Positions 1 to 64,000 of a DNA stretch of 64,000 bases are shown piece by piece. Source of the stretch: a virus; the IMG/VR virus record IMGVR_UViG_3300042946_000658, positions 62,001-126,000 of that record, one strand, 5' to 3'. Position 1 is the first letter of the stretch, and every line of letters begins with the position of its first letter. Under the pieces are notes generated by a model that saw only the letters and a list, made by a program, of their open reading frames with translations, was not told the origin of the DNA and made no database searches. Made by a program: the position numbers and the translations under genes.

Positions 1-258
1 TCTGAAGCTTACTATGACACTGCAGGAGAATCTTGTGTTGTTGTAAAAAGTGTGGATAATTCTAAATTAAGATTAAATAGTACAACTACTGACCACGTAG
101 TCGTTAAAGCATTAACTAAAGTTTTAGTTATACCTGATATTGGTAGAGTTGATGAAGCTTATGATGAGATTATGTTAGATTGGGGCGCTTGTGTTGAGTT
201 TAGATTCTGTGCAGGTAATTGGTATATCTTATCATCAGATGGATTAAAACAATCTTAA
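1..258 (+). CDS. Partial CDS, C-terminal end of unknown (probably virion) protein
   Basis: Frame 1 is open from the first base of the window to the TAA at 256-258, so this is the 3' end of a gene that begins upstream; the GTG at 52 is internal and not a start. The visible 85 residues are rich in Val, Asp and Thr with beta-strand-like alternation and end GNWYILSSDGLKQS. That style is common in tail or fibre proteins, but no family was recognised. It is followed after 36 AT-rich bases by a glycosyltransferase-like gene on the same strand. Confidence 0.6.
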   Translation, partial: SEAYYDTAGESCVVVKSVDNSKLRLNSTTTDHVVVKALTKVLVIPDIGRVDEAYDEIMLDWGACVEFRFCAGNWYILSSDGLKQS

Positions 259-294
259 TATTCAATTTTTTTAGATTAATCATATTTTTTTTCT

Positions 295-972
295 ATGAGA
301 ATAGAAAATATTAATGAAGTCCCAATTTTAATCCATACAATGGATGCCTACTCTACATATTGGGACACTTGGTACCATTTATTTAAAAAATACACTACAA
401 ATCACGGACCAATTTACTTCTTAACTGAAGAAAAAGAACCTTCATTTGTTAATGAAGTTAACCACATTAAATCAGGTAAAGGTGAGTGGGGATATAGACT
501 CAAAAAAGGTTTTGAACAAGTTCCTTCTGATATTCTATTTTATATGCAAGAAGACAATTGGGCGTATGCACCATTTGAATTTAAACAAGAATATTTGGAC
601 AAGTTTTATGAACTTGATATACACTCATTGAGATTTCATAAATGTGCTTGGGGTGAAATCAATTATGTTTCAGTTGAAGATAATCTATTTAGGTATACTC
701 AAAATTCACGGTATTTAATGGGACATCAAATGGGTCTTTGGGATAAAAATTTCTTTAAATCAAACGTGTTAGATACTGACAATCCTTGGAGTAGTGAGTT
801 GGAAGGAACACCAAGATGGTATGATACTGACCATAGAATTTATCAATACGACATCGCTTGGTATTGGTCTACTTGTAGAAGAGGTGAATTACAGAATATT
901 GGTAGAGAGATATTAAGTAATAATGGTATCACAGAATTTGATGATACCCCCATTCCACGTCAATCAAACTAA
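295..972 (+). CDS. Putative GT-A type glycosyltransferase
   Basis: 225 aa. The N-terminus (VPILIHTMDAYSTYWDTW) looks like the first strand and helix of a nucleotide-sugar-binding fold, and ILFYMQEDNW at about residues 81-90 resembles the acidic metal-binding element of GT-A enzymes (compare the EDD motifs of the enzymes at 4.5 and 7 kb). The C-terminal half is rich in Trp and Tyr (WYDTDHRIYQYDIAWYW), usual for sugar-binding proteins. Family not identified. The gene ends tail to tail with the HsdS-like gene on the other strand, overlapping by four bases. It may belong to the glycan-modifying set spread over this window. The function is inferred from fold-like features only. Confidence 0.45.
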   Translation: MRIENINEVPILIHTMDAYSTYWDTWYHLFKKYTTNHGPIYFLTEEKEPSFVNEVNHIKSGKGEWGYRLKKGFEQVPSDILFYMQEDNWAYAPFEFKQEYLDKFYELDIHSLRFHKCAWGEINYVSVEDNLFRYTQNSRYLMGHQMGLWDKNFFKSNVLDTDNPWSSELEGTPRWYDTDHRIYQYDIAWYWSTCRRGELQNIGREILSNNGITEFDDTPIPRQSN

Positions 973-1250
973 TTTATAGAAATATTACCTAAATCACTAA
1001 TCGTAATATTTTTTAATCTAGTTGTACCGTGAGATAACGACGCAATCTTACCTTGACTTACAAGGTATTGAAATACGTAGTAAAGATAATCAGGTATAAC
1101 CAAATCAGGACGAGTTACCGTAACTCCAATATGTTCAGGAGAAAACTCACGAGTAGGTGTTCCAACAGTTGTTTCATCTCCTTTACGAATTAACCAAAAA
1201 TCGGCTTCGGGATTGTTAACACTAAAGTCAACGATGTGTTTCAGTTTCAT
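969..1250 (-). CDS. Small HsdS-like (type I restriction specificity domain-like) protein
   Basis: 93 aa. The pattern PDYLYYVFQYLVSQG followed by SHGTTRLKNITISDLGNISI matches the end of a target-recognition domain of type I restriction specificity subunits, where 'p.yl...l.s......s.Gt.r..ni...dl..i.ip' is typical. HsdS is normally about 400 aa with two such domains; only part of one is present, and no HsdM or HsdR gene is nearby. It starts at an ATG four bases after the DNA polymerase stop, so it is probably co-transcribed with polymerase. A role in blocking or mimicking host restriction specificity is possible but speculative. Confidence 0.45.
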   Translation of the reverse strand: MKLKHIVDFSVNNPEADFWLIRKGDETTVGTPTREFSPEHIGVTVTRPDLVIPDYLYYVFQYLVSQGKIASLSHGTTRLKNITISDLGNISIN

Positions 1251-1254
1251 AATA

Positions 1255-3957
1255 TTAAATATGTTGTTCCCAACCTTCTTCGGCTAATTCATACATATAA
1301 TCAGGTTCAAGACCTCGTTTCTTCCAATAAGAAACTTCACCGTCAGACATTGTCATAACTTCTTCAAGTTCATCTTGGTCTCCATTACCCAAAGGTAAAC
1401 CATTGATAAGTTCACATTGAGCTGTGGTAAATAAACCTCTTTTTGATGGGTCAGCAACAATTAGACTCTTTCTTACTTCTTCTTTGAATACAACCATAAG
1501 CGGTTCAATACGTTTGTTGAACGTTGTAATTGCTCTCGCAACATTGTATTCGCCAGTCATCTCAGGGTTGTTCTCAAGGTCTTCAGGGTTCAACATATAA
1601 CAATTTAACGTCACAGTATCACCTTTCTTAACAACATCTCCGTGAGAAGCTCTTTGTCCGTTATTAACATACATAATCATATCCCCCAAGTTAACATTCA
1701 ATCCGTGATGAATTGCAAGTTCCATATGTGCTTGTCTTGACATCAGAGACCCCGCTTTTGTCTTCTGTGTGCAACGAAACTTGTAGTCCTGTAGTGTTTG
1801 TTTAACTTTAGCTTTTTGAGCGATTTTGGCCAAAGGAATTTGTTGGTCCCAAATCTTTTGTAGATACTCGTAATAATACTCCACAAATGATTTACCATCA
1901 CCCTTTAATAAAAGTTTAATACCCTTATCCAAAAACTCTTCGATGTAACCAGGTAGTTTCTTTGATTTGATTGTGTTACCAACCAATTTGATTTTACCTG
2001 AATCGGTAAGTAGAGCATAGTTCTTACGAGCAAGGTTTATACACGATGGCCAAACACCATCGGTATCCAGTGCCATTTCACCTCTCATAAAAATATCGTT
2101 GTATTCTGCAACGTCAGCATCAGGTCCCGTATACTCTTTACCCTCTTTTACTTTCCAATTTAATCCTCGACCAATGTATCTGTGACTATCAACATCTTCA
2201 GGTGACGAGAAGTTCACACCGTCCGTATCCATTACAAGTGGAATGTAACCACGAGACATAAAGAATTTAATCATTTGACGAAGATATTGTCTACCCGTAC
2301 AAGTAATCTGTTCTCCCATATACATATCCCCCCAAGCAAATACCTGTGGAGCTGAAAGCGCACCGAACATCGAGTTGATGAAGATTTTAATCGGTAACTG
2401 TTTGTTGTTGTATGATGCTGATTTTTTGGGGTCAGATTCATAATACTCCTCAGCAAGTTGTTTGTACAAGATACGAGTATCACGGAAGTATTTTAACATA
2501 CCTTTCATCGCACCTGTTACGTCACATTGGGGGAACACATCGTGAACCAACTGAATTGATGGATAAAGTGACGAGAAGTCGAGCTTTAATACGCTTTTAG
2601 AATACCCTACTTTAAGTAGACGAGACAATCCACCTACGAAGTCTGTCTTGGATTGTTTTGCTGGTATTGCCAAATTATGTTTGTAAGACCACGCTAACAT
2701 CAACATCTTCCATAGTGTTGCCGTACCCATTGTAGATACTCGCTCATATGTTGTTGGAATCATTGATGCAAGTAGAAACGATGCTTGGTTGAATTCTTTA
2801 TCAACTTTTAAGGTTTCTTCCAAGTCATCTTGGAGATATCGTTCAACCAATTCGGCACCATCAGTTAATAGATAAGTGTCAGGAAACTTTTTATCCAAAT
2901 CAACATAGTCACCCTTTTTACGATACTCACCATTTTTGATGTTTAACCAATACTCTTTCTTTTCCTGATACATCTTACCAATAGAGTCGTGACCAATATA
3001 AACTCGGTCTGGTTCTTTTGCGTTTACATATTCTGCAATATACTTCAAACCCGCAGATTTGATTGATGAGTTAATTGCTTGAGCTCTACGGACCGCGTGA
3101 ATAATATCAATTACATTGTAACCCCAAATAGAAGTCTGCATAAAATCCTCAACTTCGTTTGCGAGTTTCAACAAGTTTTTCTTTTGTGATATGGAATGTT
3201 CGGGATGTAATGAGTGACATATTTTTTTGATGTCAATTCCCAACGCCTTACATCTTTCAAAAATCCAATACCAGTCAAAGTTTGCTGAGTTGTAACCACC
3301 GATAATACTTGGTTTGAGTTCATTAATTACTTTGAAGAACTCGATAATACCGCTCTTCTCTTGTGTCTCATCAATACATTCGATAATTCTATTATAACCT
3401 TTGTTTGTTCTAATACCAATCATAAAGATACGACCGTCTCTTGGTTCGAGTGAGGTCGTCTCTAAGTCGAATACCAATCGAGACACGTCATCATAGTCTT
3501 CATACCCCTTAAATAATCGTTTTTGTTTTGAAACGAAATATTGTTCTACAGGTGGTAGAATCAAAATCTTATCTTTAAATTTTTCACCCCAAGGGTCTGC
3601 TCCACCATCACGGAAGAACTGAATCAAACTTCTATACCCCTTCAAAGATTTAACCATATAGGTCAAACCTTTTTCCATTCGTTCATCACCGTGAGTATCT
3701 AATTTGTCAATAACAATCCCGTGTTTTGACATTGCTTCTTTTTGAGCTCCTTTGGAGTTTCCGTAGAAATTTAATCCACGTAAATCACCAACCCAACAAA
3801 ATGGAATGAATGTATCTTTTCGGATTTCTTTACCCTTACCAGGAATTTCTTTGATTTTATAAATGGAGTCTGAGGCGTAATCAAATTCTACCGCCACGAT
3901 AAATTCTTCAGGGTCGTTCCCTTCCAAGAATTCTTTGATTTCTTGTTGTTCAATCAT
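1255..3957 (-). CDS. 43: Family B DNA polymerase (T4 gp43-like)
   Basis: 900 aa, almost the same length as T4 gp43 (898). It replicates the phage genome and proofreads. Visible motifs: exonuclease motif I FDLETTSLEP (D164, E166); polymerase motif A LDFSSLYPSIQ with D460; motif B K524-x3-N528 in KIFINSMFG; motif C MDTDG with D577 and D579. All catalytic carboxylates are present, so both activities should be intact. The ATG is at 3955-3957. The 99-base leader upstream holds a TATTTATA box (4024-4031) and a perfect 6-bp hairpin (3989-4003). T4 gp43 represses its own translation through a leader hairpin, so this one is of interest. The HsdS-like gene follows at once. Confidence 0.96.
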   Translation of the reverse strand: MIEQQEIKEFLEGNDPEEFIVAVEFDYASDSIYKIKEIPGKGKEIRKDTFIPFCWVGDLRGLNFYGNSKGAQKEAMSKHGIVIDKLDTHGDERMEKGLTYMVKSLKGYRSLIQFFRDGGADPWGEKFKDKILILPPVEQYFVSKQKRLFKGYEDYDDVSRLVFDLETTSLEPRDGRIFMIGIRTNKGYNRIIECIDETQEKSGIIEFFKVINELKPSIIGGYNSANFDWYWIFERCKALGIDIKKICHSLHPEHSISQKKNLLKLANEVEDFMQTSIWGYNVIDIIHAVRRAQAINSSIKSAGLKYIAEYVNAKEPDRVYIGHDSIGKMYQEKKEYWLNIKNGEYRKKGDYVDLDKKFPDTYLLTDGAELVERYLQDDLEETLKVDKEFNQASFLLASMIPTTYERVSTMGTATLWKMLMLAWSYKHNLAIPAKQSKTDFVGGLSRLLKVGYSKSVLKLDFSSLYPSIQLVHDVFPQCDVTGAMKGMLKYFRDTRILYKQLAEEYYESDPKKSASYNNKQLPIKIFINSMFGALSAPQVFAWGDMYMGEQITCTGRQYLRQMIKFFMSRGYIPLVMDTDGVNFSSPEDVDSHRYIGRGLNWKVKEGKEYTGPDADVAEYNDIFMRGEMALDTDGVWPSCINLARKNYALLTDSGKIKLVGNTIKSKKLPGYIEEFLDKGIKLLLKGDGKSFVEYYYEYLQKIWDQQIPLAKIAQKAKVKQTLQDYKFRCTQKTKAGSLMSRQAHMELAIHHGLNVNLGDMIMYVNNGQRASHGDVVKKGDTVTLNCYMLNPEDLENNPEMTGEYNVARAITTFNKRIEPLMVVFKEEVRKSLIVADPSKRGLFTTAQCELINGLPLGNGDQDELEEVMTMSDGEVSYWKKRGLEPDYMYELAEEGWEQHI

Positions 3958-3988
3958 AATTTAAGTTTTACCGAGTGACTTATTTTCT

Positions 3989-4003
3989 TCCACACCGTGT
4001 GGA
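3989..4003 (-). promoter_or_regulatory. Hairpin in the DNA polymerase leader
   Basis: On the minus strand UCCACA-CGG-UGUGGA forms a perfect 6-bp stem with a 3-base loop, 31 bases before the polymerase ATG. Flanking GAGT (4013-4016 on the minus strand) and ACTC (3973-3976) could add an outer helix. There is no following T-run, so it is not a normal terminator. By analogy with the T4 gp43 translational operator it could be an autoregulatory site, although here it does not overlap the start codon. Confidence 0.35.
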
Positions 4004-4023
4004 GTTTGTCTTACTCATTCAAC

Positions 4024-4031
4024 TATAAATA
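4024..4031 (-). promoter_or_regulatory. TATTTATA box, candidate promoter for DNA polymerase
   Basis: TATTTATA on the minus strand, 66 bases upstream of the polymerase ATG. Same box as in front of many other transcription units in this window; here the spacing leaves room for a leader with a hairpin. Confidence 0.4.
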
Positions 4032-4056
4032 TAGATTGTAAAAGTGAATCTGTCAA

Positions 4057-4434
4057 TTAGCAACAAGCAGTTTTTGCAATAAAGCTGTCTTCAACATTAA
4101 TATACAACTCTTCTCTAATAGGAACAATTAAATCACCCTCAAAGTTCTTGATTAAGAATTGTCCTTTGTATCTACCAGGAGTATTTGTGTCCCTTGCAGT
4201 AAATTGATAGTAGATATAATATTCTGTTGGAGCTCCGTCAGCCAAAATTAAACTAACAATAGAACAGGGCGCTGAAACAATCTTGGGAATACCCGTTGCC
4301 TCATTAATCATTGAGAAGTATATTGCTGAAACCTCTAAAAGGTCCATCAACTCCAAATAACCTGACCTACCGTCTTGAACGACCTGCATTTTTAATACAG
4401 GTAAAGTAGCATTTTTTCTGATAAAGAATTCCAT
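4057..4434 (-). CDS. BppU-like tail/baseplate accessory protein
   Basis: 125 aa. The pattern FFIRKNATLPVLKMQVVQDGRSGYLELMDLLEVSAIYFSMINE resembles the small beta-sandwich N-terminal domain of BppU-type baseplate upper proteins, in which a quantity such as 'polarisation' or 'material' limits is written as 'f.irkgdt.p.l...l.dg.g...dl....v.f.m'. It ends FIAKTACC with a Cys pair. It would act in the virion as a small structural or attachment subunit. A TATTTATC box lies five bases before its ATG, suggesting late expression. The following gene (4453-6132) is its upstream neighbour on the same strand, 18 bases away. Assignment rests on pattern similarity only. Confidence 0.45.
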   Translation of the reverse strand: MEFFIRKNATLPVLKMQVVQDGRSGYLELMDLLEVSAIYFSMINEATGIPKIVSAPCSIVSLILADGAPTEYYIYYQFTARDTNTPGRYKGQFLIKNFEGDLIVPIREELYINVEDSFIAKTACC

Positions 4435-4439
4435 ACAAA

Positions 4440-4447
4440 GATAAATA
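4440..4447 (-). promoter_or_regulatory. TATTTATC box upstream of the BppU-like gene
   Basis: TATTTATC on the minus strand, five bases before the ATG at 4434. One of the set of TATTTAT boxes found before late units. Confidence 0.45.
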
Positions 4448-4452
4448 CTTTG

Positions 4453-6132
4453 TTAAGACTCTTTTCTCAAGCTTCTGTCATAATGTTCAAATCTATCGTG
4501 CTCAGTTGGGGTTGCAAATAACAATGCCGACTTGATATTACCCTTTTTAGTTTCTTGGAAAATGTAACTCATCCAAGTTTGTTCAAAAGGACGGTCCCAC
4601 TTTGTTGTTAAGAACATTTTCTCGTTTCCATATCTTGTAACAACTTGTGGCCAGTTACAATAATAAACTTCACCAATACCATAAGGTAATCCTTGATATG
4701 AATATACTGCGTCAAATTTAGTTCTTGGCGCATTAGGGTCTAATCCTTGAACAGGTAGGTTTGGTTTTTCAGGCCAAAACTTTTCTCTAACTGTTTGAGG
4801 AACATTATACCAAGACCATTGAACTCCATTGTCCCCAAAAAACTCAGAATAATTTAGTTTCAAAAAGTCTAATGAGTTTTCTCGGGTAATCTTCATAGAC
4901 TTATTGTATAGGTCCTGAATATTTCTAATGAACCCATTTCTACAAACAGTATCTTTACCATCATAGAAGAACATATCGTCTTCAAAGAACCAATAAAAAT
5001 CAAAACCATTTTCTTGTGCGTGTTCAGCGATAAATTGTCTACCACCACAGATACCTAAGTTATCTTTTTTAATGTGTTCAAACTCGTATAACTTACAAAG
5101 TTCCGAGTATTCCTCGGTAGTTGACAAGTCACTTGAATTATCTAAAAGATATTTCTTTTTAGGTTTTGTTAAGAAATTTTCATCATATAACTCCATAGAC
5201 TTAATCAATGTTTTAAATTGATTAGGACTATTGAATGTAATTACATAGAGTGAGGTGTTATCATAATCTAAATCACTATAAGACTGTTTACCTGAAATAT
5301 TTTTAACTTTATAGGTATCATTTTTAACATCTTCACAAAACTTAGAGATAAGTCCGTTACCATCAATTTCGTGGTAATCAAACATATCGTTGTGTCTGTA
5401 TAACATAATACTGAATAAAGATTCTTCAGTGCCCATTAAACCTCTACCTAAAGTCTCACTTAAAACACTATAATAAAGACTATTAACGTCTGTTATCATA
5501 CTTTTTAATCCACCAAACAAACCTCCTCTACAAACAAGTTTTACATCTTGTCCTGCGTAATCATTAATCGTTGGGTATTTGAATCCGTGAATTTCATTTT
5601 CAGCGTCATATGGGAACGCCACAAACCCAAATCTTGGAAATACCTTATCGAATTTTTCTTGAATTTTATCGTGTGTAAAATATCCAGGATGAACCGTATT
5701 TGTAATACCTGCATCAATCCAAAACAAATGTGTGGAGTCAAATTTGTCAAATATTTTTGCATCGTGCAATACAAACATTTTTGACATAACAAGAGGGTTA
5801 TACATATCAAGTTTTGCTTGAGTTGATTCTGGCAGCCATCCCGATTGACTATACCATTCAGGGTTTGTTCTTATAGACTGAATGATTTCATAAAAATCAT
5901 TTTTAAACCATTCTTGAGGTCTTACAATAAATTGGGTATTTTCATTATTTCTATTTGGTTGTGAAAATACGAATTCTTCAAGTTCTTTATCACCAAAAAT
6001 AATAAAGTTAGTGTCTTGTCTTAAAAGTTCCGAGAACTTTTGTAGATAATGGTCAAACGACCTTGACCATCCTTCAGTCAAAGAGTCACGTTTAATATTC
6101 CAAAGTCCGGTTACAAATGTAATTTTACTCAT
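4453..6132 (-). CDS. Two-domain glycosyltransferase: HtrL/YibB-type plus GT-A-like domain
   Basis: 559 aa. Residues 1 to about 290 match the HtrL/YibB family, whose hallmark is a W-[IV]-D-A-G metal-site motif; here FWIDAGIT at 137-144, followed by GGLFGG near 203. A second domain from about 295 starts with a new Rossmann-like strand (TSLYVITFNSPNQFKTLIKSM) and carries FYWFFEDDMFF near 380-390, an EDD motif as in GT-A enzymes. The protein therefore looks like two sugar transferases fused. The first domain is paralogous to the next gene upstream (6125-7006), with which it overlaps by eight bases, so the four genes 8984-4453 form one operon. Acceptor and donor sugars are unknown. Confidence 0.65.
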   Translation of the reverse strand: MSKITFVTGLWNIKRDSLTEGWSRSFDHYLQKFSELLRQDTNFIIFGDKELEEFVFSQPNRNNENTQFIVRPQEWFKNDFYEIIQSIRTNPEWYSQSGWLPESTQAKLDMYNPLVMSKMFVLHDAKIFDKFDSTHLFWIDAGITNTVHPGYFTHDKIQEKFDKVFPRFGFVAFPYDAENEIHGFKYPTINDYAGQDVKLVCRGGLFGGLKSMITDVNSLYYSVLSETLGRGLMGTEESLFSIMLYRHNDMFDYHEIDGNGLISKFCEDVKNDTYKVKNISGKQSYSDLDYDNTSLYVITFNSPNQFKTLIKSMELYDENFLTKPKKKYLLDNSSDLSTTEEYSELCKLYEFEHIKKDNLGICGGRQFIAEHAQENGFDFYWFFEDDMFFYDGKDTVCRNGFIRNIQDLYNKSMKITRENSLDFLKLNYSEFFGDNGVQWSWYNVPQTVREKFWPEKPNLPVQGLDPNAPRTKFDAVYSYQGLPYGIGEVYYCNWPQVVTRYGNEKMFLTTKWDRPFEQTWMSYIFQETKKGNIKSALLFATPTEHDRFEHYDRSLRKES

Positions 6133-7006
6133 CGATTTTATTTAATTCTTCTAAAATTTTATAGAAACTTTTGTTTTCAACAAAGTAACTGTCAGGGGTT
6201 TCTCTTGGAGCGTTATCTCTACACCACCAAGTATCAAAATGTTTTCTAACAAAATATTCTGAATGGTTGTAAAACATTAGTGTCATAAACAATTCTTCAG
6301 GAAAAGGTCTTTTATCCTCTTCAATAATCTTGTCAGCGTAATTCTCAAACATAGGTACTAATGTCTCCCATAATTCTCGTTTACCACCGAACATACCACC
6401 AATAATATGAATTGTTCTATCATAATTGGTATACCATTTTGGGTCAACTGTTTGAGACCAAAAATTTCTATCATTATCTTTACCAATCAAAAAGAATTTA
6501 TCTCCTGAAAATTCTACAACATTTTTTAAAAAATCATTATTAAATAACGATGACTCATAAAACTTTCTTGGACCGTTTTCTACCGTAAGGTATTTGTTCG
6601 GTATTAATCCGCTATGTGATAAACCAGCATCAATCCAATAATAATAATCGTATGTTTTATCTTCGTTCCACCACCAACTAAACTTTTGATATTGTATTTC
6701 AAAACATCTATCACTTTTTTTAGCGTCTTCATAGTTTTTATACTTTTGAAGTAGTGTTTCATATCTTGTGGTTCTTAAGTTAGACAACTCAAATTTTAAT
6801 TTATCTTCAGATATACCATTTTCAACATAAAAGAAATTTTTTAATCTATCAATTTCTCTTGTTGAGGTATAACACACAAAATCAGCATCGGTCATTTTTA
6901 ATAGTGAGAGAAGTGAATTTAAGTAATGACCAAATCTTGATGGTCTACCGCCTAACTCAGTCCCATATAGGTCACCGTAAATACAGGTTATAAATTTAAC
7001 TGACAT
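6125..7006 (-). CDS. HtrL/YibB-family putative glycosyltransferase
   Basis: 293 aa, the usual size for HtrL/YibB proteins, which sit in lipopolysaccharide and capsule loci and are thought to be glycosyltransferases. Visible: N-terminal strand VKFITCIYGD, YYWIDAGLS at 122-130 with the WIDAG signature, and HIIGGMFGGKRELWE near 200-214. It overlaps both neighbours (eight bases with the two-domain enzyme, eleven with the GT25 gene), so translation is probably coupled. It is a diverged copy of the first domain of the downstream gene. The sugar specificity cannot be read from the sequence. Confidence 0.65.
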   Translation of the reverse strand: MSVKFITCIYGDLYGTELGGRPSRFGHYLNSLLSLLKMTDADFVCYTSTREIDRLKNFFYVENGISEDKLKFELSNLRTTRYETLLQKYKNYEDAKKSDRCFEIQYQKFSWWWNEDKTYDYYYWIDAGLSHSGLIPNKYLTVENGPRKFYESSLFNNDFLKNVVEFSGDKFFLIGKDNDRNFWSQTVDPKWYTNYDRTIHIIGGMFGGKRELWETLVPMFENYADKIIEEDKRPFPEELFMTLMFYNHSEYFVRKHFDTWWCRDNAPRETPDSYFVENKSFYKILEELNKIDE

Positions 7007-7733
7007 AATAATATTCTTTATGAATGTTTTCTTTTTTCATTGTTTTATTGTTTACGTTATTCATAAACTCATTAGGTATTTTTACCTCACTATAAAGGTT
7101 CCAATTGTATGTTTGACCGTAAAAATTATTACACATTTGTTGTGAAACGTCTGACCAGTCATTAGTAATTTGTGGTGCTATGGGTAGAATTGGGCAATAA
7201 CTTTGTTTTTTTAAATATACTTTTTGATATATGTAATCATCCACTGCGTAAAATCTTCTACGTTCATCTTCTTCTATGGAAATAACATCATCATATGATG
7301 ATTCGTGATACAATATCATATTTGTTGCAAAAATACCTCTGTGTTCAGGAGACGCTGGTGGTAGATTAGTAATATCATTTAATAGTGGGTGTTTTTCGCT
7401 CCTATTAACATATCTATTTAAAGTTGGTGCCAAGTTAAAAACTGCGTATTCAAGACTTTGACACTCATCTTCGATTGCTTTTAATAAAGATTTTGCATAC
7501 GGCATAACAACACAATCATCTTCAATAATAAGAACTTCTTTATATCCTCTTTCTTTCGCAATTTTTAAAATAGCCGTGTGGGAAAGTGTACAACCCACGT
7601 GGCTATTAGTATCAACCGCCTTGAATAACTCAAAATCCCATTCAAGATATTCCATTTCTTTTTTAATGGATTCTAATCTATCAGGTCTTCTTTCAAGATT
7701 TACTACAAATTTTGGTATTGTATTGAACTTCAT
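6996..7733 (-). CDS. Glycosyltransferase family 25 (LPS-type) protein
   Basis: 245 aa, the usual GT25 size. The signature starts with VVNLERRPDRLESIKKE (10-26), then VDTNSHVGCTLSHTAILK (40-57), which is the 'GclaSH..i' element of the family, and LIIEDDCVVMP (69-79) with the metal-binding EDD. GT25 enzymes add galactose or glucose to lipopolysaccharide and, in animals, to collagen hydroxylysine. In this operon it could act on a phage-made or host surface glycan. It is followed by the HtrL/YibB gene with an 11-base overlap and preceded by the GT60 gene at a distance of three bases. Confidence 0.8.
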   Translation of the reverse strand: MKFNTIPKFVVNLERRPDRLESIKKEMEYLEWDFELFKAVDTNSHVGCTLSHTAILKIAKERGYKEVLIIEDDCVVMPYAKSLLKAIEDECQSLEYAVFNLAPTLNRYVNRSEKHPLLNDITNLPPASPEHRGIFATNMILYHESSYDDVISIEEDERRRFYAVDDYIYQKVYLKKQSYCPILPIAPQITNDWSDVSQQMCNNFYGQTYNWNLYSEVKIPNEFMNNVNNKTMKKENIHKEYYYVS

Positions 7734-7736
7734 TTT

Positions 7737-8984
7737 TTAAAGATTTCCTGTTAATCTATCACACCAACCCTTAGATTCTGAGTGAGGCCATACAACCCAA
7801 TATTTAGGTTTTTCTGCTGTTTGGAATTCTCTCCATACTTTACAATATCCATCAGGGTCTCTTAACATTGAAGTAATTTCATTTTTATCAGCGTCTTTTC
7901 TAAAGATTGTTTCATCATTTTCATTGTGGAACGCAACCACCCAAAAATCATAATCTTTTTCAGGTACTGAAGAATAACCAATATCAATACAGTGTTTGAA
8001 TACTTGTGCGAAATCGGCTTTCCAATCATCTTCAGACTCATAATTGTATGGATTTGGCGGATATTTTTTATCAATTGTGTATTGCTGAACAGCTCTTTTT
8101 TCAAATAAAAGACCCGCATATTTTTCATAATCTCTTAAACTTCTAACGGTACCAAAGCCATAAGGACCATCGTGACCTTCTTGAGTTTCACCGTCCATAC
8201 CAAACAACTTTCTATTTGTTAAGTGTGAGTGATTATTTTTATTAACCCATTCTTTGTCATCATCCCATTGTTTTGTTCTTCCTTTACGAGTATACTCGTG
8301 CCAAATTAATGTTTTATGTGGGTGAAACAAATCATAACCCCAAGTATATGCTCTTGCGGCGATTGAAATTTCTTCTCCGTGGAAGTAATATTCGGGATTG
8401 TGTTGTACCTCGTTTGAGAATTCACCTAATGTAAAACAATAGTGTGCAGAATAGAATCTTGCGGGGATTGGTTCTTTTAAATCTTGCCAACCAGGAATTG
8501 TTTCAGGTAAGAAAAATACCGCACCTTCAGGAATAAATCTATCAAAAACCATTCTCCAAGGGTCTTGAACTCTACCTGCAGGGTCGTTTTCAGGGTCAAA
8601 TGATGAAACATATCCTGTTAATAAAGGTTTTTTATGACCTTTCTTTTGAAGTTGTTTAATCATCTTAATCATCTCGTCATCCCAATTAGGTGCGAACCTC
8701 ATATGTGAGTCAATTTGTAGGGTATATTCTTCACCCTCATAAAGTTGTTGTGTTAAGTTTCTAGCCCAACAAACGCCTTTAGATTCTTCGTGTGGAATAT
8801 CTAAAACTCTGAATCTTTTATCCCCTTCAAATTCTTCTAAACTGTCAAATTTATCATCGGGGTGAAATTGTCTTGCAATACCAAATCTAATATTTTTTGG
8901 TTTTTTAGCATTTTCCAACATATTCTTAATTGTTGGAACGAGTTGTGGGTCTCTATAGGACGCAATTTGAACAAAAATTTTCAT
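7737..8984 (-). CDS. GT60-family (GlcNAc transferase-like) glycosyltransferase
   Basis: 415 aa. The N-terminal half is a strong match by eye to the 'GlcNAc' family (GT60): IFVQIASYRDPQLVPTIKNM (3-22), GVCWARNLTQQLYEGEEY (70-87), YTLQIDSHMRF (87-97) with the family's D-S-H metal motif, and FHGEEISIAARAYTWGYDLFHP in the middle. Characterised GT60 members (Dictyostelium Gnt1 and Gnt2) attach alpha-GlcNAc to hydroxyproline or Thr in proteins, including mucin-like regions. The gene lies directly downstream of three genes for Thr/Pro-repeat proteins, separated from them only by a terminator (9008-9033). It heads the operon GT60, GT25, HtrL/YibB, two-domain GT. The family call is firm; polypeptide acceptor use is inference. 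Confidence 0.8.
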   Translation of the reverse strand: MKIFVQIASYRDPQLVPTIKNMLENAKKPKNIRFGIARQFHPDDKFDSLEEFEGDKRFRVLDIPHEESKGVCWARNLTQQLYEGEEYTLQIDSHMRFAPNWDDEMIKMIKQLQKKGHKKPLLTGYVSSFDPENDPAGRVQDPWRMVFDRFIPEGAVFFLPETIPGWQDLKEPIPARFYSAHYCFTLGEFSNEVQHNPEYYFHGEEISIAARAYTWGYDLFHPHKTLIWHEYTRKGRTKQWDDDKEWVNKNNHSHLTNRKLFGMDGETQEGHDGPYGFGTVRSLRDYEKYAGLLFEKRAVQQYTIDKKYPPNPYNYESEDDWKADFAQVFKHCIDIGYSSVPEKDYDFWVVAFHNENDETIFRKDADKNEITSMLRDPDGYCKVWREFQTAEKPKYWVVWPHSESKGWCDRLTGNL

Positions 8985-9007
8985 TACACTTTTTTTTAAA
9001 AAATAAA

Positions 9008-9033
9008 AAACCCTCCAATAAAGTGGAGGGTTT
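9008..9033 (-). terminator. Rho-independent terminator after the Thr/Pro protein genes
   Basis: AAACCCTCCA, 6-base loop, TGGAGGGTTT: a perfect 10-bp stem. On the minus strand it is followed by a T-rich run (TTTATTTTTT), right after the stop codon of the 9062-10381 gene. Some read-through into the GT60 operon would be needed unless that operon has its own promoter in 8985-9007, where I see no clear box. Confidence 0.85.
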
Positions 9034-9061
9034 ATATGAAAGTTGTTTTAAATAATTTGAA

Positions 9062-10381
9062 TTAACATCCGTTAGGGTCTGTCTGAACAATAACTCCTGA
9101 AGAATCTGTTCTGTACCAAGCGGTACCGTTAGACCAATATGCAACTCCTACAGGGTTTGATAATGGGTCAATTGTTTGATATAATGTCTCACCTAAGTTT
9201 GGTCCTACACCACCTGATACCGAACCATAAACTGTAATAGGACTAGCCGCACAAGCTAAGTTAGCGGTTGAGCCTGATGATAACGAGTAAACATAATTAT
9301 TTCTTGTTGGTGTTGGTGTTGGTGTACTTGTTCCTGTGTTAGTTGGTGTTTGAGTATTAGTTGGAGTATTAGTTGCGGTATTAGTTGGTGTTTGAGTATT
9401 AGTTGGTGTTGGTGTGTTAGTTGCTGTTTGTGTTGGTGTTGGTGTTAATGTTGGACATATTGAGAATCCATTTAATTCATAACCTGCAGAATCTAACTCA
9501 ACAACTTGACCCGAATTCTGATAGAAACCTGACATATCAGTTGTTACAGGTCCTGAAGGAGAATCATAGAAGAAAATATTTTGGTCAAAGAATTGATTTA
9601 TACCATATATCTCAATAGACGTACCGTAATTACCACAAGCATCAAGGGCATTATTTGCGAAATTCACGGCAAATTGGAATCTAGCAGGTTCAGTTGTTGA
9701 TGGTGTTGGAGTTGGTGTTTGAGTATTAGTTGCGGTGTTTGTTGGTGTTTGAGTAATAGTTGGTGTTGGTGTGTTAGATGATGTGTTGGTTGGAGTATTA
9801 GTCGGGGTTTGAGTTTGGGTACTAGTCGGAGTGTTAGTTGGTGTTTGTGTATTTGTAGGTGTTTGCGTTGGTGTACCTGTTTGAGTATTTGTTGGTGTTT
9901 GTGTTTGAGTTGATGTATTTGTTATAGTATTAGTCGGTGTCTGAGTTGGTGTATTTGTTGCGGTATTAGTTGGTGTTTGTGTTTGGGTATTACTTGGTGT
10001 GTTAGTTACAGTATTTGTTGGTGTATTAGTTACAGTATTTGTTGGTGTTGGTGTAGGCGTTTTGGTTTGAGTATTAGTTGGGGTTTGAGTATTAGTTGCG
10101 GTGATAGACGGTGTTGGAGTTGGGGTTCTTGTATTAGTTGGTGTTGGAGTATTAGTCGCAGTTTGAGATGGTGTTGGTGAAATAGGAGGGAATGTCTCCT
10201 CAACAATAGTAAATTGTGCTGATAAAGCAGCTTGAAACGTACCATTAACCAACCAAATATTTCGTACTTGACCAGGTGTTAATAAGATATCGTATTCCCA
10301 CATATTGTTGGAACACTCTTGATAAGAGAAAGTTAATCCCTGAGCTGTGTTATTAGTTAGTATGTATTTTTTACAAGCCAT
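9062..10381 (-). CDS. Mucin-like Thr/Pro/Asn-repeat virion protein (paralogue 1)
   Basis: 439 aa. Layout: globular N-terminal domain (1-67), a low-complexity stretch of TPT, TNT, TQT units (68-228), a compact domain with Cys residues (about 229-312), a second short repeat stretch, and a C-terminal domain (about 360-439) ending TDPNGC. Nearly every second residue of the repeats is Thr, with Pro, Asn and Gln between, as in mucin-type linkers; no Lys, Arg or aromatic residues interrupt most of it. The N-terminal domain is almost identical to that of the next gene. No signal peptide. Probable role: a fibre or decoration protein on the virion with extended, possibly O-glycosylated stalks. A TATTTAAT box precedes it. 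Confidence 0.7.
   Translation of the reverse strand: MACKKYILTNNTAQGLTFSYQECSNNMWEYDILLTPGQVRNIWLVNGTFQAALSAQFTIVEETFPPISPTPSQTATNTPTPTNTRTPTPTPSITATNTQTPTNTQTKTPTPTPTNTVTNTPTNTVTNTPSNTQTQTPTNTATNTPTQTPTNTITNTSTQTQTPTNTQTGTPTQTPTNTQTPTNTPTSTQTQTPTNTPTNTSSNTPTPTITQTPTNTATNTQTPTPTPSTTEPARFQFAVNFANNALDACGNYGTSIEIYGINQFFDQNIFFYDSPSGPVTTDMSGFYQNSGQVVELDSAGYELNGFSICPTLTPTPTQTATNTPTPTNTQTPTNTATNTPTNTQTPTNTGTSTPTPTPTRNNYVYSLSSGSTANLACAASPITVYGSVSGGVGPNLGETLYQTIDPLSNPVGVAYWSNGTAWYRTDSSGVIVQTDPNGC
9300..10180 (-). repeat. Low-complexity Thr/Pro-coding repeats (two blocks)
   Basis: Blocks at about 9300-9450 and 9700-10180. The plus strand is almost purely G and T (GTTGGTGT and GAGTATTAG units), the coding strand almost purely A and C. 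The units vary between 6, 12 and 24 bases, with frequent synonymous changes, so selection appears to keep the amino-acid pattern. Confidence 0.85.
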
Positions 10382-10398
10382 TTTAGTAGTTCTTTATT

Positions 10399-10406
10399 AT
10401 TAAATA
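10399..10406 (-). promoter_or_regulatory. TATTTAAT box upstream of Thr/Pro protein 1
   Basis: TATTTAAT on the minus strand, 17 bases before the ATG at 10381; a one-base-shifted variant of the TATTTATA box. Confidence 0.3.
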
Positions 10407-10420
10407 TCATCAATATGTTA

Positions 10421-10990
10421 TTAACAACTGCCAGTGTCTATAATAACTCCTGACCCGTTAGTTTGGATATAATTATGCCCATCAGAATAGAATGATGCTT
10501 CAGTTGTTGAGGTCATTGCAAAATTTAAATAAACAATATCACCATTAATCAAATTTGAAAATAGTTTTGTCGAATATCTTGGTGCATTTCCCTGTGGATA
10601 GTTATTACAAGCATTTACCGACAAAGTATCATCAATCCCTAAATCAGAATATTCAAACACTACTTGTGTTGGGGTTGGAGTCGGGGTTGATGTACGTGTT
10701 GGTGTTACTGATTGTGTTGGAGTAGGAGTTAACGTTGGAGTAACTGATGGCGTTGGTGTATTAGTCGGAGTCTGAGATGGTGTTGGTGAAATAGGTGGAA
10801 ACACTTCTTCAGTGATTGTGAATTGTGCCTCTAAAGCCGCTTGAAAAGTTCCGTTAACTAACCAAATATTTCTAACTTGACCAGGTGTTAATAAGATATC
10901 GTATTCCCACATATTGTTGGAACATTCTTGATAAGAAAAAGTTAAACCTTGTGAGGTGTTGTTTGTTAAAGTATATTTTTTACAAGACAT
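10421..10990 (-). CDS. Short Thr/Pro-repeat virion protein (paralogue 2)
   Basis: 189 aa. The N-terminal 67 residues (KKYTLTNNTSQGLTFSYQ and onward) are nearly identical to those of the 9062-10381 protein, followed by a short Thr/Pro linker (about 68-112) and a different C-terminal domain (113-189) ending VIIDTGSC. The pair therefore looks like a tandem duplication in which the tip was replaced and the stalk shortened. The shared N-terminus probably docks both proteins to the same virion site, while the tips differ. It starts nine bases after the stop of the 11000-12907 gene, so it is likely in the same transcript. Confidence 0.7.
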   Translation of the reverse strand: MSCKKYTLTNNTSQGLTFSYQECSNNMWEYDILLTPGQVRNIWLVNGTFQAALEAQFTITEEVFPPISPTPSQTPTNTPTPSVTPTLTPTPTQSVTPTRTSTPTPTPTQVVFEYSDLGIDDTLSVNACNNYPQGNAPRYSTKLFSNLINGDIVYLNFAMTSTTEASFYSDGHNYIQTNGSGVIIDTGSC

Positions 10991-10999
10991 AATATTTTA

Positions 11000-12907
11000 T
11001 TAACTATTTAAACAAGTTATACAATTATTCCAAGGACCCGATATAACGTCTGCGAATGTGGTTACTGTTGCAGTTGTTGTTGATATTATCGTGTAACAAG
11101 AAACACCATCATTAATTACATCTAATTTATAGATTTTACCCGTCTGTAAAGTATCATAAATACCAAACTGACCAACAAATCCTGAAGAACAATCTTGTAC
11201 TAAATATTTTTTAGCCCCTTGAGGTGTGTCAGTAGGTGTTACTGACGGTGTATTTGTATTTGTTGGTGTTGGACTTGCGGTATTAGTTGGAGTCTGTGTT
11301 TGTGTTGGAGTCTGTGTTTGTGTTGTTGTATTAGTTGGGGTTTGTGTTGGAGTATTTGATGCCGTGTTTGTTGGTGTCTGTGTTGCGGTATTAGTTGGTG
11401 TCTGTGTTTGTGTTGCCGTGTTAGTCGGAGTTTGAGTCGGAGTTTGAGTTGAGGTATTGGTTGGTGTATTTGTTGCAGTATTTGTTGGTGTTTGAGTTGG
11501 TGTTGGCGTATTACTAGCAGTATTAGTTGGTGTCTGAGTAGGTGTGTTGGTGGCAGTGTTTGTTGGTGTTTGAGTTGCGGTATTTGTTGGAGTATTTGTT
11601 GGTGTTTGAGTAGGTGTATTTGTTGCGGTATTAGTTGGAGTGTTAGTTGCAGTATTAGTTGGTGTCTGAGTTGGTGTATTTGTTGCAGTATTAGTTGGGG
11701 TATTTGTTGCTGTGTTTGTTGGAGTCTGAGTCTGAGTTGGAGTTTGAGTTGGTGTAGGTGTGTTGGTTGCGGTATTAGTCGGAGTTTGAGTTTGGGTAGG
11801 TGTATTTGTTGCTGTGTTAGTTGGAGTCTGAGTTTGAGTTGGAGTTTGAGTTTGGGTTGGTGTTTGGGTAGGTGTAGGTGTAAGTGTTACGCATATTGAA
11901 TACCCACCTGTTTCATTACCTGATGAATCCAACTCAACAACTTGTGCAGATTGTTGGTAGTAACCTGTCATATCAACGGTTACTGGACCTGACGGAGAAT
12001 TGTAGAAGAAATTGTTTTGGTCGAATATAGTTTCAATACCATATATGGTAGTTGATGTTCCATAATTACCACAAGCCTCATCATATGTACCACCTTTGAT
12101 AACTGAGAACGCATATCTTGGTGGTTCACTTGGGGTTGGAGTTTGTGTTTGTGTTTGTGTCGGAGTTTGTGTTTGTGTCGGAGTTTGTGTTTGTGTCGGA
12201 GTTTGTGTTGGAGTCTCTGTATTAGTTGGTGTTTGGGTTGGTGTTGAACCTAATGTAGATGTTGGTGTCTGAGTTGGTGTAGATGTTGGTGTGTTTGTCG
12301 CAGTATTAGTTGGTGTGTTTGTTGCGGTATTAGTTGGTGTGTTTGTTGCGGTATTAGTTGGCGTATTTGTCGCAGTATTAGTTGGTGTGTTTGTTGCGGT
12401 ATTAGTTGGCGTATTTGTTGCGGTGTTAGTTGGCGTATTTGTTACCGTATTAGTTGGAGTTTGTGTCGGAGTATTTGTATTACTTGGAGTTTGAGTTGGG
12501 GTTGAACCTAAAGTTGACGTTGGTGTTTGAGTAGGTGTAGGTGTCTGTGTGTTTGTAGGTGTCTGTGTGTTTGTAGGTGTTTGAGTTGCAGTATTTGTTG
12601 GCGTCGGCGTATTAGTTGTTGTATTAGTAGGTGTTGTTGTTGGTGTAACAGTCATTGTTGGCGTACTCGTACTAGTTACCGTAGGCGTAGGTGTTGGGCT
12701 TACTGGTGGAACCGTAACTTCTAAAGTGTAAGTGTAGTCATATGTTGGAATGTACATTTCAAACACACCATAATAGTATGATGAAATATAATTAAATGGT
12801 ATTACTTGCGTACCCAAATCTATTGTACCCCCCGAAGCAGGTAGATACGTTACTTCAGCGGTTTGACCACTTAAATTATTACTTAAAATTCTAATTCCAA
12901 TTGCCAT
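11000..12907 (-). CDS. Long mucin-like Thr/Pro-repeat virion protein (paralogue 3)
   Basis: 635 aa. Layout: N-terminal domain (1-63), Thr/Pro/Asn stalk (about 64-262), a compact domain (about 262-340) that closely matches the middle domain of the 439-aa protein (ACGNYGTS, then IYGI...FDQN, then SPSGPVT), a second long stalk (340-560) and a C-terminal domain (about 563-635) starting KKYLVQDCSSGF. That C-terminal domain is related to the middle domain of the 557-aa protein at 57 kb. Two stalks of over 190 residues each make this the most mucin-like protein in the window. A TATTTATT box lies five bases before its ATG. Probably a virion fibre; host-glycan binding by the compact domains is possible but unproven. 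Confidence 0.7.
   Translation of the reverse strand: MAIGIRILSNNLSGQTAEVTYLPASGGTIDLGTQVIPFNYISSYYYGVFEMYIPTYDYTYTLEVTVPPVSPTPTPTVTSTSTPTMTVTPTTTPTNTTTNTPTPTNTATQTPTNTQTPTNTQTPTPTQTPTSTLGSTPTQTPSNTNTPTQTPTNTVTNTPTNTATNTPTNTATNTPTNTATNTPTNTATNTPTNTATNTPTNTATNTPTSTPTQTPTSTLGSTPTQTPTNTETPTQTPTQTQTPTQTQTPTQTQTQTPTPSEPPRYAFSVIKGGTYDEACGNYGTSTTIYGIETIFDQNNFFYNSPSGPVTVDMTGYYQQSAQVVELDSSGNETGGYSICVTLTPTPTQTPTQTQTPTQTQTPTNTATNTPTQTQTPTNTATNTPTPTQTPTQTQTPTNTATNTPTNTATNTPTQTPTNTATNTPTNTATNTPTQTPTNTPTNTATQTPTNTATNTPTQTPTNTASNTPTPTQTPTNTATNTPTNTSTQTPTQTPTNTATQTQTPTNTATQTPTNTASNTPTQTPTNTTTQTQTPTQTQTPTNTASPTPTNTNTPSVTPTDTPQGAKKYLVQDCSSGFVGQFGIYDTLQTGKIYKLDVINDGVSCYTIISTTTATVTTFADVISGPWNNCITCLNS
11226..11890 (-). 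repeat. Thr/Pro-coding low-complexity repeats, distal stalk
   Basis: Continuous G/T-only plus strand built from GTTGGTGT, GTTGCGGT, GAGTTTGAGT and similar units; codes for the 340-560 stalk of the 635-aa protein. Confidence 0.85.
12290..12460 (-). repeat. 24-bp tandem repeat, about seven copies
   Basis: The plus-strand phrase GTATTAGTTGG recurs exactly every 24 bases at 12303, 12327, 12351, 12375, 12399, 12423 (one change) and 12447. Each copy codes for the octapeptide NTPTNTAT. This is the most regular part of the stalk and the likeliest place for copy-number change by slippage or recombination. There are no unique spacers, so it is not a CRISPR array. Confidence 0.9.
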
Positions 12908-12912
12908 ATTCT

Positions 12913-12920
12913 AATAAATA
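12913..12920 (-). promoter_or_regulatory. TATTTATT box upstream of Thr/Pro protein 3
   Basis: TATTTATT on the minus strand, five bases before the ATG at 12907; member of the late-box set. Confidence 0.4.
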
Positions 12921-12938
12921 GTTGAATCCAAATAAGAT

Positions 12939-14924
12939 TTATAAAATGTCATAAGATAAATCGTTATTTGGTAATAATGTATAATTCAGGTCATTATTCG
13001 GAAGTAATACGAAACCTAAATCGTTATCAGGTATTGATATGTAATAGAAGTCATTTGCCGGTATAACAATAGTACAATCAATACAATCAGTATCTAATAA
13101 ATCATACTTATTTTTTAGTAACCTAAAATTGTGTCTAATTTGTGACGCATCCAAAGGTTCGGTATACATTCTAAACGCACTGATATCACCAATGAAACTA
13201 CCACCAAAAATCTCTTCTAAATGTATTTCAGTTGTTAAACCTGAATAGATTGTGTGTTCCAAATCATAATCAGTCAAACACTCAGGGTCTTGTTGATATG
13301 TAATTGCCGACAATGTCGGAGCACATCCACCCGAAAAAGTTAAGTTGTCTTTTAATCCTTGAGTTCCCCCACCTAATGAAATGTTGTATGGAACCCCAAT
13401 TTGTTTTTCTTTATATGTGTTTAATGGTCGAGCAACAATTTCTTCAAAATCATCGATAATCATAAATTGTTTACCGTTAACATAAACATAAAGTTTACCT
13501 AACCTGTATTTTCTTTGTTGAATCCAATAATCGTTAATTTCAACAACATCCGTTGTTGCGGGAACGTCTTTAGGGTTGTGTGTAATTGGGGGTTCAATTA
13601 GGGAGACGCTATTGTTTGCTGTGGTTGCGGTATAAATCTCAGTGACCAATTGTCCTAATCCACCAAGAGAATATTGGTCCTTACAATCTAACCAATCATT
13701 TCTTCTAAACACAACATCAATTTGAACCCAGTGTTCCACATTTGGATATGTTGTTCCTGTACATCCATCAAAAATTCCTTTTGATGAACACCACTCGATT
13801 ACCGTGGTTCCTGTTACAAATGTTGTTCCTGTTTCACAAGTTCCCGTTGTAACACAAGAACCCGTTATTAGATACTCTTTAACACAGACTTTAGGGTTAC
13901 CAGTATCACCGCTAAGTCTAACTGACATACCGTTTGAAACCCCGTCATATAACGGGTCTAGTTCAGGATATTCGGCTTTAACCTCACACTGACAAGCACA
14001 TCCACAACTACAGTTTTTGGATGTTCCTCCTGACATTTGATAAACGTGAATACACTGATTTGAATTTGTGTAACCTGTTTCGTGACAAAGACAAGTTTTC
14101 ATACAAGTCAAACCTGATGTTACTCTTGTATATCCTGTGTCACTTTCAGGACTTCCGTCAGGATAGTGATAAAATTTATTTTCGGCTCTTGTCCCCAAAT
14201 AGAAGAAGGTACCTTTGTTATTTGGGTATCTATTATTAATACCGACACTTGTATCACCTGTCCATCTGTATTTTAATAAAAACTCAGCGGTCCAACCTTG
14301 ATTAGTTCTAACAGGGAATGTATCATAATCGTATCCTTGTAATTTAAAAAACCCTTGGAAGAATCCTCCGTTAAGTGTTGCCACGGTTCCGATACGACCG
14401 CCAGCATTAGACCAACTTAAATTATAGTTATATGAGTTGTCATTCCACAATCTGTTTGAAGGAGTTGTACTACCAGTAATTGGATGCATTTTAAATCTCC
14501 TATCGTACTTGTATCTGTTATATGTTTCGGCGGTTGTTGTGTACAGTCCTGTCGTAATGTCTATTGAAACCCCTGACATTTGTAATGTCAAACCATTGTC
14601 AATTCCTGTAAGTCCTACGTCACACAATGTTGACGCACAAACACAAAAGTTTGGGTCAATGTTTTTTGGGTTGTAATAATTTTCAGAAACTATTGTGTCA
14701 TATAAAAATTCGTTTCTTAAAGGAGCAATTGTTGTTCCAGTAGAATTGAAATCAAATTTCAAAGGCATTCTATTACCATCATCTTCAGCGATTAGAAATG
14801 GTGAAAAGATAACCTCTTGGTTATAATCTTTTTCGTCAGATGCTAAACAAAAATCAGTTACTTGGTTTACCGGTAGTAATCCAATTCTACGATAATTGTA
14901 TTGATTAATATTTTGATATGCCAT
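12939..14924 (-). CDS. LamG-like tail/fibre protein with C-terminal decapeptide repeats
   Basis: 661 aa. The central and C-terminal parts look like a laminin-G/concanavalin-type sandwich: WTAEFLLKYRW near 225, HWVQIDVVFRRNDW, KLYVYVNGKQFMIIDDFEEI, then YNISLGGGTQGL and FIGDISAFRMYTEPL. A Cys-rich insert (about residues 280-315, with CLCHETG and CSCGCACQC) may bind metal or be held by disulfides. The last 41 residues are four copies of a ten-residue unit of the form [IL]PxND[FL]xY. Such domains bind glycans, so a host-attachment role fits. It lies upstream of the Thr/Pro proteins on the same strand and has a TATTTATC box nine bases before its ATG. Confidence 0.65.
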   Translation of the reverse strand: MAYQNINQYNYRRIGLLPVNQVTDFCLASDEKDYNQEVIFSPFLIAEDDGNRMPLKFDFNSTGTTIAPLRNEFLYDTIVSENYYNPKNIDPNFCVCASTLCDVGLTGIDNGLTLQMSGVSIDITTGLYTTTAETYNRYKYDRRFKMHPITGSTTPSNRLWNDNSYNYNLSWSNAGGRIGTVATLNGGFFQGFFKLQGYDYDTFPVRTNQGWTAEFLLKYRWTGDTSVGINNRYPNNKGTFFYLGTRAENKFYHYPDGSPESDTGYTRVTSGLTCMKTCLCHETGYTNSNQCIHVYQMSGGTSKNCSCGCACQCEVKAEYPELDPLYDGVSNGMSVRLSGDTGNPKVCVKEYLITGSCVTTGTCETGTTFVTGTTVIEWCSSKGIFDGCTGTTYPNVEHWVQIDVVFRRNDWLDCKDQYSLGGLGQLVTEIYTATTANNSVSLIEPPITHNPKDVPATTDVVEINDYWIQQRKYRLGKLYVYVNGKQFMIIDDFEEIVARPLNTYKEKQIGVPYNISLGGGTQGLKDNLTFSGGCAPTLSAITYQQDPECLTDYDLEHTIYSGLTTEIHLEEIFGGSFIGDISAFRMYTEPLDASQIRHNFRLLKNKYDLLDTDCIDCTIVIPANDFYYISIPDNDLGFVLLPNNDLNYTLLPNNDLSYDIL

Positions 14925-14933
14925 AGTGTATAT

Positions 14934-14941
14934 GATAAATA
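14934..14941 (-). promoter_or_regulatory. TATTTATC box, minus-strand half of a divergent pair
   Basis: TATTTATC on the minus strand, nine bases before the ATG at 14924. Paired back to back with the plus-strand box at 14955-14962. Confidence 0.5.
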
Positions 14942-14954
14942 CCCGGGTTAGATG

Positions 14955-14962
14955 TATTTATA
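14955..14962 (+). promoter_or_regulatory. TATTTATA box, plus-strand half of a divergent pair
   Basis: TATTTATA on the plus strand, 13 bases before the ATG at 14976. The two boxes in this 51-base gap each point at their own gene, which supports a directional promoter signal. Confidence 0.5.
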
Positions 14963-14975
14963 GATAAAAAAACTG

Positions 14976-15767
14976 ATGATTAATCTTAATGAGGAATATT
15001 TCGAATCAGGATACTACTTTCTTTTGAGAGAAAAGAAGGATGGGATACATATGTGGTACTCTGTATCTAAGACTATTAATGAAGCCAGAGAACAAGATGA
15101 TTATATTAAATTCCCAAAAGATATGTTAAGCAAGGTCCAAAAATATTTGGATAGGTTAACAAAAAATAAAAAGTCAAAAACTCAAAAAGAAGTTAAGAGT
15201 GAATTGGAAGAATTGGTCGATGGTGACGGAAACTTAAATTCATCAAGAGTTCCTATCCTTGACCCAAGATTGTTTCCTAAAAAGACTATGGACCAAACAG
15301 TTGCTTCTGCAACACAACCTTCAGGAAACCTATGGTGGACATCAAGAGGTGGATGGGGTAGGTCTGTTCAAGCCGAAGAAGATATGTCGGGAGCATTTGG
15401 GTATGAAGAAACTAAAGATTTACCACCAAAACAAACCATCAAAAAATTGGCGGATATGGGTGTTGATAACCCTGTTGAAAGAGCGATTGAATTTGGTAAA
15501 GACCCAAAAATCAAGCAATCTAAAAAAGCTCGTGGTAGTAAAATGAGAATTAGATTACAAGAAAAAGAAGCAATTGATAGTTTCAGAAAAGATGAAATGG
15601 AAAAAATTGTAAAAGAAATTTTACTCTCAAAGAAAAAAAATGATAAGGACCTTACTAAAAAGACAAAAGAAACAAATATGTCCAAAAAAAATAAAATGGA
15701 TGTTTTAACAAAAAAAATTAGTAAGACATTAAAAAACAACATAATTAATTCATCTCGTGAACAGTAA
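14976..15767 (+). CDS. Hypothetical charged protein, probably structural
   Basis: 263 aa, not recognised. The N-terminal 60 residues look folded (YYFLLREKKDGIHMWYSVSKTI), the middle holds a Trp/Gly patch (NLWWTSRGGWGRSV), and the C-terminal 90 residues are mostly Lys, Glu and Asp with a helix of the form EMEKIVKEILLSKKK. The latter kind of helix recurs in other proteins of the window (16.9, 43.1 kb). First gene of a five-gene plus-strand unit driven by the box at 14955. Its last 11 bases overlap the next gene. Confidence 0.6.
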   Translation: MINLNEEYFESGYYFLLREKKDGIHMWYSVSKTINEAREQDDYIKFPKDMLSKVQKYLDRLTKNKKSKTQKEVKSELEELVDGDGNLNSSRVPILDPRLFPKKTMDQTVASATQPSGNLWWTSRGGWGRSVQAEEDMSGAFGYEETKDLPPKQTIKKLADMGVDNPVERAIEFGKDPKIKQSKKARGSKMRIRLQEKEAIDSFRKDEMEKIVKEILLSKKKNDKDLTKKTKETNMSKKNKMDVLTKKISKTLKNNIINSSREQ

Positions 15768-16248
15768 TCTTTATAATACTAGTTTAGGTGTTGTTATTTT
15801 GCCGGATGAAATAAAAAATCATCTTAGAATTTGTTTTGCCAAAGCCAAAGGTGCCGATGAAAATACCGAAGGTTTTAATAGAAACAAAGAACTTCAAAAC
15901 CAAACACAAATCACTTACAAACAATTAAAAAGAATTAAAAACTTTTTTGATAATTTTAAGGGTAATGACACCGATTTATCTTGGATTTTAAATGGTGAGG
16001 GTGTTATGAAATCTTGGGTTGATAACTCGTTAAATCAAATGAGGAACAACTCACATCAAAAAAATCAAGAAGATACTAAACCTGATGATTCAAAGGTGAC
16101 ACATAGTGATTTAAAAACTAATATGTCCGACTATATGAGACCATCTAAACAACACAAAACAACTTCCAAAAAACACTCAACATCTGTTTTTGAATCTAAA
16201 GTTGTTGATAACCTTAAAAGGATAAACGAAATAATGTCAAAATTATAA
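15757..16248 (+). CDS. Hypothetical protein
   Basis: 163 aa from a GTG start at 15757; a TAA four codons before it in the same frame leaves no ATG choice, and the 11-base overlap with the previous gene supports coupled translation. Residues 1-90 look folded (VVILPDEIKNHLRICF, then ITYKQLKRIKNFFDNF), and the rest is polar and Lys/Ser-rich, ending in a helix VVDNLKRINEIMSKL. No family recognised. It is followed after three bases by the 99-aa gene. Confidence 0.6.
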   Translation: MNSNLYNTSLGVVILPDEIKNHLRICFAKAKGADENTEGFNRNKELQNQTQITYKQLKRIKNFFDNFKGNDTDLSWILNGEGVMKSWVDNSLNQMRNNSHQKNQEDTKPDDSKVTHSDLKTNMSDYMRPSKQHKTTSKKHSTSVFESKVVDNLKRINEIMSKL

Positions 16249-16251
16249 TTT

Positions 16252-16551
16252 ATGTCAAGCTCAAGTCCATATAACATTGATTTAAGTCAAACAGAATCAA
16301 ATCAATTAACAGCAATTGCAGACGCTGAAAGAAAAAAATTAATAACTCGTAATGATTTTGCACAAAGTGTTGATGAGTATGGTGTGACCAATTCTCAAGC
16401 ACTTGCAGATGGTGATGAAATGGGTCGTGGTACTGGTGTATTCTTAGATGTGTACAATGATACTGCGGGTACCAGCACCGATATTTTTGAAAGAAAAAAC
16501 GAGATTAAAATTAACAAATACGATAAATTTAAAACATACCCTAATTTCTAA
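16252..16551 (+). CDS. Hypothetical protein
   Basis: 99 aa. Polar, with a central Gly/Asp-rich stretch (DGDEMGRGTGVFLDVYND) and a basic C-terminus. No motif was recognised. The TAA overlaps the ATG of the next gene by one base, so it is part of the 14976-17503 unit. Its compact size and lack of membrane segments fit a minor virion or assembly protein, but there is no direct evidence. Confidence 0.55.
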   Translation: MSSSSPYNIDLSQTESNQLTAIADAERKKLITRNDFAQSVDEYGVTNSQALADGDEMGRGTGVFLDVYNDTAGTSTDIFERKNEIKINKYDKFKTYPNF

Positions 16552-16931
16552 TGAAATTATTGTCCACTTTTAAGGGATTGCTGAATGAGGTTGCGTCACT
16601 AGACTCAATCCAAAATGCAATTCGCAATAAACAAAAAGTGGTAATTTACTACGATGGTGACGAACCAGGTGGTAAAGGTTTGAGGGTTATCGAACCCGTA
16701 TGTTTAGGTAGGAGTAAAAGAAATAATTTAGTTTTAAGGGCTTGGGACGATGAAGGAGCTTCGCATAGAGGTTACTTAGGTACAAGACCTATGCCGGGAT
16801 GGAGACTATTTAAAGTCGATAAAATCGTATCTTTCAAACCAACAGGAGAAAATTTTGAAACTGCAAGACCAAATTACAATCCAAATGGTGACAAAAGTAT
16901 GATTTCGATTATTATTAATGCAATATTTTAA
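16551..16931 (+). CDS. Stand-alone WYL-like domain protein
   Basis: 126 aa. The core SIQNAIRNKQKVVIYYDG, then RVIEPVCLGRSKRNNLVLRAWD, then GWRLFKVDKIVSFKPT follows the WYL-domain pattern: a beta barrel that in bacterial regulators binds ligands or nucleic acid. Here it stands alone, with no helix-turn-helix. The N-terminus MKLLSTFKGLLNE is a short helix ending in L-x-E, the cleavage consensus of T4-type prohead proteases, so it could be a capsid-targeted internal protein (speculative). It sits in a unit with a late-type box, whereas a host-takeover regulator would be expected early unless injected. Confidence 0.55.
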   Translation: MKLLSTFKGLLNEVASLDSIQNAIRNKQKVVIYYDGDEPGGKGLRVIEPVCLGRSKRNNLVLRAWDDEGASHRGYLGTRPMPGWRLFKVDKIVSFKPTGENFETARPNYNPNGDKSMISIIINAIF

Positions 16932-16933
16932 TT

Positions 16934-17503
16934 ATGGACATAGAAAAGTTAATGATGGCAAAGGCCATTATGGATAGAACCAAACAAATGGACTCGGGAG
17001 AGGTTGCTAAACCACAACAAAGAATGCAACTAGAAAATTTTGATGCTCCACAAGCCAAATACAATTTACCAAGTGATTTAATGGAAGGTATTGGTCAACC
17101 ACAAATGAACATACCTACCAAACAAAATAATGGTATGGGTTTTAGTAAACCATCGGTAGATGCAATTAAGAAATCTAAGTTACCAGATGAGATTAAAAGA
17201 TTAATGATTGAACACCCAATCGACAATCCAAATACAATGTCGGGTCCAACATTATCTGATGACTTAATTGAAAAGGCATCAAGACTTATGGGCACTAAAC
17301 CACAAGTTAACGAACAATCACAACCTCAAACCGTATCAAGTAATTCAGATATTAAAAAAATGGTAAAAGAAGCGGTACGTGAAATTTTGTCTGAAAGTGG
17401 TTTAATTACTGAATCTACAGAAAAGTCGAATGATGTTTTTACATTTAGAGTTGGTAAACACCTTTTTGAAGGTAAGCTGACCAAAATTAAAAAAATGAGA
17501 TAG
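16934..17503 (+). CDS. Hypothetical protein with C-terminal amphipathic helix
   Basis: 189 aa. Mostly polar and probably disordered (residues 20-130 rich in Gln, Pro, Asn, Met) with a predicted helix DIKKMVKEAVREILSESG near 138-156 and a short basic beta-rich tail (FTFRVGKHLFEGKLTKIKKMR). Similar helices ending in an L-x-E triplet occur in several small proteins of this phage. No family recognised. Last gene of the 14976-17503 unit. Confidence 0.55.
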   Translation: MDIEKLMMAKAIMDRTKQMDSGEVAKPQQRMQLENFDAPQAKYNLPSDLMEGIGQPQMNIPTKQNNGMGFSKPSVDAIKKSKLPDEIKRLMIEHPIDNPNTMSGPTLSDDLIEKASRLMGTKPQVNEQSQPQTVSSNSDIKKMVKEAVREILSESGLITESTEKSNDVFTFRVGKHLFEGKLTKIKKMR

Positions 17504-17506
17504 TCC

Positions 17507-17545
17507 TTTCTTATTATGATTTGAATTCGTATATTTTAGTTTAAA
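17507..17545 (+). promoter_or_regulatory. Candidate host-type promoter for the 17.5-kb gene block
   Basis: TTTC at 17507-17510 and TATATTTT at 17530-17537 with a 19-base spacer resemble the Bacteroidota pair TTTG / TAnnTTTG (each box imperfect). It lies 20 bases before the ATG at 17558. The 13-mer ATTTTAGTTTAAA (17533-17545) recurs with one change at 21763-21775 before another glycosyltransferase gene. Confidence 0.35.
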
Positions 17546-17557
17546 GTATACGATATT

Positions 17558-18775
17558 ATGTCAAAAATTAATGTTTTATGTGTCCCATCTGACCGTTCAG
17601 GTGTTGGCAAATTCAGGTCGTTAGACCCCCACATTTTTCTTCAAAATCAATATCCCGAGGATTTTTTTGTTGAGATTGATTACAATCCACCTATGAATGA
17701 TTTGAATTTCTATAAGAAATTCCAAATTGTACATTTCCATAGAAGTATCACAGGAGACTTTGATGCATCTAAAAAGTTAGTTGAGGAACTAAATAAAATG
17801 GGTGTTATCACAATTTGTGATATCGATGACTATTGGATGCCAAGCAAAGACCACCCAATTCACGATGTTATTATGTATAATAAAATCAATGAAAGAATTG
17901 TTGAAAGTCTTAAAGGGGCACAATACGTAACAACAACCACCACTTTATTCGCAGATGAAATTAAAAAGATTAATAAAAATGTGTTTGTATTACCAAACGC
18001 AGTTAATCCCGAAGAACCACAATTCAAAGAAGTAACACCCGAATCTGATAGACTCAGAATTGGTTGGTTAGGTGGTTCATCACATATGGGTGATTTGAAG
18101 TTGTTAGACAACTCATTTAATAAATTACTCCAATTCAAAGATAAAGTTCAATATGTTCTTTGTGGGTTTGACACAAGAGGTACGATTACTGAAATTAACG
18201 GTCAAACAGGTGAACAGAAGAAAAGACAAATTCTTCCTCACGAAACTGTGTGGGCTAGATACGAAGAAATCTTTACACAAAACTATAAAGTTGTTTCAGA
18301 AGATTTTAAAAATCATTTGATGAAGTTTGAACAAGGTGAAAAACCTGAGTTTTTAGGGGAGGGTTACCGTCGTGTTTGGACACTTCCTGTTACATCATAT
18401 GCTAAAAATTATTCTAAGATGGACGTTTCATTGGCCCCAATCAAAAACCATATGTTTAACAGAATGAAGTCTCAACTTAAAGTTATTGAGGCGGGATTCT
18501 ATAAAAAAGCTGTTGTGGCGTCTGATTTGGGTCCCTACACACTTGATTTGACACACTCATTAGACAAACACGGTAAGTTTACAGATGGTAACGCGCTACT
18601 AGTTAGTGAATACTCAAACGCTCACGATTGGGCTAAATATTTGGAGAAATTAATCAAAAACCGTAATTTTGCTACTGACTTGGGTGAGAGATTGTATGAG
18701 TCTGTTAAAGACAAATATGATTTGAAAAATGTCACTAAAGACCGAGCAGAATTGTACAAAAGTTTAATTAAATAA
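17558..18775 (+). CDS. GT-B fold glycosyltransferase (GT4-like)
   Basis: 405 aa. The N-terminal domain starts with SKINVLCVPSDRSGVGKFRSL, where the G-x-G-x-F loop is typical of GT4 enzymes. The mid region NVFVLPNAVNPEE is the standard linker before the C-terminal Rossmann domain, which begins RLRIGWLGGSSHMGDLKLL. Near 300-340, MDVSLAPIKNHMFNRMKSQLKVIEAGFYKKAVVASDLGPY is the donor-binding 'E-x7-G-x-P' type segment with E at the expected place. Function: transfer of a sugar from an activated donor; acceptor unknown. First gene of a long plus-strand block; the exonuclease gene starts one base after its stop. Confidence 0.8.
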   Translation: MSKINVLCVPSDRSGVGKFRSLDPHIFLQNQYPEDFFVEIDYNPPMNDLNFYKKFQIVHFHRSITGDFDASKKLVEELNKMGVITICDIDDYWMPSKDHPIHDVIMYNKINERIVESLKGAQYVTTTTTLFADEIKKINKNVFVLPNAVNPEEPQFKEVTPESDRLRIGWLGGSSHMGDLKLLDNSFNKLLQFKDKVQYVLCGFDTRGTITEINGQTGEQKKRQILPHETVWARYEEIFTQNYKVVSEDFKNHLMKFEQGEKPEFLGEGYRRVWTLPVTSYAKNYSKMDVSLAPIKNHMFNRMKSQLKVIEAGFYKKAVVASDLGPYTLDLTHSLDKHGKFTDGNALLVSEYSNAHDWAKYLEKLIKNRNFATDLGERLYESVKDKYDLKNVTKDRAELYKSLIK

Positions 18776-18776
18776 T

Positions 18777-19496
18777 ATGATTAAGATTCCATTACCTAAA
18801 ATTCTTTTTCTTGACATTGAGACTGTCGGACTAACAAAAGACTATGACCATTGCAAAAAGGAATACCCAAAAATTGCCGAACAATTTGATAAGTATTTTG
18901 ATTGGTTTTTGAAAAGGTTCCCTGAAGACCAACTGATTGGTAAAAACGAAGATGAACAAAAAAATCTTGTGTTTTCTTCACGAGCAGCTTTGGTTCCTGA
19001 ATTTGCAAAGATTGTTTGTATCAGTGTTGCGTTTGTTATGGAAAATGGTGATATTAAGAAACAAACATTCCACAACGATAATGAACAACACTTGTTGGTG
19101 GATTGTCAAAAGTTACTTGACCGTTGTGGTAGATTAGAATTTTGGTTGTGTGGACATAACCTTAAGAACTTTGATATTCCTATGATGGCAAAAAGAATGA
19201 TTATCAACGGATTAATGCCACCATCAATCTTACCGTCTTATGACACAAAACCTTGGGAGATTAGAGCGATTGACACCAAAGAAATTTGGCAATACGGTGC
19301 ATACACAGCAATTGGTTCTTTGGACCTTATGTGTACCTGTATGGACGTTCCATCTCCTAAAGAAGGTGAGGTTACAGGGGCTAAGGTTCACGACGCGTAT
19401 TGGAATAAAGGTATGTTAAAAGAAATTGCCGAATATTGTGAAAGAGATGTTCAGGTATTAATTGATGTTGTTCAAAAATTAAAAGCACTTATATGA
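18777..19496 (+). CDS. 3'-5' exonuclease, DnaQ/PolB-exonuclease-like
   Basis: 239 aa. Motif I FLDIETVGL (D13, E15), motif II GHNLKNFDIPMMAKR near 123-137, and motif III with YCERDVQVLIDVV near the C-terminus give the DEDD carboxylates of RNase H-like exonucleases. IRAIDTKEIWQYGAYTAIGSLDLMC matches the predicted family B polymerase-associated exonuclease group. It may trim DNA ends or degrade host DNA; it is separate from the proofreading domain of the polymerase at 1.3 kb. Stop and start codons overlap with the dUTPase gene (ATGA), linking the two nucleotide-metabolism functions. Confidence 0.8.
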   Translation: MIKIPLPKILFLDIETVGLTKDYDHCKKEYPKIAEQFDKYFDWFLKRFPEDQLIGKNEDEQKNLVFSSRAALVPEFAKIVCISVAFVMENGDIKKQTFHNDNEQHLLVDCQKLLDRCGRLEFWLCGHNLKNFDIPMMAKRMIINGLMPPSILPSYDTKPWEIRAIDTKEIWQYGAYTAIGSLDLMCTCMDVPSPKEGEVTGAKVHDAYWNKGMLKEIAEYCERDVQVLIDVVQKLKALI

Positions 19497-20101
19497 TTGA
19501 TTTTGAATCAGACCCAGAATTAAACGATGAGATTAAAAGACTCTTCGACGAAATTAAAAATTTTAAAGACGAGAATGATGATGAGGATTTGATGTCCGAA
19601 ATTGAATCCCGTTTAGGTTTACCTTTTGACGAATTTGAAAAGTTATTAGGGGACGCCTTAACAAAAAAACCATTGTTCTATAAAAAACTACACGAAGATG
19701 CTGTAGACCCAAAGTACGCATATGAAACCGATTCAGGTTTTGATTTACACAGTGTAGAAGAAATCCATTTCTTACCATTTGAACGTAAGTTAGTTCCAAC
19801 AGGATTATCATTTGATATTCCTGAAGGTTTTGAAATTCAAGTAAGAACTAAAAGTGGGTTGGCAATTAAACAAGGACTTATGGTTTTGAATAGTCCTGGA
19901 ACTGTAGACCAAGGATACACAGGTGAGGTCAAAGTTATTCTAATGAATATGAATAATATGGCGGTTACCGTTGAAAAAGGACAGAAGGTTGCTCAAGGCG
20001 TTTTATGTCCTGTAGAATCAGGTAAAAAAGTTTCTTTGGTGGAAGATGAATTTGAGGATAAAGAACGTGGTTCAAATGGATTTGGTTCAACAGGAATTTA
20101 A
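19493..20101 (+). CDS. dut: dUTPase with N-terminal extension
   Basis: 202 aa. All five motifs of trimeric dUTPases are visible: I AYETDSGFDL (76-85), II RTKSGLA (118-124), III GTVDQGYTGEV (136-146), IV GQKVAQGV (163-170) and V RGSNGFGSTG (192-201). It hydrolyses dUTP to dUMP and pyrophosphate, keeping uracil out of phage DNA and supplying dTMP precursor. An acidic N-terminal extension of about 60 residues (EIKRLFDEIKNFKDEND) is not part of the enzyme core and may mediate contacts. It overlaps the exonuclease gene by four bases. Confidence 0.93.
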   Translation: MIDFESDPELNDEIKRLFDEIKNFKDENDDEDLMSEIESRLGLPFDEFEKLLGDALTKKPLFYKKLHEDAVDPKYAYETDSGFDLHSVEEIHFLPFERKLVPTGLSFDIPEGFEIQVRTKSGLAIKQGLMVLNSPGTVDQGYTGEVKVILMNMNNMAVTVEKGQKVAQGVLCPVESGKKVSLVEDEFEDKERGSNGFGSTGI

Positions 20102-20111
20102 AAAATAAGAT

Positions 20112-21731
20112 ATGATTACTATTGGATATTCTACCCGAGAAAGTAAACCTGAGTTTATTGAATACTTAAAAACCTCATCAGGTTATGCCAAAAATGTTAG
20201 GGTTATTGAGAAAGTTAATAATGGTGAAAAATCACTATCACAAGTTTATAATGAAATTTTAAATGAAAGTGAAACTGATATTGTAATCTTTTGTCACGAT
20301 GATATCTATTTTGATAGTACTGGATGGTATCATAAAATACTAAAACATTTTGAAAAAACAGATTACGGAATTTTAGGTGTTGCTGGTACCAAATTTATGA
20401 GTGAAAATGGTACTTGGTGGTCCGACAGAAGAAAGATGTATGGTGTTGTTAATCACGAAAGTGGGGGTAAAAAATGGGAATCAAAATACTCCACATCATT
20501 AGGAAACGGTATCGATGATGTTGTTGTTCTTGACGGTGTTTTTTTAGTGGTTCATAAGAATAGAATTAATCATAACTTTGTCGAAGAATTTGAGGGATTT
20601 CACTTCTACGATATTCCATTTTGTTTTGAGAACTTTTTAAGTGGTGTAAAACTTGGTGTTATGTATAACGTAAGAATTACTCACAAATCAGTTGGTATGA
20701 CTAACGAACAATGGGAGATAAATCGAAAAAAATTCGAGGAAAAATACAATCAACATCTACCACAAAAATTGGCATTAGACCCTAAGACAAAATTAAAGAT
20801 TTTGTTTACTTGTTTATCATTTAAAACATTGACAGGTTCTGAACTTTATGTATACCAATTAGCCAAGTCACTTAAGAAAATGGGACACGATGTTTCTGTT
20901 ATGTCAGAAATTGGTGGTCCTTTAACTGATATGGCAAAAAAAGATGGTATCAAAGTTTATTCAATTAGAGAACCTTTGGGCTATAAATTAGGAGATGGAA
21001 AGTGGAGTTTTCAAAATGGTGAAATTTCACAACCAAATGTCCTATACCCTGTTGGAGAATTGATGGTAGATTTAATTCACACTCAACACAAACCAATCAC
21101 AGAACATATTTGTAGACTTTATCCAAACATACCAAAAATATCCACAATACATTCTGAAGTAATTGATTTGGAAATTCCATATGTTCACGAATCTATTAAA
21201 AAATACATTGCAATCAGACCTGAAATTAAAGATTATTTGATTACTGAACACTCAATCGACGAGGAAAAAATTAAAGTAATTTACAACCCAATTGATAATA
21301 CAAAATTTAAATCATCGACAACAAGTGAGGATTATGTTCTGTTTGTCGGTACTTTAGATTATTTGAGAAAAAATACAATTTTTGATTTAGTTGAGAAAAC
21401 TAAAGAAAGGGGTTTGAAATTAGTGGTTGTTGGTGAAGATAAATCAATTTATTTAAACGAATTAAAAAGTCACTCTCACGTAGAATATTATCCTGCGACT
21501 TGGTCGGTTGAGAAATATGTTTCAAAGTGTAAAGAAACTGCAGGTATTCAATTAGGGAGAACAACTATTGAAGGTTGGATTTCAGGTAAACCAGGTTGGA
21601 TTTATAAAGTCGATGCTCAAGGGAATATAATGGATATTGAGTATCACGAACCCCCAACTGATGTGGATAAATACTATTCGGAAAATGTTACTAAACAAGT
21701 AATTGATGAATATCTTTATTCGGTAGTTTAA
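20112..21731 (+). CDS. Bifunctional glycosyltransferase: GT-A (StrF-like) + GT-B (GT4-like)
   Basis: 539 aa with two domains. Residues 1-210 form a GT-A-like domain: ITIGYSTRESKPEFIEYLK, IVIFCHDDIYFD (metal site HDD near 57-58) and LDGVFLVVHKNRI. From about 228 a GT-B domain follows: KLKILFTCLSFKTLTGSELYVYQLAKSLKKMGHDV is the classic GT4 opening, with IKVIYNPIDNTKF and VLFVGTLDYLRKN starting the donor half. A single chain could add two sugars in sequence. It begins ten bases after dut. A different two-domain enzyme stands at 4.5 kb, so fusion of transferases recurs in this phage. Confidence 0.75.
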   Translation: MITIGYSTRESKPEFIEYLKTSSGYAKNVRVIEKVNNGEKSLSQVYNEILNESETDIVIFCHDDIYFDSTGWYHKILKHFEKTDYGILGVAGTKFMSENGTWWSDRRKMYGVVNHESGGKKWESKYSTSLGNGIDDVVVLDGVFLVVHKNRINHNFVEEFEGFHFYDIPFCFENFLSGVKLGVMYNVRITHKSVGMTNEQWEINRKKFEEKYNQHLPQKLALDPKTKLKILFTCLSFKTLTGSELYVYQLAKSLKKMGHDVSVMSEIGGPLTDMAKKDGIKVYSIREPLGYKLGDGKWSFQNGEISQPNVLYPVGELMVDLIHTQHKPITEHICRLYPNIPKISTIHSEVIDLEIPYVHESIKKYIAIRPEIKDYLITEHSIDEEKIKVIYNPIDNTKFKSSTTSEDYVLFVGTLDYLRKNTIFDLVEKTKERGLKLVVVGEDKSIYLNELKSHSHVEYYPATWSVEKYVSKCKETAGIQLGRTTIEGWISGKPGWIYKVDAQGNIMDIEYHEPPTDVDKYYSENVTKQVIDEYLYSVV

Positions 21732-21762
21732 AGTCCTTATTTATTTTTACTAAAAAATTATT

Positions 21763-21775
21763 ATTTTAGTATAAA
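21763..21775 (+). promoter_or_regulatory. ATTTTAGTATAAA, shared upstream motif
   Basis: Thirteen bases shared (one mismatch) with 17533-17545; here seven bases before the ATG at 21783, in a 51-base gap. Possibly a middle-type promoter element. Confidence 0.3.
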
Positions 21776-21782
21776 AATTAAT

Positions 21783-23759
21783 ATGATAGTTCTTACAACA
21801 ACATATAATTGTGAAAATTTTGTAGAAAGGTCTTTACTGAGTATAATGAGTCAACGTTTTAAAAACTTTACTTGTTATATTACTGATGATATGTCTACCG
21901 ACAATACAGTGTCAATAATCAAAGAGACTATTAAGGGTGACGATAGATTTGTATTGATTGAAAATACAAAAAAGATGTATCAACCAGGAAATTACGACCA
22001 AGTAATCAGAGGTTTAAACATACCTGATGATGAGGTTTGTGTTGAAGTAGATGGTGATGATTGGTTACCTAATTCAAATGTATTAGGGTTTATTGACGAT
22101 GTTTATAAAAACCCTGATATTTGGATGACAAGTGGTTCATTTAAGTATCACGATGGTAGACTTGGTTTTGCAAAAAAACCACATAATTTATTAGACATTA
22201 GAAAACAAACTTTTACCCTAACGCATTTAAGAACTTGGAAATCTTGGTTATGGAAAAAAATTGAGCAGTCTGATTTAATGGATTCTAATGGCGAATATTG
22301 GTCGGTTGCTGGGGATTTATCATTTATGTTTCCAATGGTTGAGATGTCAGGCGAAAAACACTTTAAGTTCATACCTGAAATTTTATACGTCTATAACGAA
22401 TCAAACCCGTTAAATGACCATAAAGTTAATATGTCAGTTGTGAATAATACAACGTCAATAATTAGGAATAAGAAACCATACAAAAGATTATCAGGTTCCG
22501 AATCAACAAACCCACACGATTTAATTACAAATCAAAGATTTGATGTGATTGTTAAATATCTTTACGCACAATCTATAATTAAAAATTATCAGACAGATAC
22601 GTACAAAAATTTATACAAAGAACATTTAATAAAATGGAATAATTGTTTTGAAATTTCAAACCCATCAAAAAATTCATTCGAGGTATTTGACAATACTTTT
22701 AAAGATATTATCACTAATATAAGTGAGAATGGATTTGACCCACAAATATCAAAAATCCCTGTGGTGAATGATAAATATATTGTTAATGGTGCTCACAGAT
22801 TGGCCGCGAGTTTAGCTTTAAATAAGAATGTTTTTACTGAAGAATCTACAAGTATTAAAGACGGTCAACTAATTTGTTCTTGGGAGGGTGAATTCAAAAA
22901 ATTAAATTTAAGTGAAACTCTATGTGATAGAGTTGCTCTTGAATACGCAAAATTAAAAAATAACACTTATATTGTTAGCGTTTTTCCATCAACAGGAGGG
23001 AATATCGAAGTACCTCTTTCTATTCTAAAAAAATACGGTTCTGTATTTTATTACAAACAAATAAAATTAGAAAAGAACGGTCCTCTAAACTTTATGAGAG
23101 AGTTATATGCCGGTGAACAATGGGCTGGTAATCATCAAAACAATTACATTGGTTATAGACAGAAAGAAGGTTTGTGTTTTACACAAAACGCACCTGTAAC
23201 AATCTTCTTAGTTGAATTTGATAGTGTTGAGCAGTCTGTAAGAGCTAAAGAAGAAATTAGGAATCGTTTTAATATAGGAAAACATTCTGTTCATATAAAT
23301 GACACTCACGACCAAACTATCAGACTTTCACAATGTGTATTTAATCAGAACTCAATAAAATTTATGTGTGATAGTACCCCATCAGATTACAGAAAATTTG
23401 ATGGTTTATTAAATAGTTTTAAAAAATATATTGAGGATAATAATTTAGATATTGATGAATATGCGGTAACCGCAAGTTCAATACTATCAATCTATGGTCT
23501 TAGAGAAGGTAAAGACTTAGATTATATCCACACAAAATCAGCACCGTTAATTAAAGTAAGTGATGATATACAATCTCATAATTCATATGGTATTGGTAGA
23601 TATGAACTTAATTATGATGAAATAATTCACAATCCAGTTAATCATTTCTATTCGAGAGGGGTCAAATTTGTTTCCCCAAAAATAATAAAAGATATGAAAG
23701 AAAAGAGGAACGAACCGAAAGATATTAACGATATAAACCTATTAAATAGTATATTGTAA
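21783..23759 (+). CDS. GT2 glycosyltransferase fused to ParB-like and nucleotidyltransferase-like domains
   Basis: 658 aa. Residues 1-220 are a GT2 domain: VLTTTYNCENFVERSLLSI, DDMSTDNT and EVDGDDWLP carrying the D-x-D. About 324-350, IPVVNDKYIVNGAHRLAASLALNK is the ParB/sulfiredoxin-like nucleotide-binding signature ('v.dG.yiv.GaHRlaAa'). The last 130 residues, with ASSILSIYGLREGKDLDYIH and VKFVSPKIIKDMKEKRNEPKDINDI, resemble a nucleotidyltransferase-fold domain of the kind found with sugar or antitoxin systems. The three-part arrangement was not recognised as a known architecture. It may couple activation of a substrate to transfer. The sulfotransferase gene starts three bases later. Confidence 0.6.
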   Translation: MIVLTTTYNCENFVERSLLSIMSQRFKNFTCYITDDMSTDNTVSIIKETIKGDDRFVLIENTKKMYQPGNYDQVIRGLNIPDDEVCVEVDGDDWLPNSNVLGFIDDVYKNPDIWMTSGSFKYHDGRLGFAKKPHNLLDIRKQTFTLTHLRTWKSWLWKKIEQSDLMDSNGEYWSVAGDLSFMFPMVEMSGEKHFKFIPEILYVYNESNPLNDHKVNMSVVNNTTSIIRNKKPYKRLSGSESTNPHDLITNQRFDVIVKYLYAQSIIKNYQTDTYKNLYKEHLIKWNNCFEISNPSKNSFEVFDNTFKDIITNISENGFDPQISKIPVVNDKYIVNGAHRLAASLALNKNVFTEESTSIKDGQLICSWEGEFKKLNLSETLCDRVALEYAKLKNNTYIVSVFPSTGGNIEVPLSILKKYGSVFYYKQIKLEKNGPLNFMRELYAGEQWAGNHQNNYIGYRQKEGLCFTQNAPVTIFLVEFDSVEQSVRAKEEIRNRFNIGKHSVHINDTHDQTIRLSQCVFNQNSIKFMCDSTPSDYRKFDGLLNSFKKYIEDNNLDIDEYAVTASSILSIYGLREGKDLDYIHTKSAPLIKVSDDIQSHNSYGIGRYELNYDEIIHNPVNHFYSRGVKFVSPKIIKDMKEKRNEPKDINDINLLNSIL

Positions 23760-23762
23760 AAT

Positions 23763-24362
23763 ATGCCAATATCAGATAACCTAAAAACAATTTTTGTCCA
23801 TATACCAAAAAACGCTGGTACTGCAATTACTAATAGTAAAATTGCAAGATTTTATATGGGTGGTCACGATTCGGCAAAAGAAATTAAAAATAAAGAACCT
23901 AAAAAATGGGACGAATATTTCAAATTTGCCGTCATTAGAAATCCTTGGGATAGGGTCGTTTCCAATTATGAGTATGCTCGTATGGAAAAAAGTTATTGGC
24001 ACCACGTAAGTGACACGAATGTTGGCGCGGCTCATTTCGATTACCATACATTGAAAGATAAAACATTTGAGGAGTGTGTTAATATGTTGTATGAAGACAG
24101 GTCGTCTTTAAAACATCAAGGTTGGGCACCTCAATATGTGTGGATATCTGATAATGAAAAAAATATTTTAGTTGATAAAGTTTTTTATCACGAAACTTTA
24201 GAAACTGATGAGGAGTTTAATAAGTTAATTCCTGATTTAGAAAAGGTAAACTTTAGTGATAGAAAAAGCAACAATTACAAAGATTATTATACTGAAGATT
24301 TGATACGTAAGGTGTCAGAGATTTATGAATATGATATAAATTTATTTAAATTCAAATACTAA
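23763..24362 (+). CDS. PAPS-dependent carbohydrate sulfotransferase
   Basis: 199 aa. The 5'-phosphosulfate loop is FVHIPKNAGTA (11-21) and the 3'-phosphate site FAVIRNPWDRVVSNYEY (55-71) with R59 and S67, the standard signatures of Golgi-type and bacterial sulfotransferases. The protein would move sulfate from PAPS to a sugar hydroxyl. It is a little shorter than typical members (about 230-300 aa) but keeps both PAPS elements. The next gene, three bases on, encodes the kinase that makes PAPS. In a block of glycosyltransferases this points to sulfated glycan. Confidence 0.82.
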   Translation: MPISDNLKTIFVHIPKNAGTAITNSKIARFYMGGHDSAKEIKNKEPKKWDEYFKFAVIRNPWDRVVSNYEYARMEKSYWHHVSDTNVGAAHFDYHTLKDKTFEECVNMLYEDRSSLKHQGWAPQYVWISDNEKNILVDKVFYHETLETDEEFNKLIPDLEKVNFSDRKSNNYKDYYTEDLIRKVSEIYEYDINLFKFKY

Positions 24363-24365
24363 ATT

Positions 24366-24815
24366 ATGATTTATTGGTTTACAGGCCAGCCAGGCCACGG
24401 AAAAACGGTTTTATCTAACCATTTAAAAGGTTATTTAGAATCAAATTACAAAAAAAATGTCATTCACATTGATGGTGATGACATTAGAGAAATCTTTCAG
24501 AATAAAGACTATTCAAGGGAAGGTAGAATTAAAAACATAACATTCGCACAAAACTTGGCACATTTTTGTAGTCACAAAGGATTTGACGTTGTTGTTAGTG
24601 TTGTTGCACCATATAAAGAAGTTCGAGATTCTTTTAAGGAAAGAATGGGTGAAAATATGGTAGAATTATATGTACACACAACTGAGGAAAGAGGACGTGA
24701 AAATTACCACGTCGCAGATTACGAAGCACCAACTGAAAATTATGTTGATGTTGATACAACAGATGAATCACCAGAAGGTTCATTGGTTTACATTATTAAT
24801 GAATTAGATATATGA
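24366..24815 (+). CDS. cysC: APS kinase (adenylylsulfate kinase)
   Basis: 149 aa. P-loop FTGQPGHGKT (5-14), HIDGDDIREIF (about 35-45) with the D-G-D-x-x-R element, YSREGRIKNITFAQ, VAPYKEVRDSFKE where APS kinases have the conserved 'sPy...R' segment, and ADYEAPTENYVDVDT near the end. It phosphorylates adenylylsulfate to PAPS. It is shorter than cellular CysC (about 180-200 aa). It lies between the sulfotransferase and a HAD phosphatase gene (4-base overlap), with a DUF2061 gene three genes downstream. No ATP sulfurylase gene was recognised here, so APS would come from the host. Confidence 0.8.
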   Translation: MIYWFTGQPGHGKTVLSNHLKGYLESNYKKNVIHIDGDDIREIFQNKDYSREGRIKNITFAQNLAHFCSHKGFDVVVSVVAPYKEVRDSFKERMGENMVELYVHTTEERGRENYHVADYEAPTENYVDVDTTDESPEGSLVYIINELDI

Positions 24816-25153
24816 AGAAATTTAACACCTATTTTTGTGACATAGATGGCACAATTTTTAAGTATAGAAAGTTTACTGATATACCAGTCACAAAACCTGA
24901 AGTAATAACATCAGTTGCTGAAAAATTAAATGAATGGTTTTATGAAGGTCATCATATTGTTTTAACTACCGCAAGACCTGAAAATTTGAGAAGCCACACT
25001 GAATTTGAATTAAAAGATAATAATATAAAATACAATCAATTGGTTATGGGTATCGAAAGAGGTCCAAGATATCTAATAAATGATATGGACCCTGATAAAG
25101 AAGGTGAAAGAGCAATTGGTATAAACTTAAATAGAGATAAAGGATTTGAATAA
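24812..25153 (+). CDS. HAD-superfamily phosphatase-like protein
   Basis: 113 aa. Motif I YFCDIDGTIF (7-16) with the two Asp residues, motif II VLTTARPENLRS (about 49-60), and a C-terminal LINDMDPD in place of motif IV. This is a minimal HAD fold without a cap, as in small sugar-phosphate phosphatases of surface-polysaccharide loci. The substrate is unknown; with the following nucleotidyltransferase it could make an activated sugar or polyol. Starts inside the APS kinase stop codon (ATGA). Confidence 0.7.
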   Translation: MKKFNTYFCDIDGTIFKYRKFTDIPVTKPEVITSVAEKLNEWFYEGHHIVLTTARPENLRSHTEFELKDNNIKYNQLVMGIERGPRYLINDMDPDKEGERAIGINLNRDKGFE

Positions 25154-25154
25154 A

Positions 25155-25559
25155 ATGGAAAATTGGACTAAAAAAATTCACGTAGGGTCGTCCTTACCCG
25201 CTAAAGATGGACAATACGCAATGTTTGTTGGTAGATGGCAACCACTCCATCCTGGACACCAAGAACTTTTTAAACAAGCAATGGATGAAGGTAAGAATGT
25301 TTTAATTTGTATTAGAGACATTGCCCCTGACGAAAAAAATCCATTTGCTGCCGAAGAGGTTAGACAAAATATTATGGAACATTACTCAAATGAATGTGAG
25401 GAAGGAAAGGTAAAAGTTATGGTTATTCCAGATATCTGCTCAATAGAATTTGGAAGAGGAGTTGGTTACGATATTATTGAGCGTATACCACCACAGCAAA
25501 TTGCAGATATTTCAGCAACTAAAATTCGTGAACAAATGAAAAAAGAAGGTAAATTATGA
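25155..25559 (+). CDS. Cytidylyltransferase/NMNAT-like nucleotidyltransferase
   Basis: 134 aa from the ATG at 25155; an upstream in-frame TTG at 25146 would overlap the previous gene and is less likely. AMFVGRWQPLHPGHQELFKQA is the 'G.f.P.H.GH' nucleotide-binding signature and ISATKIREQM matches the 'ISTTKIR' element near the C-terminus. Enzymes of this fold join NTP to a phosphorylated small molecule (glycerol phosphate, ribitol phosphate, NMN, heptose phosphate). It follows the HAD gene by one base. The H-x-x-H type resembles but is not ATP sulfurylase, so I do not assign it to APS synthesis. Confidence 0.75.
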   Translation: MENWTKKIHVGSSLPAKDGQYAMFVGRWQPLHPGHQELFKQAMDEGKNVLICIRDIAPDEKNPFAAEEVRQNIMEHYSNECEEGKVKVMVIPDICSIEFGRGVGYDIIERIPPQQIADISATKIREQMKKEGKL

Positions 25560-25789
25560 TTGATGTAAAAATTAGATACAATACGGTTTGTGATGATAAT
25601 CACATGTATTGGAGAATTTTAATAAACGGTGTTGAACATACTTGTTCAAATATCTTAATAGAAACACCCATGCACACAACTATTGATACGGTGTATGACC
25701 CATCAAGAGAAAAAATGGTAACAAAACACCATATCTCTTGTATGGCATCTGAAGTTATTTGGAAGGGTGATGTTGTAATTGTTAAGTAA
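25556..25789 (+). CDS. Hypothetical small protein
   Basis: 77 aa, beta-rich (DVKIRYNTVCDDNHMYWRIL, then ISCMASEVIWKGDVVIVK) with no family recognised. Overlaps its upstream neighbour by four bases (ATGA) and the DUF2061 gene downstream by one (TAATG), so it is translated as part of the same unit. Confidence 0.6.
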   Translation: MIDVKIRYNTVCDDNHMYWRILINGVEHTCSNILIETPMHTTIDTVYDPSREKMVTKHHISCMASEVIWKGDVVIVK

Positions 25790-26010
25790 TGGTAAACGTT
25801 AAAAGACATATTGGTAAAACTATAAGTTACCGTTTGATTGGGACACTTACAACAGTGTTAGTAGCATATTCTTTTGGAGCGGATATAAAATTAGCTTCCT
25901 TAATGGGTGTTGGTGAATTATTATTTAAACCAGTAATCTACTTTTTACACGAAAGAGTTTGGTACAAATACATAAAATTTGGGTTGATAGAAAAAAAAGA
26001 TGGAAATTAA
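25789..26010 (+). CDS. DUF2061 membrane protein
   Basis: 73 aa. KRHIGKTISYRLIGTLTTVLVAYSFG followed by GELLFKPVIYFLHERVWYK is the DUF2061 pattern: two membrane-spanning helices with a conserved 'K..sYR..gt..T' start and an 'HE+.W' near the end. In bacteria, including Bacteroidota as I recall, DUF2061 genes often sit with sulfate-activation genes (cysC/D/N). Here it is close to APS kinase and sulfotransferase, which supports a link to the sulfation set. Its biochemical role is unknown. Confidence 0.75.
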   Translation: MVNVKRHIGKTISYRLIGTLTTVLVAYSFGADIKLASLMGVGELLFKPVIYFLHERVWYKYIKFGLIEKKDGN

Positions 26011-26560
26011 AGATATACAACATTCTGAAAATTGGTTTAATTACCAAGAATTTTACAATGAAATTGCTAGTAAAAAATATGAAACTTTAGTTGAGTTAGG
26101 TACTTGGAAAGGTCACTCACTATCTTATTTGGCAAAAAAATTATTAGAACAAACTTACAAATTTGAACTATACGGAGTTGATTTATTTGATGATTCGTAC
26201 ATTCACACCAAAGAAGGAAACGAATATTTAACACCACAAATGAAATATATTTATGATGTTTATAATCAAAATTTAATTGATGCCGGTGTTAGAGATGTTG
26301 TTAAAGACATTAAAGGTAATACTTGGGACGCCGCAGCTCAATTTGAAGATGGTAGTGTGGATTTTGTGTTTATTGATGCAGACCATAATTATGAGTCAGT
26401 AAAAAAAGACATTCTTTCTTGGTTACCAAAAATGAGAGAAGGTGGAATTATGTCAGGTCACGATTATTGGAATCATACTTGTGGTGTTAAACAAGCAGTT
26501 GATGAACTTTTTCCTAATGTAATCATCGGTACAAATAACATTTGGATGGTTAAATTTTAA
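26000..26560 (+). CDS. Class I SAM-dependent methyltransferase
   Basis: 186 aa. VELGTWKGHSLSYLAKKLL (motif I, about 32-50), LYGVDLFDDS with the acidic end of strand 2, and DFVFIDADHNYESVKKDILSWLPKMREGGIMSGHDYW, the typical Methyltransf_24 signature. It would methylate a sugar or small molecule made by this block; such enzymes are common in glycan clusters. It overlaps the DUF2061 gene by eleven bases. Confidence 0.78.
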   Translation: MEIKDIQHSENWFNYQEFYNEIASKKYETLVELGTWKGHSLSYLAKKLLEQTYKFELYGVDLFDDSYIHTKEGNEYLTPQMKYIYDVYNQNLIDAGVRDVVKDIKGNTWDAAAQFEDGSVDFVFIDADHNYESVKKDILSWLPKMREGGIMSGHDYWNHTCGVKQAVDELFPNVIIGTNNIWMVKF

Positions 26561-26562
26561 TT

Positions 26563-26991
26563 ATGAAAAAAATTTCACATAGAGGTAATTTAAATGGTCG
26601 TATTCCTGAGAGAGAAAACTCACCTGATTATATTGTTGAGTCTTTATCTCTTGGTTATAATTGTGAGATTGATGTTTGGGTGGTTAATGATGAATATTTT
26701 TTAGGTCACGACAAAGCTCAATACAAAATTGAGGAGACATTTTTAGAAAGCAATTTATTATGGTGTCACGCTAAAAATATTCAAGCTCTCGAAAAGATGT
26801 TAAAGAATAAAAAAATACATTGTTTTTGGCATCAAAATGATGATGTTACTTTAACATCGAAAGGTTTTATTTGGACCTATCCAAATAAAGAATTAACAAA
26901 AAAATCAATCTGTGTTTTACCTGAACTAAATTCTTTTGATATGGGAGATTGTTATGGGGTCTGTTCAGATTATATTCAACAATACAAATGA
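26563..26991 (+). CDS. Glycerophosphodiester phosphodiesterase-like protein (short)
   Basis: 142 aa. KKISHRGNLNGRIPERENSPDYI (2-24) resembles the GDPD opening 'HRG......ENT', and GYNCEIDVWVVNDEYFLGHD the second motif 'E.DV....D...v..HD'. The catalytic His pair and metal acids of the N-terminal half are present, but the protein is only about half the length of a normal GDPD barrel, so it is either a minimal version or has changed function. The next gene overlaps by four bases. Similar trios with HAD and nucleotidyltransferase occur in polysaccharide loci. Confidence 0.6.
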   Translation: MKKISHRGNLNGRIPERENSPDYIVESLSLGYNCEIDVWVVNDEYFLGHDKAQYKIEETFLESNLLWCHAKNIQALEKMLKNKKIHCFWHQNDDVTLTSKGFIWTYPNKELTKKSICVLPELNSFDMGDCYGVCSDYIQQYK

Positions 26992-28349
26992 TAAAGTTAA
27001 TAATTTTTGATTTGGATGGTGTATTAATAGATACAAAAAATATTCATTTTGAATCATTAAATGACGCAATCGTAAAATATCAACCTGAATGTGTAATTCC
27101 TTGGGAAGAACATTTGGGTAAATTTGATGGGTTAAAAACAAATCAAAAGTTGGATATTTTAACTAAGGAAAAAAATCTTGATTCTAACCTGCATAATTTA
27201 ATATGGTTAGAAAAACAAAAATTAACCATCGAGAAATTAACTGAAACGGTTCCATCAAAACATATTGTCGAGTTATTTAAAAACTTATCTAAAGATGGGT
27301 ATAAAATCGCCTGTTGCAGTAACTCAATTAGAAAGACGGTTTTAACTGTATTATCGAAACTTCAAATAATTGAGTTTTTCGATATTATCATATCAAATGA
27401 AGATGTGATTAATAGTAAACCACACCCTGAAATGTATTGGACTTGCATTTCGAAAATGAAATGCTTACCGGAACAAACATTAATTATTGAGGACTCTCCA
27501 TACGGGTTATTAGCAGCATCAAGGTCCCATTCAAAAATTATGAGAGTGTCATCACCAGATGAAGTTAATACAAAAAATGTATACAATAAATTAAGTGAGA
27601 TTAATCATATTACAATGAAAAGCCCAAAGTGGTCAGACAAAAAATTAAATGTTCTTATACCTATGGCGGGTGCCGGTTCTCGTTTTGAAAAGGCCGGATA
27701 TAGTTTTCCAAAACCCCTAATAGATGTTAAGGGTGAACCAATGATTAAGGTTGTAAGTGAAAACTTAAACCTTGATGCGAACTTTATTTACATAGTTCAA
27801 AAATCACACAGAGAAAAATACAATTTAGACACATTATTAAATTTAATCAGTCCAAACTGTAAAATAGTTGAAGTTGACGGTGTTACGGAAGGTGCTGCGT
27901 GTACCACCCTTTTAGCCAAAGAATTCATCAATAATGACGATTCGTTAATCCTTGCAAACTCAGACCAATTTATTGAGTGGGACTCTAACGAGTTTATGTA
28001 TAAAATGAAAGAAACTGATGTTGATGGAGGTATTGTAACATTCGAATCTACCCACCCAAAATGGTCTTTTGCAAAATTAAATGAATTTGGTTTTGTTAGT
28101 GAAGTTGCCGAAAAGAATCCAATTTCTGACATAGCAACTGTAGGAATATATTACTGGAAGAAAGGTTCTGATTATGTAAAATATGCAGAACAAATGATTA
28201 GTAAGAACGTAAGAGTTAATAATGAATTTTATGTGTGTCCTGTCTTTAATGAGGCAATACCTGACGGTAAAAAAGTGATAAATTACCGTATAGACAAAAT
28301 GTGGGGTCTTGGGACACCGGAGGATTTAGTAACATACTTGAACAAGTAA
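26988..28349 (+). CDS. Fusion of HAD phosphatase and sugar-nucleotidyltransferase
   Basis: 453 aa from the ATG at 26988, chosen over an upstream TTG (26949) because it overlaps the previous stop as ATGA and begins directly with MIKLIIFDLDGVLID. Residues 1-210 are a HAD domain: motif I FDLDGVLID, CCSNS, and IIEDSPYGLLAA. From about 218, LNVLIPMAGAGSRFEKAGYSFPKPLIDVKG is the pyrophosphorylase signature (G-x-G-x-R-F, then F-P-K-P), followed by SLILANSDQFIEW with the metal Asp. One chain could remove a phosphate and activate another sugar with NTP. Upstream of the GT10 gene. Confidence 0.78.
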   Translation: MIKLIIFDLDGVLIDTKNIHFESLNDAIVKYQPECVIPWEEHLGKFDGLKTNQKLDILTKEKNLDSNLHNLIWLEKQKLTIEKLTETVPSKHIVELFKNLSKDGYKIACCSNSIRKTVLTVLSKLQIIEFFDIIISNEDVINSKPHPEMYWTCISKMKCLPEQTLIIEDSPYGLLAASRSHSKIMRVSSPDEVNTKNVYNKLSEINHITMKSPKWSDKKLNVLIPMAGAGSRFEKAGYSFPKPLIDVKGEPMIKVVSENLNLDANFIYIVQKSHREKYNLDTLLNLISPNCKIVEVDGVTEGAACTTLLAKEFINNDDSLILANSDQFIEWDSNEFMYKMKETDVDGGIVTFESTHPKWSFAKLNEFGFVSEVAEKNPISDIATVGIYYWKKGSDYVKYAEQMISKNVRVNNEFYVCPVFNEAIPDGKKVINYRIDKMWGLGTPEDLVTYLNK

Positions 28350-28386
28350 TTCTTTTTTTTAAAATAAAACCTTTTATATTTTTAAA

Positions 28387-29229
28387 ATGAAAAAAATATA
28401 TTTTGCAAATACTTCTTGGGGAGACTCAGAATCATTAGTAAGAAACATTATTGACCAAACCCCAAATAGTTTAGGTGTTTGGGAAGATGTTACATACACA
28501 TTAAATAAATCAGAGTCGGATTTTATTATCGTGCAAGATGGGACCCCTGAGGATGTTGATGACTCCAAAGTAATTTATTTTGGTAGAGAACCTAAACACG
28601 TAACAGTTGCGTATTATGAATGGAAAAGAAATTCATATGGGAACTATCATCACGAAGCAGGTAATTGTTGGTTACCATCGACTTGGTGGGTTAAACACCC
28701 ATTTAATGAGTTGTTTGATTTAAACCCAACAAAGACTAAAAAACTATCCGCAATAGATTCTGGTAGAATTATGACAGAATATCATCATTTTAGAAAAGAA
28801 TTGGTTACAAAATTGATGACGAATTATTCACAAGATGTTGATGTTTACGGACATATCAGACCAGGTCACGCCCTACCTCCTAGAGATAAAAAACAAGGTT
28901 TAATTGATTACAATTACAACTTAGTTATTGAAAACGGTAAAACTGATTTTTATTTCAGTGAAAAATTTGTTGACCCAATTTTATTACTTACAATGCCAAT
29001 TTATTCAGGTTGTAAACAAATTAGTAAGTTTTTTCCAAAAGGTAGTTATATCGAATTTGATGATTCTAAAGGTATCGATTATGCAATTAGTCAAATACTT
29101 GAAATTGCAAATTCAAACTATAGAGAAGAAAATATTGAAAATCTAAAAGAAGCAAGACACTTAGTCCTAAACAAATATAATATTTGGCCAACAATAAAAA
29201 TGGCGATTGACAATAAAAAAGTATTATAA
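28387..29229 (+). CDS. Family GT10 fucosyltransferase-like enzyme
   Basis: 280 aa. NYNLVIENG (177-185) and DFYFSEKFVDPILLLTMPIYSGC (about 187-209) match the alpha-1,3-fucosyltransferase motif 'f.laFENs....YvTEKl..al.agtvPvy.G', including E182, N183 and the E-K-F triplet. GT10 enzymes use GDP-fucose. GDP-mannose 4,6-dehydratase, the first enzyme toward GDP-fucose, is encoded 1.5 kb downstream. A TATATTTT at 28375-28382 lies only four bases before the ATG. The 37-base gap before this gene is one of few in the block, so a new transcript could start here. Confidence 0.8.
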   Translation: MKKIYFANTSWGDSESLVRNIIDQTPNSLGVWEDVTYTLNKSESDFIIVQDGTPEDVDDSKVIYFGREPKHVTVAYYEWKRNSYGNYHHEAGNCWLPSTWWVKHPFNELFDLNPTKTKKLSAIDSGRIMTEYHHFRKELVTKLMTNYSQDVDVYGHIRPGHALPPRDKKQGLIDYNYNLVIENGKTDFYFSEKFVDPILLLTMPIYSGCKQISKFFPKGSYIEFDDSKGIDYAISQILEIANSNYREENIENLKEARHLVLNKYNIWPTIKMAIDNKKVL

Positions 29230-29642
29230 TGGAAAAAATATATTCAAAAGTAGACCCATCTAAACTTCTTCATTTAATTGTTAGAAAAGATGACATCACT
29301 CCAGGAAGACAAGATGTAATCTCTGAAGAAAACTTTATCCAATGTTCAATCTTGAATATGGAGGAAGGTAAAACATTTAAACCACATAAACACATTTGGA
29401 AAGAAAGAACTCGTAATGTAATCGCCCAAGAAAGTTGGATTGTAATCCAAGGCTCTGTAAAATGTATTTTTTATGATATTGATGACACTATAATTGCCGA
29501 ACCAATATTAAATGTGGGTGATGCCAGTTTCACTTTAGAAGGTGGACATAATTACTATATTTTGGAAGACAACACTTTGGTTTATGAATATAAAACAGGT
29601 CCATATGAAGGTCAAAAATTAGATAAAACATTTATTGAATAA
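29229..29642 (+). CDS. Cupin-fold protein
   Basis: 137 aa. FKPHKHIWKERTRNVIAQESWIVIQGSVKCIFYDID carries the first cupin motif (H-x-H, then the later E) and LNVGDASFTLEGGHNYYILEDNTLVYEYKTGPY the second with its His. Such cupins occur as sugar epimerases/isomerases or of unknown use in surface-glycan loci. ATG overlaps the GT10 stop by one base. Metal ligands H-x-H, E and H are all present, so it is probably an active or ligand-binding protein. Confidence 0.7.
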   Translation: MEKIYSKVDPSKLLHLIVRKDDITPGRQDVISEENFIQCSILNMEEGKTFKPHKHIWKERTRNVIAQESWIVIQGSVKCIFYDIDDTIIAEPILNVGDASFTLEGGHNYYILEDNTLVYEYKTGPYEGQKLDKTFIE

Positions 29643-29643
29643 T

Positions 29644-30180
29644 ATGAAATTACATCTTGGTTGCGGTAAAAGAGATTTTGGTCCTGAATGGATTCACATC
29701 GATGGGGCGGACTTCCCACACATTAAAAGTCACGATATTACAAAATTAGATTTTGAAGAAAATACAGTTGATTTAATTTATTCATCACACACTTTGGAAT
29801 ACTTTGATAGAATTGAAGTTATTGAGGTATTGAAAGAATGGTTAAGAGTTTTAAAACCAAATGGCGTTTTAAGATTGGCGGTTCCTGATTTTGAATCAAT
29901 GGTTCATCTCTATATTGTTGGTGGTGAATTAGAATCATTTTTAGGCCCTCTATACGGTAGAATGGATATGGGTGACACCAAAATATATCATAGAACTTGT
30001 TATGACTTTAAATCATTAAAGACTTTGTTAGAAAACAATGGTTTTACGGATGTATCAGTGTATGATTGGAGGGAGACTGAACATTCACACATTGATGACC
30101 ATTCTCAAGCATATCTACCACATATGGATAAAGAACACGGAACTTTAATTAGTTTAAACGTAGAATGTAAAAAAAAGTAA
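29644..30180 (+). CDS. SAM-dependent methyltransferase (Methyltransf_11-like)
   Basis: 178 aa from the ATG at 29644, one base after the cupin stop; a TTG nine bases earlier lies inside the cupin gene and is less likely. MKLHLGCGKRDFGPEWIHIDG holds motif I (G-C-G), DLIYSSHTLEYF motif post-I/II, and EWLRVLKPNGVLRLAVPDFE motif III. Length and motifs fit methyltransferases that act on sugars or lipid carriers. Second methyltransferase of the block. Confidence 0.78.
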   Translation: MKLHLGCGKRDFGPEWIHIDGADFPHIKSHDITKLDFEENTVDLIYSSHTLEYFDRIEVIEVLKEWLRVLKPNGVLRLAVPDFESMVHLYIVGGELESFLGPLYGRMDMGDTKIYHRTCYDFKSLKTLLENNGFTDVSVYDWRETEHSHIDDHSQAYLPHMDKEHGTLISLNVECKKK

Positions 30181-30181
30181 T

Positions 30182-30778
30182 ATGACACCAACATTTGAAA
30201 TTGTTCAGGAATTTGAAAGTAAAGTTGCGGAGTTTTTTGGAGCACCGTTCGCAGTTGCTTTTGATAGTTGCACACACGGGATTGAAGTTGTTCTTAGATA
30301 TTTGGAAACTAAAGAAATTTCAGTGCCAACAAGAACATACTTATCCATCCCATTTTTAGCTAATAAATTAAACATTGGTTTAGAATGGAGAATCGAAGCT
30401 TGGCAAGATTACTACTACATTACAGACAGAGTAATTGATGCCGCTGTTTTATGGAAAAAAGATTCTTATATCCCAGATACATTTATGGGAATTAGTTTTC
30501 AATACCAAAAACACTTATCTTTAGGTAGAGGTGGGGTTATATTATTAGATAACGAACACGATAAAAATCAAATTAAAAAAATGTCATACGACGGTAGATT
30601 ACCTATGATACCTTGGAGAGACCAAAACATCGACACTTTTGGTTATCACTATTATATGACGCCAGAAACCGCAAAATTGGGTTTATCAAAACTAGAGGAC
30701 GCAATCAACACAGAACCAAAAAAATGGGTGGTTACAGATTGGCCAGATTTAACAGAAATGGATATTTTTAAAAAATGA
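30182..30778 (+). CDS. Mini DegT/DnrJ/EryC1-type sugar aminotransferase
   Basis: 198 aa, about half the 360-400 aa usual in the family. VAFDSCTHGIEVVLRYL is the PLP-phosphate loop ('nCt.al..aL'), VPTRTYLSIPFLANKLN the segment after it, VIDAAVLW (D86) the pyridine-nitrogen Asp, and FQYQKHLSLGRGGVILLDN holds the Schiff-base lysine K110. The C-terminal domain is nearly missing. It overlaps gmd by four bases; GMD makes GDP-4-keto-6-deoxymannose, the substrate of perosamine synthases of this family, so a GDP-perosamine-type product is possible. Loss of the small domain leaves activity uncertain. Confidence 0.72.
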   Translation: MTPTFEIVQEFESKVAEFFGAPFAVAFDSCTHGIEVVLRYLETKEISVPTRTYLSIPFLANKLNIGLEWRIEAWQDYYYITDRVIDAAVLWKKDSYIPDTFMGISFQYQKHLSLGRGGVILLDNEHDKNQIKKMSYDGRLPMIPWRDQNIDTFGYHYYMTPETAKLGLSKLEDAINTEPKKWVVTDWPDLTEMDIFKK

Positions 30779-31755
30779 GTAAAGTAGCTTTTATAACAGG
30801 AATTAATGGTCAAGACGGTAGTTACTTGGCGGAACACTTATTAACTATGGGTTATGAAGTTCACGGTATGGTTAGAAGAAATTCTATGTCCGAGAACCAA
30901 GATTCAAGAGTTTATCACTTAACAGACCAAATAACAACACATTATGGAGACTTATTGGATGAAAGTTCTATTGATAGAATTTTAGAAAAAGTAAGACCTG
31001 ATGAAATTTATAACATTGGTGCACAAAGTCACGTAAGAATATCTTTTGATATGCCACAATTTACGGTTAAAACAAATGCTCTTGGTGTATTGAATGTTTT
31101 AGAGTCATACAGAAGAGTTGTACCAAACGCTAAATTTTATCAAGCGTCATCTTCTGAAATGTTTGGTAATAGTGTTGATGAGGATGGGTTTCAAAGAGAA
31201 ACCACCCCGATGCATCCAGTATCACCTTATGGATGTTCAAAATTGTTTGGTTATTCTATCGTTAGAAACTATAGAAAGGCATACGGATTACACGCAACTA
31301 ACGGAATATTATTTAATCACGAGTCACCAAGACGAGGTTCAAATTTTGTAACTAACAAAGTTGTTAAAACCGCAGTACAAATTAAACTTGGTCTTGAGAA
31401 AAAATTAGAATTAGGGAATTTAGACTCATACAGAGATTGGGGTCACTCAAAAGATTATGTTAAAGCAATGCATTTAATTATGAATCACGAAACACCTGAA
31501 GACTTTGTTGTATCAACAATGCAAACCCACTCTGTAAGAGATATGACAAAATATGTTTTTGATAGTATGAATATGAACTATGAAGACTATGTAACACAAA
31601 ATCCAATTTTCATCAGACCTGAAGAATTAAAATATCTTAAGGGAGATTCTACAAAGGCTAGAACAATACTTGGTTGGAAACCTGAATATACATTTGAGTC
31701 AATGTTAGATGAAATGGTTGAATATTGGTATAACCATTTTTCAAAACAACTATAA
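30775..31755 (+). CDS. gmd: GDP-mannose 4,6-dehydratase
   Basis: 326 aa. NAD(P)-binding TGINGQDGSYLAEHLL (8-23), RRNS near 34-37, SSSE (125-128) and the Y152-x3-K156 pair in PYGCSKLFGY, plus FNHESPRRGSNFVT, which is diagnostic of GMD. It converts GDP-mannose to GDP-4-keto-6-deoxymannose, precursor of GDP-fucose, perosamine and colitose. All catalytic residues are present and length is near normal (about 350-370). It sits between the mini aminotransferase and a 45-aa gene. No GDP-fucose synthase gene was found in this window. Confidence 0.93.
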   Translation: MSKVAFITGINGQDGSYLAEHLLTMGYEVHGMVRRNSMSENQDSRVYHLTDQITTHYGDLLDESSIDRILEKVRPDEIYNIGAQSHVRISFDMPQFTVKTNALGVLNVLESYRRVVPNAKFYQASSSEMFGNSVDEDGFQRETTPMHPVSPYGCSKLFGYSIVRNYRKAYGLHATNGILFNHESPRRGSNFVTNKVVKTAVQIKLGLEKKLELGNLDSYRDWGHSKDYVKAMHLIMNHETPEDFVVSTMQTHSVRDMTKYVFDSMNMNYEDYVTQNPIFIRPEELKYLKGDSTKARTILGWKPEYTFESMLDEMVEYWYNHFSKQL

Positions 31756-31892
31756 TGTCAGAAAAAAAACCAAAAAAACCGGAAAAACAAACCGAGGACA
31801 AACCATACATTTATGAAAGTCCTGATAAAGGAAAAACTATCTACAAAAGAAAATTAGGTGAATACCCGATTGAACGAGAACGTATAAAATAA
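31755..31892 (+). CDS. Small basic hypothetical protein (45 aa)
   Basis: Starts at the ATG overlapping the gmd TAA by one base and ends at a TAA overlapping the ATG of the phoH-like gene by one base, so it fills the gap exactly. The product is mostly charged (MSEKKPKKPEKQTEDKPYIY at the start; then alternating Lys, Glu, Tyr). No family recognised. The perfect start-stop overlaps on both sides are the main evidence that it is translated. Confidence 0.6.
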   Translation: MSEKKPKKPEKQTEDKPYIYESPDKGKTIYKRKLGEYPIERERIK

Positions 31893-32626
31893 TGAGGATG
31901 AAGAAAAAAACAAACAACCCAACACCAACTCCTGAGTATGGTGGTTCACCAAGAACTAAAAAGGAACTGATTTCAACAATCATAAAAAGACAAACAAAAG
32001 AAAAATTTCTAAGTGAAAGTCAGAAGTTGTATTACGAAAAATTAAAAACATCTGAAATCACAATTTGTTCGGGTCCTGCAGGTGTGGGTAAAAGTTACAT
32101 AGCAATGAAAGCGGCTATTGACCTATTAGCTGACCCTAGTACACCTTACGAAAAGATAATCATTGTTAGACCAGCGGTTGAAGCTGAAGAAAAACTGGGT
32201 TCTTTACCGGGTAATGTTGAAGAGAAACTTGACCCATATATCTTCCCAAGTTATTACCTTTTAAACAAAATTATCGGTAAAGACGCACGTGAAAAATTAA
32301 AAGATATTGAAGCGATTGAAGTATTCGCATTGGCTTATATGAGAGGTATGAATATTGACAACTCAATTCTAATCTTTGAAGAAGCTCAGAACGCAACCCC
32401 CAATCAAATGAAATTGCTTTTGACAAGAATTGGGTTTAACTCCAAATTCTTTATCTCAGGTGACTTAGAACAAACTGACCGATACAAAGATAAAACACAC
32501 TCAGGTTTGTGGGACGCGATGAAAAGATTCTCAGATTTAGATAACATCGGAACTCACGAGTTCAAAGATACTGATGTTGTGAGAAATCCTTTGATTACCA
32601 AAATACTAAAAAGATACGAAGATTAA
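31892..32626 (+). CDS. phoH: PhoH-like ATPase
   Basis: 244 aa. Walker A GPAGVGKS (61-68), KIIIVRPAVEAEEKLGSLPG, Walker B ILIFEEAQNATPNQMKLLLTR and ISGDLEQTD, all in the order of PhoH proteins. PhoH-like ATPases are very common in large marine and gut phages; RNA helicase/RNase-linked roles are suggested but the phage function is not settled. The start ATGAGGATG could also be read from the second ATG six bases later. One base separates it from the next gene. Confidence 0.9.
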   Translation: MRMKKKTNNPTPTPEYGGSPRTKKELISTIIKRQTKEKFLSESQKLYYEKLKTSEITICSGPAGVGKSYIAMKAAIDLLADPSTPYEKIIIVRPAVEAEEKLGSLPGNVEEKLDPYIFPSYYLLNKIIGKDAREKLKDIEAIEVFALAYMRGMNIDNSILIFEEAQNATPNQMKLLLTRIGFNSKFFISGDLEQTDRYKDKTHSGLWDAMKRFSDLDNIGTHEFKDTDVVRNPLITKILKRYED

Positions 32627-32627
32627 A

Positions 32628-33218
32628 ATGAGAATCGCAATTGATGTTAACGGAGTTCTTAGAGACACTCTTTTAAGAATTGAACAGGTCTATACTAAGT
32701 TCTATGTTGATAATCCATTTATCACTGATGAGGAAAAAGAACCTTATGAAGTGTTATCACCCGTAGAAACTTTAGATATTTCAAAACACCTGAAATTCAA
32801 AGATGAGGATGAGGTTTATGACTTCTTGTATAGAGAACATACTATGGAAATATTTGGTCACGCTCCGTCCGTAGAAATGACATCATTTAACGACTTCAAC
32901 GAGTTTTATACTGACCACAGAGATAATAACGAAATTATTATTGTATCTGATGAGATTGGTAAATCAAAACCCGCAACATTATTCTTCTTATCTAAGTTTG
33001 GATGTTTAGTAGAAAAGATAAAATTCTACTCAGAAATCACCACTAATTCTATGTGGGATGAAATAGATGTTTTACTTACGGCTAATCCTAACTTATTATT
33101 AAATCACCCTACTGATAAAATTGTGATAAAATTCAACACTGTCTATAATACAGATATTGATATAACACACAATATTAATACTATTAAAGAACTTAAAGAA
33201 ATTATAGAAAAATTATGA
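32628..33218 (+). CDS. HAD-like hydrolase with D-x-N-G motif
   Basis: 196 aa. The N-terminus MRIAIDVNGVLRDTLLRIEQ has the HAD nucleophile Asp, but the usual second Asp is Asn (D-V-N-G), which would weaken acid catalysis. EIIIVSDEIGKSKPATLFFLSKFG in the middle corresponds to motifs II-III with the Lys. Possibly a nucleotidase-like or binding protein. It follows phoH by one base and overlaps the next gene by four. Confidence 0.6.
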   Translation: MRIAIDVNGVLRDTLLRIEQVYTKFYVDNPFITDEEKEPYEVLSPVETLDISKHLKFKDEDEVYDFLYREHTMEIFGHAPSVEMTSFNDFNEFYTDHRDNNEIIIVSDEIGKSKPATLFFLSKFGCLVEKIKFYSEITTNSMWDEIDVLLTANPNLLLNHPTDKIVIKFNTVYNTDIDITHNINTIKELKEIIEKL

Positions 33219-33490
33219 TAGAAGTATTTGGACAAAACTATTATGTGGATTTCGATAAAATCGAATCATACATTGATACTATCGGTGACGAAAGTTTAAA
33301 TCTTTCAGGTGGGACGGAAATGAAAATTAATGTTGTAAAATACGAGCTAATTAAATTAATGTTAGATGTTATTTTTAGTGAAATGGATATGGGAGACAAT
33401 AAATTAGGACTTAAAAGTTCAGAAATATCCATACCATTTAGATTAGCATTTAACTCATTATTAAACAAAAATATAATAAATCATTATTAA
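33215..33490 (+). CDS. Hypothetical small protein
   Basis: 91 aa, acidic, no family recognised. Segments such as NYYVDFDKIESYIDTIGDE and VVKYELIKLMLDVIFSEMD suggest one beta-alpha unit and a long helix. Overlaps the HAD-like gene by four bases and is followed by a glycosyltransferase gene after one base, so its expression is tied to both. Confidence 0.55.
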   Translation: MIEVFGQNYYVDFDKIESYIDTIGDESLNLSGGTEMKINVVKYELIKLMLDVIFSEMDMGDNKLGLKSSEISIPFRLAFNSLLNKNIINHY

Positions 33491-33491
33491 T

Positions 33492-34547
33492 ATGGACCAA
33501 TTACAAATTGACAAGGTAAAACAATCTATAGACAAACTTAGAGATAAGTCGTCTAAAATTTATTTCTTTGTGCACGACACAAAAGGAAATGCGAAAGCAT
33601 CAATAAAATACATTTATGATATGGCGTTGACTCTTAAAAGAGGGGGTTACAACGCAATCATTCTTCACGAGAAGAAAGATTACACAGGAGTTTCAGGATG
33701 GTTGAATGAGGAGTATATGAATGAAATCCCTCATAAAGTTATTGAAGGTGAGAATATTGAAATTGCACCTGAAGACTTTTTGGTAATCCCTGAAATCTTT
33801 GGGTTTATGATGGACCAAGTTAAAAACTTACCTTGTGGTAAAATTGTATTAACTCAGGGTTATTCATATATGTTGGAAACATTACAACCAGGTCAAACTT
33901 GGAATCAGTTTGGTTTCTTAAAATGTATCACCACAAGTGAAGTTCAAAAAGACTACATTCAAAAAGTTATGAGAGGTCAAACTTTTGATGTTATCGAACC
34001 ATTTATTGAGGATTACTTCAAAAAGTCTGAAAGACTTCCGATGCCAATTATCGGTGTTCACTCAAGAGAACAAGAAGATACAATTAACCTAATCAAAACT
34101 TTCTATTTGAGATTCCCTCAGTTTAGATGGTTTACGTTTAGAGATTTACGTGGATTGAGTCAAGAACAATTCGCTAAGGCAATCTCAGAATGTTTCTTAA
34201 CAGTTTGGATTGATAGAAACAGTGCTTACGGTACCTTCCCATTGGAGAGTATGAAATGTGGTGTTCCAACAATTGGTATCCAACCAAACTTGAAACCTGA
34301 GTGGATGAATGAAACTAATGGTGTGTGGATTAAGGACGAAACTTTACTACCTGAATTAATTGCCGATTGGTCTCAACATTGGTTAGAAGATGACATTTCA
34401 GAAGATGTCCTTAAAAATTTAGATATAACAATCGAACCTTTACCAAATAAAGAGTCGTTTCAAAATAAAGTGATAGAAGTGTTCTCGGGATACCTTAATA
34501 CCAGAGCAGAATCTATGGAAGAACAAATCTCAAAATTCGCAGAATAA
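33492..34547 (+). CDS. GT-B-like glycosyltransferase
   Basis: 351 aa. KIYFFVHDTKGNAKASIKYIYDMALTLKRGGYNAIIL is the N-terminal Rossmann unit of a GT-B enzyme; GKIVLTQGYSYMLETL and CITTSEVQKDYIQKVM form the interdomain part; and near 240-270 FLTVWIDRNSAYGTFPLESMKCGVPTIGIQPN is the donor-binding motif with E at FPLE. Closely followed (one base) by a GT2 gene and preceded by a small gene; together they may add consecutive sugars. The clade is not identified. Confidence 0.7.
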   Translation: MDQLQIDKVKQSIDKLRDKSSKIYFFVHDTKGNAKASIKYIYDMALTLKRGGYNAIILHEKKDYTGVSGWLNEEYMNEIPHKVIEGENIEIAPEDFLVIPEIFGFMMDQVKNLPCGKIVLTQGYSYMLETLQPGQTWNQFGFLKCITTSEVQKDYIQKVMRGQTFDVIEPFIEDYFKKSERLPMPIIGVHSREQEDTINLIKTFYLRFPQFRWFTFRDLRGLSQEQFAKAISECFLTVWIDRNSAYGTFPLESMKCGVPTIGIQPNLKPEWMNETNGVWIKDETLLPELIADWSQHWLEDDISEDVLKNLDITIEPLPNKESFQNKVIEVFSGYLNTRAESMEEQISKFAE

Positions 34548-34548
34548 T

Positions 34549-35355
34549 ATGGAAGAAAAATTAAATTTATCAGTAATCCTACCCATCAAATCATCATTAG
34601 CATTAAATTTTGATGAGTATTTTAATAAAGCAATTACTTCATTAAAAAACCAAATGGTTGGTTTTGAAGAATTAATCATTGTTAGTTCAAATGAAGAACA
34701 ACTAAAGTCTTACTTAGAATCATTTGATTTTGGTGACTTGAATGTTGTAAAATTAAATTACGATGGTGAACCAAATTATTCATCACAAATTAATTATGGT
34801 GTATCACAAGCCAAGGGTGAATGGATTTCATTTTTTGAATTTGATGACGAATACGCATCAATTTGGTTTAAAAATGTTTTAAAGTATTCAAAATCATATC
34901 CTGAAGTACAAGCTTTCTTACCTGTAGTTGTTGATGTTGATGATAAAGAAGTTTTTGCTGGTTTCACAAATGAAGCGGTATTTGCCGCAAACTTCTCACA
35001 AGAAATGGGATATTTGACAAATGATATTCTACAAGATTATCAAAACTTCCAAAGCTCAGGTATGGTAATTAAAAAGAGCGTTGTCGAAGAGTTTGGTGGT
35101 TTTAAATCTTCAATCAAACTTACATTCGTATACGAATTTTTACTTAGAATGACATACAATTCGGTATCTATTATGACAATCCCAAGATTAGGATACAAAC
35201 ATACAAATATGAGAACAGGTTCATTGTTTTGGAACTACAAGTTTAGTGATGAGAAAATGGTTGAGGATGAGGTTAAGTTTTGGGTCCAAACAGCTAAAAA
35301 AGAATATTTCTTCTCAAATGATAGAACCATAAAGTATGAGAGTCAAAATGGATAA
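34549..35355 (+). CDS. GT2-family glycosyltransferase
   Basis: 268 aa. LNLSVILPIKSSLALNFDEYFNKAITSL opens a GT2 domain, EELIIVSSNEE and LKSY follow, NYGVSQAKGEWISFFEFDDEY carries the acidic D-D metal site near 98-100, and QSSGMVIKKSVVEEFGGF is the acceptor-side segment. It ends at a TAA overlapping the start of the sigma factor gene by one base. This is the last of the plus-strand glycosyltransferases, joined directly to the late-transcription regulator. Confidence 0.75.
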   Translation: MEEKLNLSVILPIKSSLALNFDEYFNKAITSLKNQMVGFEELIIVSSNEEQLKSYLESFDFGDLNVVKLNYDGEPNYSSQINYGVSQAKGEWISFFEFDDEYASIWFKNVLKYSKSYPEVQAFLPVVVDVDDKEVFAGFTNEAVFAANFSQEMGYLTNDILQDYQNFQSSGMVIKKSVVEEFGGFKSSIKLTFVYEFLLRMTYNSVSIMTIPRLGYKHTNMRTGSLFWNYKFSDEKMVEDEVKFWVQTAKKEYFFSNDRTIKYESQNG

Positions 35356-36107
35356 TGCTAGAGGTTCTATCAGCTACAACAGAAGAGTCCACCGCAAAAA
35401 AACGCGGTAGGAAATCTACAGGTCAAACTACGAATTATTTTGACGTAAGGGAAGAAGAGGCTGTTAAAAGTTTTCTTTTAGCGGAAACGCAAGAAGAAAA
35501 AAATAGAATTTATAACGAATTTCTACGTATGCCATTGGATAAAATGATATCCTCAATTATACGTAGATACAAACTTTATAGAAAAGATATGGATTTCAGG
35601 GAAATCCATAACGATACTCATTCATTCTTAATGACAAAAGTTGATAAGTTTAAGCCTTCTAAAAATAAGAAGGCTTATTCATATTTTGGGACTATTTGTA
35701 AGAATTATTTGATGGGTCAAATAATTAAAGACCAAAAAGAAACTAATCGTAAAGTTTCTTATGAAGACATATCAACCTCATTAGAAGAAAGAGCTGATAT
35801 GATATATCATATTGATACCGAAGTCGTTGAAACTGATTTTGTGATAAAAAAATATTTGGACGAACTTAGAGGATTTATTGAAGAAGATTCTTTAAGTCAT
35901 AGTGAGGTTAAACTAGGTTACGCCCTTATTGATTTATTTGAAAACTATGAAGAGATATTTTCAGGTACAGACAATAATAAATTCAATAAAAACATTATTT
36001 TACTCTCTTTAAGAGAGATGACAAATCTTTCAACAAAAGAGATTAGAAACTCAATGAAAAAGTTTAAAAAACTTTATGTTGTGGTGCAAGGTAGAATAAA
36101 AACTTAA
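35355..36107 (+). CDS. 55: Late sigma factor, T4 gp55-like
   Basis: 250 aa. After a basic N-terminal stretch (KKRGRKSTG), residues 80-160 resemble sigma region 2: KFKPSKNKKAYSYFGTICKNYLMGQIIKDQKETNRKVSYEDI, the 'F..y....i.n.i...i+......r....' pattern of T4-type late sigma factors. T4 gp55 is 185 aa; this protein is longer at both ends. It would direct host RNA polymerase to late promoters, and the TATTTATA boxes in this window are the natural candidates. Overlaps the GT2 gene by one base. Confidence 0.75.
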   Translation: MLEVLSATTEESTAKKRGRKSTGQTTNYFDVREEEAVKSFLLAETQEEKNRIYNEFLRMPLDKMISSIIRRYKLYRKDMDFREIHNDTHSFLMTKVDKFKPSKNKKAYSYFGTICKNYLMGQIIKDQKETNRKVSYEDISTSLEERADMIYHIDTEVVETDFVIKKYLDELRGFIEEDSLSHSEVKLGYALIDLFENYEEIFSGTDNNKFNKNIILLSLREMTNLSTKEIRNSMKKFKKLYVVVQGRIKT

Positions 36108-36113
36108 GAAAAA

Positions 36114-36121
36114 TATTTATA
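36114..36121 (+). promoter_or_regulatory. TATTTATA box before the tail-gene unit
   Basis: TATTTATA on the plus strand, only three bases before the ATG at 36125, right after the sigma factor gene. If it is a -10-like element, the transcript would be leaderless. Confidence 0.4.
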
Positions 36122-36124
36122 GGT

Positions 36125-36496
36125 ATGCCAAGACCACAAAAAAAAGAGATTAATCTTACAAAAGAGTCAATGTTGTCTCTTATGCAAGAAATTTATAACG
36201 AAATTGTTGAGCAACGTAACACAGCAATTAGGATACAAAATAAAATGTTATCAATGATGAAGGAAGCATCAGATATGCAAAAATTAGGTCCTGTCATTGA
36301 AAAACAACAAAAAATTATAAACGACTGTGTAGAAAAAAAGTTAACACTTTCAAAACTACAAGCAGGAATTTGGGAGAAGTCGTCATCAAATCAAGAATCA
36401 TTTTCTTTATCTGATATGGACGATGAATTGATGCGTTCACTTATTGATAGAGATTCTGACATCGATGATGATGAACCCACATACAAAATGAAATAA
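36125..36496 (+). CDS. Hypothetical coiled-coil protein
   Basis: 123 aa. Mostly helical (residues 10-85 with heptad-like Leu/Ile/Met spacing), then a very acidic tail, DMDDELMRSLIDRDSDIDDDEP. An acidic tail with hydrophobic residues resembles sliding-clamp or polymerase contact tails such as that of T4 gp33, and the gene stands right next to the gp55-like gene, but this is only a suggestion; a tail-assembly chaperone is equally possible. One base separates it from the next gene. Confidence 0.5.
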   Translation: MPRPQKKEINLTKESMLSLMQEIYNEIVEQRNTAIRIQNKMLSMMKEASDMQKLGPVIEKQQKIINDCVEKKLTLSKLQAGIWEKSSSNQESFSLSDMDDELMRSLIDRDSDIDDDEPTYKMK

Positions 36497-36497
36497 T

Positions 36498-38636
36498 ATG
36501 CCGTATGACGTTTCAAATATATCACCAGATTTAACTGATGGGTACAAAAGTATCCAATCACAAATAGGTGCTTTTGGGGCATATACACAAGCAACTACAT
36601 CACAAAAAGAAGTTTCATCTACGAAAGGTAATTCAGATGCACAAGGGACTAATGCAATTGCACAACAACTCAATAGTGTCACTGAAGGACAGAAAGCGTT
36701 TCAAAGAAACGTACCAACAAGTTACGACCAACTCTTAAAATTAATTAAAAGTTCGGCAAACGCAAATTCACAAGGTCAGGGTGGTCTTGAAACAACTAGA
36801 GCACTAAGAAAAATATTATTGGATGCGGTATTCAAGATGGAACCGTATGTTGCAAAAGTTATTGCAGATGAAGCGTTTAAAGCTTTAGGTTGTGCACAAC
36901 AACAAACTTACCCATCTATTTCACAGACAGTATTAGATTCCTTACCAAGCTTATCTACATTACCGGCAAACGAATCAATTTATGTTAACTTAGAAGAAAT
37001 TGATTTTTTTGGTAGTTTGAAGGTTAAACCAAATTCATTAGTTGGTCGAATATATTACGAAACAACAGGATTTACACAACTATCACCATACATAAACTAT
37101 AGTGGAGCTAAAAAGTTCCCAATGAATTTTGAGCTACAAAATAGAACTCAAAATTTAAATCAAACTTTTAAGTATGAATATGACTTACCTTATTACGGTA
37201 AATCAAATACAAATCTTTGGGATTTTGAATACGTTAAACAAAATGATATTGGGGCAACTGGAGATTATCTTAGGATGTTTTTATTACAGAGACCTGATAA
37301 GAGTGGACAGTATGTTCCCCCTCCAACAACAGGAAGTACATTAAAATACTCGGCAAATACGATAGTTGATTCTTTGGGTGATTATTACCAATCTATCAAG
37401 GTATTTGATAGTAGGGTTTTTGCTGCAAACTTAATAAATTTATTAACGGGTTCTCTTTCCGTAGATTTAACATCAACTCAGGTTGAGGAGCAATCTAAAT
37501 TTATATTAATTTTAAATAGGATTTTTGGTTTATGTGAGTCGGGTCCTAAAGAAATTGATGTTGCAGGAACATCAAAAATATCTGAATACGATAATATTGG
37601 TGATGAGTTTTTTGAATTTAATGAGGTAGATAATAACAATATTAATCAGTTTGTTAATGACGCCTTAAATGGTGTCGTGACATTCGTAGAATGTAATAAT
37701 ATCAATGTTCCTGTAAACAATCAGGTTATTTTAGAACAATTAACTCAAATAAATGATGACTTAAGTGTTAATGAACAAGTTGATTTACTTGAAGGTATTT
37801 TAGATTCAATTGTAGACAATTGGGAAAATACTTTTCCAGGAGTAGGGTTAAATGAGGCTTGGTTACAAAATATTTTACAGAAACTTCCTGTTGCGTTATT
37901 AGCGTCAATTTTTACACCAAAAGTTTTACTCCCTCTTTTTACATTTAAATCTGTACTAGAAAATCAAATTTTAGGGTTTGCAAATGAAATTATTCAATCA
38001 GGAAACAGTATTGTAATTTCAGGAAACTCATCAATCGCGTCTGCAAATACAATCAATGATATTGTAAGTTCACAAGTTGCAAGTGGTGTTGATTTTGCAA
38101 GAAAATTTAAAAAATTTGTGTTCGGAGTTGTTGCCGCAGTTGCCGAAAAATTCTTAGAAATATTATTTGAGGAACTAAAAAAGAATCTACTTAGAATAGT
38201 TAAGTTAATACTCAAAGACATATATCGAACAACTAAAGATAAAAGAGTTTTGATTATTCAATCATTGTTAGAAGCGGGCGAATTTATTGTTCAAACAGTT
38301 GTTAATTACCGAGAATGTAAATCATTAGTTGGTGCGATTCAAAAAATATTAAAACTGATTAATAAAAAGTTACCAGGTACAGGAATTAATAAAGCACTTC
38401 TAGCTTTTGCGGATGCGTTACCAGGTTTCTCACCTGAAAGGGCGGCAATAAATGCTATAGAATCTATGCAGGGATATGGATTACGAACAGGACCAACACC
38501 AGATGGTCAACCAAATAAAATGACATTTTACCAAATTGCAACACAAAAAGGTTTAAGCGTTGAGGACGCTAAAAATGGTGTTGTTGATATTGGTATTAGT
38601 GTAATAACAGGACTACCAATTGGAAAATCTCGATGA
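36498..38636 (+). CDS. Large putative tail/baseplate structural protein
   Basis: 712 aa, no family recognised. The N-terminal 80 residues are polar and Gln/Ser-rich (IGAFGAYTQATTSQKE), the middle has an acidic Asn/Asp region (EFNEVDNNNINQFVND), and residues of about 470-580 contain hydrophobic helices (LLASIFTPKVLLPLFTF and FVFGVVAAVAEKFLEILFEE) that could be membrane-active or buried in a virion complex. Its place between gp55 and the OB-fold spike gene suggests a baseplate or tail-tube role. Overlaps the next gene by four bases. Confidence 0.55.
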   Translation: MPYDVSNISPDLTDGYKSIQSQIGAFGAYTQATTSQKEVSSTKGNSDAQGTNAIAQQLNSVTEGQKAFQRNVPTSYDQLLKLIKSSANANSQGQGGLETTRALRKILLDAVFKMEPYVAKVIADEAFKALGCAQQQTYPSISQTVLDSLPSLSTLPANESIYVNLEEIDFFGSLKVKPNSLVGRIYYETTGFTQLSPYINYSGAKKFPMNFELQNRTQNLNQTFKYEYDLPYYGKSNTNLWDFEYVKQNDIGATGDYLRMFLLQRPDKSGQYVPPPTTGSTLKYSANTIVDSLGDYYQSIKVFDSRVFAANLINLLTGSLSVDLTSTQVEEQSKFILILNRIFGLCESGPKEIDVAGTSKISEYDNIGDEFFEFNEVDNNNINQFVNDALNGVVTFVECNNINVPVNNQVILEQLTQINDDLSVNEQVDLLEGILDSIVDNWENTFPGVGLNEAWLQNILQKLPVALLASIFTPKVLLPLFTFKSVLENQILGFANEIIQSGNSIVISGNSSIASANTINDIVSSQVASGVDFARKFKKFVFGVVAAVAEKFLEILFEELKKNLLRIVKLILKDIYRTTKDKRVLIIQSLLEAGEFIVQTVVNYRECKSLVGAIQKILKLINKKLPGTGINKALLAFADALPGFSPERAAINAIESMQGYGLRTGPTPDGQPNKMTFYQIATQKGLSVEDAKNGVVDIGISVITGLPIGKSR

Positions 38637-38839
38637 CAGAAGAAGAATTTAAAATTATGATTGAAAGTTCTAAAGACGTTGATAAATTATCCAATAAGTC
38701 TTTAGAAACTAATATGGACAAACTTGCAACAGAGTTTGAAGATACTAAAAAAAACATTATTAATATGACATACTACTTAGATAGAGTTGAGCAACTTTAT
38801 GACGTTATGTTAAAAGAACACAAGAAAAGAAACGGATAA
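38633..38839 (+). CDS. Small coiled-coil protein
   Basis: 68 aa, entirely helical and charged (MDKLATEFEDTKKNIINMTY, then YLDRVEQLYDVMLKEHKKRNG). Overlaps both neighbours (four bases and one base), so it is co-translated with the baseplate genes; may be a small assembly chaperone. Confidence 0.6.
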   Translation: MTEEEFKIMIESSKDVDKLSNKSLETNMDKLATEFEDTKKNIINMTYYLDRVEQLYDVMLKEHKKRNG

Positions 38840-40344
38840 TGGCAAGGTTATGGTATTACGCTAAAGTTGTTGACAATCAAGACCCTTTAAATCTTGGTCG
38901 TGTACGTGCACAAATTTTAACAGATGATACGGAAGCGATTAGACAATCTGTAGAAGATTTTAATGTTGTAACGGATGCTTGGTCAGAAAAAGACCCATTT
39001 GTTTTTAACAGTTTATTACCAATATACATTTGGTCCGTTCCAAAAGTAGATGAACTTCTACAAATTTACTACCACGATACTGATGACTCTCAGTTTTTAA
39101 ACGCGTACTACATACAAGGTCCTTTCTCAAGAATTCAAAATATTGTTTTAGAAAATTACGCTCAATCTGAAAGATATGGAGATATTAGAGGTATCAGATT
39201 AAATGGGTCAAAGTTTATTAGAAACACGGATGGTAGTTTTAAGAATCCTGACCCAAATGGAGTATTCCCCGACCCAGGAGATGTTGCAGTTATGGGTAGA
39301 GGGTCAACAGATTTAGTTTTAAAAGAAAACGAATTATTACTTAGAGCCGGGAAATACAAAGGAGAATTAGTTGGTGATAAAGACCCTGTCGGTAATAAAA
39401 ACAGAGCCTTTTTACAACTATCAAAATTTGACACATCAAAGATTAAAGAGGCTCAAAAAACATTCTTCGAGATTAAGGAATCTAACCCCCAAGTTAAGTA
39501 TCTTATTGAGTATATTATTAATAACCCCGAAAACTCATTACCAAACCCGATTTATAATGGTGTTTGTCGACTTTACAAATTAGTCCCTTCAGAAAGAACG
39601 TTAGCAAAGGCATTAAAGGTTGATTCAAATATTGAGGATTTAAAGGTTCTTGTTGCCCAAGAAAAGTTTACCAATTTAGAAGGAACACAACAAGTGATTG
39701 ATTTTATTAACTTATTCATTCAAACTTGTAACTCTAAAAGAAAAACCGCAAGTGGTGTTGAATTGTTTGGTGTTTTAGAACAAAGATTTCCAATCTACTT
39801 TAGACCCGCACCATTTTTCTATACTCAAATGAGTGCCGGTAATTTTCAGACTCAAAGAACTTTATCAACCATATATCAAAAGATTAAGTTGAATCAAAAC
39901 AACTCAGTTGGTGGTTATGGTTTAATATACGAACAGTCTAAAGTTGGTGTTCCTATTAAATTAATCAAAAATGTTGTTGAAGGTTTTAAAACTACAGGAT
40001 TACCATCAACATTCGCGGCATTAGGGGGGAACAAAATTTATCTATTGTCTCAAACCTCTCAAATACCGGGTAAAAAGAAAATCAATTTTGATAATAGTCT
40101 CTATGGTATTGATGAAACTAAGTTTGTTACTGAGATTGACCCAAATACCTCAAGTTTAGTTAGGGGTGAAGAGTTATTAGAGTTTTTGAATCAAATTGTT
40201 AGGTTCTTAATTTCACATACTCACGCTTATCCTGGTGAACCACCTTGTGTTGTTACAGAAGACGGTTCTACTGTTTCTGCAGTTCTTACAGCAAATAATG
40301 AAGCTCCATCCAAAGTTCTTAACCAGAATATTCGACTGAATTGA
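38839..40344 (+). CDS. Baseplate central spike protein, gp5/VgrG-type OB-fold
   Basis: 501 aa. WYYAKVVDNQDPLNLGRVRAQI (5-26) is the OB-fold opening of T4 gp5 and gpV/VgrG spikes ('a.V.dn.DP..lGRvkv.i'). The C-terminal region has FLISHTHAYPGEPPCVV, a His-rich element also seen in such spikes. No lysozyme domain like that of T4 gp5 was recognised; residues 200-330 are a helical insert without a known catalytic motif. The protein probably forms the membrane-piercing tip. It ends where the box for the next gene begins (40345). Confidence 0.7.
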   Translation: MARLWYYAKVVDNQDPLNLGRVRAQILTDDTEAIRQSVEDFNVVTDAWSEKDPFVFNSLLPIYIWSVPKVDELLQIYYHDTDDSQFLNAYYIQGPFSRIQNIVLENYAQSERYGDIRGIRLNGSKFIRNTDGSFKNPDPNGVFPDPGDVAVMGRGSTDLVLKENELLLRAGKYKGELVGDKDPVGNKNRAFLQLSKFDTSKIKEAQKTFFEIKESNPQVKYLIEYIINNPENSLPNPIYNGVCRLYKLVPSERTLAKALKVDSNIEDLKVLVAQEKFTNLEGTQQVIDFINLFIQTCNSKRKTASGVELFGVLEQRFPIYFRPAPFFYTQMSAGNFQTQRTLSTIYQKIKLNQNNSVGGYGLIYEQSKVGVPIKLIKNVVEGFKTTGLPSTFAALGGNKIYLLSQTSQIPGKKKINFDNSLYGIDETKFVTEIDPNTSSLVRGEELLEFLNQIVRFLISHTHAYPGEPPCVVTEDGSTVSAVLTANNEAPSKVLNQNIRLN

Positions 40345-40352
40345 TATTTATA
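40345..40352 (+). promoter_or_regulatory. TATTTATA box directly after the spike gene stop
   Basis: TATTTATA on the plus strand begins at the base after the TGA (40342-40344) and lies 17 bases before the ATG at 40370. Confidence 0.5.
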
Positions 40353-40369
40353 ATAAAATACTTATTTAA

Positions 40370-41878
40370 ATGTCTATCTTAAGGTCATATTTCTCAAAGA
40401 ACGATACTATAATATCAAATCTTTATACCAATACTGCTCGTAACCCAGTTGCTGAATTAAACTTTGGTGCTTCGGATTTAATTGTACCCAACTTTGGTTT
40501 TACACGTTTTTTATTTGACCTTGATTTAACTTATCTTGAAGAACAAATTGCTTCAGGTGTTATATCAACAGGTTGTACCACAGGTATGACTCACGTTTTA
40601 AATATGGTTAATACTTCATCGTTTGAAGATGACTTGATTAATACCAATATGACAAATGGTAGAAAAAGAGCAACATCATTTGATTTAATTCTTTTTAGAA
40701 TACCAAAATACTCAGGAAGTACAGGTGAACCTCAAGTATGGGATGAAGGTGTTGGGTTTGATTATAATGATTACGCATTAACTAAGAATGGTGTTAGTGG
40801 TCAATTATCTGTCATCCAACAAAACAATAACTCAGCCTTTTCAACAAGACCAACAAACTGGTATCAAAGAAGTACACTTAAGAATTGGTCAGTACCTGGT
40901 TTATATGACAATAGAAACACTTTAACAAGTTTGACGGGGTGTAACTACTCTGCGTTAACAATCGTTGACGTACAACACTTTGAATTGGGTAATGAAGATG
41001 CAAGTTTTGATATGACTAATGAAATCAACAGTATTTTAAATGGTACGTTGACAGGTGTCACAGGATGGGGAATTGCTTATGTCCCTGATATTGAGAATAT
41101 TACAGGTTTAACTGAGAGTTATAGTGTTGCGTTCTTTTCAAAATACACACAAACATTCTACCAACCATATCTTCAAACAACCTATAATGATTTGATTAAG
41201 GATGATAGAAATTTATTCTTACAAAATCAGACAAATAAGTTATACTTATATGTTTATCAAAACGGTGATTTTGTAAACTTAGATAATTTACCAACAGTAT
41301 CTATTGAGGACTCTGCAGGAGATTTAGTTGTTACAGGATTGTCAACTTGTTTGATTACAAAGGGTATTTATGAAGTCACGGTTCCTAACGCCTTTTCAGC
41401 ATACACAACACCTTGTATGTTCTATGATGTGTGGTCTAACTTAACAATTAATGGACAACCCATTCCAAACATAACCAATGAATTTGTTTTAAGACCTTAT
41501 ACGTCAGGAATTCAGATAGGAACCCTATCCAAAGAACCTGAAAAATTTGGGTTTAGTTATTATGGTATTTTACAAAATGAAAAAATACTTAATACTGAAA
41601 TTAGAAAAATTGGTGTAATCGCCAAAAAACTTTGGTCGTCACAGACTTTATTGATGGACATTGATGTTTACTATAGAGTTTACGTAAAAGAAGGTACCAC
41701 TGAGGTTATCGTCCAAGATTGGACTCCTGTAAATAGAACCCCTAACGAATATTATTTCATCTTTGATATGAGAGACAAAATACCAAATGAATATTTTGTG
41801 GACATAAGGGTAAACACAAGTGGTGAGAAAGATATTTATAAAGACACATTACAATTCCAAATAGTAAACAAAAAATGA
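40370..41878 (+). CDS. Putative baseplate/tail structural protein
   Basis: 502 aa, beta-rich with many Asn, Thr, Tyr and Phe, no family recognised. Features include NPVAELNFGASDLIVPNFGFTRFLFD at the N-terminus, a Trp/Tyr-rich centre (NWYQRSTLKNWSVPGLYD) and an Ig-like C-terminal half (YLYVYQNGDFVNLDNLPTVSIEDSAGDLVVTG). Probably a wedge, tail-fibre network or fibre-attachment subunit. It has its own late-type box and overlaps the next gene by four bases. Confidence 0.6.
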   Translation: MSILRSYFSKNDTIISNLYTNTARNPVAELNFGASDLIVPNFGFTRFLFDLDLTYLEEQIASGVISTGCTTGMTHVLNMVNTSSFEDDLINTNMTNGRKRATSFDLILFRIPKYSGSTGEPQVWDEGVGFDYNDYALTKNGVSGQLSVIQQNNNSAFSTRPTNWYQRSTLKNWSVPGLYDNRNTLTSLTGCNYSALTIVDVQHFELGNEDASFDMTNEINSILNGTLTGVTGWGIAYVPDIENITGLTESYSVAFFSKYTQTFYQPYLQTTYNDLIKDDRNLFLQNQTNKLYLYVYQNGDFVNLDNLPTVSIEDSAGDLVVTGLSTCLITKGIYEVTVPNAFSAYTTPCMFYDVWSNLTINGQPIPNITNEFVLRPYTSGIQIGTLSKEPEKFGFSYYGILQNEKILNTEIRKIGVIAKKLWSSQTLLMDIDVYYRVYVKEGTTEVIVQDWTPVNRTPNEYYFIFDMRDKIPNEYFVDIRVNTSGEKDIYKDTLQFQIVNKK

Positions 41879-42354
41879 AAACAGTAAGACTTTCAGAAAC
41901 AGAACTAACTAACCTAATAAAAAAAGTTTTAGGTGAAGATAAGGATATGAGAAGTAACAGATATATGTTCTTTTCTAATTTAGAACAAATGAAAAGACAA
42001 TGTGAGCTTCTTTTGGAGCTAGACGAAGACACTATCACAGAAATTCTTAACAATGGACACGACTGGGCTGATGACCATATAACAGAATCCAAAAACAATT
42101 TAGACCAAGTTTTTGATTTTATGATGAATGAAATCAATGGTGAGGGGGAAGATATGGAATACGACGAGTATGAATATGTTAACGAAGGTCGTAAAAAGAC
42201 AGGGACTAAGTTATGTGCTCGTGGTAAAGCTGCTGCCAAATCAAAATTTGATGTTTACCCTTCAGCATACGCTAATGGATACGCGGTCCAAGTCTGTAAG
42301 GGAAAACAACCTGGACTTGACGGTAAAAAAAGATGTTCAGGAACCTACTGTTAA
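41875..42354 (+). CDS. Small protein with Cys-containing basic C-terminal module
   Basis: 159 aa. N-terminal helix RLSETELTNLIKKVLGED, a helical acidic middle (MMNEINGEGEDMEYDEYEY), then a basic module KLCARGKAAAKSKFDVYPSAYANGYAVQVCKGK, continuing to a terminal RCSGTYC. That 'AAK.KF.VYPSAYAN.YA..VCkG' module recurs in T4-like cyanophage and giant-virus proteins as I recall; function unknown. The four Cys could bind zinc. The first 21 residues end in L-G-E, compatible with a prohead-protease cleaved leader. Confidence 0.6.
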   Translation: MKTVRLSETELTNLIKKVLGEDKDMRSNRYMFFSNLEQMKRQCELLLELDEDTITEILNNGHDWADDHITESKNNLDQVFDFMMNEINGEGEDMEYDEYEYVNEGRKKTGTKLCARGKAAAKSKFDVYPSAYANGYAVQVCKGKQPGLDGKKRCSGTYC

Positions 42355-42402
42355 TTTTTTTATTCAAAAACTTTCATTATATTTGTAGTCAATAAACGAG
42401 AC
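42355..42402 (+). promoter_or_regulatory. Candidate host-type promoter for 42404 gene
   Basis: TATATTTG (42378-42385) fits the Bacteroidota -7 box TAnnTTTG; upstream TTTT (42355-42358) at 19 bases replaces TTTG. Five bases downstream comes AATAAACGAGAC, which is repeated at the same distance downstream of the promoter for the 48690 gene. Confidence 0.5.
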
Positions 42403-42403
42403 T

Positions 42404-42808
42404 ATGAGTACATTACTACACAAACTAAAACGTTTCATCCAAAAGAGTGCAATTAAAGCAATTCGGGTTTCTACACCACCACAAGAGAAATCTGAATATG
42501 AGAGAGATGCTATTAATATTTGTAAAAGACTAATAGCAAAACCTGAAAGTTTGTTATTACTAACCCCAATATCGTCTAAAAGATATATTAAAAACGATGC
42601 CTCAGGTATCTTTGTAATTTTAGAAGGTCGAAGTATCAAAGTAATAAATCACGTATACTCTTACGTAGTATTTTTAGAAGACAAATCTTGGAATCAGTTA
42701 ACTTCATTGTTTGATAATGAAGTTGAAAGCCGTAGAGAGGAATTTGAAAAGGAGATAACTGCAAATATTCGTCATTCACTCCAAACAATTTATAAGAATA
42801 TAAAATGA
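42404..42808 (+). CDS. Hypothetical protein
   Basis: 134 aa. Basic first half (LLHKLKRFIQKSAIKAI), then EKSEYERDAINICKRLIAKPESLLLLTPISSKRYIKNDASGIFVILEGRSIKVINH, which is a beta-rich core, and an acidic helical tail. No family recognised. Preceded by a host-type promoter, so probably expressed early or middle, unlike its neighbours. Overlaps the next gene by four bases. Confidence 0.55.
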   Translation: MSTLLHKLKRFIQKSAIKAIRVSTPPQEKSEYERDAINICKRLIAKPESLLLLTPISSKRYIKNDASGIFVILEGRSIKVINHVYSYVVFLEDKSWNQLTSLFDNEVESRREEFEKEITANIRHSLQTIYKNIK

Positions 42809-43125
42809 AACAGTTTAAAAGTTTATTTGTATATGGTTTGATTGGATATCTATTTATCTCATCAATAGTTATTCTACTTACGTATAACGTATTACTTTAT
42901 TTTGGTAAAGGTGGTAGAAAACCTATCACTAAAACTATTGAGGAAAAACCTTATGTTTTTGATGATGAATCTAAAAAACCATTAAAAAATGATAGTAATA
43001 ATACTGTCAAAATTCAAAAACAAACACCTAAAGTTATTCCGCAAGTTGTCCCACAAGTCAAAGATTCCTTTAAAGAAAGTAATGATAGTATTGTTAACCC
43101 TGTCGATTCTTTAAAGACTCCTTAA
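42805..43125 (+). CDS. Small single-span membrane protein
   Basis: 106 aa. Basic start MKQFKSLFVYGLIGYLF, one hydrophobic segment (about 9-33, LIGYLFISSIVILLTYNVLLYF), then a polar periplasmic-like tail rich in Pro, Lys and Val (KVIPQVVPQVKD). The topology and pairing with the preceding gene suggest an inner-membrane protein such as a lysis accessory (spanin or holin-like) or superinfection factor; nothing in the sequence decides. Overlaps the convergent gene 43094-43498 by 32 bases. Confidence 0.55.
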   Translation: MKQFKSLFVYGLIGYLFISSIVILLTYNVLLYFGKGGRKPITKTIEEKPYVFDDESKKPLKNDSNNTVKIQKQTPKVIPQVVPQVKDSFKESNDSIVNPVDSLKTP

Positions 43126-43498
43126 GAACATTTAAAATAGTATTTCTAAGACTTTCATTTTTTTTAGTCTTATAGGACACCATAGTTGGTTTATTACCCT
43201 TACCAACTTTTGGGTCCTTTTTTTCCGCACGTCTTTTTTGTGCACAGGCAGCTTTTTTCTGTGCATCTGTCATTTTAGACGCTACTCCCGCCGCACGACA
43301 TTTTGGATATCCTTTAGGGTCAGCATCAGGTCTACCACAAGGTGGATGACCTCCACCTTCTTTTTTTCTACAAATATTAACCCAAGGACCTTTAGGTTGC
43401 TTAGAACCTTTTGGTTTTTTCTTAGTACCAAACCAAACCGCTAAATCTTCGTTTAACATTTTTTCGTAATTAGAATCTCTTCCCGCTTGTAATTTCAT
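43094..43498 (-). CDS. DUF5872-like Cys/Lys-rich protein
   Basis: 134 aa, very basic. DLAVWFGTKKKPKGSKQPKG, then WVNICRKKEGGGHPPCGRPDAD and YPKCRAAGVASKMTDAQKKAACAQKRRAE make up the module I know as DUF5872, found in T4-like phages and giant viruses; four Cys and a His could bind zinc. The C-terminal helix SLRNTILNVLKESLKNRQG resembles helices in other small proteins here. High Lys/Arg content suggests DNA binding or packaging inside the head. A TATTTATA box lies 17 bases upstream. Confidence 0.6.
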   Translation of the reverse strand: MKLQAGRDSNYEKMLNEDLAVWFGTKKKPKGSKQPKGPWVNICRKKEGGGHPPCGRPDADPKGYPKCRAAGVASKMTDAQKKAACAQKRRAEKKDPKVGKGNKPTMVSYKTKKNESLRNTILNVLKESLKNRQG

Positions 43499-43515
43499 AA
43501 AAAATATCTTATTAT

Positions 43516-43523
43516 TATAAATA
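43516..43523 (-). promoter_or_regulatory. TATTTATA box upstream of the DUF5872-like gene
   Basis: TATTTATA on the minus strand, 17 bases before the ATG at 43498. Read on the plus strand it is TATAAATA, five bases before the ATG at 43529, so it could in principle serve either gene; the spacing favours the minus-strand gene. Confidence 0.45.
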
Positions 43524-43528
43524 TCACT

Positions 43529-43753
43529 ATGGAAGATAATTTCGAAAATACAGAACCTATTGGGGAATTGTTTGGTAATGTTTTATACAGAACCAATGAA
43601 CAATTAAATGATTTAATTGATAATTTGGATGAAGAGCAGGCATACATTATGATGAAGTTTGCCTGTGAAAAGGCGTTATACGCGGGTATCTTTACATTAC
43701 CCGAAACCGAAATACTACTTAAATCTTTACGGAAAACACATAAGTTAGGATAA
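43529..43753 (+). CDS. Hypothetical small protein
   Basis: 74 aa, acidic, helical (LIDNLDEEQAYIMMKFACEK). It lies between the divergent DUF5872-like gene and the strong hairpin terminator at 43759, which would end its transcript. No family recognised. Codon pattern and lack of overlap with other genes support it being real. Confidence 0.55.
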   Translation: MEDNFENTEPIGELFGNVLYRTNEQLNDLIDNLDEEQAYIMMKFACEKALYAGIFTLPETEILLKSLRKTHKLG

Positions 43754-43758
43754 AAAAA

Positions 43759-43781
43759 AAAGGGGACCATTGGTCCCCTTT
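43759..43781. terminator. Bidirectional terminator between 74-aa gene and major capsid gene
   Basis: AAAGGGGACC, 3-base loop, GGTCCCCTTT: a perfect 10-bp stem flanked by A-run on the left and T's on the right. It sits after the stops of two convergent genes and should end both transcripts, notably the highly expressed capsid transcript. Confidence 0.9.
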
Positions 43782-43800
43782 CTGTTAGATTTGAGTTTGA

Positions 43801-45606
43801 TTATCTCAATTCTCTCAAGTCGAATGTTCTAACACCATCAACTGTGATTCTACCATAGAATCTGTTGTTCACCATTTTCTTAGCGTATCTTGTCATAATA
43901 CCTTTGATTGGTGTGAAGTTGAATGGGTTATACATTGTTGGTGTTAATTGTAGAGGTACATACGGTGCGTAAATGTAACCTGTGTCAAGTAACGATGTTC
44001 CTTTATGTCCTAACAACACTTGGTTTGCTGGGAAGTAAGGGTCACGGTAAACTTGATATCTACCAGCCAATGTACCAACTCTCTCAATACCCATATTGTA
44101 TTGGTCTTGCTCAGGAGCCGCATTTGATACGTGGAAGTATTCCAAGTCATCAAAGATAGCAGATACCTCAGAAGATACTACAATCCAGTTAGCTCCACCT
44201 CTTAAAGTAGATTTGTGGATTTGAGCTGAGATTTGGTTGATTGCTGTGATAAGAGTTTGGTTCCAGTCCTTTTGTGTGTAAGGAACTGCACTTGAACCTA
44301 ATCTCTTCCATCCGTTGTAGTCCCAACGTAAGTTCCAAGCCGCACCTTTTCTAAGGTCTCTTAAGATTTCACGGTCGATTTCAGCCGCAACTTGCTCAGA
44401 CAATAAAGCTGTTAATTCAGCTTCAGCGTCGATGTTGTGGAATGCCGCTACGTCTTGAGCCATTTCAGGTGACCATTGTGCTCTTAATTTTCTTTCTGTA
44501 ACCGATACAGTCACTGACTGAAGGTCGAAAGAAACTTCACCGATTCTATCTTCAAATTCAAGATTCTTGTAGATTCTATAAGTTGTAGAGAATGCTTGTG
44601 AAGCTGCTGACAATGAAGAGTAGAATGTTGAACCTGTGTAACCATCGATTGAGTTAGCATCTCCACAAGAGATACAAACAGGAACCTGAAGGTCAACTTC
44701 CAAGTAGATTTTACCTTCTGCGTCACATACGTTGTAATATGTACCACCGTCAGTTCTAGAGTTAGGGAACTCAAGAGTTACGTCTGAACCGTACTCAACA
44801 ATACCTTTACCATATCTTTGAGTAACAACTCTGAATAAGTAGTTATTGTTTACGTTAGCAGCTGTTGTGTAGTTACCAGCCTTACCTCTAATAGTCAAGT
44901 CAGATAAGAATTCTTCAGTATCCATTGGTTGACCGTTAGGTCCGATTAATTGACCAGCACCTGCTGAAGCAAATCCTGTCATAACCAAAAGAACTTTTCT
45001 GTAGTTATCTAAACCATAACCTGAAGCAACTAACTCATCACCAACCCATACTACAGTAGAGTTACCAGCTGTGATTGACGAGAAGCTACCTTTTGAGTAG
45101 TCGTAAAGACCTGGAGGGTCAAGAGCTGGTTCGTTACCTTCGTAGAATCTATCGTAAAGGTCTTTAGTTGCGTTGTAATCATAACCACTATTTGGTTGTT
45201 GGTTAGCAGCCGCGTTAGGTGAACCATAAGGTGCCCAGTGTTCACCAAATGTTGATGTTTCAGTTTCGTAAGACTGAATGTTAGGTACGAAGTAGAACAA
45301 TTTACCGATAGGAAGGTTCATAGCTTGTACTGAAACGATGTCGTTAGCCAAAAGTTTAGAGAAAACTCTTCTTACGATTGGGAAAACAACTGTTTCAAAT
45401 GAACCTGAGTCAGCAGTTGATGCAGCTTCGTTAATGAGATATGATGCTTGGTTTTCATATAACTGAGCAACGTTCTCTTTTAGGTGGCCTTTAAGACCTT
45501 CAAGGAACCCTAATTTGTCCCATTTGTTGATTGTATCTTCTTTGATAACTTTAAGGTGCTTAAGACCAATGTTACCAACAAGACCTGATTCTAATAATGC
45601 TCCCAT
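43801..45606 (-). CDS. 23: Major capsid protein, T4 gp23-like
   Basis: 601 aa (T4 gp23 precursor 521). DTINKWDKLGFLEGLKGHL near the N-terminus, ENQASYLINE, then FETVVFPIVRRVFSKLLANDIVSVQAMNLPIGKLFYF follow the gp23 pattern; the C-terminus is TFDLRELR. It builds the head shell. YLINE at 56-60 followed by AAST is a good candidate for prohead protease cleavage ([LI]-x-E, E60/A61), matching the site about 65 residues into T4 gp23. It lies directly downstream of the scaffold gene (38 bases) and ends at the strong terminator at 43759. No own TATTTATA box was seen, so it probably depends on the box at 47166. Confidence 0.92.
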   Translation of the reverse strand: MGALLESGLVGNIGLKHLKVIKEDTINKWDKLGFLEGLKGHLKENVAQLYENQASYLINEAASTADSGSFETVVFPIVRRVFSKLLANDIVSVQAMNLPIGKLFYFVPNIQSYETETSTFGEHWAPYGSPNAAANQQPNSGYDYNATKDLYDRFYEGNEPALDPPGLYDYSKGSFSSITAGNSTVVWVGDELVASGYGLDNYRKVLLVMTGFASAGAGQLIGPNGQPMDTEEFLSDLTIRGKAGNYTTAANVNNNYLFRVVTQRYGKGIVEYGSDVTLEFPNSRTDGGTYYNVCDAEGKIYLEVDLQVPVCISCGDANSIDGYTGSTFYSSLSAASQAFSTTYRIYKNLEFEDRIGEVSFDLQSVTVSVTERKLRAQWSPEMAQDVAAFHNIDAEAELTALLSEQVAAEIDREILRDLRKGAAWNLRWDYNGWKRLGSSAVPYTQKDWNQTLITAINQISAQIHKSTLRGGANWIVVSSEVSAIFDDLEYFHVSNAAPEQDQYNMGIERVGTLAGRYQVYRDPYFPANQVLLGHKGTSLLDTGYIYAPYVPLQLTPTMYNPFNFTPIKGIMTRYAKKMVNNRFYGRITVDGVRTFDLRELR

Positions 45607-45644
45607 TTTAGTATTTGGATTTTGTTTTTAGTTTATTTTTATTT

Positions 45645-47153
45645 TTACATCTTCGCCATCAAATCTTTAATTCTTAAGAATTGTGGATTTTCGTATGTCT
45701 TAGATTCAATTAGACTTGTTGAAGAGCCTGAGCTCATTTGGTTGTTAAGTTTAGTTTCAACACTTTCGTTGATACTCTTACCCTCAACTTTACTCAATTC
45801 ATCTTTAACAGTCTTGTAGAGTTGTTTTGATTCTTTTAGTGATTCAACAGAATCAAATCTTCTCAAGATATTTATTTTTTCTTTCTTGGTAGTAGAATGT
45901 TCCGTGAACAATCTTGTAGCGTAAGCTAGGTTAGAATTAAAAACCGCAACTTCATTAAGTTTTTCTCTGAAAACATTCAATGCTTTTCTATACTCTTCGT
46001 TTTTCTCTCTAAGTACATTCATTTCAGTTTCAACAGATTCATAAGTATAGTTACGATTGTTTGTAATTCCTTTTCTTAAACCTCTACCTTCTTTTGAACC
46101 CATACCATAAGTTCTAGCAGCTTCTTTGGTTTCTTCTTTTTTCTTACGAGTTTCGAAGTGAGCATCATCTCTACGAGACTTAGTTGACTTAAGGTCTTTC
46201 TTAGCAATTTTACCGTGCTTCATACCTTCTCTTTCGTCTTCCTTGTCATCGTATCCTTGACCCTCTTTAAACTCAAATTTTGCTTTACCAGTACCCATAG
46301 TTTTAGGTCCTTCTTTCTTGTCGTCAGAGAATCCTTTTTTAGGTAATGAACTACCGTATTTAAATTTAGGATTTCCCATTCCAACGCCTTTAGGTTTAAC
46401 AGTCATTTTAGCTTCCTCAAGGTTGTAACCTTCATTGTCTTCATCTTCTTCATACATTTCAGACATATCCATATCGTCCATTTCAGACATATCCATATCT
46501 TCTTCATCCATAACAATTTCATAGACTACTTCATCTTCTTCATCTACTTCTTCTTGTTCGTTATAAAGTGCGTCTAAAACTGCATCCAAATCAGAATCTT
46601 CAACATCCTGTTCCATCATTTCATCTTCTTCACCAATTCCGTCAAATCCGAAATAATCTTCTTCTTCATCGTATTGTTCGTCAAGTTCTTCGTCTTCTTC
46701 TTGTTCATTCATTTTAACAAGATACTCAACGTCATCACCGCTGTCTTTGATTGAGATTTCATCACCGTCTTTTTGAACAATGATTCCATCCTCATCAGAC
46801 ATACGTTTAAAGATTGTTAAGATGTCTTCTGCTGAAGCGTTAGTAAGGTCAATAGTTTCTTCGTCATCTTCAAACTCCATTTCGTCTTCGTCACCGAATT
46901 CCATTTCGTCTTCAGATTCTTCAGAATCCATATCCTCAAGGTTATCAGCTTCATCTTCCACTTCATCAGTGTCAAACTCCGCATCTAATTCAATCTCCTC
47001 ATCTTCTTGCTCGTTGAGAGATTCTTTTACTAACTGACTGATTTCTTCCTTCATAGTTGAAGCAAGTATTCCTTTTGCGTTTTCGGCTATAACGTCTTCG
47101 ACGTTTTTCATTTGAATTAAAGCCTCTTGAACCAAATTTTTATTTTCGGACAT
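45645..47153 (-). CDS. Prohead scaffold/core protein, acidic (gp22-like)
   Basis: 502 aa. Residues about 48-250 are extremely acidic (EDEEIELDAEFDTDEVEDEAD and repeated EEDEMEFEDDEE, with MDMSEMDD units), residues 260-350 are Lys/Gly-rich, and the C-terminal 140 residues form helices (LREKNEEYRKALNVFREKLNEVAVFNSNLAYATRLF), a pattern seen in gp22-type scaffolds. It would form the prohead core and be digested by the protease encoded just upstream. T4 gp22 is 269 aa, so this one is nearly twice as long. Position between protease and major capsid protein supports the call. Confidence 0.75.
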   Translation of the reverse strand: MSENKNLVQEALIQMKNVEDVIAENAKGILASTMKEEISQLVKESLNEQEDEEIELDAEFDTDEVEDEADNLEDMDSEESEDEMEFGDEDEMEFEDDEETIDLTNASAEDILTIFKRMSDEDGIIVQKDGDEISIKDSGDDVEYLVKMNEQEEDEELDEQYDEEEDYFGFDGIGEEDEMMEQDVEDSDLDAVLDALYNEQEEVDEEDEVVYEIVMDEEDMDMSEMDDMDMSEMYEEDEDNEGYNLEEAKMTVKPKGVGMGNPKFKYGSSLPKKGFSDDKKEGPKTMGTGKAKFEFKEGQGYDDKEDEREGMKHGKIAKKDLKSTKSRRDDAHFETRKKKEETKEAARTYGMGSKEGRGLRKGITNNRNYTYESVETEMNVLREKNEEYRKALNVFREKLNEVAVFNSNLAYATRLFTEHSTTKKEKINILRRFDSVESLKESKQLYKTVKDELSKVEGKSINESVETKLNNQMSSGSSTSLIESKTYENPQFLRIKDLMAKM

Positions 47154-47165
47154 ATATTTTTTTAC

Positions 47166-47173
47166 TATAAATA
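47166..47173 (-). promoter_or_regulatory. TATTTATA box for scaffold and capsid genes
   Basis: TATTTATA on the minus strand, 12 bases before the scaffold ATG at 47153 and just after the terminator at 47230-47252. Likely start of the scaffold-capsid transcript. Confidence 0.55.
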
Positions 47174-47229
47174 CTGCAATAAAACAAAAAATTTAATTTT
47201 TGTCCCATTAAAGAATTTAAAGCAAAAAA

Positions 47230-47252
47230 AAAGTGGTCGATTTGACCACTTT
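47230..47252. terminator. Terminator between 69-aa gene and scaffold gene
   Basis: AAAGTGGTC, 5-base loop, GACCACTTT: perfect 9-bp stem with a run of A's on its left and T's on its right, so active on either strand. On the minus strand it follows the stop of the 47267-47476 gene. Confidence 0.85.
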
Positions 47253-47266
47253 ATTTTTTTTTGTTT

Positions 47267-47476
47267 TTAATCTATTACTTCGTCTATTTTACTTTCAGAT
47301 ACTGAAACGATTCTCCAATCGTGTTGAAAGCCTTGGTATTTCCCTGTTACTTTAGCTTCGACATCTGTAACTGAAAATCCCCTCACTAATTTCTCTTCTC
47401 TAATTTTTTTAATTCTTCCTGAGTTTTCATCGGGGAGTTCATAAACGATTTTTGCAACAAAATATTTTTCATCCAT
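47267..47476 (-). CDS. Hypothetical small protein
   Basis: 69 aa: YFVAKIVYELPDENSGRIKK, then EKLVRGFSVTDVEAKVTGKYQGFQHDWRIVSVSESKIDEVID. The layout is a small alpha-beta protein of the type often annotated as DUF4494-like in Bacteroidota (a short protein beginning 'w...kv.y...de.g..k...e.ylv.a.s.teAe'), and the N-terminal pattern fits that. Located 13 bases after the protease gene and before a terminator, so it shares the protease transcript. Confidence 0.6.
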   Translation of the reverse strand: MDEKYFVAKIVYELPDENSGRIKKIREEKLVRGFSVTDVEAKVTGKYQGFQHDWRIVSVSESKIDEVID

Positions 47477-47489
47477 AATTGTAAGTTTT

Positions 47490-48203
47490 TTATCTTGTTA
47501 AATAATCGTTTAATTTTTTCATTAAGTCAACAGACTTACCCAAAGAATCTGAGTCTTTCATCTTTCTTTCTTCTTCTAAGTTTTCTTCGTAGTTATTTCT
47601 ATCTTCAGGATTACTGAATAAGTAAGCACCTGGTGTAGATGGTGAAGATACCAAGTCAAAACAAATTAATTCAAAATCGTCTTGAACTTCATTTTGTTCA
47701 CCAACTTTTTTAAGAGAGCCGACACCACGAGATGAAACACCCATAGTAACACCTTGTCTCATTAGATTGGCAGCAATATCTCCTTTTGTAGATACGATAC
47801 CTCTTTCGTGGAAACCTGGTGATGTCAATAATTTTAGCTTACCCATCAAAATATTATTGTCCCACCATATATCAGTAATAATATGCGCAACTCTATCTAA
47901 ATCGATAAGTGATGATTCAGGGTGATTTAATTCAGATGTTGATAAACCTTTCTTAATTGCTGTCTTATATCTCTCAGCTTCTCTTTTTAAAATCCTTTCA
48001 GGATAAACTCTACCATTTCTATTTGGTACACCATATTTTTGTAAAACGGCGTAAAACTCAAAAGGATTTCTATAATCAAGTTCTTTTTGTTCCCTCATTA
48101 TAGCTTCATTGAGACGGTCAGTTGGGGAGATATATCCCGCATCCATTTCAATAAGAATTCCTTTTCCTGTTTGGCCTGCTCCAAGTACTGAATAATTTTT
48201 CAT
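47490..48203 (-). CDS. 21: Prohead protease, T4 gp21-like
   Basis: 237 aa (T4 gp21 is 212). Core motifs: VPNRNGRVYPERIL (59-72), STSELNHPESSLIDLDRVAH with catalytic His94, and GVTMGVSSRGVGSLKK with the Ser pair at 157-158, then DDFELICFDLVSSPSTPGAYLF. These are the hallmarks of the S77 family of T4-type prohead proteases. It cuts scaffold and capsid proteins after [LI]-x-E. It is preceded by a TATTTATT box at 48217. Confidence 0.93.
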   Translation of the reverse strand: MKNYSVLGAGQTGKGILIEMDAGYISPTDRLNEAIMREQKELDYRNPFEFYAVLQKYGVPNRNGRVYPERILKREAERYKTAIKKGLSTSELNHPESSLIDLDRVAHIITDIWWDNNILMGKLKLLTSPGFHERGIVSTKGDIAANLMRQGVTMGVSSRGVGSLKKVGEQNEVQDDFELICFDLVSSPSTPGAYLFSNPEDRNNYEENLEEERKMKDSDSLGKSVDLMKKLNDYLTR

Positions 48204-48216
48204 CTATTCTTTTTCA

Positions 48217-48224
48217 AATAAATA
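48217..48224 (-). promoter_or_regulatory. TATTTATT box before the protease gene
   Basis: TATTTATT on the minus strand, 13 bases before the ATG at 48203. Confidence 0.45.
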
Positions 48225-48228
48225 TACA

Positions 48229-48690
48229 TTAATAGATTGTTTGGAGTAAATCTGAGTTTTTGGTGGAGGAAAAGTTAAAATGATTGTTGTTTAAAATGTT
48301 ATCCTTATAGACTCTTTTAAGGATTTTTTTGACTGAATCTTTAATTTCATTACATTTGAAATCACCGTCTTGTTTGGTGAAAAGATTTATTTCAAGATTC
48401 ATAAATGATTTTTTATTGTATCTAATACCACTTGTTCGTAAGTCTAAATCTACAATAAAATGTTGTTTGAATAATTCTGTGTTTATTGAATGTAAAACTG
48501 AATGTTTTACCTCTCTTGACATAATGGACACTATCCTATTCCAATTATCATCTTCATTTATTGGGGTTACCCAAGTTTGAATATTCAAATAAATTGATTT
48601 TAGTTCTTTAGCGTCAACTGTCCCGTAAAAGCTTTTAATACTGTCGTATTGATTTAGAGTAATTGTTTTGCCCTTCTTCATTAAGGTCAA
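48229..48690 (-). CDS. Hypothetical protein
   Basis: 153 aa. KGKTITLNQYDSIKSFYGTVDAKELKSIYLNIQTWVTP, then SREVKHSVLHSINTELFKQHFIVDLDLRTSGI and a Lys-rich C-terminus. It looks like a single alpha-beta domain; no family recognised. The ATG is preceded by a good host-type promoter rather than by the late box of its neighbours, so it may be an early or constitutive gene inside the head cluster. Confidence 0.55.
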   Translation of the reverse strand: MTLMKKGKTITLNQYDSIKSFYGTVDAKELKSIYLNIQTWVTPINEDDNWNRIVSIMSREVKHSVLHSINTELFKQHFIVDLDLRTSGIRYNKKSFMNLEINLFTKQDGDFKCNEIKDSVKKILKRVYKDNILNNNHFNFSSTKNSDLLQTIY

Positions 48691-48705
48691 CTATTATTGT
48701 CTCGT

Positions 48706-48749
48706 TTATTTTTTTAAAATATACTAAAAAATTATCAACAAAACAAATA
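48706..48749 (-). promoter_or_regulatory. Host-type promoter for the 48690 gene
   Basis: On the minus strand TTTG, 20-base spacer, TATATTTT: the Bacteroidota -33/-7 pair with only the last base off. Five bases after the -7 box comes AATAAACGAGAC, a 12-mer also found at the same place before the 42404 gene. Confidence 0.5.
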
Positions 48750-48762
48750 TATTTAATATTGT

Positions 48763-48948
48763 ATGTTAATAGTAAAAGTAGACTCAAATATTGAAAAGGC
48801 ACTAAAGACTTTGAAATCCAAAGTTATTAGAACAAAACAAATGCAAAGATTAGTTGAATTGAAAGAATTTAAAAAGAAATCTGTAGTTAAGAGAAGTCAG
48901 AAAGAATCTGCAAAACACAAACAATATCTTAGGACTCTTGGTGAATAG
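48763..48948 (+). CDS. rpsU: Phage-encoded ribosomal protein bS21 homologue
   Basis: 61 aa. MLIVKVDSNIEKALKTLKSKV at the start corresponds to the bS21 opening (Bacteroidota: MLIIPVKxGENIExALKxxKRK), and FKKKSVVKRSQKESAKHKQYL to the 'f.KPSvvkR......A.y.q.l' second half. Length and basic charge fit. bS21 binds the 30S platform next to the anti-Shine-Dalgarno end of 16S rRNA; a phage copy could replace the host protein and bias initiation. It is the only plus-strand gene inside the minus-strand head cluster and overlaps the converging gene by 20 bases. A TATTTAAT lies five bases before the ATG. Confidence 0.82.
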   Translation: MLIVKVDSNIEKALKTLKSKVIRTKQMQRLVELKEFKKKSVVKRSQKESAKHKQYLRTLGE

Positions 48949-49636
48949 AATCCTTTAATTGTTTTAATCTGATATAATTCATTAAATCAAAATTTTCAGA
49001 TTTAATCTTTTCAATAGTTTCATTTAACTTAGTCTTCATATCTTTTTCAGATTCTTTTTCTGAAATGACAACTAGTCTCTCTATTGTAGATTCTTTAATT
49101 GTTTGGAATTCTTTTTCTAAATCATCTTTAGATGTTGCCATTAAATGAAAGACTTCTACTTTTGTAGATTCGTCTAATGTTTCCAAATATGATTGAACTG
49201 TTTGATTGGCAATATTGACCATAGACTTTAATGGAATTTTTACAGTTTCACTCACGTTAGTTTTGTTCTTCATTAAAGTTTCTATGATACGTTTTTTGGA
49301 CAATACTCTTTCAGATAGATTTACGTTTTTGAAATAAACTAAATTATCCAAATCTGAATATACGTTTTCAGATACCCCAACCCCATTTGGTAACTGAGTT
49401 TTGGTAACCAAATGTCTAACAATCTCAATACCTTCATTTAAGAATAACTCAGCATCTTCTTTAGATAATCCTTGTGGTTTATAAAGGTCATCGTAGATAG
49501 AATATAATTTTGAAAATGATTTATTTTCAAGAATATTGTGTTTGAATTCTCTTAAAGTTTTTTTAAAGTCTGATTGGTTCTTGTAGGATTCTACAAGACT
49601 CTTTTCAATTGCCGATTTTATTTGTCCAAATGTCAT
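48929..49636 (-). CDS. Hypothetical head-associated protein
   Basis: 235 aa, mostly helical and charged (EKSLVESYKNQSDFKKTLREF, IKESTIERLVVISEKESEKD). N-terminal MTFGQIKSAIEKSLVE ends in L-V-E, the prohead protease consensus. It holds the position between portal and protease where T4 has the small core proteins gp67 and gp68, so a prohead core role is reasonable. No sequence family recognised. Its 3' end overlaps the bS21 gene by 20 bases. Confidence 0.55.
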   Translation of the reverse strand: MTFGQIKSAIEKSLVESYKNQSDFKKTLREFKHNILENKSFSKLYSIYDDLYKPQGLSKEDAELFLNEGIEIVRHLVTKTQLPNGVGVSENVYSDLDNLVYFKNVNLSERVLSKKRIIETLMKNKTNVSETVKIPLKSMVNIANQTVQSYLETLDESTKVEVFHLMATSKDDLEKEFQTIKESTIERLVVISEKESEKDMKTKLNETIEKIKSENFDLMNYIRLKQLKDSIHQES

Positions 49637-49651
49637 TTTTAGGGGTTTTCA

Positions 49652-49659
49652 TATAAATA
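49652..49659 (-). promoter_or_regulatory. TATTTATA box upstream of 49636 gene
   Basis: TATTTATA on the minus strand, 15 bases before the ATG at 49636, between this gene and the portal stop. Confidence 0.5.
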
Positions 49660-51522
49660 TTACGAATTCAGCAACTTATCAAGTTCTTCACCCATTTTTC
49701 CTAAACTTTGTTGTCCAACACCTAAATCTAAAAATTTGTTACCATACATATCACTCTCTAAAAGGATATTCATATCTCTATCCATTTTGGATTCTGGCGC
49801 TAACTCTGGCGCGCCAGCTTCAGGTGCCGGTGGTGGAGGAACCTCTCCACCCGCTTCTGGCGCGGTCTCAAAACCACCGCCTCCACCTGCGAATATATCT
49901 TCACCTGGAGGTGGCGTTGTAGTCTCGCCTGCGGGTTCTTGACCTGTTGCTGGTAGATTACCTTGTTTGTTACCATAAAGTTTATCAATTGTATCAAAGA
50001 TACCTGTTTTAGAAATAACTGTTGGTGTATTTTTAAGCTCTTCACCCACAGCCTTTTCAAGTCTTTGTTGTAGTAGGTCAACTCTAATTTCTTCATCAGA
50101 CCATTGGAATATATGTTTTTTGGCCCAAGTTGATGAGGTTGGTTGAATACCATTTCCTGGGTCAGTAACCATATCTTTATACAATAACATTTTTTCTTTC
50201 CAAATGTCAATCTTAAGAAGGTCTGCTTGTGTTGATGGGTTTGTTAATCCCAATTCAAAATTAGATATCTCTTCTTCAAAACCTAAAAGGAACAAGTGAA
50301 TAATTGCAATTTTATTCATTTCTTGAACCATAGATTTTTGAATTCTATTAATGGTTCTTGCAAATCTGATATCCATCAGTGCCAAGCTTTTACCATCACC
50401 TACGGTTTCTTCAAATCCTAAAAATGCTTTTGGTATACGAAGTGCTGTAACAAGTTTCTTTTGAATATATTCAATATCTGCAATTTCAGATAAGTTCTGT
50501 GCACCAGGTAATGTGTCAATTGGACTTGGCGCTGCAGGGTCTCTTACAGGAATAAAATAATCTTGGTCAACCGCCATTTGGTTAAATCTCATATCTACGT
50601 TACCTGTTTTAGAATCAACAATTTGTTCTCTTTTAAACTTGTTGGCAACACGTTGTACGTAAGCCTCAACATCATCGTCGTTCATATTTCCGACATATAC
50701 TTTGAAGACCCTACGTTCAGGGGCTCTTGAAGTACGGTATATCAACATCGCGTCCTCCGATAATAGAAGTTGTTTCCAAATTCTACGGGACTTTTCCAAC
50801 ATAGATGTACCATACGGCAATTTACGGTCATCACCCAATAATCTAAAGTGAGCAATTTCCCAAGGTTGGAATTCCATATTCTTTTCTTTCCAATAGAATT
50901 TCAATCCTTTATTTTTAGTGTAATCGTTACCTATGTTTGGAGATACTGAACCATCCATAAGTCCACTTTCAACCCTTTCAACTTCAATGTTTGGTAACTG
51001 AACACAACCAACAACACCCTTTTCAGGGTCCAATCTTAGATAAACAAAATTGTCACCATACTTACAAGTGTTTCTAGTCCACATAGGTAAGTTAGTGTTA
51101 ATATCTAAGTTATTATTGAATAAATCCGCTAATACAGATTTAATCCTTTTTGATTCTGAATAAATCTGTAATACAAAACCATCTTCATTAGGTGTTGTAG
51201 ATTCTTCAGCGTAAATGTCTAAGGCTGCAGAAATTTCTGGAGTATACTCCATAGACTCATAGTCATAATAAGATGATAATCTATTTGGTTGGTAGTATAC
51301 TGCTTGAGTGTATAAATTATTCTCTACCTTAGCAAATTGTCCTGCCAAGTAAGCGGTTTGTCTTGCTTGGAGTTTTTCCTTTTCATATTCGGCTTTATCG
51401 GTAGTTCTTAAAAGTTCTTTTTTATCAAACTTAAATACAGGAAAATCCTGATTCATTAACGCGTCAGGACCTAAGGCTCTACCTAATCTTTGCCAAACTG
51501 TAAATTGCTTATTTTCTGCCAT
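49660..51522 (-). CDS. 20: Portal protein, T4 gp20-like
   Basis: 620 aa (T4 gp20 is 524). RLSSYYDYESMEYTPEISAALDIYAEE near 80-106 is the portal signature, then NLPMWTRNTCKYGDNFVYLRLD, PWEIAHFRLLGDDRKLPYGTSMLEKSRRIWKQLLLSEDAMLIYRTSRAPERRVF and DRTIN-like helices follow. A Pro/Gly/Glu-rich linker occupies about 535-590, an addition relative to T4. It forms the dodecameric ring at one vertex through which DNA is packed. Order terminase, portal, core, protease, scaffold, capsid is as in T4. TATTTATA box 30 bases upstream. Confidence 0.92.
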   Translation of the reverse strand: MAENKQFTVWQRLGRALGPDALMNQDFPVFKFDKKELLRTTDKAEYEKEKLQARQTAYLAGQFAKVENNLYTQAVYYQPNRLSSYYDYESMEYTPEISAALDIYAEESTTPNEDGFVLQIYSESKRIKSVLADLFNNNLDINTNLPMWTRNTCKYGDNFVYLRLDPEKGVVGCVQLPNIEVERVESGLMDGSVSPNIGNDYTKNKGLKFYWKEKNMEFQPWEIAHFRLLGDDRKLPYGTSMLEKSRRIWKQLLLSEDAMLIYRTSRAPERRVFKVYVGNMNDDDVEAYVQRVANKFKREQIVDSKTGNVDMRFNQMAVDQDYFIPVRDPAAPSPIDTLPGAQNLSEIADIEYIQKKLVTALRIPKAFLGFEETVGDGKSLALMDIRFARTINRIQKSMVQEMNKIAIIHLFLLGFEEEISNFELGLTNPSTQADLLKIDIWKEKMLLYKDMVTDPGNGIQPTSSTWAKKHIFQWSDEEIRVDLLQQRLEKAVGEELKNTPTVISKTGIFDTIDKLYGNKQGNLPATGQEPAGETTTPPPGEDIFAGGGGGFETAPEAGGEVPPPPAPEAGAPELAPESKMDRDMNILLESDMYGNKFLDLGVGQQSLGKMGEELDKLLNS

Positions 51523-51552
51523 ACTCTATAAAATTATTCAAACTAGTCTGAA

Positions 51553-51560
51553 TATAAATA
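51553..51560 (-). promoter_or_regulatory. TATTTATA box before the portal gene
   Basis: TATTTATA on the minus strand, 30 bases before the ATG at 51522, overlapping nothing; starts just past the terminase stop at 51561. Confidence 0.45.
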
Positions 51561-53327
51561 CTATCGAGAACCAAACAGCCATTTATATTTCTCATAATCA
51601 TTTTTAGAGGGTTCATAATTCCTACTATGTTGTTGTTGATTCGGAAATTGTGGTATTGACGGATTAAAATATTGTGAACTATCTTTATGTTCATTTACAG
51701 TTGTGGACCAAGAATCAATCATTGCTTTAGTGTGATTAACCACCTTAGTCAATGAAGGGAACGCCGCTTCAGCAGCATACAACGCCATTGAAATTGACAT
51801 AATACAATCATCGTGATGTCCTCTTTGGTGGTCAGGTCTACCATTTATGTATACAAATGTTCCCATTTCACCTAATAATCTACTTGACCTGACTTTAAAG
51901 TCGTGTCTAATTGCCTCCTCAAATGATGCAATGATTTGAACTCTTTTTGAATTAAAATTAATACCAGGTATTTTTTCATTTTGTTTAGGGTCATATTTCC
52001 ATTTGTTGGTTAAGTCAACACCATCATAATAGAAATTTTTATACCCTAATTCTTGTAATCTTCTTGATGTCGCAACACCCATACCCCCCGTTAAGTCAAC
52101 AATACATAAAGCATTATACATTGTTCCCCACTTGTACGCAATCTCTGCTAATACATCGGGTGGTATTTTACCAACAAATTCTAAAACCTGTTCTCTTGAG
52201 TCAAAATCAATGATTTCAATACACGAGAAGTCTTCTGAATCTCCCCTTGATACATCAACACCCATCACATATTTGTGATTATTTTCAGGTTCTTTCCATA
52301 TCCAAAGTTGGTTACCCATTAATTTGGCTGTTGGTTCTTTTACATCATTCTCAGAAATTTTTTGGGTTAATAAAGAATCAAATACGTTATCACCTGAACC
52401 CAAGAAATTACATTCCAATTCCTGAGCAACTTTTCGTTTGTCGTACTTGAGTTTTTTAACCATACTCTCAAACCAACTTGAACAAGGTTTATATCCTTGT
52501 TCCATATATGTTTGAATTAGTTCAATATCTCTGTCGTATGGATTTTCATCGGGTAATTGTCTTACAACGTCTTTGGGGTATTCTTCCTTATTTAACAAAT
52601 AATGAACAATATCCTCACATTTAACCATATACAAATCTTTGGTATAACGAGGGTCACGGAACCAATACATTGGCGTGATTTTGAAGTCGTTCATACCTCT
52701 TTGTGCTTGGTCGTAAATTTCGTAGTAAATCGGGTCGTATCCGTTAGGTGTTGATATTACAACAACTTTACCACCCGTAGATAGTGAGGCCATACAAGCC
52801 GCCCAGAAATCACTGTCAGCTTCAATAAACGCCGCCTCGTCAAATATTAATATCGTGGGGGTATAACCACGTAAGGCATCTTTAGATGTGGCAACCGCCT
52901 TAACTTCACATCCATTAGTTAATTTAAAGTGTCTGGCAGAGTTTTTTTCACCTGAGAACCCAATACCAACCCAGTTCGGCCATTGTTCCGTAAAAGCTCT
53001 AATTTTATTAGCAAATTCTACAGATGTTTCTAATTTATTGGCAATAATAAGAATCTTTTCAGGTTTTTCTTTTCGAGCAAACGCTAATCGTTTACTTGCC
53101 CAACCTGCAGTAACCGTAGATACACCCGCCTGACGATACTTCAATGCAATGTTTTCATTATACATTTCGTAATCGTTAACAAGTGTTACTTGGTCTTTAA
53201 ATAATTCTAAGGGAACATACTTTGATACTGTGTTATCGTATGTTTGTAGATATGTTTTAAGAGCATAAGGAGTGCTTTTCATACACTTCTTATACTCTAT
53301 TAAAACTTGTTCTTTTGTTAAACTCAT
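51561..53327 (-). CDS. 17: Terminase large subunit, T4 gp17-like
   Basis: 588 aa (T4 gp17 is 610). ATPase: ALKYRQAGVST (61-71) as the Walker A region, TILIFDEAAFI with D163 and E164 as Walker B, then VVVISTPNG coupling motif. Nuclease: VMGVDVSRGD (D358), CIVDLTGG (D411) and HHDDCIMS (D506, D507). The Walker A has no Lys at the usual G-K-[ST] place; K63 at the start of the motif may take over, as in lambda gpA. It cuts and pumps DNA into the prohead. Start overlaps the previous stop by one base. Confidence 0.93.
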   Translation of the reverse strand: MSLTKEQVLIEYKKCMKSTPYALKTYLQTYDNTVSKYVPLELFKDQVTLVNDYEMYNENIALKYRQAGVSTVTAGWASKRLAFARKEKPEKILIIANKLETSVEFANKIRAFTEQWPNWVGIGFSGEKNSARHFKLTNGCEVKAVATSKDALRGYTPTILIFDEAAFIEADSDFWAACMASLSTGGKVVVISTPNGYDPIYYEIYDQAQRGMNDFKITPMYWFRDPRYTKDLYMVKCEDIVHYLLNKEEYPKDVVRQLPDENPYDRDIELIQTYMEQGYKPCSSWFESMVKKLKYDKRKVAQELECNFLGSGDNVFDSLLTQKISENDVKEPTAKLMGNQLWIWKEPENNHKYVMGVDVSRGDSEDFSCIEIIDFDSREQVLEFVGKIPPDVLAEIAYKWGTMYNALCIVDLTGGMGVATSRRLQELGYKNFYYDGVDLTNKWKYDPKQNEKIPGINFNSKRVQIIASFEEAIRHDFKVRSSRLLGEMGTFVYINGRPDHQRGHHDDCIMSISMALYAAEAAFPSLTKVVNHTKAMIDSWSTTVNEHKDSSQYFNPSIPQFPNQQQHSRNYEPSKNDYEKYKWLFGSR

Positions 53328-54631
53328 TATTTAGGACGGCTTAAGCCAAGTCCTGCTAAGAAATCATCAAAATCATCATCGTCATTGTCATCTGAACCAC
53401 CATCTTCATTTTCATCGTAACTTTCGTATTCTTCTTTTACTTTGAAGGCAGTGTTCATCAAATCACGGAATTTATCAGTGGCTTTCTTATTTCTGTCTTT
53501 ATCCTCTGAAATTACATCTCCAATAAGTCTAAGGAATTCGTCAGCAGGAAGTTTGTAAAGTTCCATTTGGAACCAGTTTATGATACCTTTATTCTCCTCC
53601 TCAAATACTTCATCAGGGAGTGAAAATCTTATCTTTTCAATAACTTGAGGACCAATTCTTAATGACCACGCCTCCATAGGAAGTGTATCAGTTTGACCCA
53701 AAACTTTTTCTCTCATAACAGGGTCTTGTGGTAATCCATAACGACCTTTAGCTTCTTCAAGACCTTTTAAAATTTCGTGACAAAGGATTGGGAATAACAT
53801 ACCCCAAGCCGAGATTGTAGTATCAGGTTTTTCTTCACCACCTTCATCTCCACCACCATCATCATCACTATTATCTTGTAATTCAACTTTTCCACCAACA
53901 CCTTGTCCTGTTTGACTCATCATTTCGATAGCTCTTTCATCTGTAAAGTAGTTAAAGTCATTTACAGACATAATTAACAAATATGCATCGTATAGTTGTG
54001 GGTTGATAGCGTTAAGTGCTCTTCTTACAGATGGTTTTTGGAAAATATAGTGACCTTTTTTAGCCGCCCCTTGAATAACAGCATTGATGATGTTTCTTTT
54101 GTGAGTTTCAAGTTCAAGTAATTCTTCATCAGTCATTACATCTGCATCGAAAGAAGACATTTCTAATTTTTGCTCAATTTCTTCTTCAACCTCATCATCA
54201 ATTTCTTCGGCCTCCATACGGAAGTTATTCACATTGATTTGTTCACCTAAGTGTAAATCGAAGTTAAACCAATCCATTGGCATTTCAGACTCCTCAAGAC
54301 ACGCTTGTAGGGCTAAGTTTTTTAACTCATCAATATGTTGTTGTTCTATTCTCCAAACTTGAGGAACCATTCTAAATGACTCTGCTTGTAACATTTGAAA
54401 TAAGTTACGTGGAGTTACCAAAGTATCTTTACCTGTAACTGTACGTAATTTATCAACAACTTGTTTAAAACGGTTAGTAACGAGTTTTTGAACGTCTTTT
54501 TCAGAACGTCTTAATGCAGGATTTTTTGCATATGGACTTTCAGGGTCACCAAGTTTTCTTTCAAGACTTGGGTCCATTCTTTCAGGGTAATTCCCATAAT
54601 CAATCTGTTCTTTAATTCTCTTATTTGCCAT
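53327..54631 (-). CDS. Hypothetical protein upstream of terminase
   Basis: 434 aa. KRIKEQIDYGNYPERMDPSLERKLGDPESPY at the N-terminus, a central acidic helical region, a Gly/Asp linker (DDDGGGDEGGEEKPD) and a very acidic C-terminus (DENEDGGSDDNDDDDFDDFLAGLGL). No family recognised. Immediately before the terminase gene (one-base overlap), the place of the small terminase in many phages, but it is far larger than gp16 (164 aa) and no helix-turn-helix is visible. Possibly a neck or head-completion protein. Confidence 0.55.
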   Translation of the reverse strand: MANKRIKEQIDYGNYPERMDPSLERKLGDPESPYAKNPALRRSEKDVQKLVTNRFKQVVDKLRTVTGKDTLVTPRNLFQMLQAESFRMVPQVWRIEQQHIDELKNLALQACLEESEMPMDWFNFDLHLGEQINVNNFRMEAEEIDDEVEEEIEQKLEMSSFDADVMTDEELLELETHKRNIINAVIQGAAKKGHYIFQKPSVRRALNAINPQLYDAYLLIMSVNDFNYFTDERAIEMMSQTGQGVGGKVELQDNSDDDGGGDEGGEEKPDTTISAWGMLFPILCHEILKGLEEAKGRYGLPQDPVMREKVLGQTDTLPMEAWSLRIGPQVIEKIRFSLPDEVFEEENKGIINWFQMELYKLPADEFLRLIGDVISEDKDRNKKATDKFRDLMNTAFKVKEEYESYDENEDGGSDDNDDDDFDDFLAGLGLSRPK

Positions 54632-55418
54632 TTTTCAAAAGTTTCATAATTACTTGGATAACATCCTCTTTAGCTTTCTCTTTGTCAGATGCTTTAGGTG
54701 CAGGATTTTCACCCGGATTAGGGTTTTTTCCTGGGTGAGCAGGTCTTGTTCTTGGTTTTGTACCAGGTTTAACACCAGGTTTAACATCCGGTTTTGTAGG
54801 TGCGGTTGTTGGTTGTTCAGATAACATTTTCATAAAATCTCCTTTTGTCATTTTTGGTTGTAGATTTCTCTCCACCAAAGATACAATTTCTTTTTCAATT
54901 AAAGAAATGTAAGGGTCTTTTCCTTCTTTCAAAGATTGTTTTACATCTTTAACACACCTTTCATACTTGTTCTTTTGTTTTGCACTCCACTCACTTCTTT
55001 CAGTTGTTTTAAATTGTTTCCCTAATTGTGATGTACAAATAGCCCAAGCGTTATCTTTTGTTTTTTTATTTCCTTCAGTCATTTGACTTTCGGTTGGCAT
55101 TCCGTCGCCATAATCATTATATCCGTCATCGGTAGATGGCCCTACTTGATGTGGGTCTTGAGTCCTTGCACCTTTTTCAAAATCCATAGGGTCCTCTTCG
55201 TCTTCAGTCATTTCAGTTTCAACTTTAACATTGATTCCTTGCGAGGTCATCTTTTTGATTTCTGTAGGGTCAGTACCCTTTTTAACAACAACAAGTCCCT
55301 GTTCAGATAACCCGAATTTTTTAAATAATGTAGTAATTTCAGATTCTTGTAAATTAAGAACTGTTTTAGGACTAAGTCCCATTTCAATTAACTTGAGAGC
55401 TTTTTTATTAGTTTTCAT
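54621..55418 (-). CDS. Hypothetical protein with Trp/Cys motif and Pro-rich tail
   Basis: 265 aa from the ATG at 55416-55418; a TTG 24 bases upstream would give a longer product but lies inside the previous gene. Segments: KALKLIEMGLSPKTVLNL (N-terminal helix), an acidic linker, then DNAWAICTSQLGKQFKTTERSEWSAKQKNKYERCV, a short Cys-containing module that recurs in other phage proteins, then helix ISLIEKEIVSLVERNL and a Pro/Lys/Thr-rich stretch (TKPDVKPGVKPGTKPRTRP). Function unknown. Overlaps both neighbours by 11 bases. Confidence 0.55.
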   Translation of the reverse strand: MKTNKKALKLIEMGLSPKTVLNLQESEITTLFKKFGLSEQGLVVVKKGTDPTEIKKMTSQGINVKVETEMTEDEEDPMDFEKGARTQDPHQVGPSTDDGYNDYGDGMPTESQMTEGNKKTKDNAWAICTSQLGKQFKTTERSEWSAKQKNKYERCVKDVKQSLKEGKDPYISLIEKEIVSLVERNLQPKMTKGDFMKMLSEQPTTAPTKPDVKPGVKPGTKPRTRPAHPGKNPNPGENPAPKASDKEKAKEDVIQVIMKLLKNGK

Positions 55419-55800
55419 AAACAAATTCTTTTTCAAATGCAAGAATTAAATCTTTTTCATAAAGTTTATCTTTTACTGAAGTCTCTTCTTCACCAAAAGA
55501 AAAAACTAATCTTGTATCACCCAAATAATCTACTTCCCAAGCCAATGCAATTACTCCGTCAACTGAATCGTGCATTGAGAAATAATCTGAGTTTTGGATT
55601 AGTTCAAATTTTGTATCAGTACCTTTAAGAACACCTACTTTTTTGATAAACTCTAAGTTTGGTGGAGAGGGATAACCATTTGCTGGTGAACTATCCCAAG
55701 AATCTCCCTCAACGTTTAAAGTATCAGAAAAAATAAACTCGTATAAATTATCACCTTTATAGTCAGGACCAAGTCCATTCACATAAATTAGATAACTCAT
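55408..55800 (-). CDS. Hypothetical protein
   Basis: 130 aa. SYLIYVNGLGPDYKGDNLYEFIFSD, then FELIQNSDYFSMHDSVDGVIALAWEV and LVFSFGEEETSVKDKL. An alpha-beta protein without a recognised family. Four-base overlap (ATGA) with the upstream gene and 11-base overlap with the downstream gene; part of the packaging operon. Confidence 0.55.
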   Translation of the reverse strand: MSYLIYVNGLGPDYKGDNLYEFIFSDTLNVEGDSWDSSPANGYPSPPNLEFIKKVGVLKGTDTKFELIQNSDYFSMHDSVDGVIALAWEVDYLGDTRLVFSFGEEETSVKDKLYEKDLILAFEKEFVYEN

Positions 55801-56987
55801 AACAATAGACCTTCTTCAGATATTCTAACTTGTTTATTTTTATATTCAAACACCAAGTTATTCTTGTTTGTTTTTCCTATAAAATTATAAAAATTATTTT
55901 CTTCTAAAAATTTCTTAGCTGAAAGTTCTTGTTCGATAGTTTCAGACAATCTTTCGATTTGAGTAACACTTTTTTTGGCGTTAGTCTTAACCTCATTCTT
56001 TCTTGACTCATACATCAATTTAGATTGTTTAACTTCAGAGTCAGAAACTTCAAAATACTTACTTAAAACTTTGTCAATTTTAGATTCAGACATCGCATTT
56101 TCAAATGAATATGATTCTGTAGGTTCTTCAATTTCTACCTCACCTTCCATATCATCCCCCATTGCAGGTTCTTCAACATCAATTTCATCTTCCATACCCA
56201 TATCAGCACCTTCTTCTTCGGCACCCTCAAGTTTGGACATAATGTCTTCCAAGTCTTCTTCACTTAGTTCTGTTAAATCAACTGCAGATAAAACCATATT
56301 GATAACGTATTTGATGTCTTCAGAAGTCATACCTTCAGCGTTATCAAAAGTTCTCATTTTTTGAGTTAACTTACCAGTTAATTTTTGGATTGTCTTGAAT
56401 GTAACCTCCTCGTCGTCAGCAGGCTCTTCAACATCCATCTCAGCGTCAACCTCCATTTCATCATCCATTGGTGGTAAATCTTCTCCCGCCATATCATCTG
56501 CGGGCATATCATCCATTGGAACATCGTCAGCAGGTGCTGCTGGTAAAGCTGGTTCAGGAACCATAGGTGGTTCAGCAGGAACTGAAGGAGCTGCCGGTAC
56601 ATCTACCTCAGCCTTTTTAGTTTTGAAAACAAACTTTTTTTGTTCACCAAACAATTCAGTACCTTCATCATTACCATTTAAAGTGTTAACTTCTTTGATA
56701 ACTAAGTTTAGTCTTTTCAAAGCTTGTGAATATGAAGAATAATATTTTCTATTCTTCATTGGCTCAATATAATCAGACGTAGACTCAGTTAGTCCTTTTT
56801 TAATAATATAACCTTGTTTTTCTTTAACAATGTGATAAGTCATTCCATCAACTAAGTTAATAGAATAATCTTGTGTTGATTCAGTCAAGGTACTGTTAGG
56901 AGTATTGTATTTAGCAATCTCCATAATTCTTTTTATTTTATCAGTTCCTTGTAACTTTTCACTACCGATAGGTTTTAGTTTTGACAT
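55797..56987 (-). CDS. Hypothetical acidic protein, possible prohead core component
   Basis: 396 aa. N-terminal 120 residues folded (INLVDGMTYHIVKEKQGYIIKKG), an Ala/Pro linker at about 135-160 (AAPSVPAEPPMVPEPALPAAP), an extremely acidic Met-rich centre (DDMPADDMAGEDLPPMDDEM) and a helical C-terminus ending IGKTNKNNLVFEYKNKQVRISEEG. Composition is like the scaffold at 45.6 kb. It starts the packaging operon; no TATTTAT box is seen in the 25 bases before it. Contains several L-T-E sites that prohead protease could cut. Confidence 0.55.
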   Translation of the reverse strand: MSKLKPIGSEKLQGTDKIKRIMEIAKYNTPNSTLTESTQDYSINLVDGMTYHIVKEKQGYIIKKGLTESTSDYIEPMKNRKYYSSYSQALKRLNLVIKEVNTLNGNDEGTELFGEQKKFVFKTKKAEVDVPAAPSVPAEPPMVPEPALPAAPADDVPMDDMPADDMAGEDLPPMDDEMEVDAEMDVEEPADDEEVTFKTIQKLTGKLTQKMRTFDNAEGMTSEDIKYVINMVLSAVDLTELSEEDLEDIMSKLEGAEEEGADMGMEDEIDVEEPAMGDDMEGEVEIEEPTESYSFENAMSESKIDKVLSKYFEVSDSEVKQSKLMYESRKNEVKTNAKKSVTQIERLSETIEQELSAKKFLEENNFYNFIGKTNKNNLVFEYKNKQVRISEEGLLL

Positions 56988-57012
56988 AGTTTTATTTATT
57001 TAATTTTCATTT

Positions 57013-58686
57013 TTAGCTGTTAATTCCATCGAATCCTCCGATTCTAATAGCACTTAAATCTATAACAACACCCTTTTTATTTTGTGGGTTCCAATCAACT
57101 GGGTGAGGAGGTTGGTCGGGGAATGGCGGTGACTCCCAAGTACCACCACTAAAGCTTCCTAAAATATCCGCAGTATACGCATATTGGTCGTTAACATCTA
57201 AACCAAAACCAAATGGAGTTGGAGTTGGTGTTGGAGTTGCGGTGTTTGTTGTTGTTGGTGACGGTGTTACGTCAGCAGTTGTTGATGGTGTGGGTGTGTT
57301 ACTATTTGTAACAGTTGGTGTAGGTGTGTTAGATGCTGTAATTGATGGTGTTGGTGTTGGTGTTTTAGTAGGTGTGTTAGTTGGAGTTTTTGTTGGAGTT
57401 GGTGTTGAAGTTTGTGCCGGTGTTGTTGATGGTGTATTTGAAGGTGTTACTGTTTGAGTTGCGGTCTGTGTTGGTGTTTTAGTTGGAGTTGGAGTTGTTG
57501 TTGTAGTGTTAGACGGTGTAGGTGTAGGAGTTTTGGTATTTGTTGGTGTAGGTGTTGGAGTGGCATTTGTTAAACACTCGATACAATTTTGCCAAGGACC
57601 TGTTACAACTGTTGCCAAGTTATAAAGACTTGATGATGAACCACCAATAATTGTTAAACATAATTCACCTGAACCTACAACATTTAGTTTATAAATTTTT
57701 CCTGTCGCTAAACTTGAGTCGTTTAATGCTAATGTATACGTACTAGATGACGTACATTCCTGTACAAAATATTTCACTAAAGCTTCAGGACTTTCACTTG
57801 GTGTAATTGAAGGTGTAATTGAAGGTGTTGGTGTATTTGTAACCGTAGGAGTATTTGTTGAAGTTATTGTTGGTGTATTAGTTGGTGTGACCGCTGGTGT
57901 TCCTGTCGGTGTATTTGTTGCGGTAGTAGTTGGTGTGTTAGTTGATGTGACAGTCGGAGTATTAGTTGATGTTATGGTAGGTGTGTTAGTTGGAGTTACT
58001 GTTGCAGTATTAGTTGGAGTTACTGTCGCAGTATTAGTTGGAGTTACTGTCGCAGTATTTGTAGGAGTGTTAGTCTGTGTTGCTGTATTTGTAGGTGTAT
58101 TAGTTGGGGTTGATGTTGGAGTTGCGGTCGTACCTGTATATGGGTCAGTAGATGTTGGAGTTGGTGTTGTTGTAGAAGTATTTGTTGGTGTTTGTGTTGG
58201 TGTTGCAGTAGGTGTTGGGGTTGGCAAAGGCCCAACTTGTACAGTAATTGAATCTGCGGTTGGTCCTGAACCCCAAGTCCAAGTATATGAACCAGTATTT
58301 ATTCCCAAAGTTGCAAAACTTTTATTAGTAAAAGTTGCAATTGTTGGTCCTATTTCATTTCCAGAAACATATGATTCATCAAGATATAAGGTTGCTGTTC
58401 TTGGCGTACAACATTCACCAACACCAAAACTAAGACCACTACCTGACCTATTAAATGAATTTGTAAAACTACCAGCACCCATATCATAGTTTTGTAACGC
58501 CAAACCAGTCCACGCTCTTACTTGGGTAATACCGGTGCTTAATAAAGAAACCCTGTCCTCAGATGGGTAAATTGTTGACCCTAAAGTTAAAGTAACACCT
58601 GATGTTAATGATGAAGTGTTAGCAGTACCTCCACCAGACATTACAACGTCGGCTCCAACTTCAAGTATAGTAATTAATATTGACAT
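57013..58686 (-). CDS. Mucin-like Thr/Pro-repeat virion protein (paralogue 4)
   Basis: 557 aa. Layout: beta-rich N-terminal domain (1-155), Thr/Pro/Asn stalk (about 157-300), compact domain (about 301-373, KYFVQECTSSSTYTL and ending GPWQNCIECLTN) homologous to the C-terminal domain of the 635-aa protein 45 kb away, second stalk (374-505) and a short C-terminal domain ending VIDLSAIRIGGFDGINS. The stalks are of the same kind as at 9-13 kb, with more TPTVT and TNTATV units. TATTTATT box 12 bases upstream. Probably another surface fibre or decoration protein. Confidence 0.7.
   Translation of the reverse strand: MSILITILEVGADVVMSGGGTANTSSLTSGVTLTLGSTIYPSEDRVSLLSTGITQVRAWTGLALQNYDMGAGSFTNSFNRSGSGLSFGVGECCTPRTATLYLDESYVSGNEIGPTIATFTNKSFATLGINTGSYTWTWGSGPTADSITVQVGPLPTPTPTATPTQTPTNTSTTTPTPTSTDPYTGTTATPTSTPTNTPTNTATQTNTPTNTATVTPTNTATVTPTNTATVTPTNTPTITSTNTPTVTSTNTPTTTATNTPTGTPAVTPTNTPTITSTNTPTVTNTPTPSITPSITPSESPEALVKYFVQECTSSSTYTLALNDSSLATGKIYKLNVVGSGELCLTIIGGSSSSLYNLATVVTGPWQNCIECLTNATPTPTPTNTKTPTPTPSNTTTTTPTPTKTPTQTATQTVTPSNTPSTTPAQTSTPTPTKTPTNTPTKTPTPTPSITASNTPTPTVTNSNTPTPSTTADVTPSPTTTNTATPTPTPTPFGFGLDVNDQYAYTADILGSFSGGTWESPPFPDQPPHPVDWNPQNKKGVVIDLSAIRIGGFDGINS
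57220..58225 (-). repeat. Thr/Pro-coding low-complexity repeats (two blocks)
   Basis: Blocks at about 57220-57560 and 57790-58225, with plus strand nearly all G and T. At about 57940-58060 a 30-base phrase recurs (GTATTAGTTGGAGTTACTGT and variants, coding TNTATVTPTN) three to four times. Confidence 0.8.
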
Positions 58687-58698
58687 TTAATTTTTCTT

Positions 58699-58706
58699 AA
58701 TAAATA
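58699..58706 (-). promoter_or_regulatory. TATTTATT box before Thr/Pro protein 4
   Basis: TATTTATT on the minus strand, 12 bases before the ATG at 58686. Confidence 0.45.
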
Positions 58707-58751
58707 TACATTTGGGTAGAATAATTTTCTAAATACTTGGACCTGCAATAA

Positions 58752-59504
58752 TTAGTCGATATTTTTTACTTCAACGGAAAGTTCTTTATCCATTTGATTG
58801 TTGATAGTATCATACAATTTTTCAATAAGACCTGACCTTCTTAGATATTTGAAAACCAAATTCTCATACGAGTATTCACCTTCTTTCTCCAAACCTGAAG
58901 TTCTATATTCTTTCAATTTATCCTTAAGAGCCAAAATTTTAGATTCAGTTTTTTCAACACCATCCTTTTTAATTTGGAGAATCAAATTTTGAAGTTTCTG
59001 TTTCCAAGAAAGAATTTTTGTTTCCAATAAATCTCTATCTATTTTTGAATTTTCTCTTTCGGGAACATTTAACCATTTATCATCTGAAATTGAATAAACA
59101 CCTGAAGAATAATGAGCTTCTTTGGCATCTTGGGCGTACAACTCAACCTCGTAACCAAAAATTACGATGTCGTGTTTTTCATTAAAAAGTTGTTTTTTAA
59201 GGTTAAACAATTCTTTGTGTAAATCTTCTTGTTTTTTGAATTGTGAGAAATCAATTACAACGTGTAAATCAAAGTCTGAAAATTTTGACCAGTTATAATT
59301 TGCCAACGAACCTGTTAATATAATATCTTCAACTTTAATATCATCACCAAGACTATCGATAAAAGCATCCGCAATTTTTAATAAAGCCCTTTTTACTTTT
59401 GACTTCATTTTTGCATCTTTAGCTTCCTCAGGATTTTCCCAAACTTTAGGGTTTAAGGTTTCTCTAAGTGAAAAACTATCAATAATGTCGTTAACTTTCT
59501 CCAT
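58752..59504 (-). CDS. DNA polymerase beta-type nucleotidyltransferase-like protein
   Basis: 250 aa. DIILTGSLANYNWSKFSDFDLHVVIDF at about 60-86 is the nucleotidyltransferase signature: G-S followed by D-x-D (FSDFDLHV). A third carboxylate may be E122 or D126 in DIVIFGYEVELYAQD. Such proteins transfer nucleotides to proteins, RNA or antibiotics; the target is unknown. N-terminal MEKVNDIIDSFSLRE ends in L-R-E, a possible prohead-protease leader, so it might be packaged and injected. TATTTATT box four bases upstream of the ATG. Confidence 0.72.
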   Translation of the reverse strand: MEKVNDIIDSFSLRETLNPKVWENPEEAKDAKMKSKVKRALLKIADAFIDSLGDDIKVEDIILTGSLANYNWSKFSDFDLHVVIDFSQFKKQEDLHKELFNLKKQLFNEKHDIVIFGYEVELYAQDAKEAHYSSGVYSISDDKWLNVPERENSKIDRDLLETKILSWKQKLQNLILQIKKDGVEKTESKILALKDKLKEYRTSGLEKEGEYSYENLVFKYLRRSGLIEKLYDTINNQMDKELSVEVKNID

Positions 59505-59508
59505 TATT

Positions 59509-59516
59509 AATAAATA
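59509..59516 (-). promoter_or_regulatory. TATTTATT box before the nucleotidyltransferase gene
   Basis: TATTTATT on the minus strand, four bases before the ATG at 59504. Confidence 0.4.
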
Positions 59517-59521
59517 GATAG

Positions 59522-59767
59522 TTATTCTACTTTCTTATACTTGAATTTTTTTGATATCTCAGAATTGAAGAATTTACCCTGTGATTCGGACATTCTGAAT
59601 TTTGTGTATGTTGCGTGTGGTACATCTTCATATTCGTATCTCACGCCATTTTTGAACTCTGCAATCATTTTTTTGGTTGCAGTATCATATTCTGTTCTTG
59701 TAATATTACTTGACTCAATCTCGTTGAGTATTTTTGTTCCGTCTATAATTTCTCTTTTAATTGCCAT
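59522..59767 (-). CDS. KTSC-domain protein
   Basis: 81 aa. ESSNITRTEYDTATKKMIAEFKNGVRYEYEDVPHATYTKFRMSESQGKFFNSEISKKFKY follows the KTSC pattern ('v.Ss.i..igYd......ef..G..Y.Y..vp...y..f..a.S.G.+fn..ik..y'). The domain is small and widespread near RNA- or DNA-related proteins and phage genes; its function is unknown. It overlaps the 59757-60056 gene by 11 bases. Confidence 0.75.
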   Translation of the reverse strand: MAIKREIIDGTKILNEIESSNITRTEYDTATKKMIAEFKNGVRYEYEDVPHATYTKFRMSESQGKFFNSEISKKFKYKKVE

Positions 59768-60056
59768 CGTTTAAAGGGAATAACTCATTTATCTTCTCCA
59801 ATCTTTTGTGGATAATTAAATTTAAATCATTTTCTTCCAAATTAAACATATCAGACAATTCCTTCTTTAACATATGTAAATAATAATTAAACTCATCGTG
59901 AGCTTTAAATAATTCTACGGTCATATTCGAAACCTTAGCCGCGGTTTCCTCTGTATAACCAAGTCTTTTTAATTCTTTTCTAATTCTAATATAGGCATCA
60001 AAAAGTGATGAATAGTTAAAAGAACCATCAAGATATTTGTTCACTATCTTTTCCAT
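59757..60056 (-). CDS. Hypothetical small helical protein
   Basis: 99 aa. RIRKELKRLGYTEETAAKVSNMTVELFKAHDEFNYYLHMLKKELSDMFNLEE is an all-helical core; no family recognised. Preceded by a TATTTATC box four bases from the ATG, itself right after the terminator of the UVR gene. First gene of a unit with the KTSC gene. Confidence 0.55.
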   Translation of the reverse strand: MEKIVNKYLDGSFNYSSLFDAYIRIRKELKRLGYTEETAAKVSNMTVELFKAHDEFNYYLHMLKKELSDMFNLEENDLNLIIHKRLEKINELFPLNDGN

Positions 60057-60060
60057 ATAA

Positions 60061-60068
60061 GATAAATA
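60061..60068 (-). promoter_or_regulatory. TATTTATC box following a terminator
   Basis: TATTTATC on the minus strand, four bases before the ATG at 60056 and six bases past the terminator stem at 60075-60095. Confidence 0.45.
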
Positions 60069-60074
60069 TAAAAA

Positions 60075-60095
60075 ACCCCCAACTTAGTCGGGGGT
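60075..60095 (-). terminator. Terminator of the UVR-domain gene
   Basis: On the minus strand ACCCCC, 9-base loop, GGGGGT followed by TTTTTAT. Six GC-rich pairs and a T-run make a good rho-independent terminator. It lies eight bases past the stop of the 60103-60549 gene. Confidence 0.8.
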
Positions 60096-60102
60096 CTTCA
60101 AA

Positions 60103-60549
60103 TTATTCATATTTTCTCAACTCGTTTCGTATCTCAATCGCTGATTCAAAATCTTGTGTTTCGATTGCCGATTTCAATTTAGACTGTAGTTCTTCTACCT
60201 TGTCTTTATTCTCTTCAATTGATTTAATCATATCACGAAGTTTAATTGCCAATAAGAAATCTTCAGTCTCAACCGCTCTTTCGAGTTCTGCTTTTAGTCT
60301 TTCAACTTTATTCTCAGATTGTTTTGGTTTTCTCAATTTAGATTTAAGACCATCTTTGTCACTTCCAAAGTAGGACTTATAAATTACGGTTGATTTCCAA
60401 GTACCATCTGGTGATGTGTAACTTTCACTGGTCCATTCACCTTCTTCATCTTTACCCGTTTTAAAATCTTTTTTAAAGTCTTTAAAAGGGTCTCCACCGA
60501 ACATTGATTCAAACATTTCGTTTAGGTCGTCAAAATTAAATCTTCTCAT
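60103..60549 (-). CDS. UVR-motif protein, possible Clp adaptor
   Basis: 148 aa. Two UVR motifs: KVERLKAELERAVETEDFLLAIKLRDMI (about 82-109) and KVEELQSKLKSAIETQDFESAIEIRNEL (118-145), each with the 'L...l..A....dfe.Aa.lRd.i' pattern of UvrB, UvrC, ClpC and McsA. The N-terminal half is polar (FESMFGGDPFKDFKKDFKTG), with a short beta stretch (ESYTSPDGTWKSTVIYKSYFG). It is divergent to a ClpC-like gene that carries the same motif in its middle domain. In Firmicutes the UVR protein McsA works with ClpC, so an adaptor role is a reasonable guess. Confidence 0.7.
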   Translation of the reverse strand: MRRFNFDDLNEMFESMFGGDPFKDFKKDFKTGKDEEGEWTSESYTSPDGTWKSTVIYKSYFGSDKDGLKSKLRKPKQSENKVERLKAELERAVETEDFLLAIKLRDMIKSIEENKDKVEELQSKLKSAIETQDFESAIEIRNELRKYE

Positions 60550-60561
60550 AGTATTTTTTTT

Positions 60562-60569
60562 ATTAAATA
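60562..60569 (-). promoter_or_regulatory. TATTTAAT box before the UVR-domain gene
   Basis: TATTTAAT on the minus strand, 12 bases before the ATG at 60549; preceded by ATTTATA. Weaker match to the TATTTATA set. Confidence 0.3.
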
Positions 60570-60624
60570 TAAATGTTTATTTTTGTAGAGACAATAGTCA
60601 ATTTGAATGCCAAATGGAAATATA

Positions 60625-60662
60625 TGACATTTTGTCAGTATCACAAAAAACTTAACTGACAA
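60625..60662. promoter_or_regulatory. TGACA/TGTCA inverted repeats, candidate operator
   Basis: TGACA-TTT-TGTCA (60625-60637) overlaps a longer inverted pair TTGTCAGT (60632-60639) and ACTGACAA (60655-60662), just upstream of the clp promoter -33 box. The 174-base gap 60550-60722 between two divergent genes holds these repeats, the host-type promoter and little else. Confidence 0.45.
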
Positions 60663-60673
60663 TTTTTCAGTTG

Positions 60674-60705
60674 TTTGGATTTGTATGAAAATTGTTATAC
60701 CTTTG
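60674..60705 (+). promoter_or_regulatory. Bacteroidota-type promoter for the clp gene
   Basis: TTTG (60674-60677), 20-base spacer, TACCTTTG (60698-60705): a full match to the known Bacteroidota consensus TTTG / TAnnTTTG. Transcription would start near 60712, giving a leader of about ten bases before the ATG at 60723. Confidence 0.8.
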
Positions 60706-60722
60706 TAAAAAAATAGAAAACT

Positions 60723-62723
60723 ATGAATGGATTAATGGATGATGACGAAAAACCTCTAAGCCAACGTAAATCTTCTGATTCTTCAACACCTGTGTTGGAC
60801 AATTTCAGTAGAGACCTTATTAAGTTAGCTGAAGATGGTAAACTTGACCCTGTTGTTGGTCGTGAACAAGAGATTCTACGAATTGCACAAGTTTTATCAC
60901 GTAGGAAGAAAAACAACCCAATTATCTTGGGGGAACCTGGTTGTGGTAAAACCGCGATTGTCGAAGGATTGGCAATGTTGATTCACAAAGGTGAGTGTCC
61001 AAAGAATTTGTTGGATAAACGAATTGTTACTTTGGATTTGACATCTGTGGTTGCAGGAACCAAGTATCGTGGTCAGTTTGAAGAACGACTAAAGGTTATC
61101 TTGGAAGAACTTCAAAACAACCCGAATATCATCGTGTTCATTGATGAGATTCATACGTTGATTGGTTCAGGTAACTCATCAGGTTCTCTTGATGGTTCCA
61201 ACATCTTTAAACCAGCTCTTGCTCGTGGAGAACTCCAATGTATCGGAGCGACTACTTTGGATGAGTATCGTAAGTCGTTTGAGAAAGATGGGGCGTTGGA
61301 ACGTCGTTTTCAAAAAATTATGGTTGACGCATCAACACCTGCAGAAACTGTAATTATCCTTAACAATGTCAAGGATAAGTATGAGTCTTACCATAAGGTA
61401 ACCTATTCAGATGAGGTAATTGAATTGTGTGTAAAGTTGGCTGACCGTTACATCACAGACCGTCAATTCCCTGACAAAGCCTTTGATATTCTGGATGAGG
61501 TTGGGGCTCGTGCTCAAACTGAGGTTAAAATACCTGAAGCAATTGAGGACCTGAAACGTAAAGCGGCTGAAATCAAACAACAAAAACTTGATGTTGTAAA
61601 ACGTCAAAACTTTGAACAAGCAGCCGAATTACGTGACAAGGAACGTAAAATCTTGGCAAAACTTGAATCTGAAAAGAAAAAGTTTGAAGAGGAGTCATCA
61701 ACCAATCGTACCTCGATTACTGTTGATAATGTTTATGATGTGGTTTCGTCTATGACAAAAATTCCTGTAAACAAAATGACAATCGATGACACTAACGCAC
61801 TTATCAATATGGATAGTGTTATTAAGTCTAAGGTAATCGGTCAGGATGAGGCGGTAGAAAAGATTGTTAAATCAATCCGTAGAAACCGAATTGGTATCAA
61901 AGACCCTAATCGTCCAATTGGTTCATTTATTTTCTTGGGTTCTACTGGTGTTGGTAAAACTCACTTGGCTAAACAAATCGCCAAAGAAATGTTTGGTTCA
62001 GAAGATTCGATGATTCGTGTGGATATGTCCGAGTATCAAGAAAAACACACGGTATCTCGATTGGTCGGAGCACCTCCAGGATACGTTGGTTATGATGAAG
62101 GTGGTATGTTGACAGAACAAGTCAAAAACAAACCATACTCAGTAATCCTATTTGATGAGGTTGAAAAGGCTCACCGAGACATCTTCTCAATCCTACTTCA
62201 AATCCTTGATGATGGTCACGTTACTGATTCATTGGGTCGTAAGATTAACTTCAAGAATACCTTGATTATTATGACCACAAACTTGGGTGTTAAAAAATTG
62301 TCTGATTTTGGTTCAGGTATTGGTTTCTCATCAAACAAATACTCAAACGAAGAAGCCAAAAAACAGATGTTGATGAAAGAACTCAAAACTTTCTTCTCAC
62401 CTGAGTTTTTGAACCGTGTAGATGACACCATCGTGTTCCAAACTTTATCGAAAGAAAATATCGATAAAATCACCAAACTTGAATTGGATAAATTGGTGAC
62501 TCGTTTGACTGATATGAATTATCAAATTACATATAGTCCTTCGTTGATTGAATTTATCTCAAAAGTTGGGTTTGATGAAATATATGGAGCACGTCCTATC
62601 AAAAGGGCTATTCAAGATAAGGTCGAAGATTTTATCTCTGAGATGGTCCTGACAGGTAAAATCAAGGAAGGTAAAAAAATCAATCTTACCGTCCAAGATG
62701 AGACAGTAAAAATTGGTAAGTAA
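60723..62723 (+). CDS. clpC: ClpC/ClpA-like AAA+ unfoldase lacking the N-domain
   Basis: 666 aa. First AAA+ module: [22 protein letters not shown], Walker A GEPGCGKT (70-77), Walker [14 protein letters not shown]. Middle: [22 protein letters not shown], a UVR motif as in ClpC and unlike the long coiled coil of ClpB. Second module: Walker A GSTGVGKT (406-413), [11 protein letters not shown]. The stretch GSGIGFSSN places an I-G-F tripeptide at 533-535, where ClpA/ClpC carry the loop that docks ClpP. The N-terminal adaptor domain (about 140 aa) is absent. It could unfold proteins and feed host ClpP. Driven by a host-type promoter, so probably early. Confidence 0.88.
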
Positions 62724-62724
62724 C

Positions 62725-62752
62725 AAAAGGGGGGATGAAAGTCCTCCCTTTT
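62725..62752 (+). terminator. Terminator of the clp gene
   Basis: AAAAGGGGGGA, 6-base loop, TCCTCCCTTTT: 11 pairs with one G-T wobble, beginning two bases after the clp stop. Followed at once by the TATTTATA box for the next gene. Confidence 0.85.
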
Positions 62753-62753
62753 A

Positions 62754-62761
62754 TATTTATA
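62754..62761 (+). promoter_or_regulatory. TATTTATA box following the clp terminator
   Basis: TATTTATA on the plus strand, one base after the terminator and four bases before the ATG at 62766. Confidence 0.45.
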
Positions 62762-62765
62762 TTAT

Positions 62766-63392
62766 ATGCGTGATAGAATTAAACAAATTTTACAAGAACA
62801 AATCGACCTTAAAAAAATAGGTATTGAAGTTGAACCTTCAGATAGAGTTGTACGTAGTATTTGTGATGCTAAGAAATTTTGTGATGCTCAAGGACCTATA
62901 ACATTTGGTCAATTAAGAACTATTATCGAATCGGCAATAAAGGAACGATTGGGTAAACATATTGGCGAGGGTGGGTTTAAAGCAACATTAAGATTATTAC
63001 CTTGGTTTTTACCACAATTAGCGGTTGCGGGATTTGGTGCTGCAATTATGAGAGCTGCAAATAAAATTATTAAACCTTCATTAACTGAAACCCAAAATTA
63101 CAAGACTTGGTGGGGTAAAACAATTTTAAGACTTATGGATGCAGTTGAGGGTGACCTTCCTCTTTCAGACCCATTTAGTAAAATATTTTTTATATCAGAT
63201 GGTTTAATGAGCTTAATGGACGATGAGAGTAAAGTTAAATTTGCTCGTCATATTGCAGAAATTGCTAACAGAATGCCAGACGATGAACCAGTGCCAGAGT
63301 TTTTTGTAGAAAACGAATTAAGAAATTGGGTTAATAAAAGATTTTTATTAGACCCACCACTTGAACCAAAGGGAATAAAAAAAGAGGACTAA
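62766..63392 (+). CDS. Hypothetical protein, possible packaged internal protein
   Basis: 208 aa. N-terminal helix MRDRIKQILQE ends in L-Q-E; then CDAKKFCDAQGPITFGQLRTIIESAIKERLGKHIGEGGFKATLRLLPWFLPQLAVAGFGAAIMRAANKII, in which residues 80-98 are hydrophobic and may be a membrane or buried helix; the C-terminus is acidic then basic. Similar proteins occur in T4-like phages as unknown small virion proteins, as far as I recall. No enzymatic motif visible. Confidence 0.6.
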   Translation: MRDRIKQILQEQIDLKKIGIEVEPSDRVVRSICDAKKFCDAQGPITFGQLRTIIESAIKERLGKHIGEGGFKATLRLLPWFLPQLAVAGFGAAIMRAANKIIKPSLTETQNYKTWWGKTILRLMDAVEGDLPLSDPFSKIFFISDGLMSLMDDESKVKFARHIAEIANRMPDDEPVPEFFVENELRNWVNKRFLLDPPLEPKGIKKED

Positions 63393-63405
63393 TGTCCTCT
63401 TTTTT
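63378..63405. terminator. Bidirectional terminator with stop codon in the loop
   Basis: AAAAAAGAGGAC, 4-base loop TAAT, GTCCTCTTTTTT: perfect 12-bp stem. The TAA stop of the 62766-63392 gene lies in the loop. It serves the plus-strand gene and, being symmetric, the converging minus-strand peptidase gene ending at 63409. Confidence 0.9.
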
Positions 63406-63408
63406 GTT

Positions 63409-64000
63409 TTAGAAAAGTAAAAACTGATGTGAGTTTTTATCTACTCTGTTAGTGTGGTGATAATTGTTACCAATTGATTCGATAATTTTTTTACCAATGT
63501 TAATACCGTTCTCGACATCTTCAATTACAACATATTCATATTTTGAGTGGTAGTCATAATAACCAATTGATAGGTTAATACAAGAGAAATCAAATTTCTT
63601 TCTCAAAGCGTATACATCAGTAAATGGGTGTCGTTGGTACTTCATATCGTCTGTCATAGACTCTTTCAATACAACATCACAAGACTTGAAGAAATCAGAG
63701 TTTCGGTCAAACAATCTTTCACCAAAACAATATTCTGTAACCATCCAGTTCTCAGGTGCATCAAACTGAATCGCATATCCGACATTTTTGAAGAACTCAG
63801 GGTCAGCGTGAGATGAACCAATACAACCAATTTCCTCACTAACAAAAAACGCAACTTTCAAGTCAGGTAGTTCTTCCAATAAAGTCAAACAGGCAAAAAC
63901 ACCCGCCTTGTCATCACCACCAATACCTGTTGGATTTCCGTGGTCGTCATAAGCTTTCAAGGAAAGTTTCATTTCACCTTGAGCATTTTCTTTCATTTCT
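63409..64000 (-). CDS. Partial M20-type metallopeptidase (C-terminal part)
   Basis: At least 196 codons; the frame is open to the window edge, and the missing N-terminal part should hold the first zinc His and Asp, so the gene extends past 64000 and the ATG at 63996 is probably internal. Seen: GIGGDDKAGVFACLTLLEE (metal-bridging Asp), FFVSEEIGCIGSS (catalytic Glu and metal Glu), YAIQFDAPE (metal Asp) and YYDYHSKYEYVVIEDVENGI (C-terminal metal His). This order fits peptidase T-like M20 enzymes, which cleave small peptides. It could recycle peptides from Clp-type degradation, but this is a guess. Confidence 0.7.
   Translation of the reverse strand, partial: EMKENAQGEMKLSLKAYDDHGNPTGIGGDDKAGVFACLTLLEELPDLKVAFFVSEEIGCIGSSHADPEFFKNVGYAIQFDAPENWMVTEYCFGERLFDRNSDFFKSCDVVLKESMTDDMKYQRHPFTDVYALRKKFDFSCINLSIGYYDYHSKYEYVVIEDVENGINIGKKIIESIGNNYHHTNRVDKNSHQFLLF

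What the first reader, a model, noticed from the sequence alone, without database searches (positions are those of the whole stretch)
7737..12907. Mucin-like Thr/Pro virion proteins next to a GT60 polypeptide-GlcNAc-transferase-like gene: a possible phage mucin-type O-glycosylation system
Seen: three proteins whose stalks are almost half Thr with Pro and Asn (9062-12907), and directly downstream on the same strand an enzyme with the GT60 signature (QIASYRDP, GVCWARN, QIDSHMRF) leading an operon with GT25 and two HtrL/YibB-type enzymes. Known: Dictyostelium GT60 enzymes attach alpha-GlcNAc to hydroxyproline or Thr, including mucin-like domains; GT25 also contains protein-modifying members. Inferred: the phage glycosylates its own fibres to stiffen them, protect them from proteases or disguise them. 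I know of no described phage system of this kind, though I cannot search.
Basis: partly seen in the sequence, partly recalled or inferred. Interest (0 to 1): 0.9.

Follow-up and report, generated by a model that had tools for sequence, protein, structure and literature searches.

The report
Phage sugar-coating kit for threonine stalks
Many large freshwater phages carry, right beside their threonine-rich stalk proteins, an enzyme shaped like the animal enzymes that start mucin sugar chains, followed by a changeable set of genes that include sugar-adding enzymes, which suggests that these viruses build mucin-like sugar coats on their own particles.

Summary
The gene at 7737-8984 encodes a GT60-family enzyme (PF11397, 225.7 bits), 77 bases after the last of three Thr/Pro stalk genes. 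Its confident AlphaFold model matches mucin-type polypeptide GalNAc-transferases first (ranks 1-29). Among 52 dereplicated close GT60 loci, the gene just upstream is a stalk gene in 35 of 50, against 6.2 by permutation. In a second GT60 clade (about 41-46% identity) a stalk gene lies within three genes in 29 of 47, against 21.0. GT60 is followed by 1-13 variable genes and then a conserved HtrL/TAGT-like gene in 50 of 52. Jumbo phages XacN1 and RAS14 have the same two enzymes and stalk proteins. The XacN1 authors reported at least two glycoproteins and suggested phage glycosyltransferases, one of them this GT60, as makers (PMC5852040). None of 121 cassette proteins tested (of 132) has a predicted membrane segment. 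Best reading: phage mucin-type O-glycosylation of virion stalks. Not shown: sugar, site, and stalks in virions. Against: a relative (G032) has a giant stalk without GT60; bacterial GT60 genes seldom neighbour stalks.

The parts
7737..8984 (-). GT60-family glycosyltransferase, proposed initiator (polypeptide O-GlcNAc-type transferase)
   Evidence: PF11397 225.7 bits; AF2 pLDDT 93.6; nearest solved folds are ppGalNAc-transferases; D92, H94, H229 invariant in 40 sequences
6996..7733 (-). GT25 glycosyltransferase, variable middle of the cassette
   Evidence: PF01755 56.6 bits; a homologue in 32 of 74 relatives' loci
6125..7006 (-). Weakly HtrL-like putative glycosyltransferase, variable middle of the cassette
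   Evidence: No Pfam/NCBIfam family; E=0.002 to the neighbouring HtrL half; a homologue in 43 of 74 relatives' loci
4453..6132 (-). HtrL/YibB domain plus TAGT-like C-terminal half, conserved 3' bookend
   Evidence: PF09612 42.6 bits; downstream of GT60 on the same strand in 75 of 80 loci, 50 of 52 dereplicated; full-length copies among phage records only in XacN1, RAS14 and CM1
9062..10381 (-). Thr/Pro stalk protein 1 (439 aa), proposed substrate
   Evidence: Stalk residues 36% Thr, alternating; N-terminal part shared with other stalk proteins
10421..10990 (-). Short Thr/Pro stalk protein 2 (189 aa), lineage-specific C-terminal tip
   Evidence: Stalk residues 26% Thr; tip found in 5 of the 80 close loci, all 100% identical
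11000..12907 (-). Thr/Pro stalk protein 3 (635 aa), proposed substrate
   Evidence: 507 stalk residues, 41% Thr
12939..14924 (-). Conserved 661-aa protein; in relatives a Thr/Pro stalk is often in the same ORF, C-terminal to it
   Evidence: Stalk in the same ORF in 17 of 23 dereplicated copies (examples); no Pfam hit, no match among phage records
57013..58686 (-). Fourth Thr/Pro stalk protein, elsewhere in the window
20112..31755 (+). Second glycan island between the dUTPase-like gene (19493-20101) and PhoH-like gene (31892-32626): GT2/GT4 enzymes, sulfotransferase (23763-24362), APS kinase (24366-24815), HAD/nucleotidyltransferase (26949-28349), GT10 (28387-29229), DegT-like (30182-30778), GDP-mannose dehydratase (30775-31755)
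   Evidence: Pfam; no counterpart in G032, mostly other genes in G033

Best explanation
This is a phage-encoded mucin-type O-glycosylation system. Stalk proteins with alternating Thr are made in the cytoplasm; the soluble GT60 enzyme next door puts the first sugar (most likely alpha-GlcNAc from UDP-GlcNAc) on stalk Thr; variable enzymes (transferases, methyltransferases, sulfotransferases and others) between GT60 and the HtrL/TAGT bookend, and the bookend itself, extend and cap the chain; the glycosylated stalks are then built into fibres or decorations of the virion, where the glycans stiffen and extend the stalk, shield it from proteases and give each phage its own surface. Shown here: enzyme family, predicted fold, gene order, association with stalks, no predicted membrane segments. 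Inferred: sugar identity, acceptor site, order of steps, virion location and benefit.
For: GT60 family by Pfam. AF2 model pLDDT 93.6; ranks 1-29 of the structural second look are all ppGalNAc-transferases, Z 22.2-19.1, then 16.9 for the next. GT60 holds protist polypeptide alpha-GlcNAc transferases that start mucin-type chains; the T. cruzi activity was assayed on a Thr-rich peptide. Stalk gene immediately upstream in 35 of 50 dereplicated close loci versus 6.2 by permutation, 0 of 2000; second clade within three genes 29 of 47 versus 21.0, 0 of 2000. 14 of 14 control contigs of 30 kb or more, from distant T4-like phages, have neither GT60 nor the stalk pattern. The three phage records with a GT60 match are the three with a full-length bookend; XacN1 has three stalk proteins beside its tail-sheath genes, RAS14 at least two stalk proteins. 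XacN1 paper: at least two glycoproteins detected by proteomics. 0 of 121 cassette proteins tested (of 132 candidates) have a predicted membrane segment; no GtrA flippase and no thymidylate-synthase/hydroxymethylase family member in the record.
Against: No glycan on any stalk was seen. G032 (125 kb) has a Thr/Pro ORF of at least 4247 aa but no GT60, so such stalks can exist without it. Only 19 of 42 stalk-pattern contigs of 30 kb or more have GT60, and 8 of 18 own-lineage contigs have stalks but no GT60; many are fragments. The control contigs are distant relatives (terminase about 27% identical), so shared absence may only reflect descent. In the second clade the gene immediately upstream is not enriched for stalks (6 of 43 versus 4.6, 608 of 2000) and no bookend gene was found in its loci. 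In XacN1 the stalks lie about 26-38 kb from GT60 and in RAS14 further off. Only 7 of 72 bacterial GT60 loci have a stalk ORF. Which XacN1 proteins were glycosylated is in a supplement I could not read.
Confidence: 0.72

Rival explanations
1. The enzymes glycosylate hypermodified phage DNA, as T4-type and TET-associated glycosyltransferases do, to block restriction; the stalk genes are neighbours only.
For: The C-terminal half of 4453-6132 has a weak TAGT hit (20.6 bits, below the 27.5 cut-off) and a hit of 26 bits to phrog_842, beta-glucosyl-HMC-alpha-glucosyltransferase.
Against: No thymidylate-synthase/hydroxymethylase family member in the 141.7-kb record, with controls ringing in 9 of 14 genomes; no Tet_JBP, though no control rang. 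GT60 and the HtrL/TAGT gene occur together in bacterial contigs and in one protein in three Myxococcales contigs. The fold is nearest polypeptide transferases, and stalk adjacency would be unexplained.
Confidence: 0.07
2. The cassette alters the host cell surface (O-antigen-type seroconversion or superinfection exclusion).
For: GT2, GT10, GT11, methyltransferase, carbamoyltransferase and GDP-mannose dehydratase families also occur in surface polysaccharide loci (recalled).
Against: 0 of 121 cassette proteins and none of the 16 window sugar-related enzymes tested has a predicted membrane segment; no GtrA. Conserved adjacency to stalk genes is not predicted by this model.
Confidence: 0.08
3. Thr/Pro stalks are unglycosylated extended linkers; GT60 modifies another phage or host protein and sits beside fibre-like genes because that region is a gene-exchange hotspot.
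For: G032 keeps a giant stalk but lacks the GT60 cassette and the second island; stalks also occur on contigs where no GT60 was found.
Against: The pairing recurs in a clade about 41-46% identical with different neighbours; GT60 is better conserved than the DNA polymerase in 54 of 54 loci, though the loci were picked by GT60 similarity; strict Thr alternation fits dense O-glycosylation.
Confidence: 0.13

Closest known systems
Protist GT60 polypeptide alpha-GlcNAc transferases (Dictyostelium Gnt2, T. cruzi TcOGNT-2, Skp1 Gnt1)
   Same: Same family by Pfam PF11397 (CAZy GT60 statements for the protist enzymes); mucin-type members act on Thr-rich domains
   Different: The phage enzyme has a beta-rich C-terminal segment (residues about 326-415), no predicted membrane segment, and lies in one gene row with its presumed substrates and extension enzymes; donor and acceptor untested
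Animal mucin-type ppGalNAc-transferases (GT27)
   Same: Closest solved folds, Z up to 22.2; a DxH motif (recalled for GT27, here invariant D92 and H94)
   Different: 11-14% identity in the 29 best rows; different family; a ricin-type lectin domain was not looked for
Serine-rich-repeat glycoprotein loci of Gram-positive bacteria (GtfA/GtfB plus variable transferases)
   Same: Repeat adhesin gene beside a conserved initiating transferase and variable extension genes (architecture recalled; papers seen only as a search listing with abstracts)
   Different: Different initiator family (recalled), phage stalk proteins instead of cell-wall adhesins; accessory Sec genes were not searched for
Glycosylated mycobacteriophage virions
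   Same: Phage structural proteins carry glycans (as cited in PMC12619734)
   Different: Glycans at C termini of capsid and tail-tube subunits, not on dedicated Thr/Pro stalks; enzymes not compared here
Xanthomonas jumbo phage XacN1 glycoproteins
   Same: Encodes a GT60 homologue (48% identity), the bookend gene and three Thr/Pro stalk proteins; at least two glycoproteins detected (PMC5852040)
   Different: Stalk genes lie about 26-38 kb from GT60; ORF369, ORF370 and ORF372 are not named in the main text

Membership tests
GT60 / PF11397 | Profile match over the curated cut-off | tested here: met
   225.7 bits, cut-off 21
GT60 / PF11397 | Fold of the ppGalNAc-transferase kind with a conserved DxH and a further His | tested here: met
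   D92, H94, H229 invariant in 40 sequences; ppGalNAc-transferases rank first; metal-binding role recalled from GT27, not mapped here
GT60 / PF11397 | Polypeptide alpha-GlcNAc transferase activity | not testable with these tools
   needs an enzyme assay
Mucin-type O-glycosylation system | Dense Thr/Ser-Pro acceptor domains | tested here: met
Mucin-type O-glycosylation system | Initiating polypeptide transferase genetically linked to acceptors | tested here: met
   permutation in two clades; not so in most bacterial loci
Mucin-type O-glycosylation system | Glycan shown on acceptor Thr | not testable with these tools
   XacN1 glycoproteins reported, identities not in the main text
DNA-hypermodification glycosyltransferase system | Base hydroxymethylation gene in the genome | tested here: inconclusive
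   PF00303 not found, controls ring; Tet_JBP not found but no control rang; the record may be incomplete
Phage seroconversion (Gtr-type) cassette | Flippase and membrane transferase | tested here: not met
   no GtrA in the record, controls ring in 7 of 14; no predicted membrane segment in 121 cassette proteins

The most novel reading that the evidence does not exclude
Large phages of several groups have a glycan-coat locus in which a conserved mucin-type initiator and a conserved HtrL/TAGT partner bracket a freely exchanged set of sugar-modifying genes, so that each phage displays its own glycan type on Thr stalks: a virion 'serotype' that evolves by cassette swapping, as bacterial capsules do.
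Probability: 0.4. Interest if true: 0.88.

Novelty: new variant of a known kind. Interest (0 to 1): 0.76.

Why it matters
If true, mucin-type protein O-glycosylation, usually told as a eukaryotic trait, works in bacteriophages with initiating enzyme, substrate and tailoring genes in one cassette. That would explain many Thr/Pro 'low-complexity' phage proteins, offer a cytoplasmic toolkit for making mucin-like glycoproteins in bacteria, and make the role of virion glycans in phage ecology directly testable. One query met 538 stretches of the viral collection that encode a GT60 relative (some contigs are near-duplicates), so it is not a curiosity.

Tried and rejected
AlphaFold of the 661-aa protein 12939-14924 failed (pLDDT 30.8); nothing is drawn from it. 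A sequence search of solved structures with a GT60 profile found nothing. Paper searches: 'GT60'+'phage' 0 papers; 'threonine-rich'+'phage genome'+'repeat' one, on an inovirus; others. My statement that no paper describes this system rests on those searches of open-licence papers only. Freeman 2023 is not held.

Rows dropped before counts. Close GT60 loci: 80 of 538 relatives kept by the tool, dereplicated to 52. Second clade: 68 loci, 5 of other GT60 types dropped, 47 after dereplication. Bacterial GT60: 80 of 204 relatives kept, 8 dropped because my script found no GT60 ORF, 7 of 72 had a stalk ORF, so bacteria do not support a general GT60-stalk link. Stalk-pattern survey: 42 of 120 loci tested, those listed with contigs of 30 kb or more; a pattern match was not checked for reading frame there. 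Terminase controls: 14 of 80 and 18 of 80 loci, contigs of 30 kb or more. Cassette Pfam and membrane scans: 121 of 132 proteins; how many of the 121 have no Pfam match at all is not told by the tool.

Absence that is an artefact: G033 has no GT60 on the contig, but the contig starts inside the stalk-bearing 661-aa-type gene that precedes GT60 in relatives. The Pfam tally of G032 covers 69 of its 94 ORFs and lists 25 of 67 families, so I cannot say it lacks other glycosyltransferases; it holds a GT2-like and a weak GT4-like gene. One RAS14 ORF with TPTxTPT matches fails my stalk threshold. CM1 was not tested for stalks.
Full report
What is there. The window is bases 62001-126000 of a 141.7-kb viral record; its terminase matches T4-like phages only distantly, 28.5% at best. 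On the minus strand, read 5' to 3', lie a conserved 661-aa protein (12939-14924), three Thr/Pro stalk genes (11000-12907, 10421-10990, 9062-10381), then GT60 (7737-8984), GT25 (6996-7733), a weakly HtrL-like gene (6125-7006), an HtrL/TAGT-like gene (4453-6132), a small conserved gene (4057-4434) and a DNA polymerase (1255-3957; named by eye). A fourth stalk gene is at 57013-58686, and the rest of the record holds four more, one cut by the record's end.

The enzyme. PF11397 scores 225.7 bits over a cut-off of 21. In 40 aligned relatives from phages and bacteria D92, H94 and H229 never vary. The AlphaFold model has mean pLDDT 93.6. Foldseek ranks 1-29 and the VIA second look ranks 1-29 are all ppGalNAc-transferases; by Z they run from 22.2 to 19.1, then drop to 16.9. 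These enzymes begin mucin-type O-glycosylation in animals. GT60 is the family of protist polypeptide alpha-GlcNAc transferases; I saw passages saying so in PMC6939170 and PMC8724618, and in PMC3769586 passages on the T. cruzi activity with a Thr-rich acceptor peptide.

The stalks. In the two long stalks of the cassette Thr is followed by Thr at lag 2 in 89% and 92% of cases and at lag 1 in 1% and 3%. Residues between Thr are mostly Pro, Asn, Gln and Ala. All four Thr codons are used, so this is not a simple DNA microsatellite. N-x-S/T sequons are few (2 and 4). The N-terminal 66 aa of 10421-10990 match the start of 31 ORFs in the 80 close loci, while its C-terminal tip matches only 5, all 100% identical, as expected of fibre-like proteins. 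The 661-aa protein carries a stalk in the same ORF in 17 of 23 dereplicated relatives.

Association. One query found 538 stretches with a GT60 relative in viral contigs; the best 80 were kept. A stalk was defined as at least one 50-aa window of 30% Thr and 10% Pro. After dereplication to 52 loci the gene immediately upstream of GT60 is a stalk gene in 35 of 50; shuffling gene labels within loci gives 6.2 on average and reached 35 in 0 of 2000 runs; within two genes upstream it is 42 of 50. All 86 stalk genes in these 52 loci lie on the GT60 strand. A second clade, about 41-46% identical to the window enzyme, has other neighbours: within three genes 29 of 47 versus 21.0, 0 of 2000, but no enrichment immediately upstream, 6 of 43 versus 4.6. 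Controls: 14 contigs of 30 kb or more chosen by a Flavobacterium-phage terminase have neither GT60 (0 of 14) nor the stalk pattern (0 of 14); they are distant relatives, so this control is weak. Of 18 own-lineage terminase contigs, 5 have GT60, all 5 with stalks; 8 more have stalks and no GT60 on the contig. Of 42 contigs chosen by a stalk pattern 19 have GT60. Of 72 bacterial GT60 loci 7 have a stalk ORF.

Architecture. The HtrL/TAGT gene follows GT60 on the same strand in 75 of 80 loci with 1-13 genes between, in 50 of 52 after dereplication. The middle differs between phages: the window's GT25 has a homologue in 32 and its HtrL-like gene in 43 of 74 loci, and 132 other distinct proteins were collected. 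Among the 121 of these scanned, Pfam finds GT10 (13), FkbM methyltransferase (12), rhamnosyl O-methyltransferase-like (6), GT25 (4), PLOD-type GT (4), GT11 (3), GT7-type (3), sulfotransferases and a carbamoyltransferase; 25 of 41 families were listed. None of the 121 has a predicted membrane segment by a Kyte-Doolittle scan that flags seven other ORFs of the window's record. The two bookends also occur together in bacterial contigs, and GT60, HtrL and TAGT-like parts are one protein in three Myxococcales contigs. Among 50,697 phage records a tblastn match to GT60 occurs in three, and the full-length bookend in the same three: XacN1, RAS14, CM1. More distant GT60 relatives would be missed by that search; predicted viral structures include several.

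XacN1 and RAS14. XacN1 has three stalk proteins (ORF369, ORF370, ORF372) next to its tail-sheath genes. [quoted passage not shown] ORF334 is the GT60 homologue (PMC5852040, outline and passages seen). Which proteins is in a supplement I could not open. RAS14 has no match to the strict stalk pattern but 22 to the looser TPTxTPT pattern, where six large control genomes have none; of three of its ORFs examined two pass the stalk threshold, at 42% and 40% Thr.

Second island. Between the dUTPase and PhoH genes the window carries about 11.7 kb with a sulfotransferase, APS kinase, GDP-mannose dehydratase, GT10 and other genes. Relative G033 has mostly different genes there; in relative G032 the two flanking genes are 26 bases apart, and G032 also lacks the GT60 cassette while keeping stalks, one of at least 4247 aa. 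The two islands are absent together in this one case. G032 is also the strongest evidence that a stalk does not need GT60.

Verdict. The best-supported mechanism is cytoplasmic mucin-type O-glycosylation of stalk proteins, begun by GT60 and extended by exchangeable enzymes. DNA modification and host-surface modification fit less well. No glycan was seen here, virion location is inferred from gene context, and the benefit (stiffening, protease shield, disguise) is conjecture.

Noticed in passing
window 20112-31755: A second glycan island with sulfotransferase plus APS kinase, GDP-mannose dehydratase and GT10; no counterpart in G032, mostly other genes in G033.
   Followed up: partly
L538 (G032:C1:1-12741): A Thr/Pro stalk ORF of at least 4247 aa, cut by the contig end.
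   Followed up: no
L088:1217-2785: Phage protein of 522 aa with iron/manganese superoxide dismutase domains in its N-terminal half.
   Followed up: no
L481, L516, L524: Myxococcales MAG proteins that hold GT60, HtrL and TAGT-like parts in one chain.
   Followed up: partly
L483-L504 in part: In many Burkholderiales contigs GT60 is followed by an ORF of about 1137-1212 aa on the opposite strand.
   Followed up: no
L259 / G036: One 156.7-kb viral contig has two GT60 copies about 1.3 kb apart.
   Followed up: no
L085:1-5675: Long ORF with Gly-Thr-Ser-Gly-Ser-Ser-type repeats.
   Followed up: no
L457-L459: Saprospiraceae/Bacteroidia MAG contigs carry GT60 (69-71%) next to the bookend gene (60-63%), a hint of gene exchange with Bacteroidota.
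   Followed up: no
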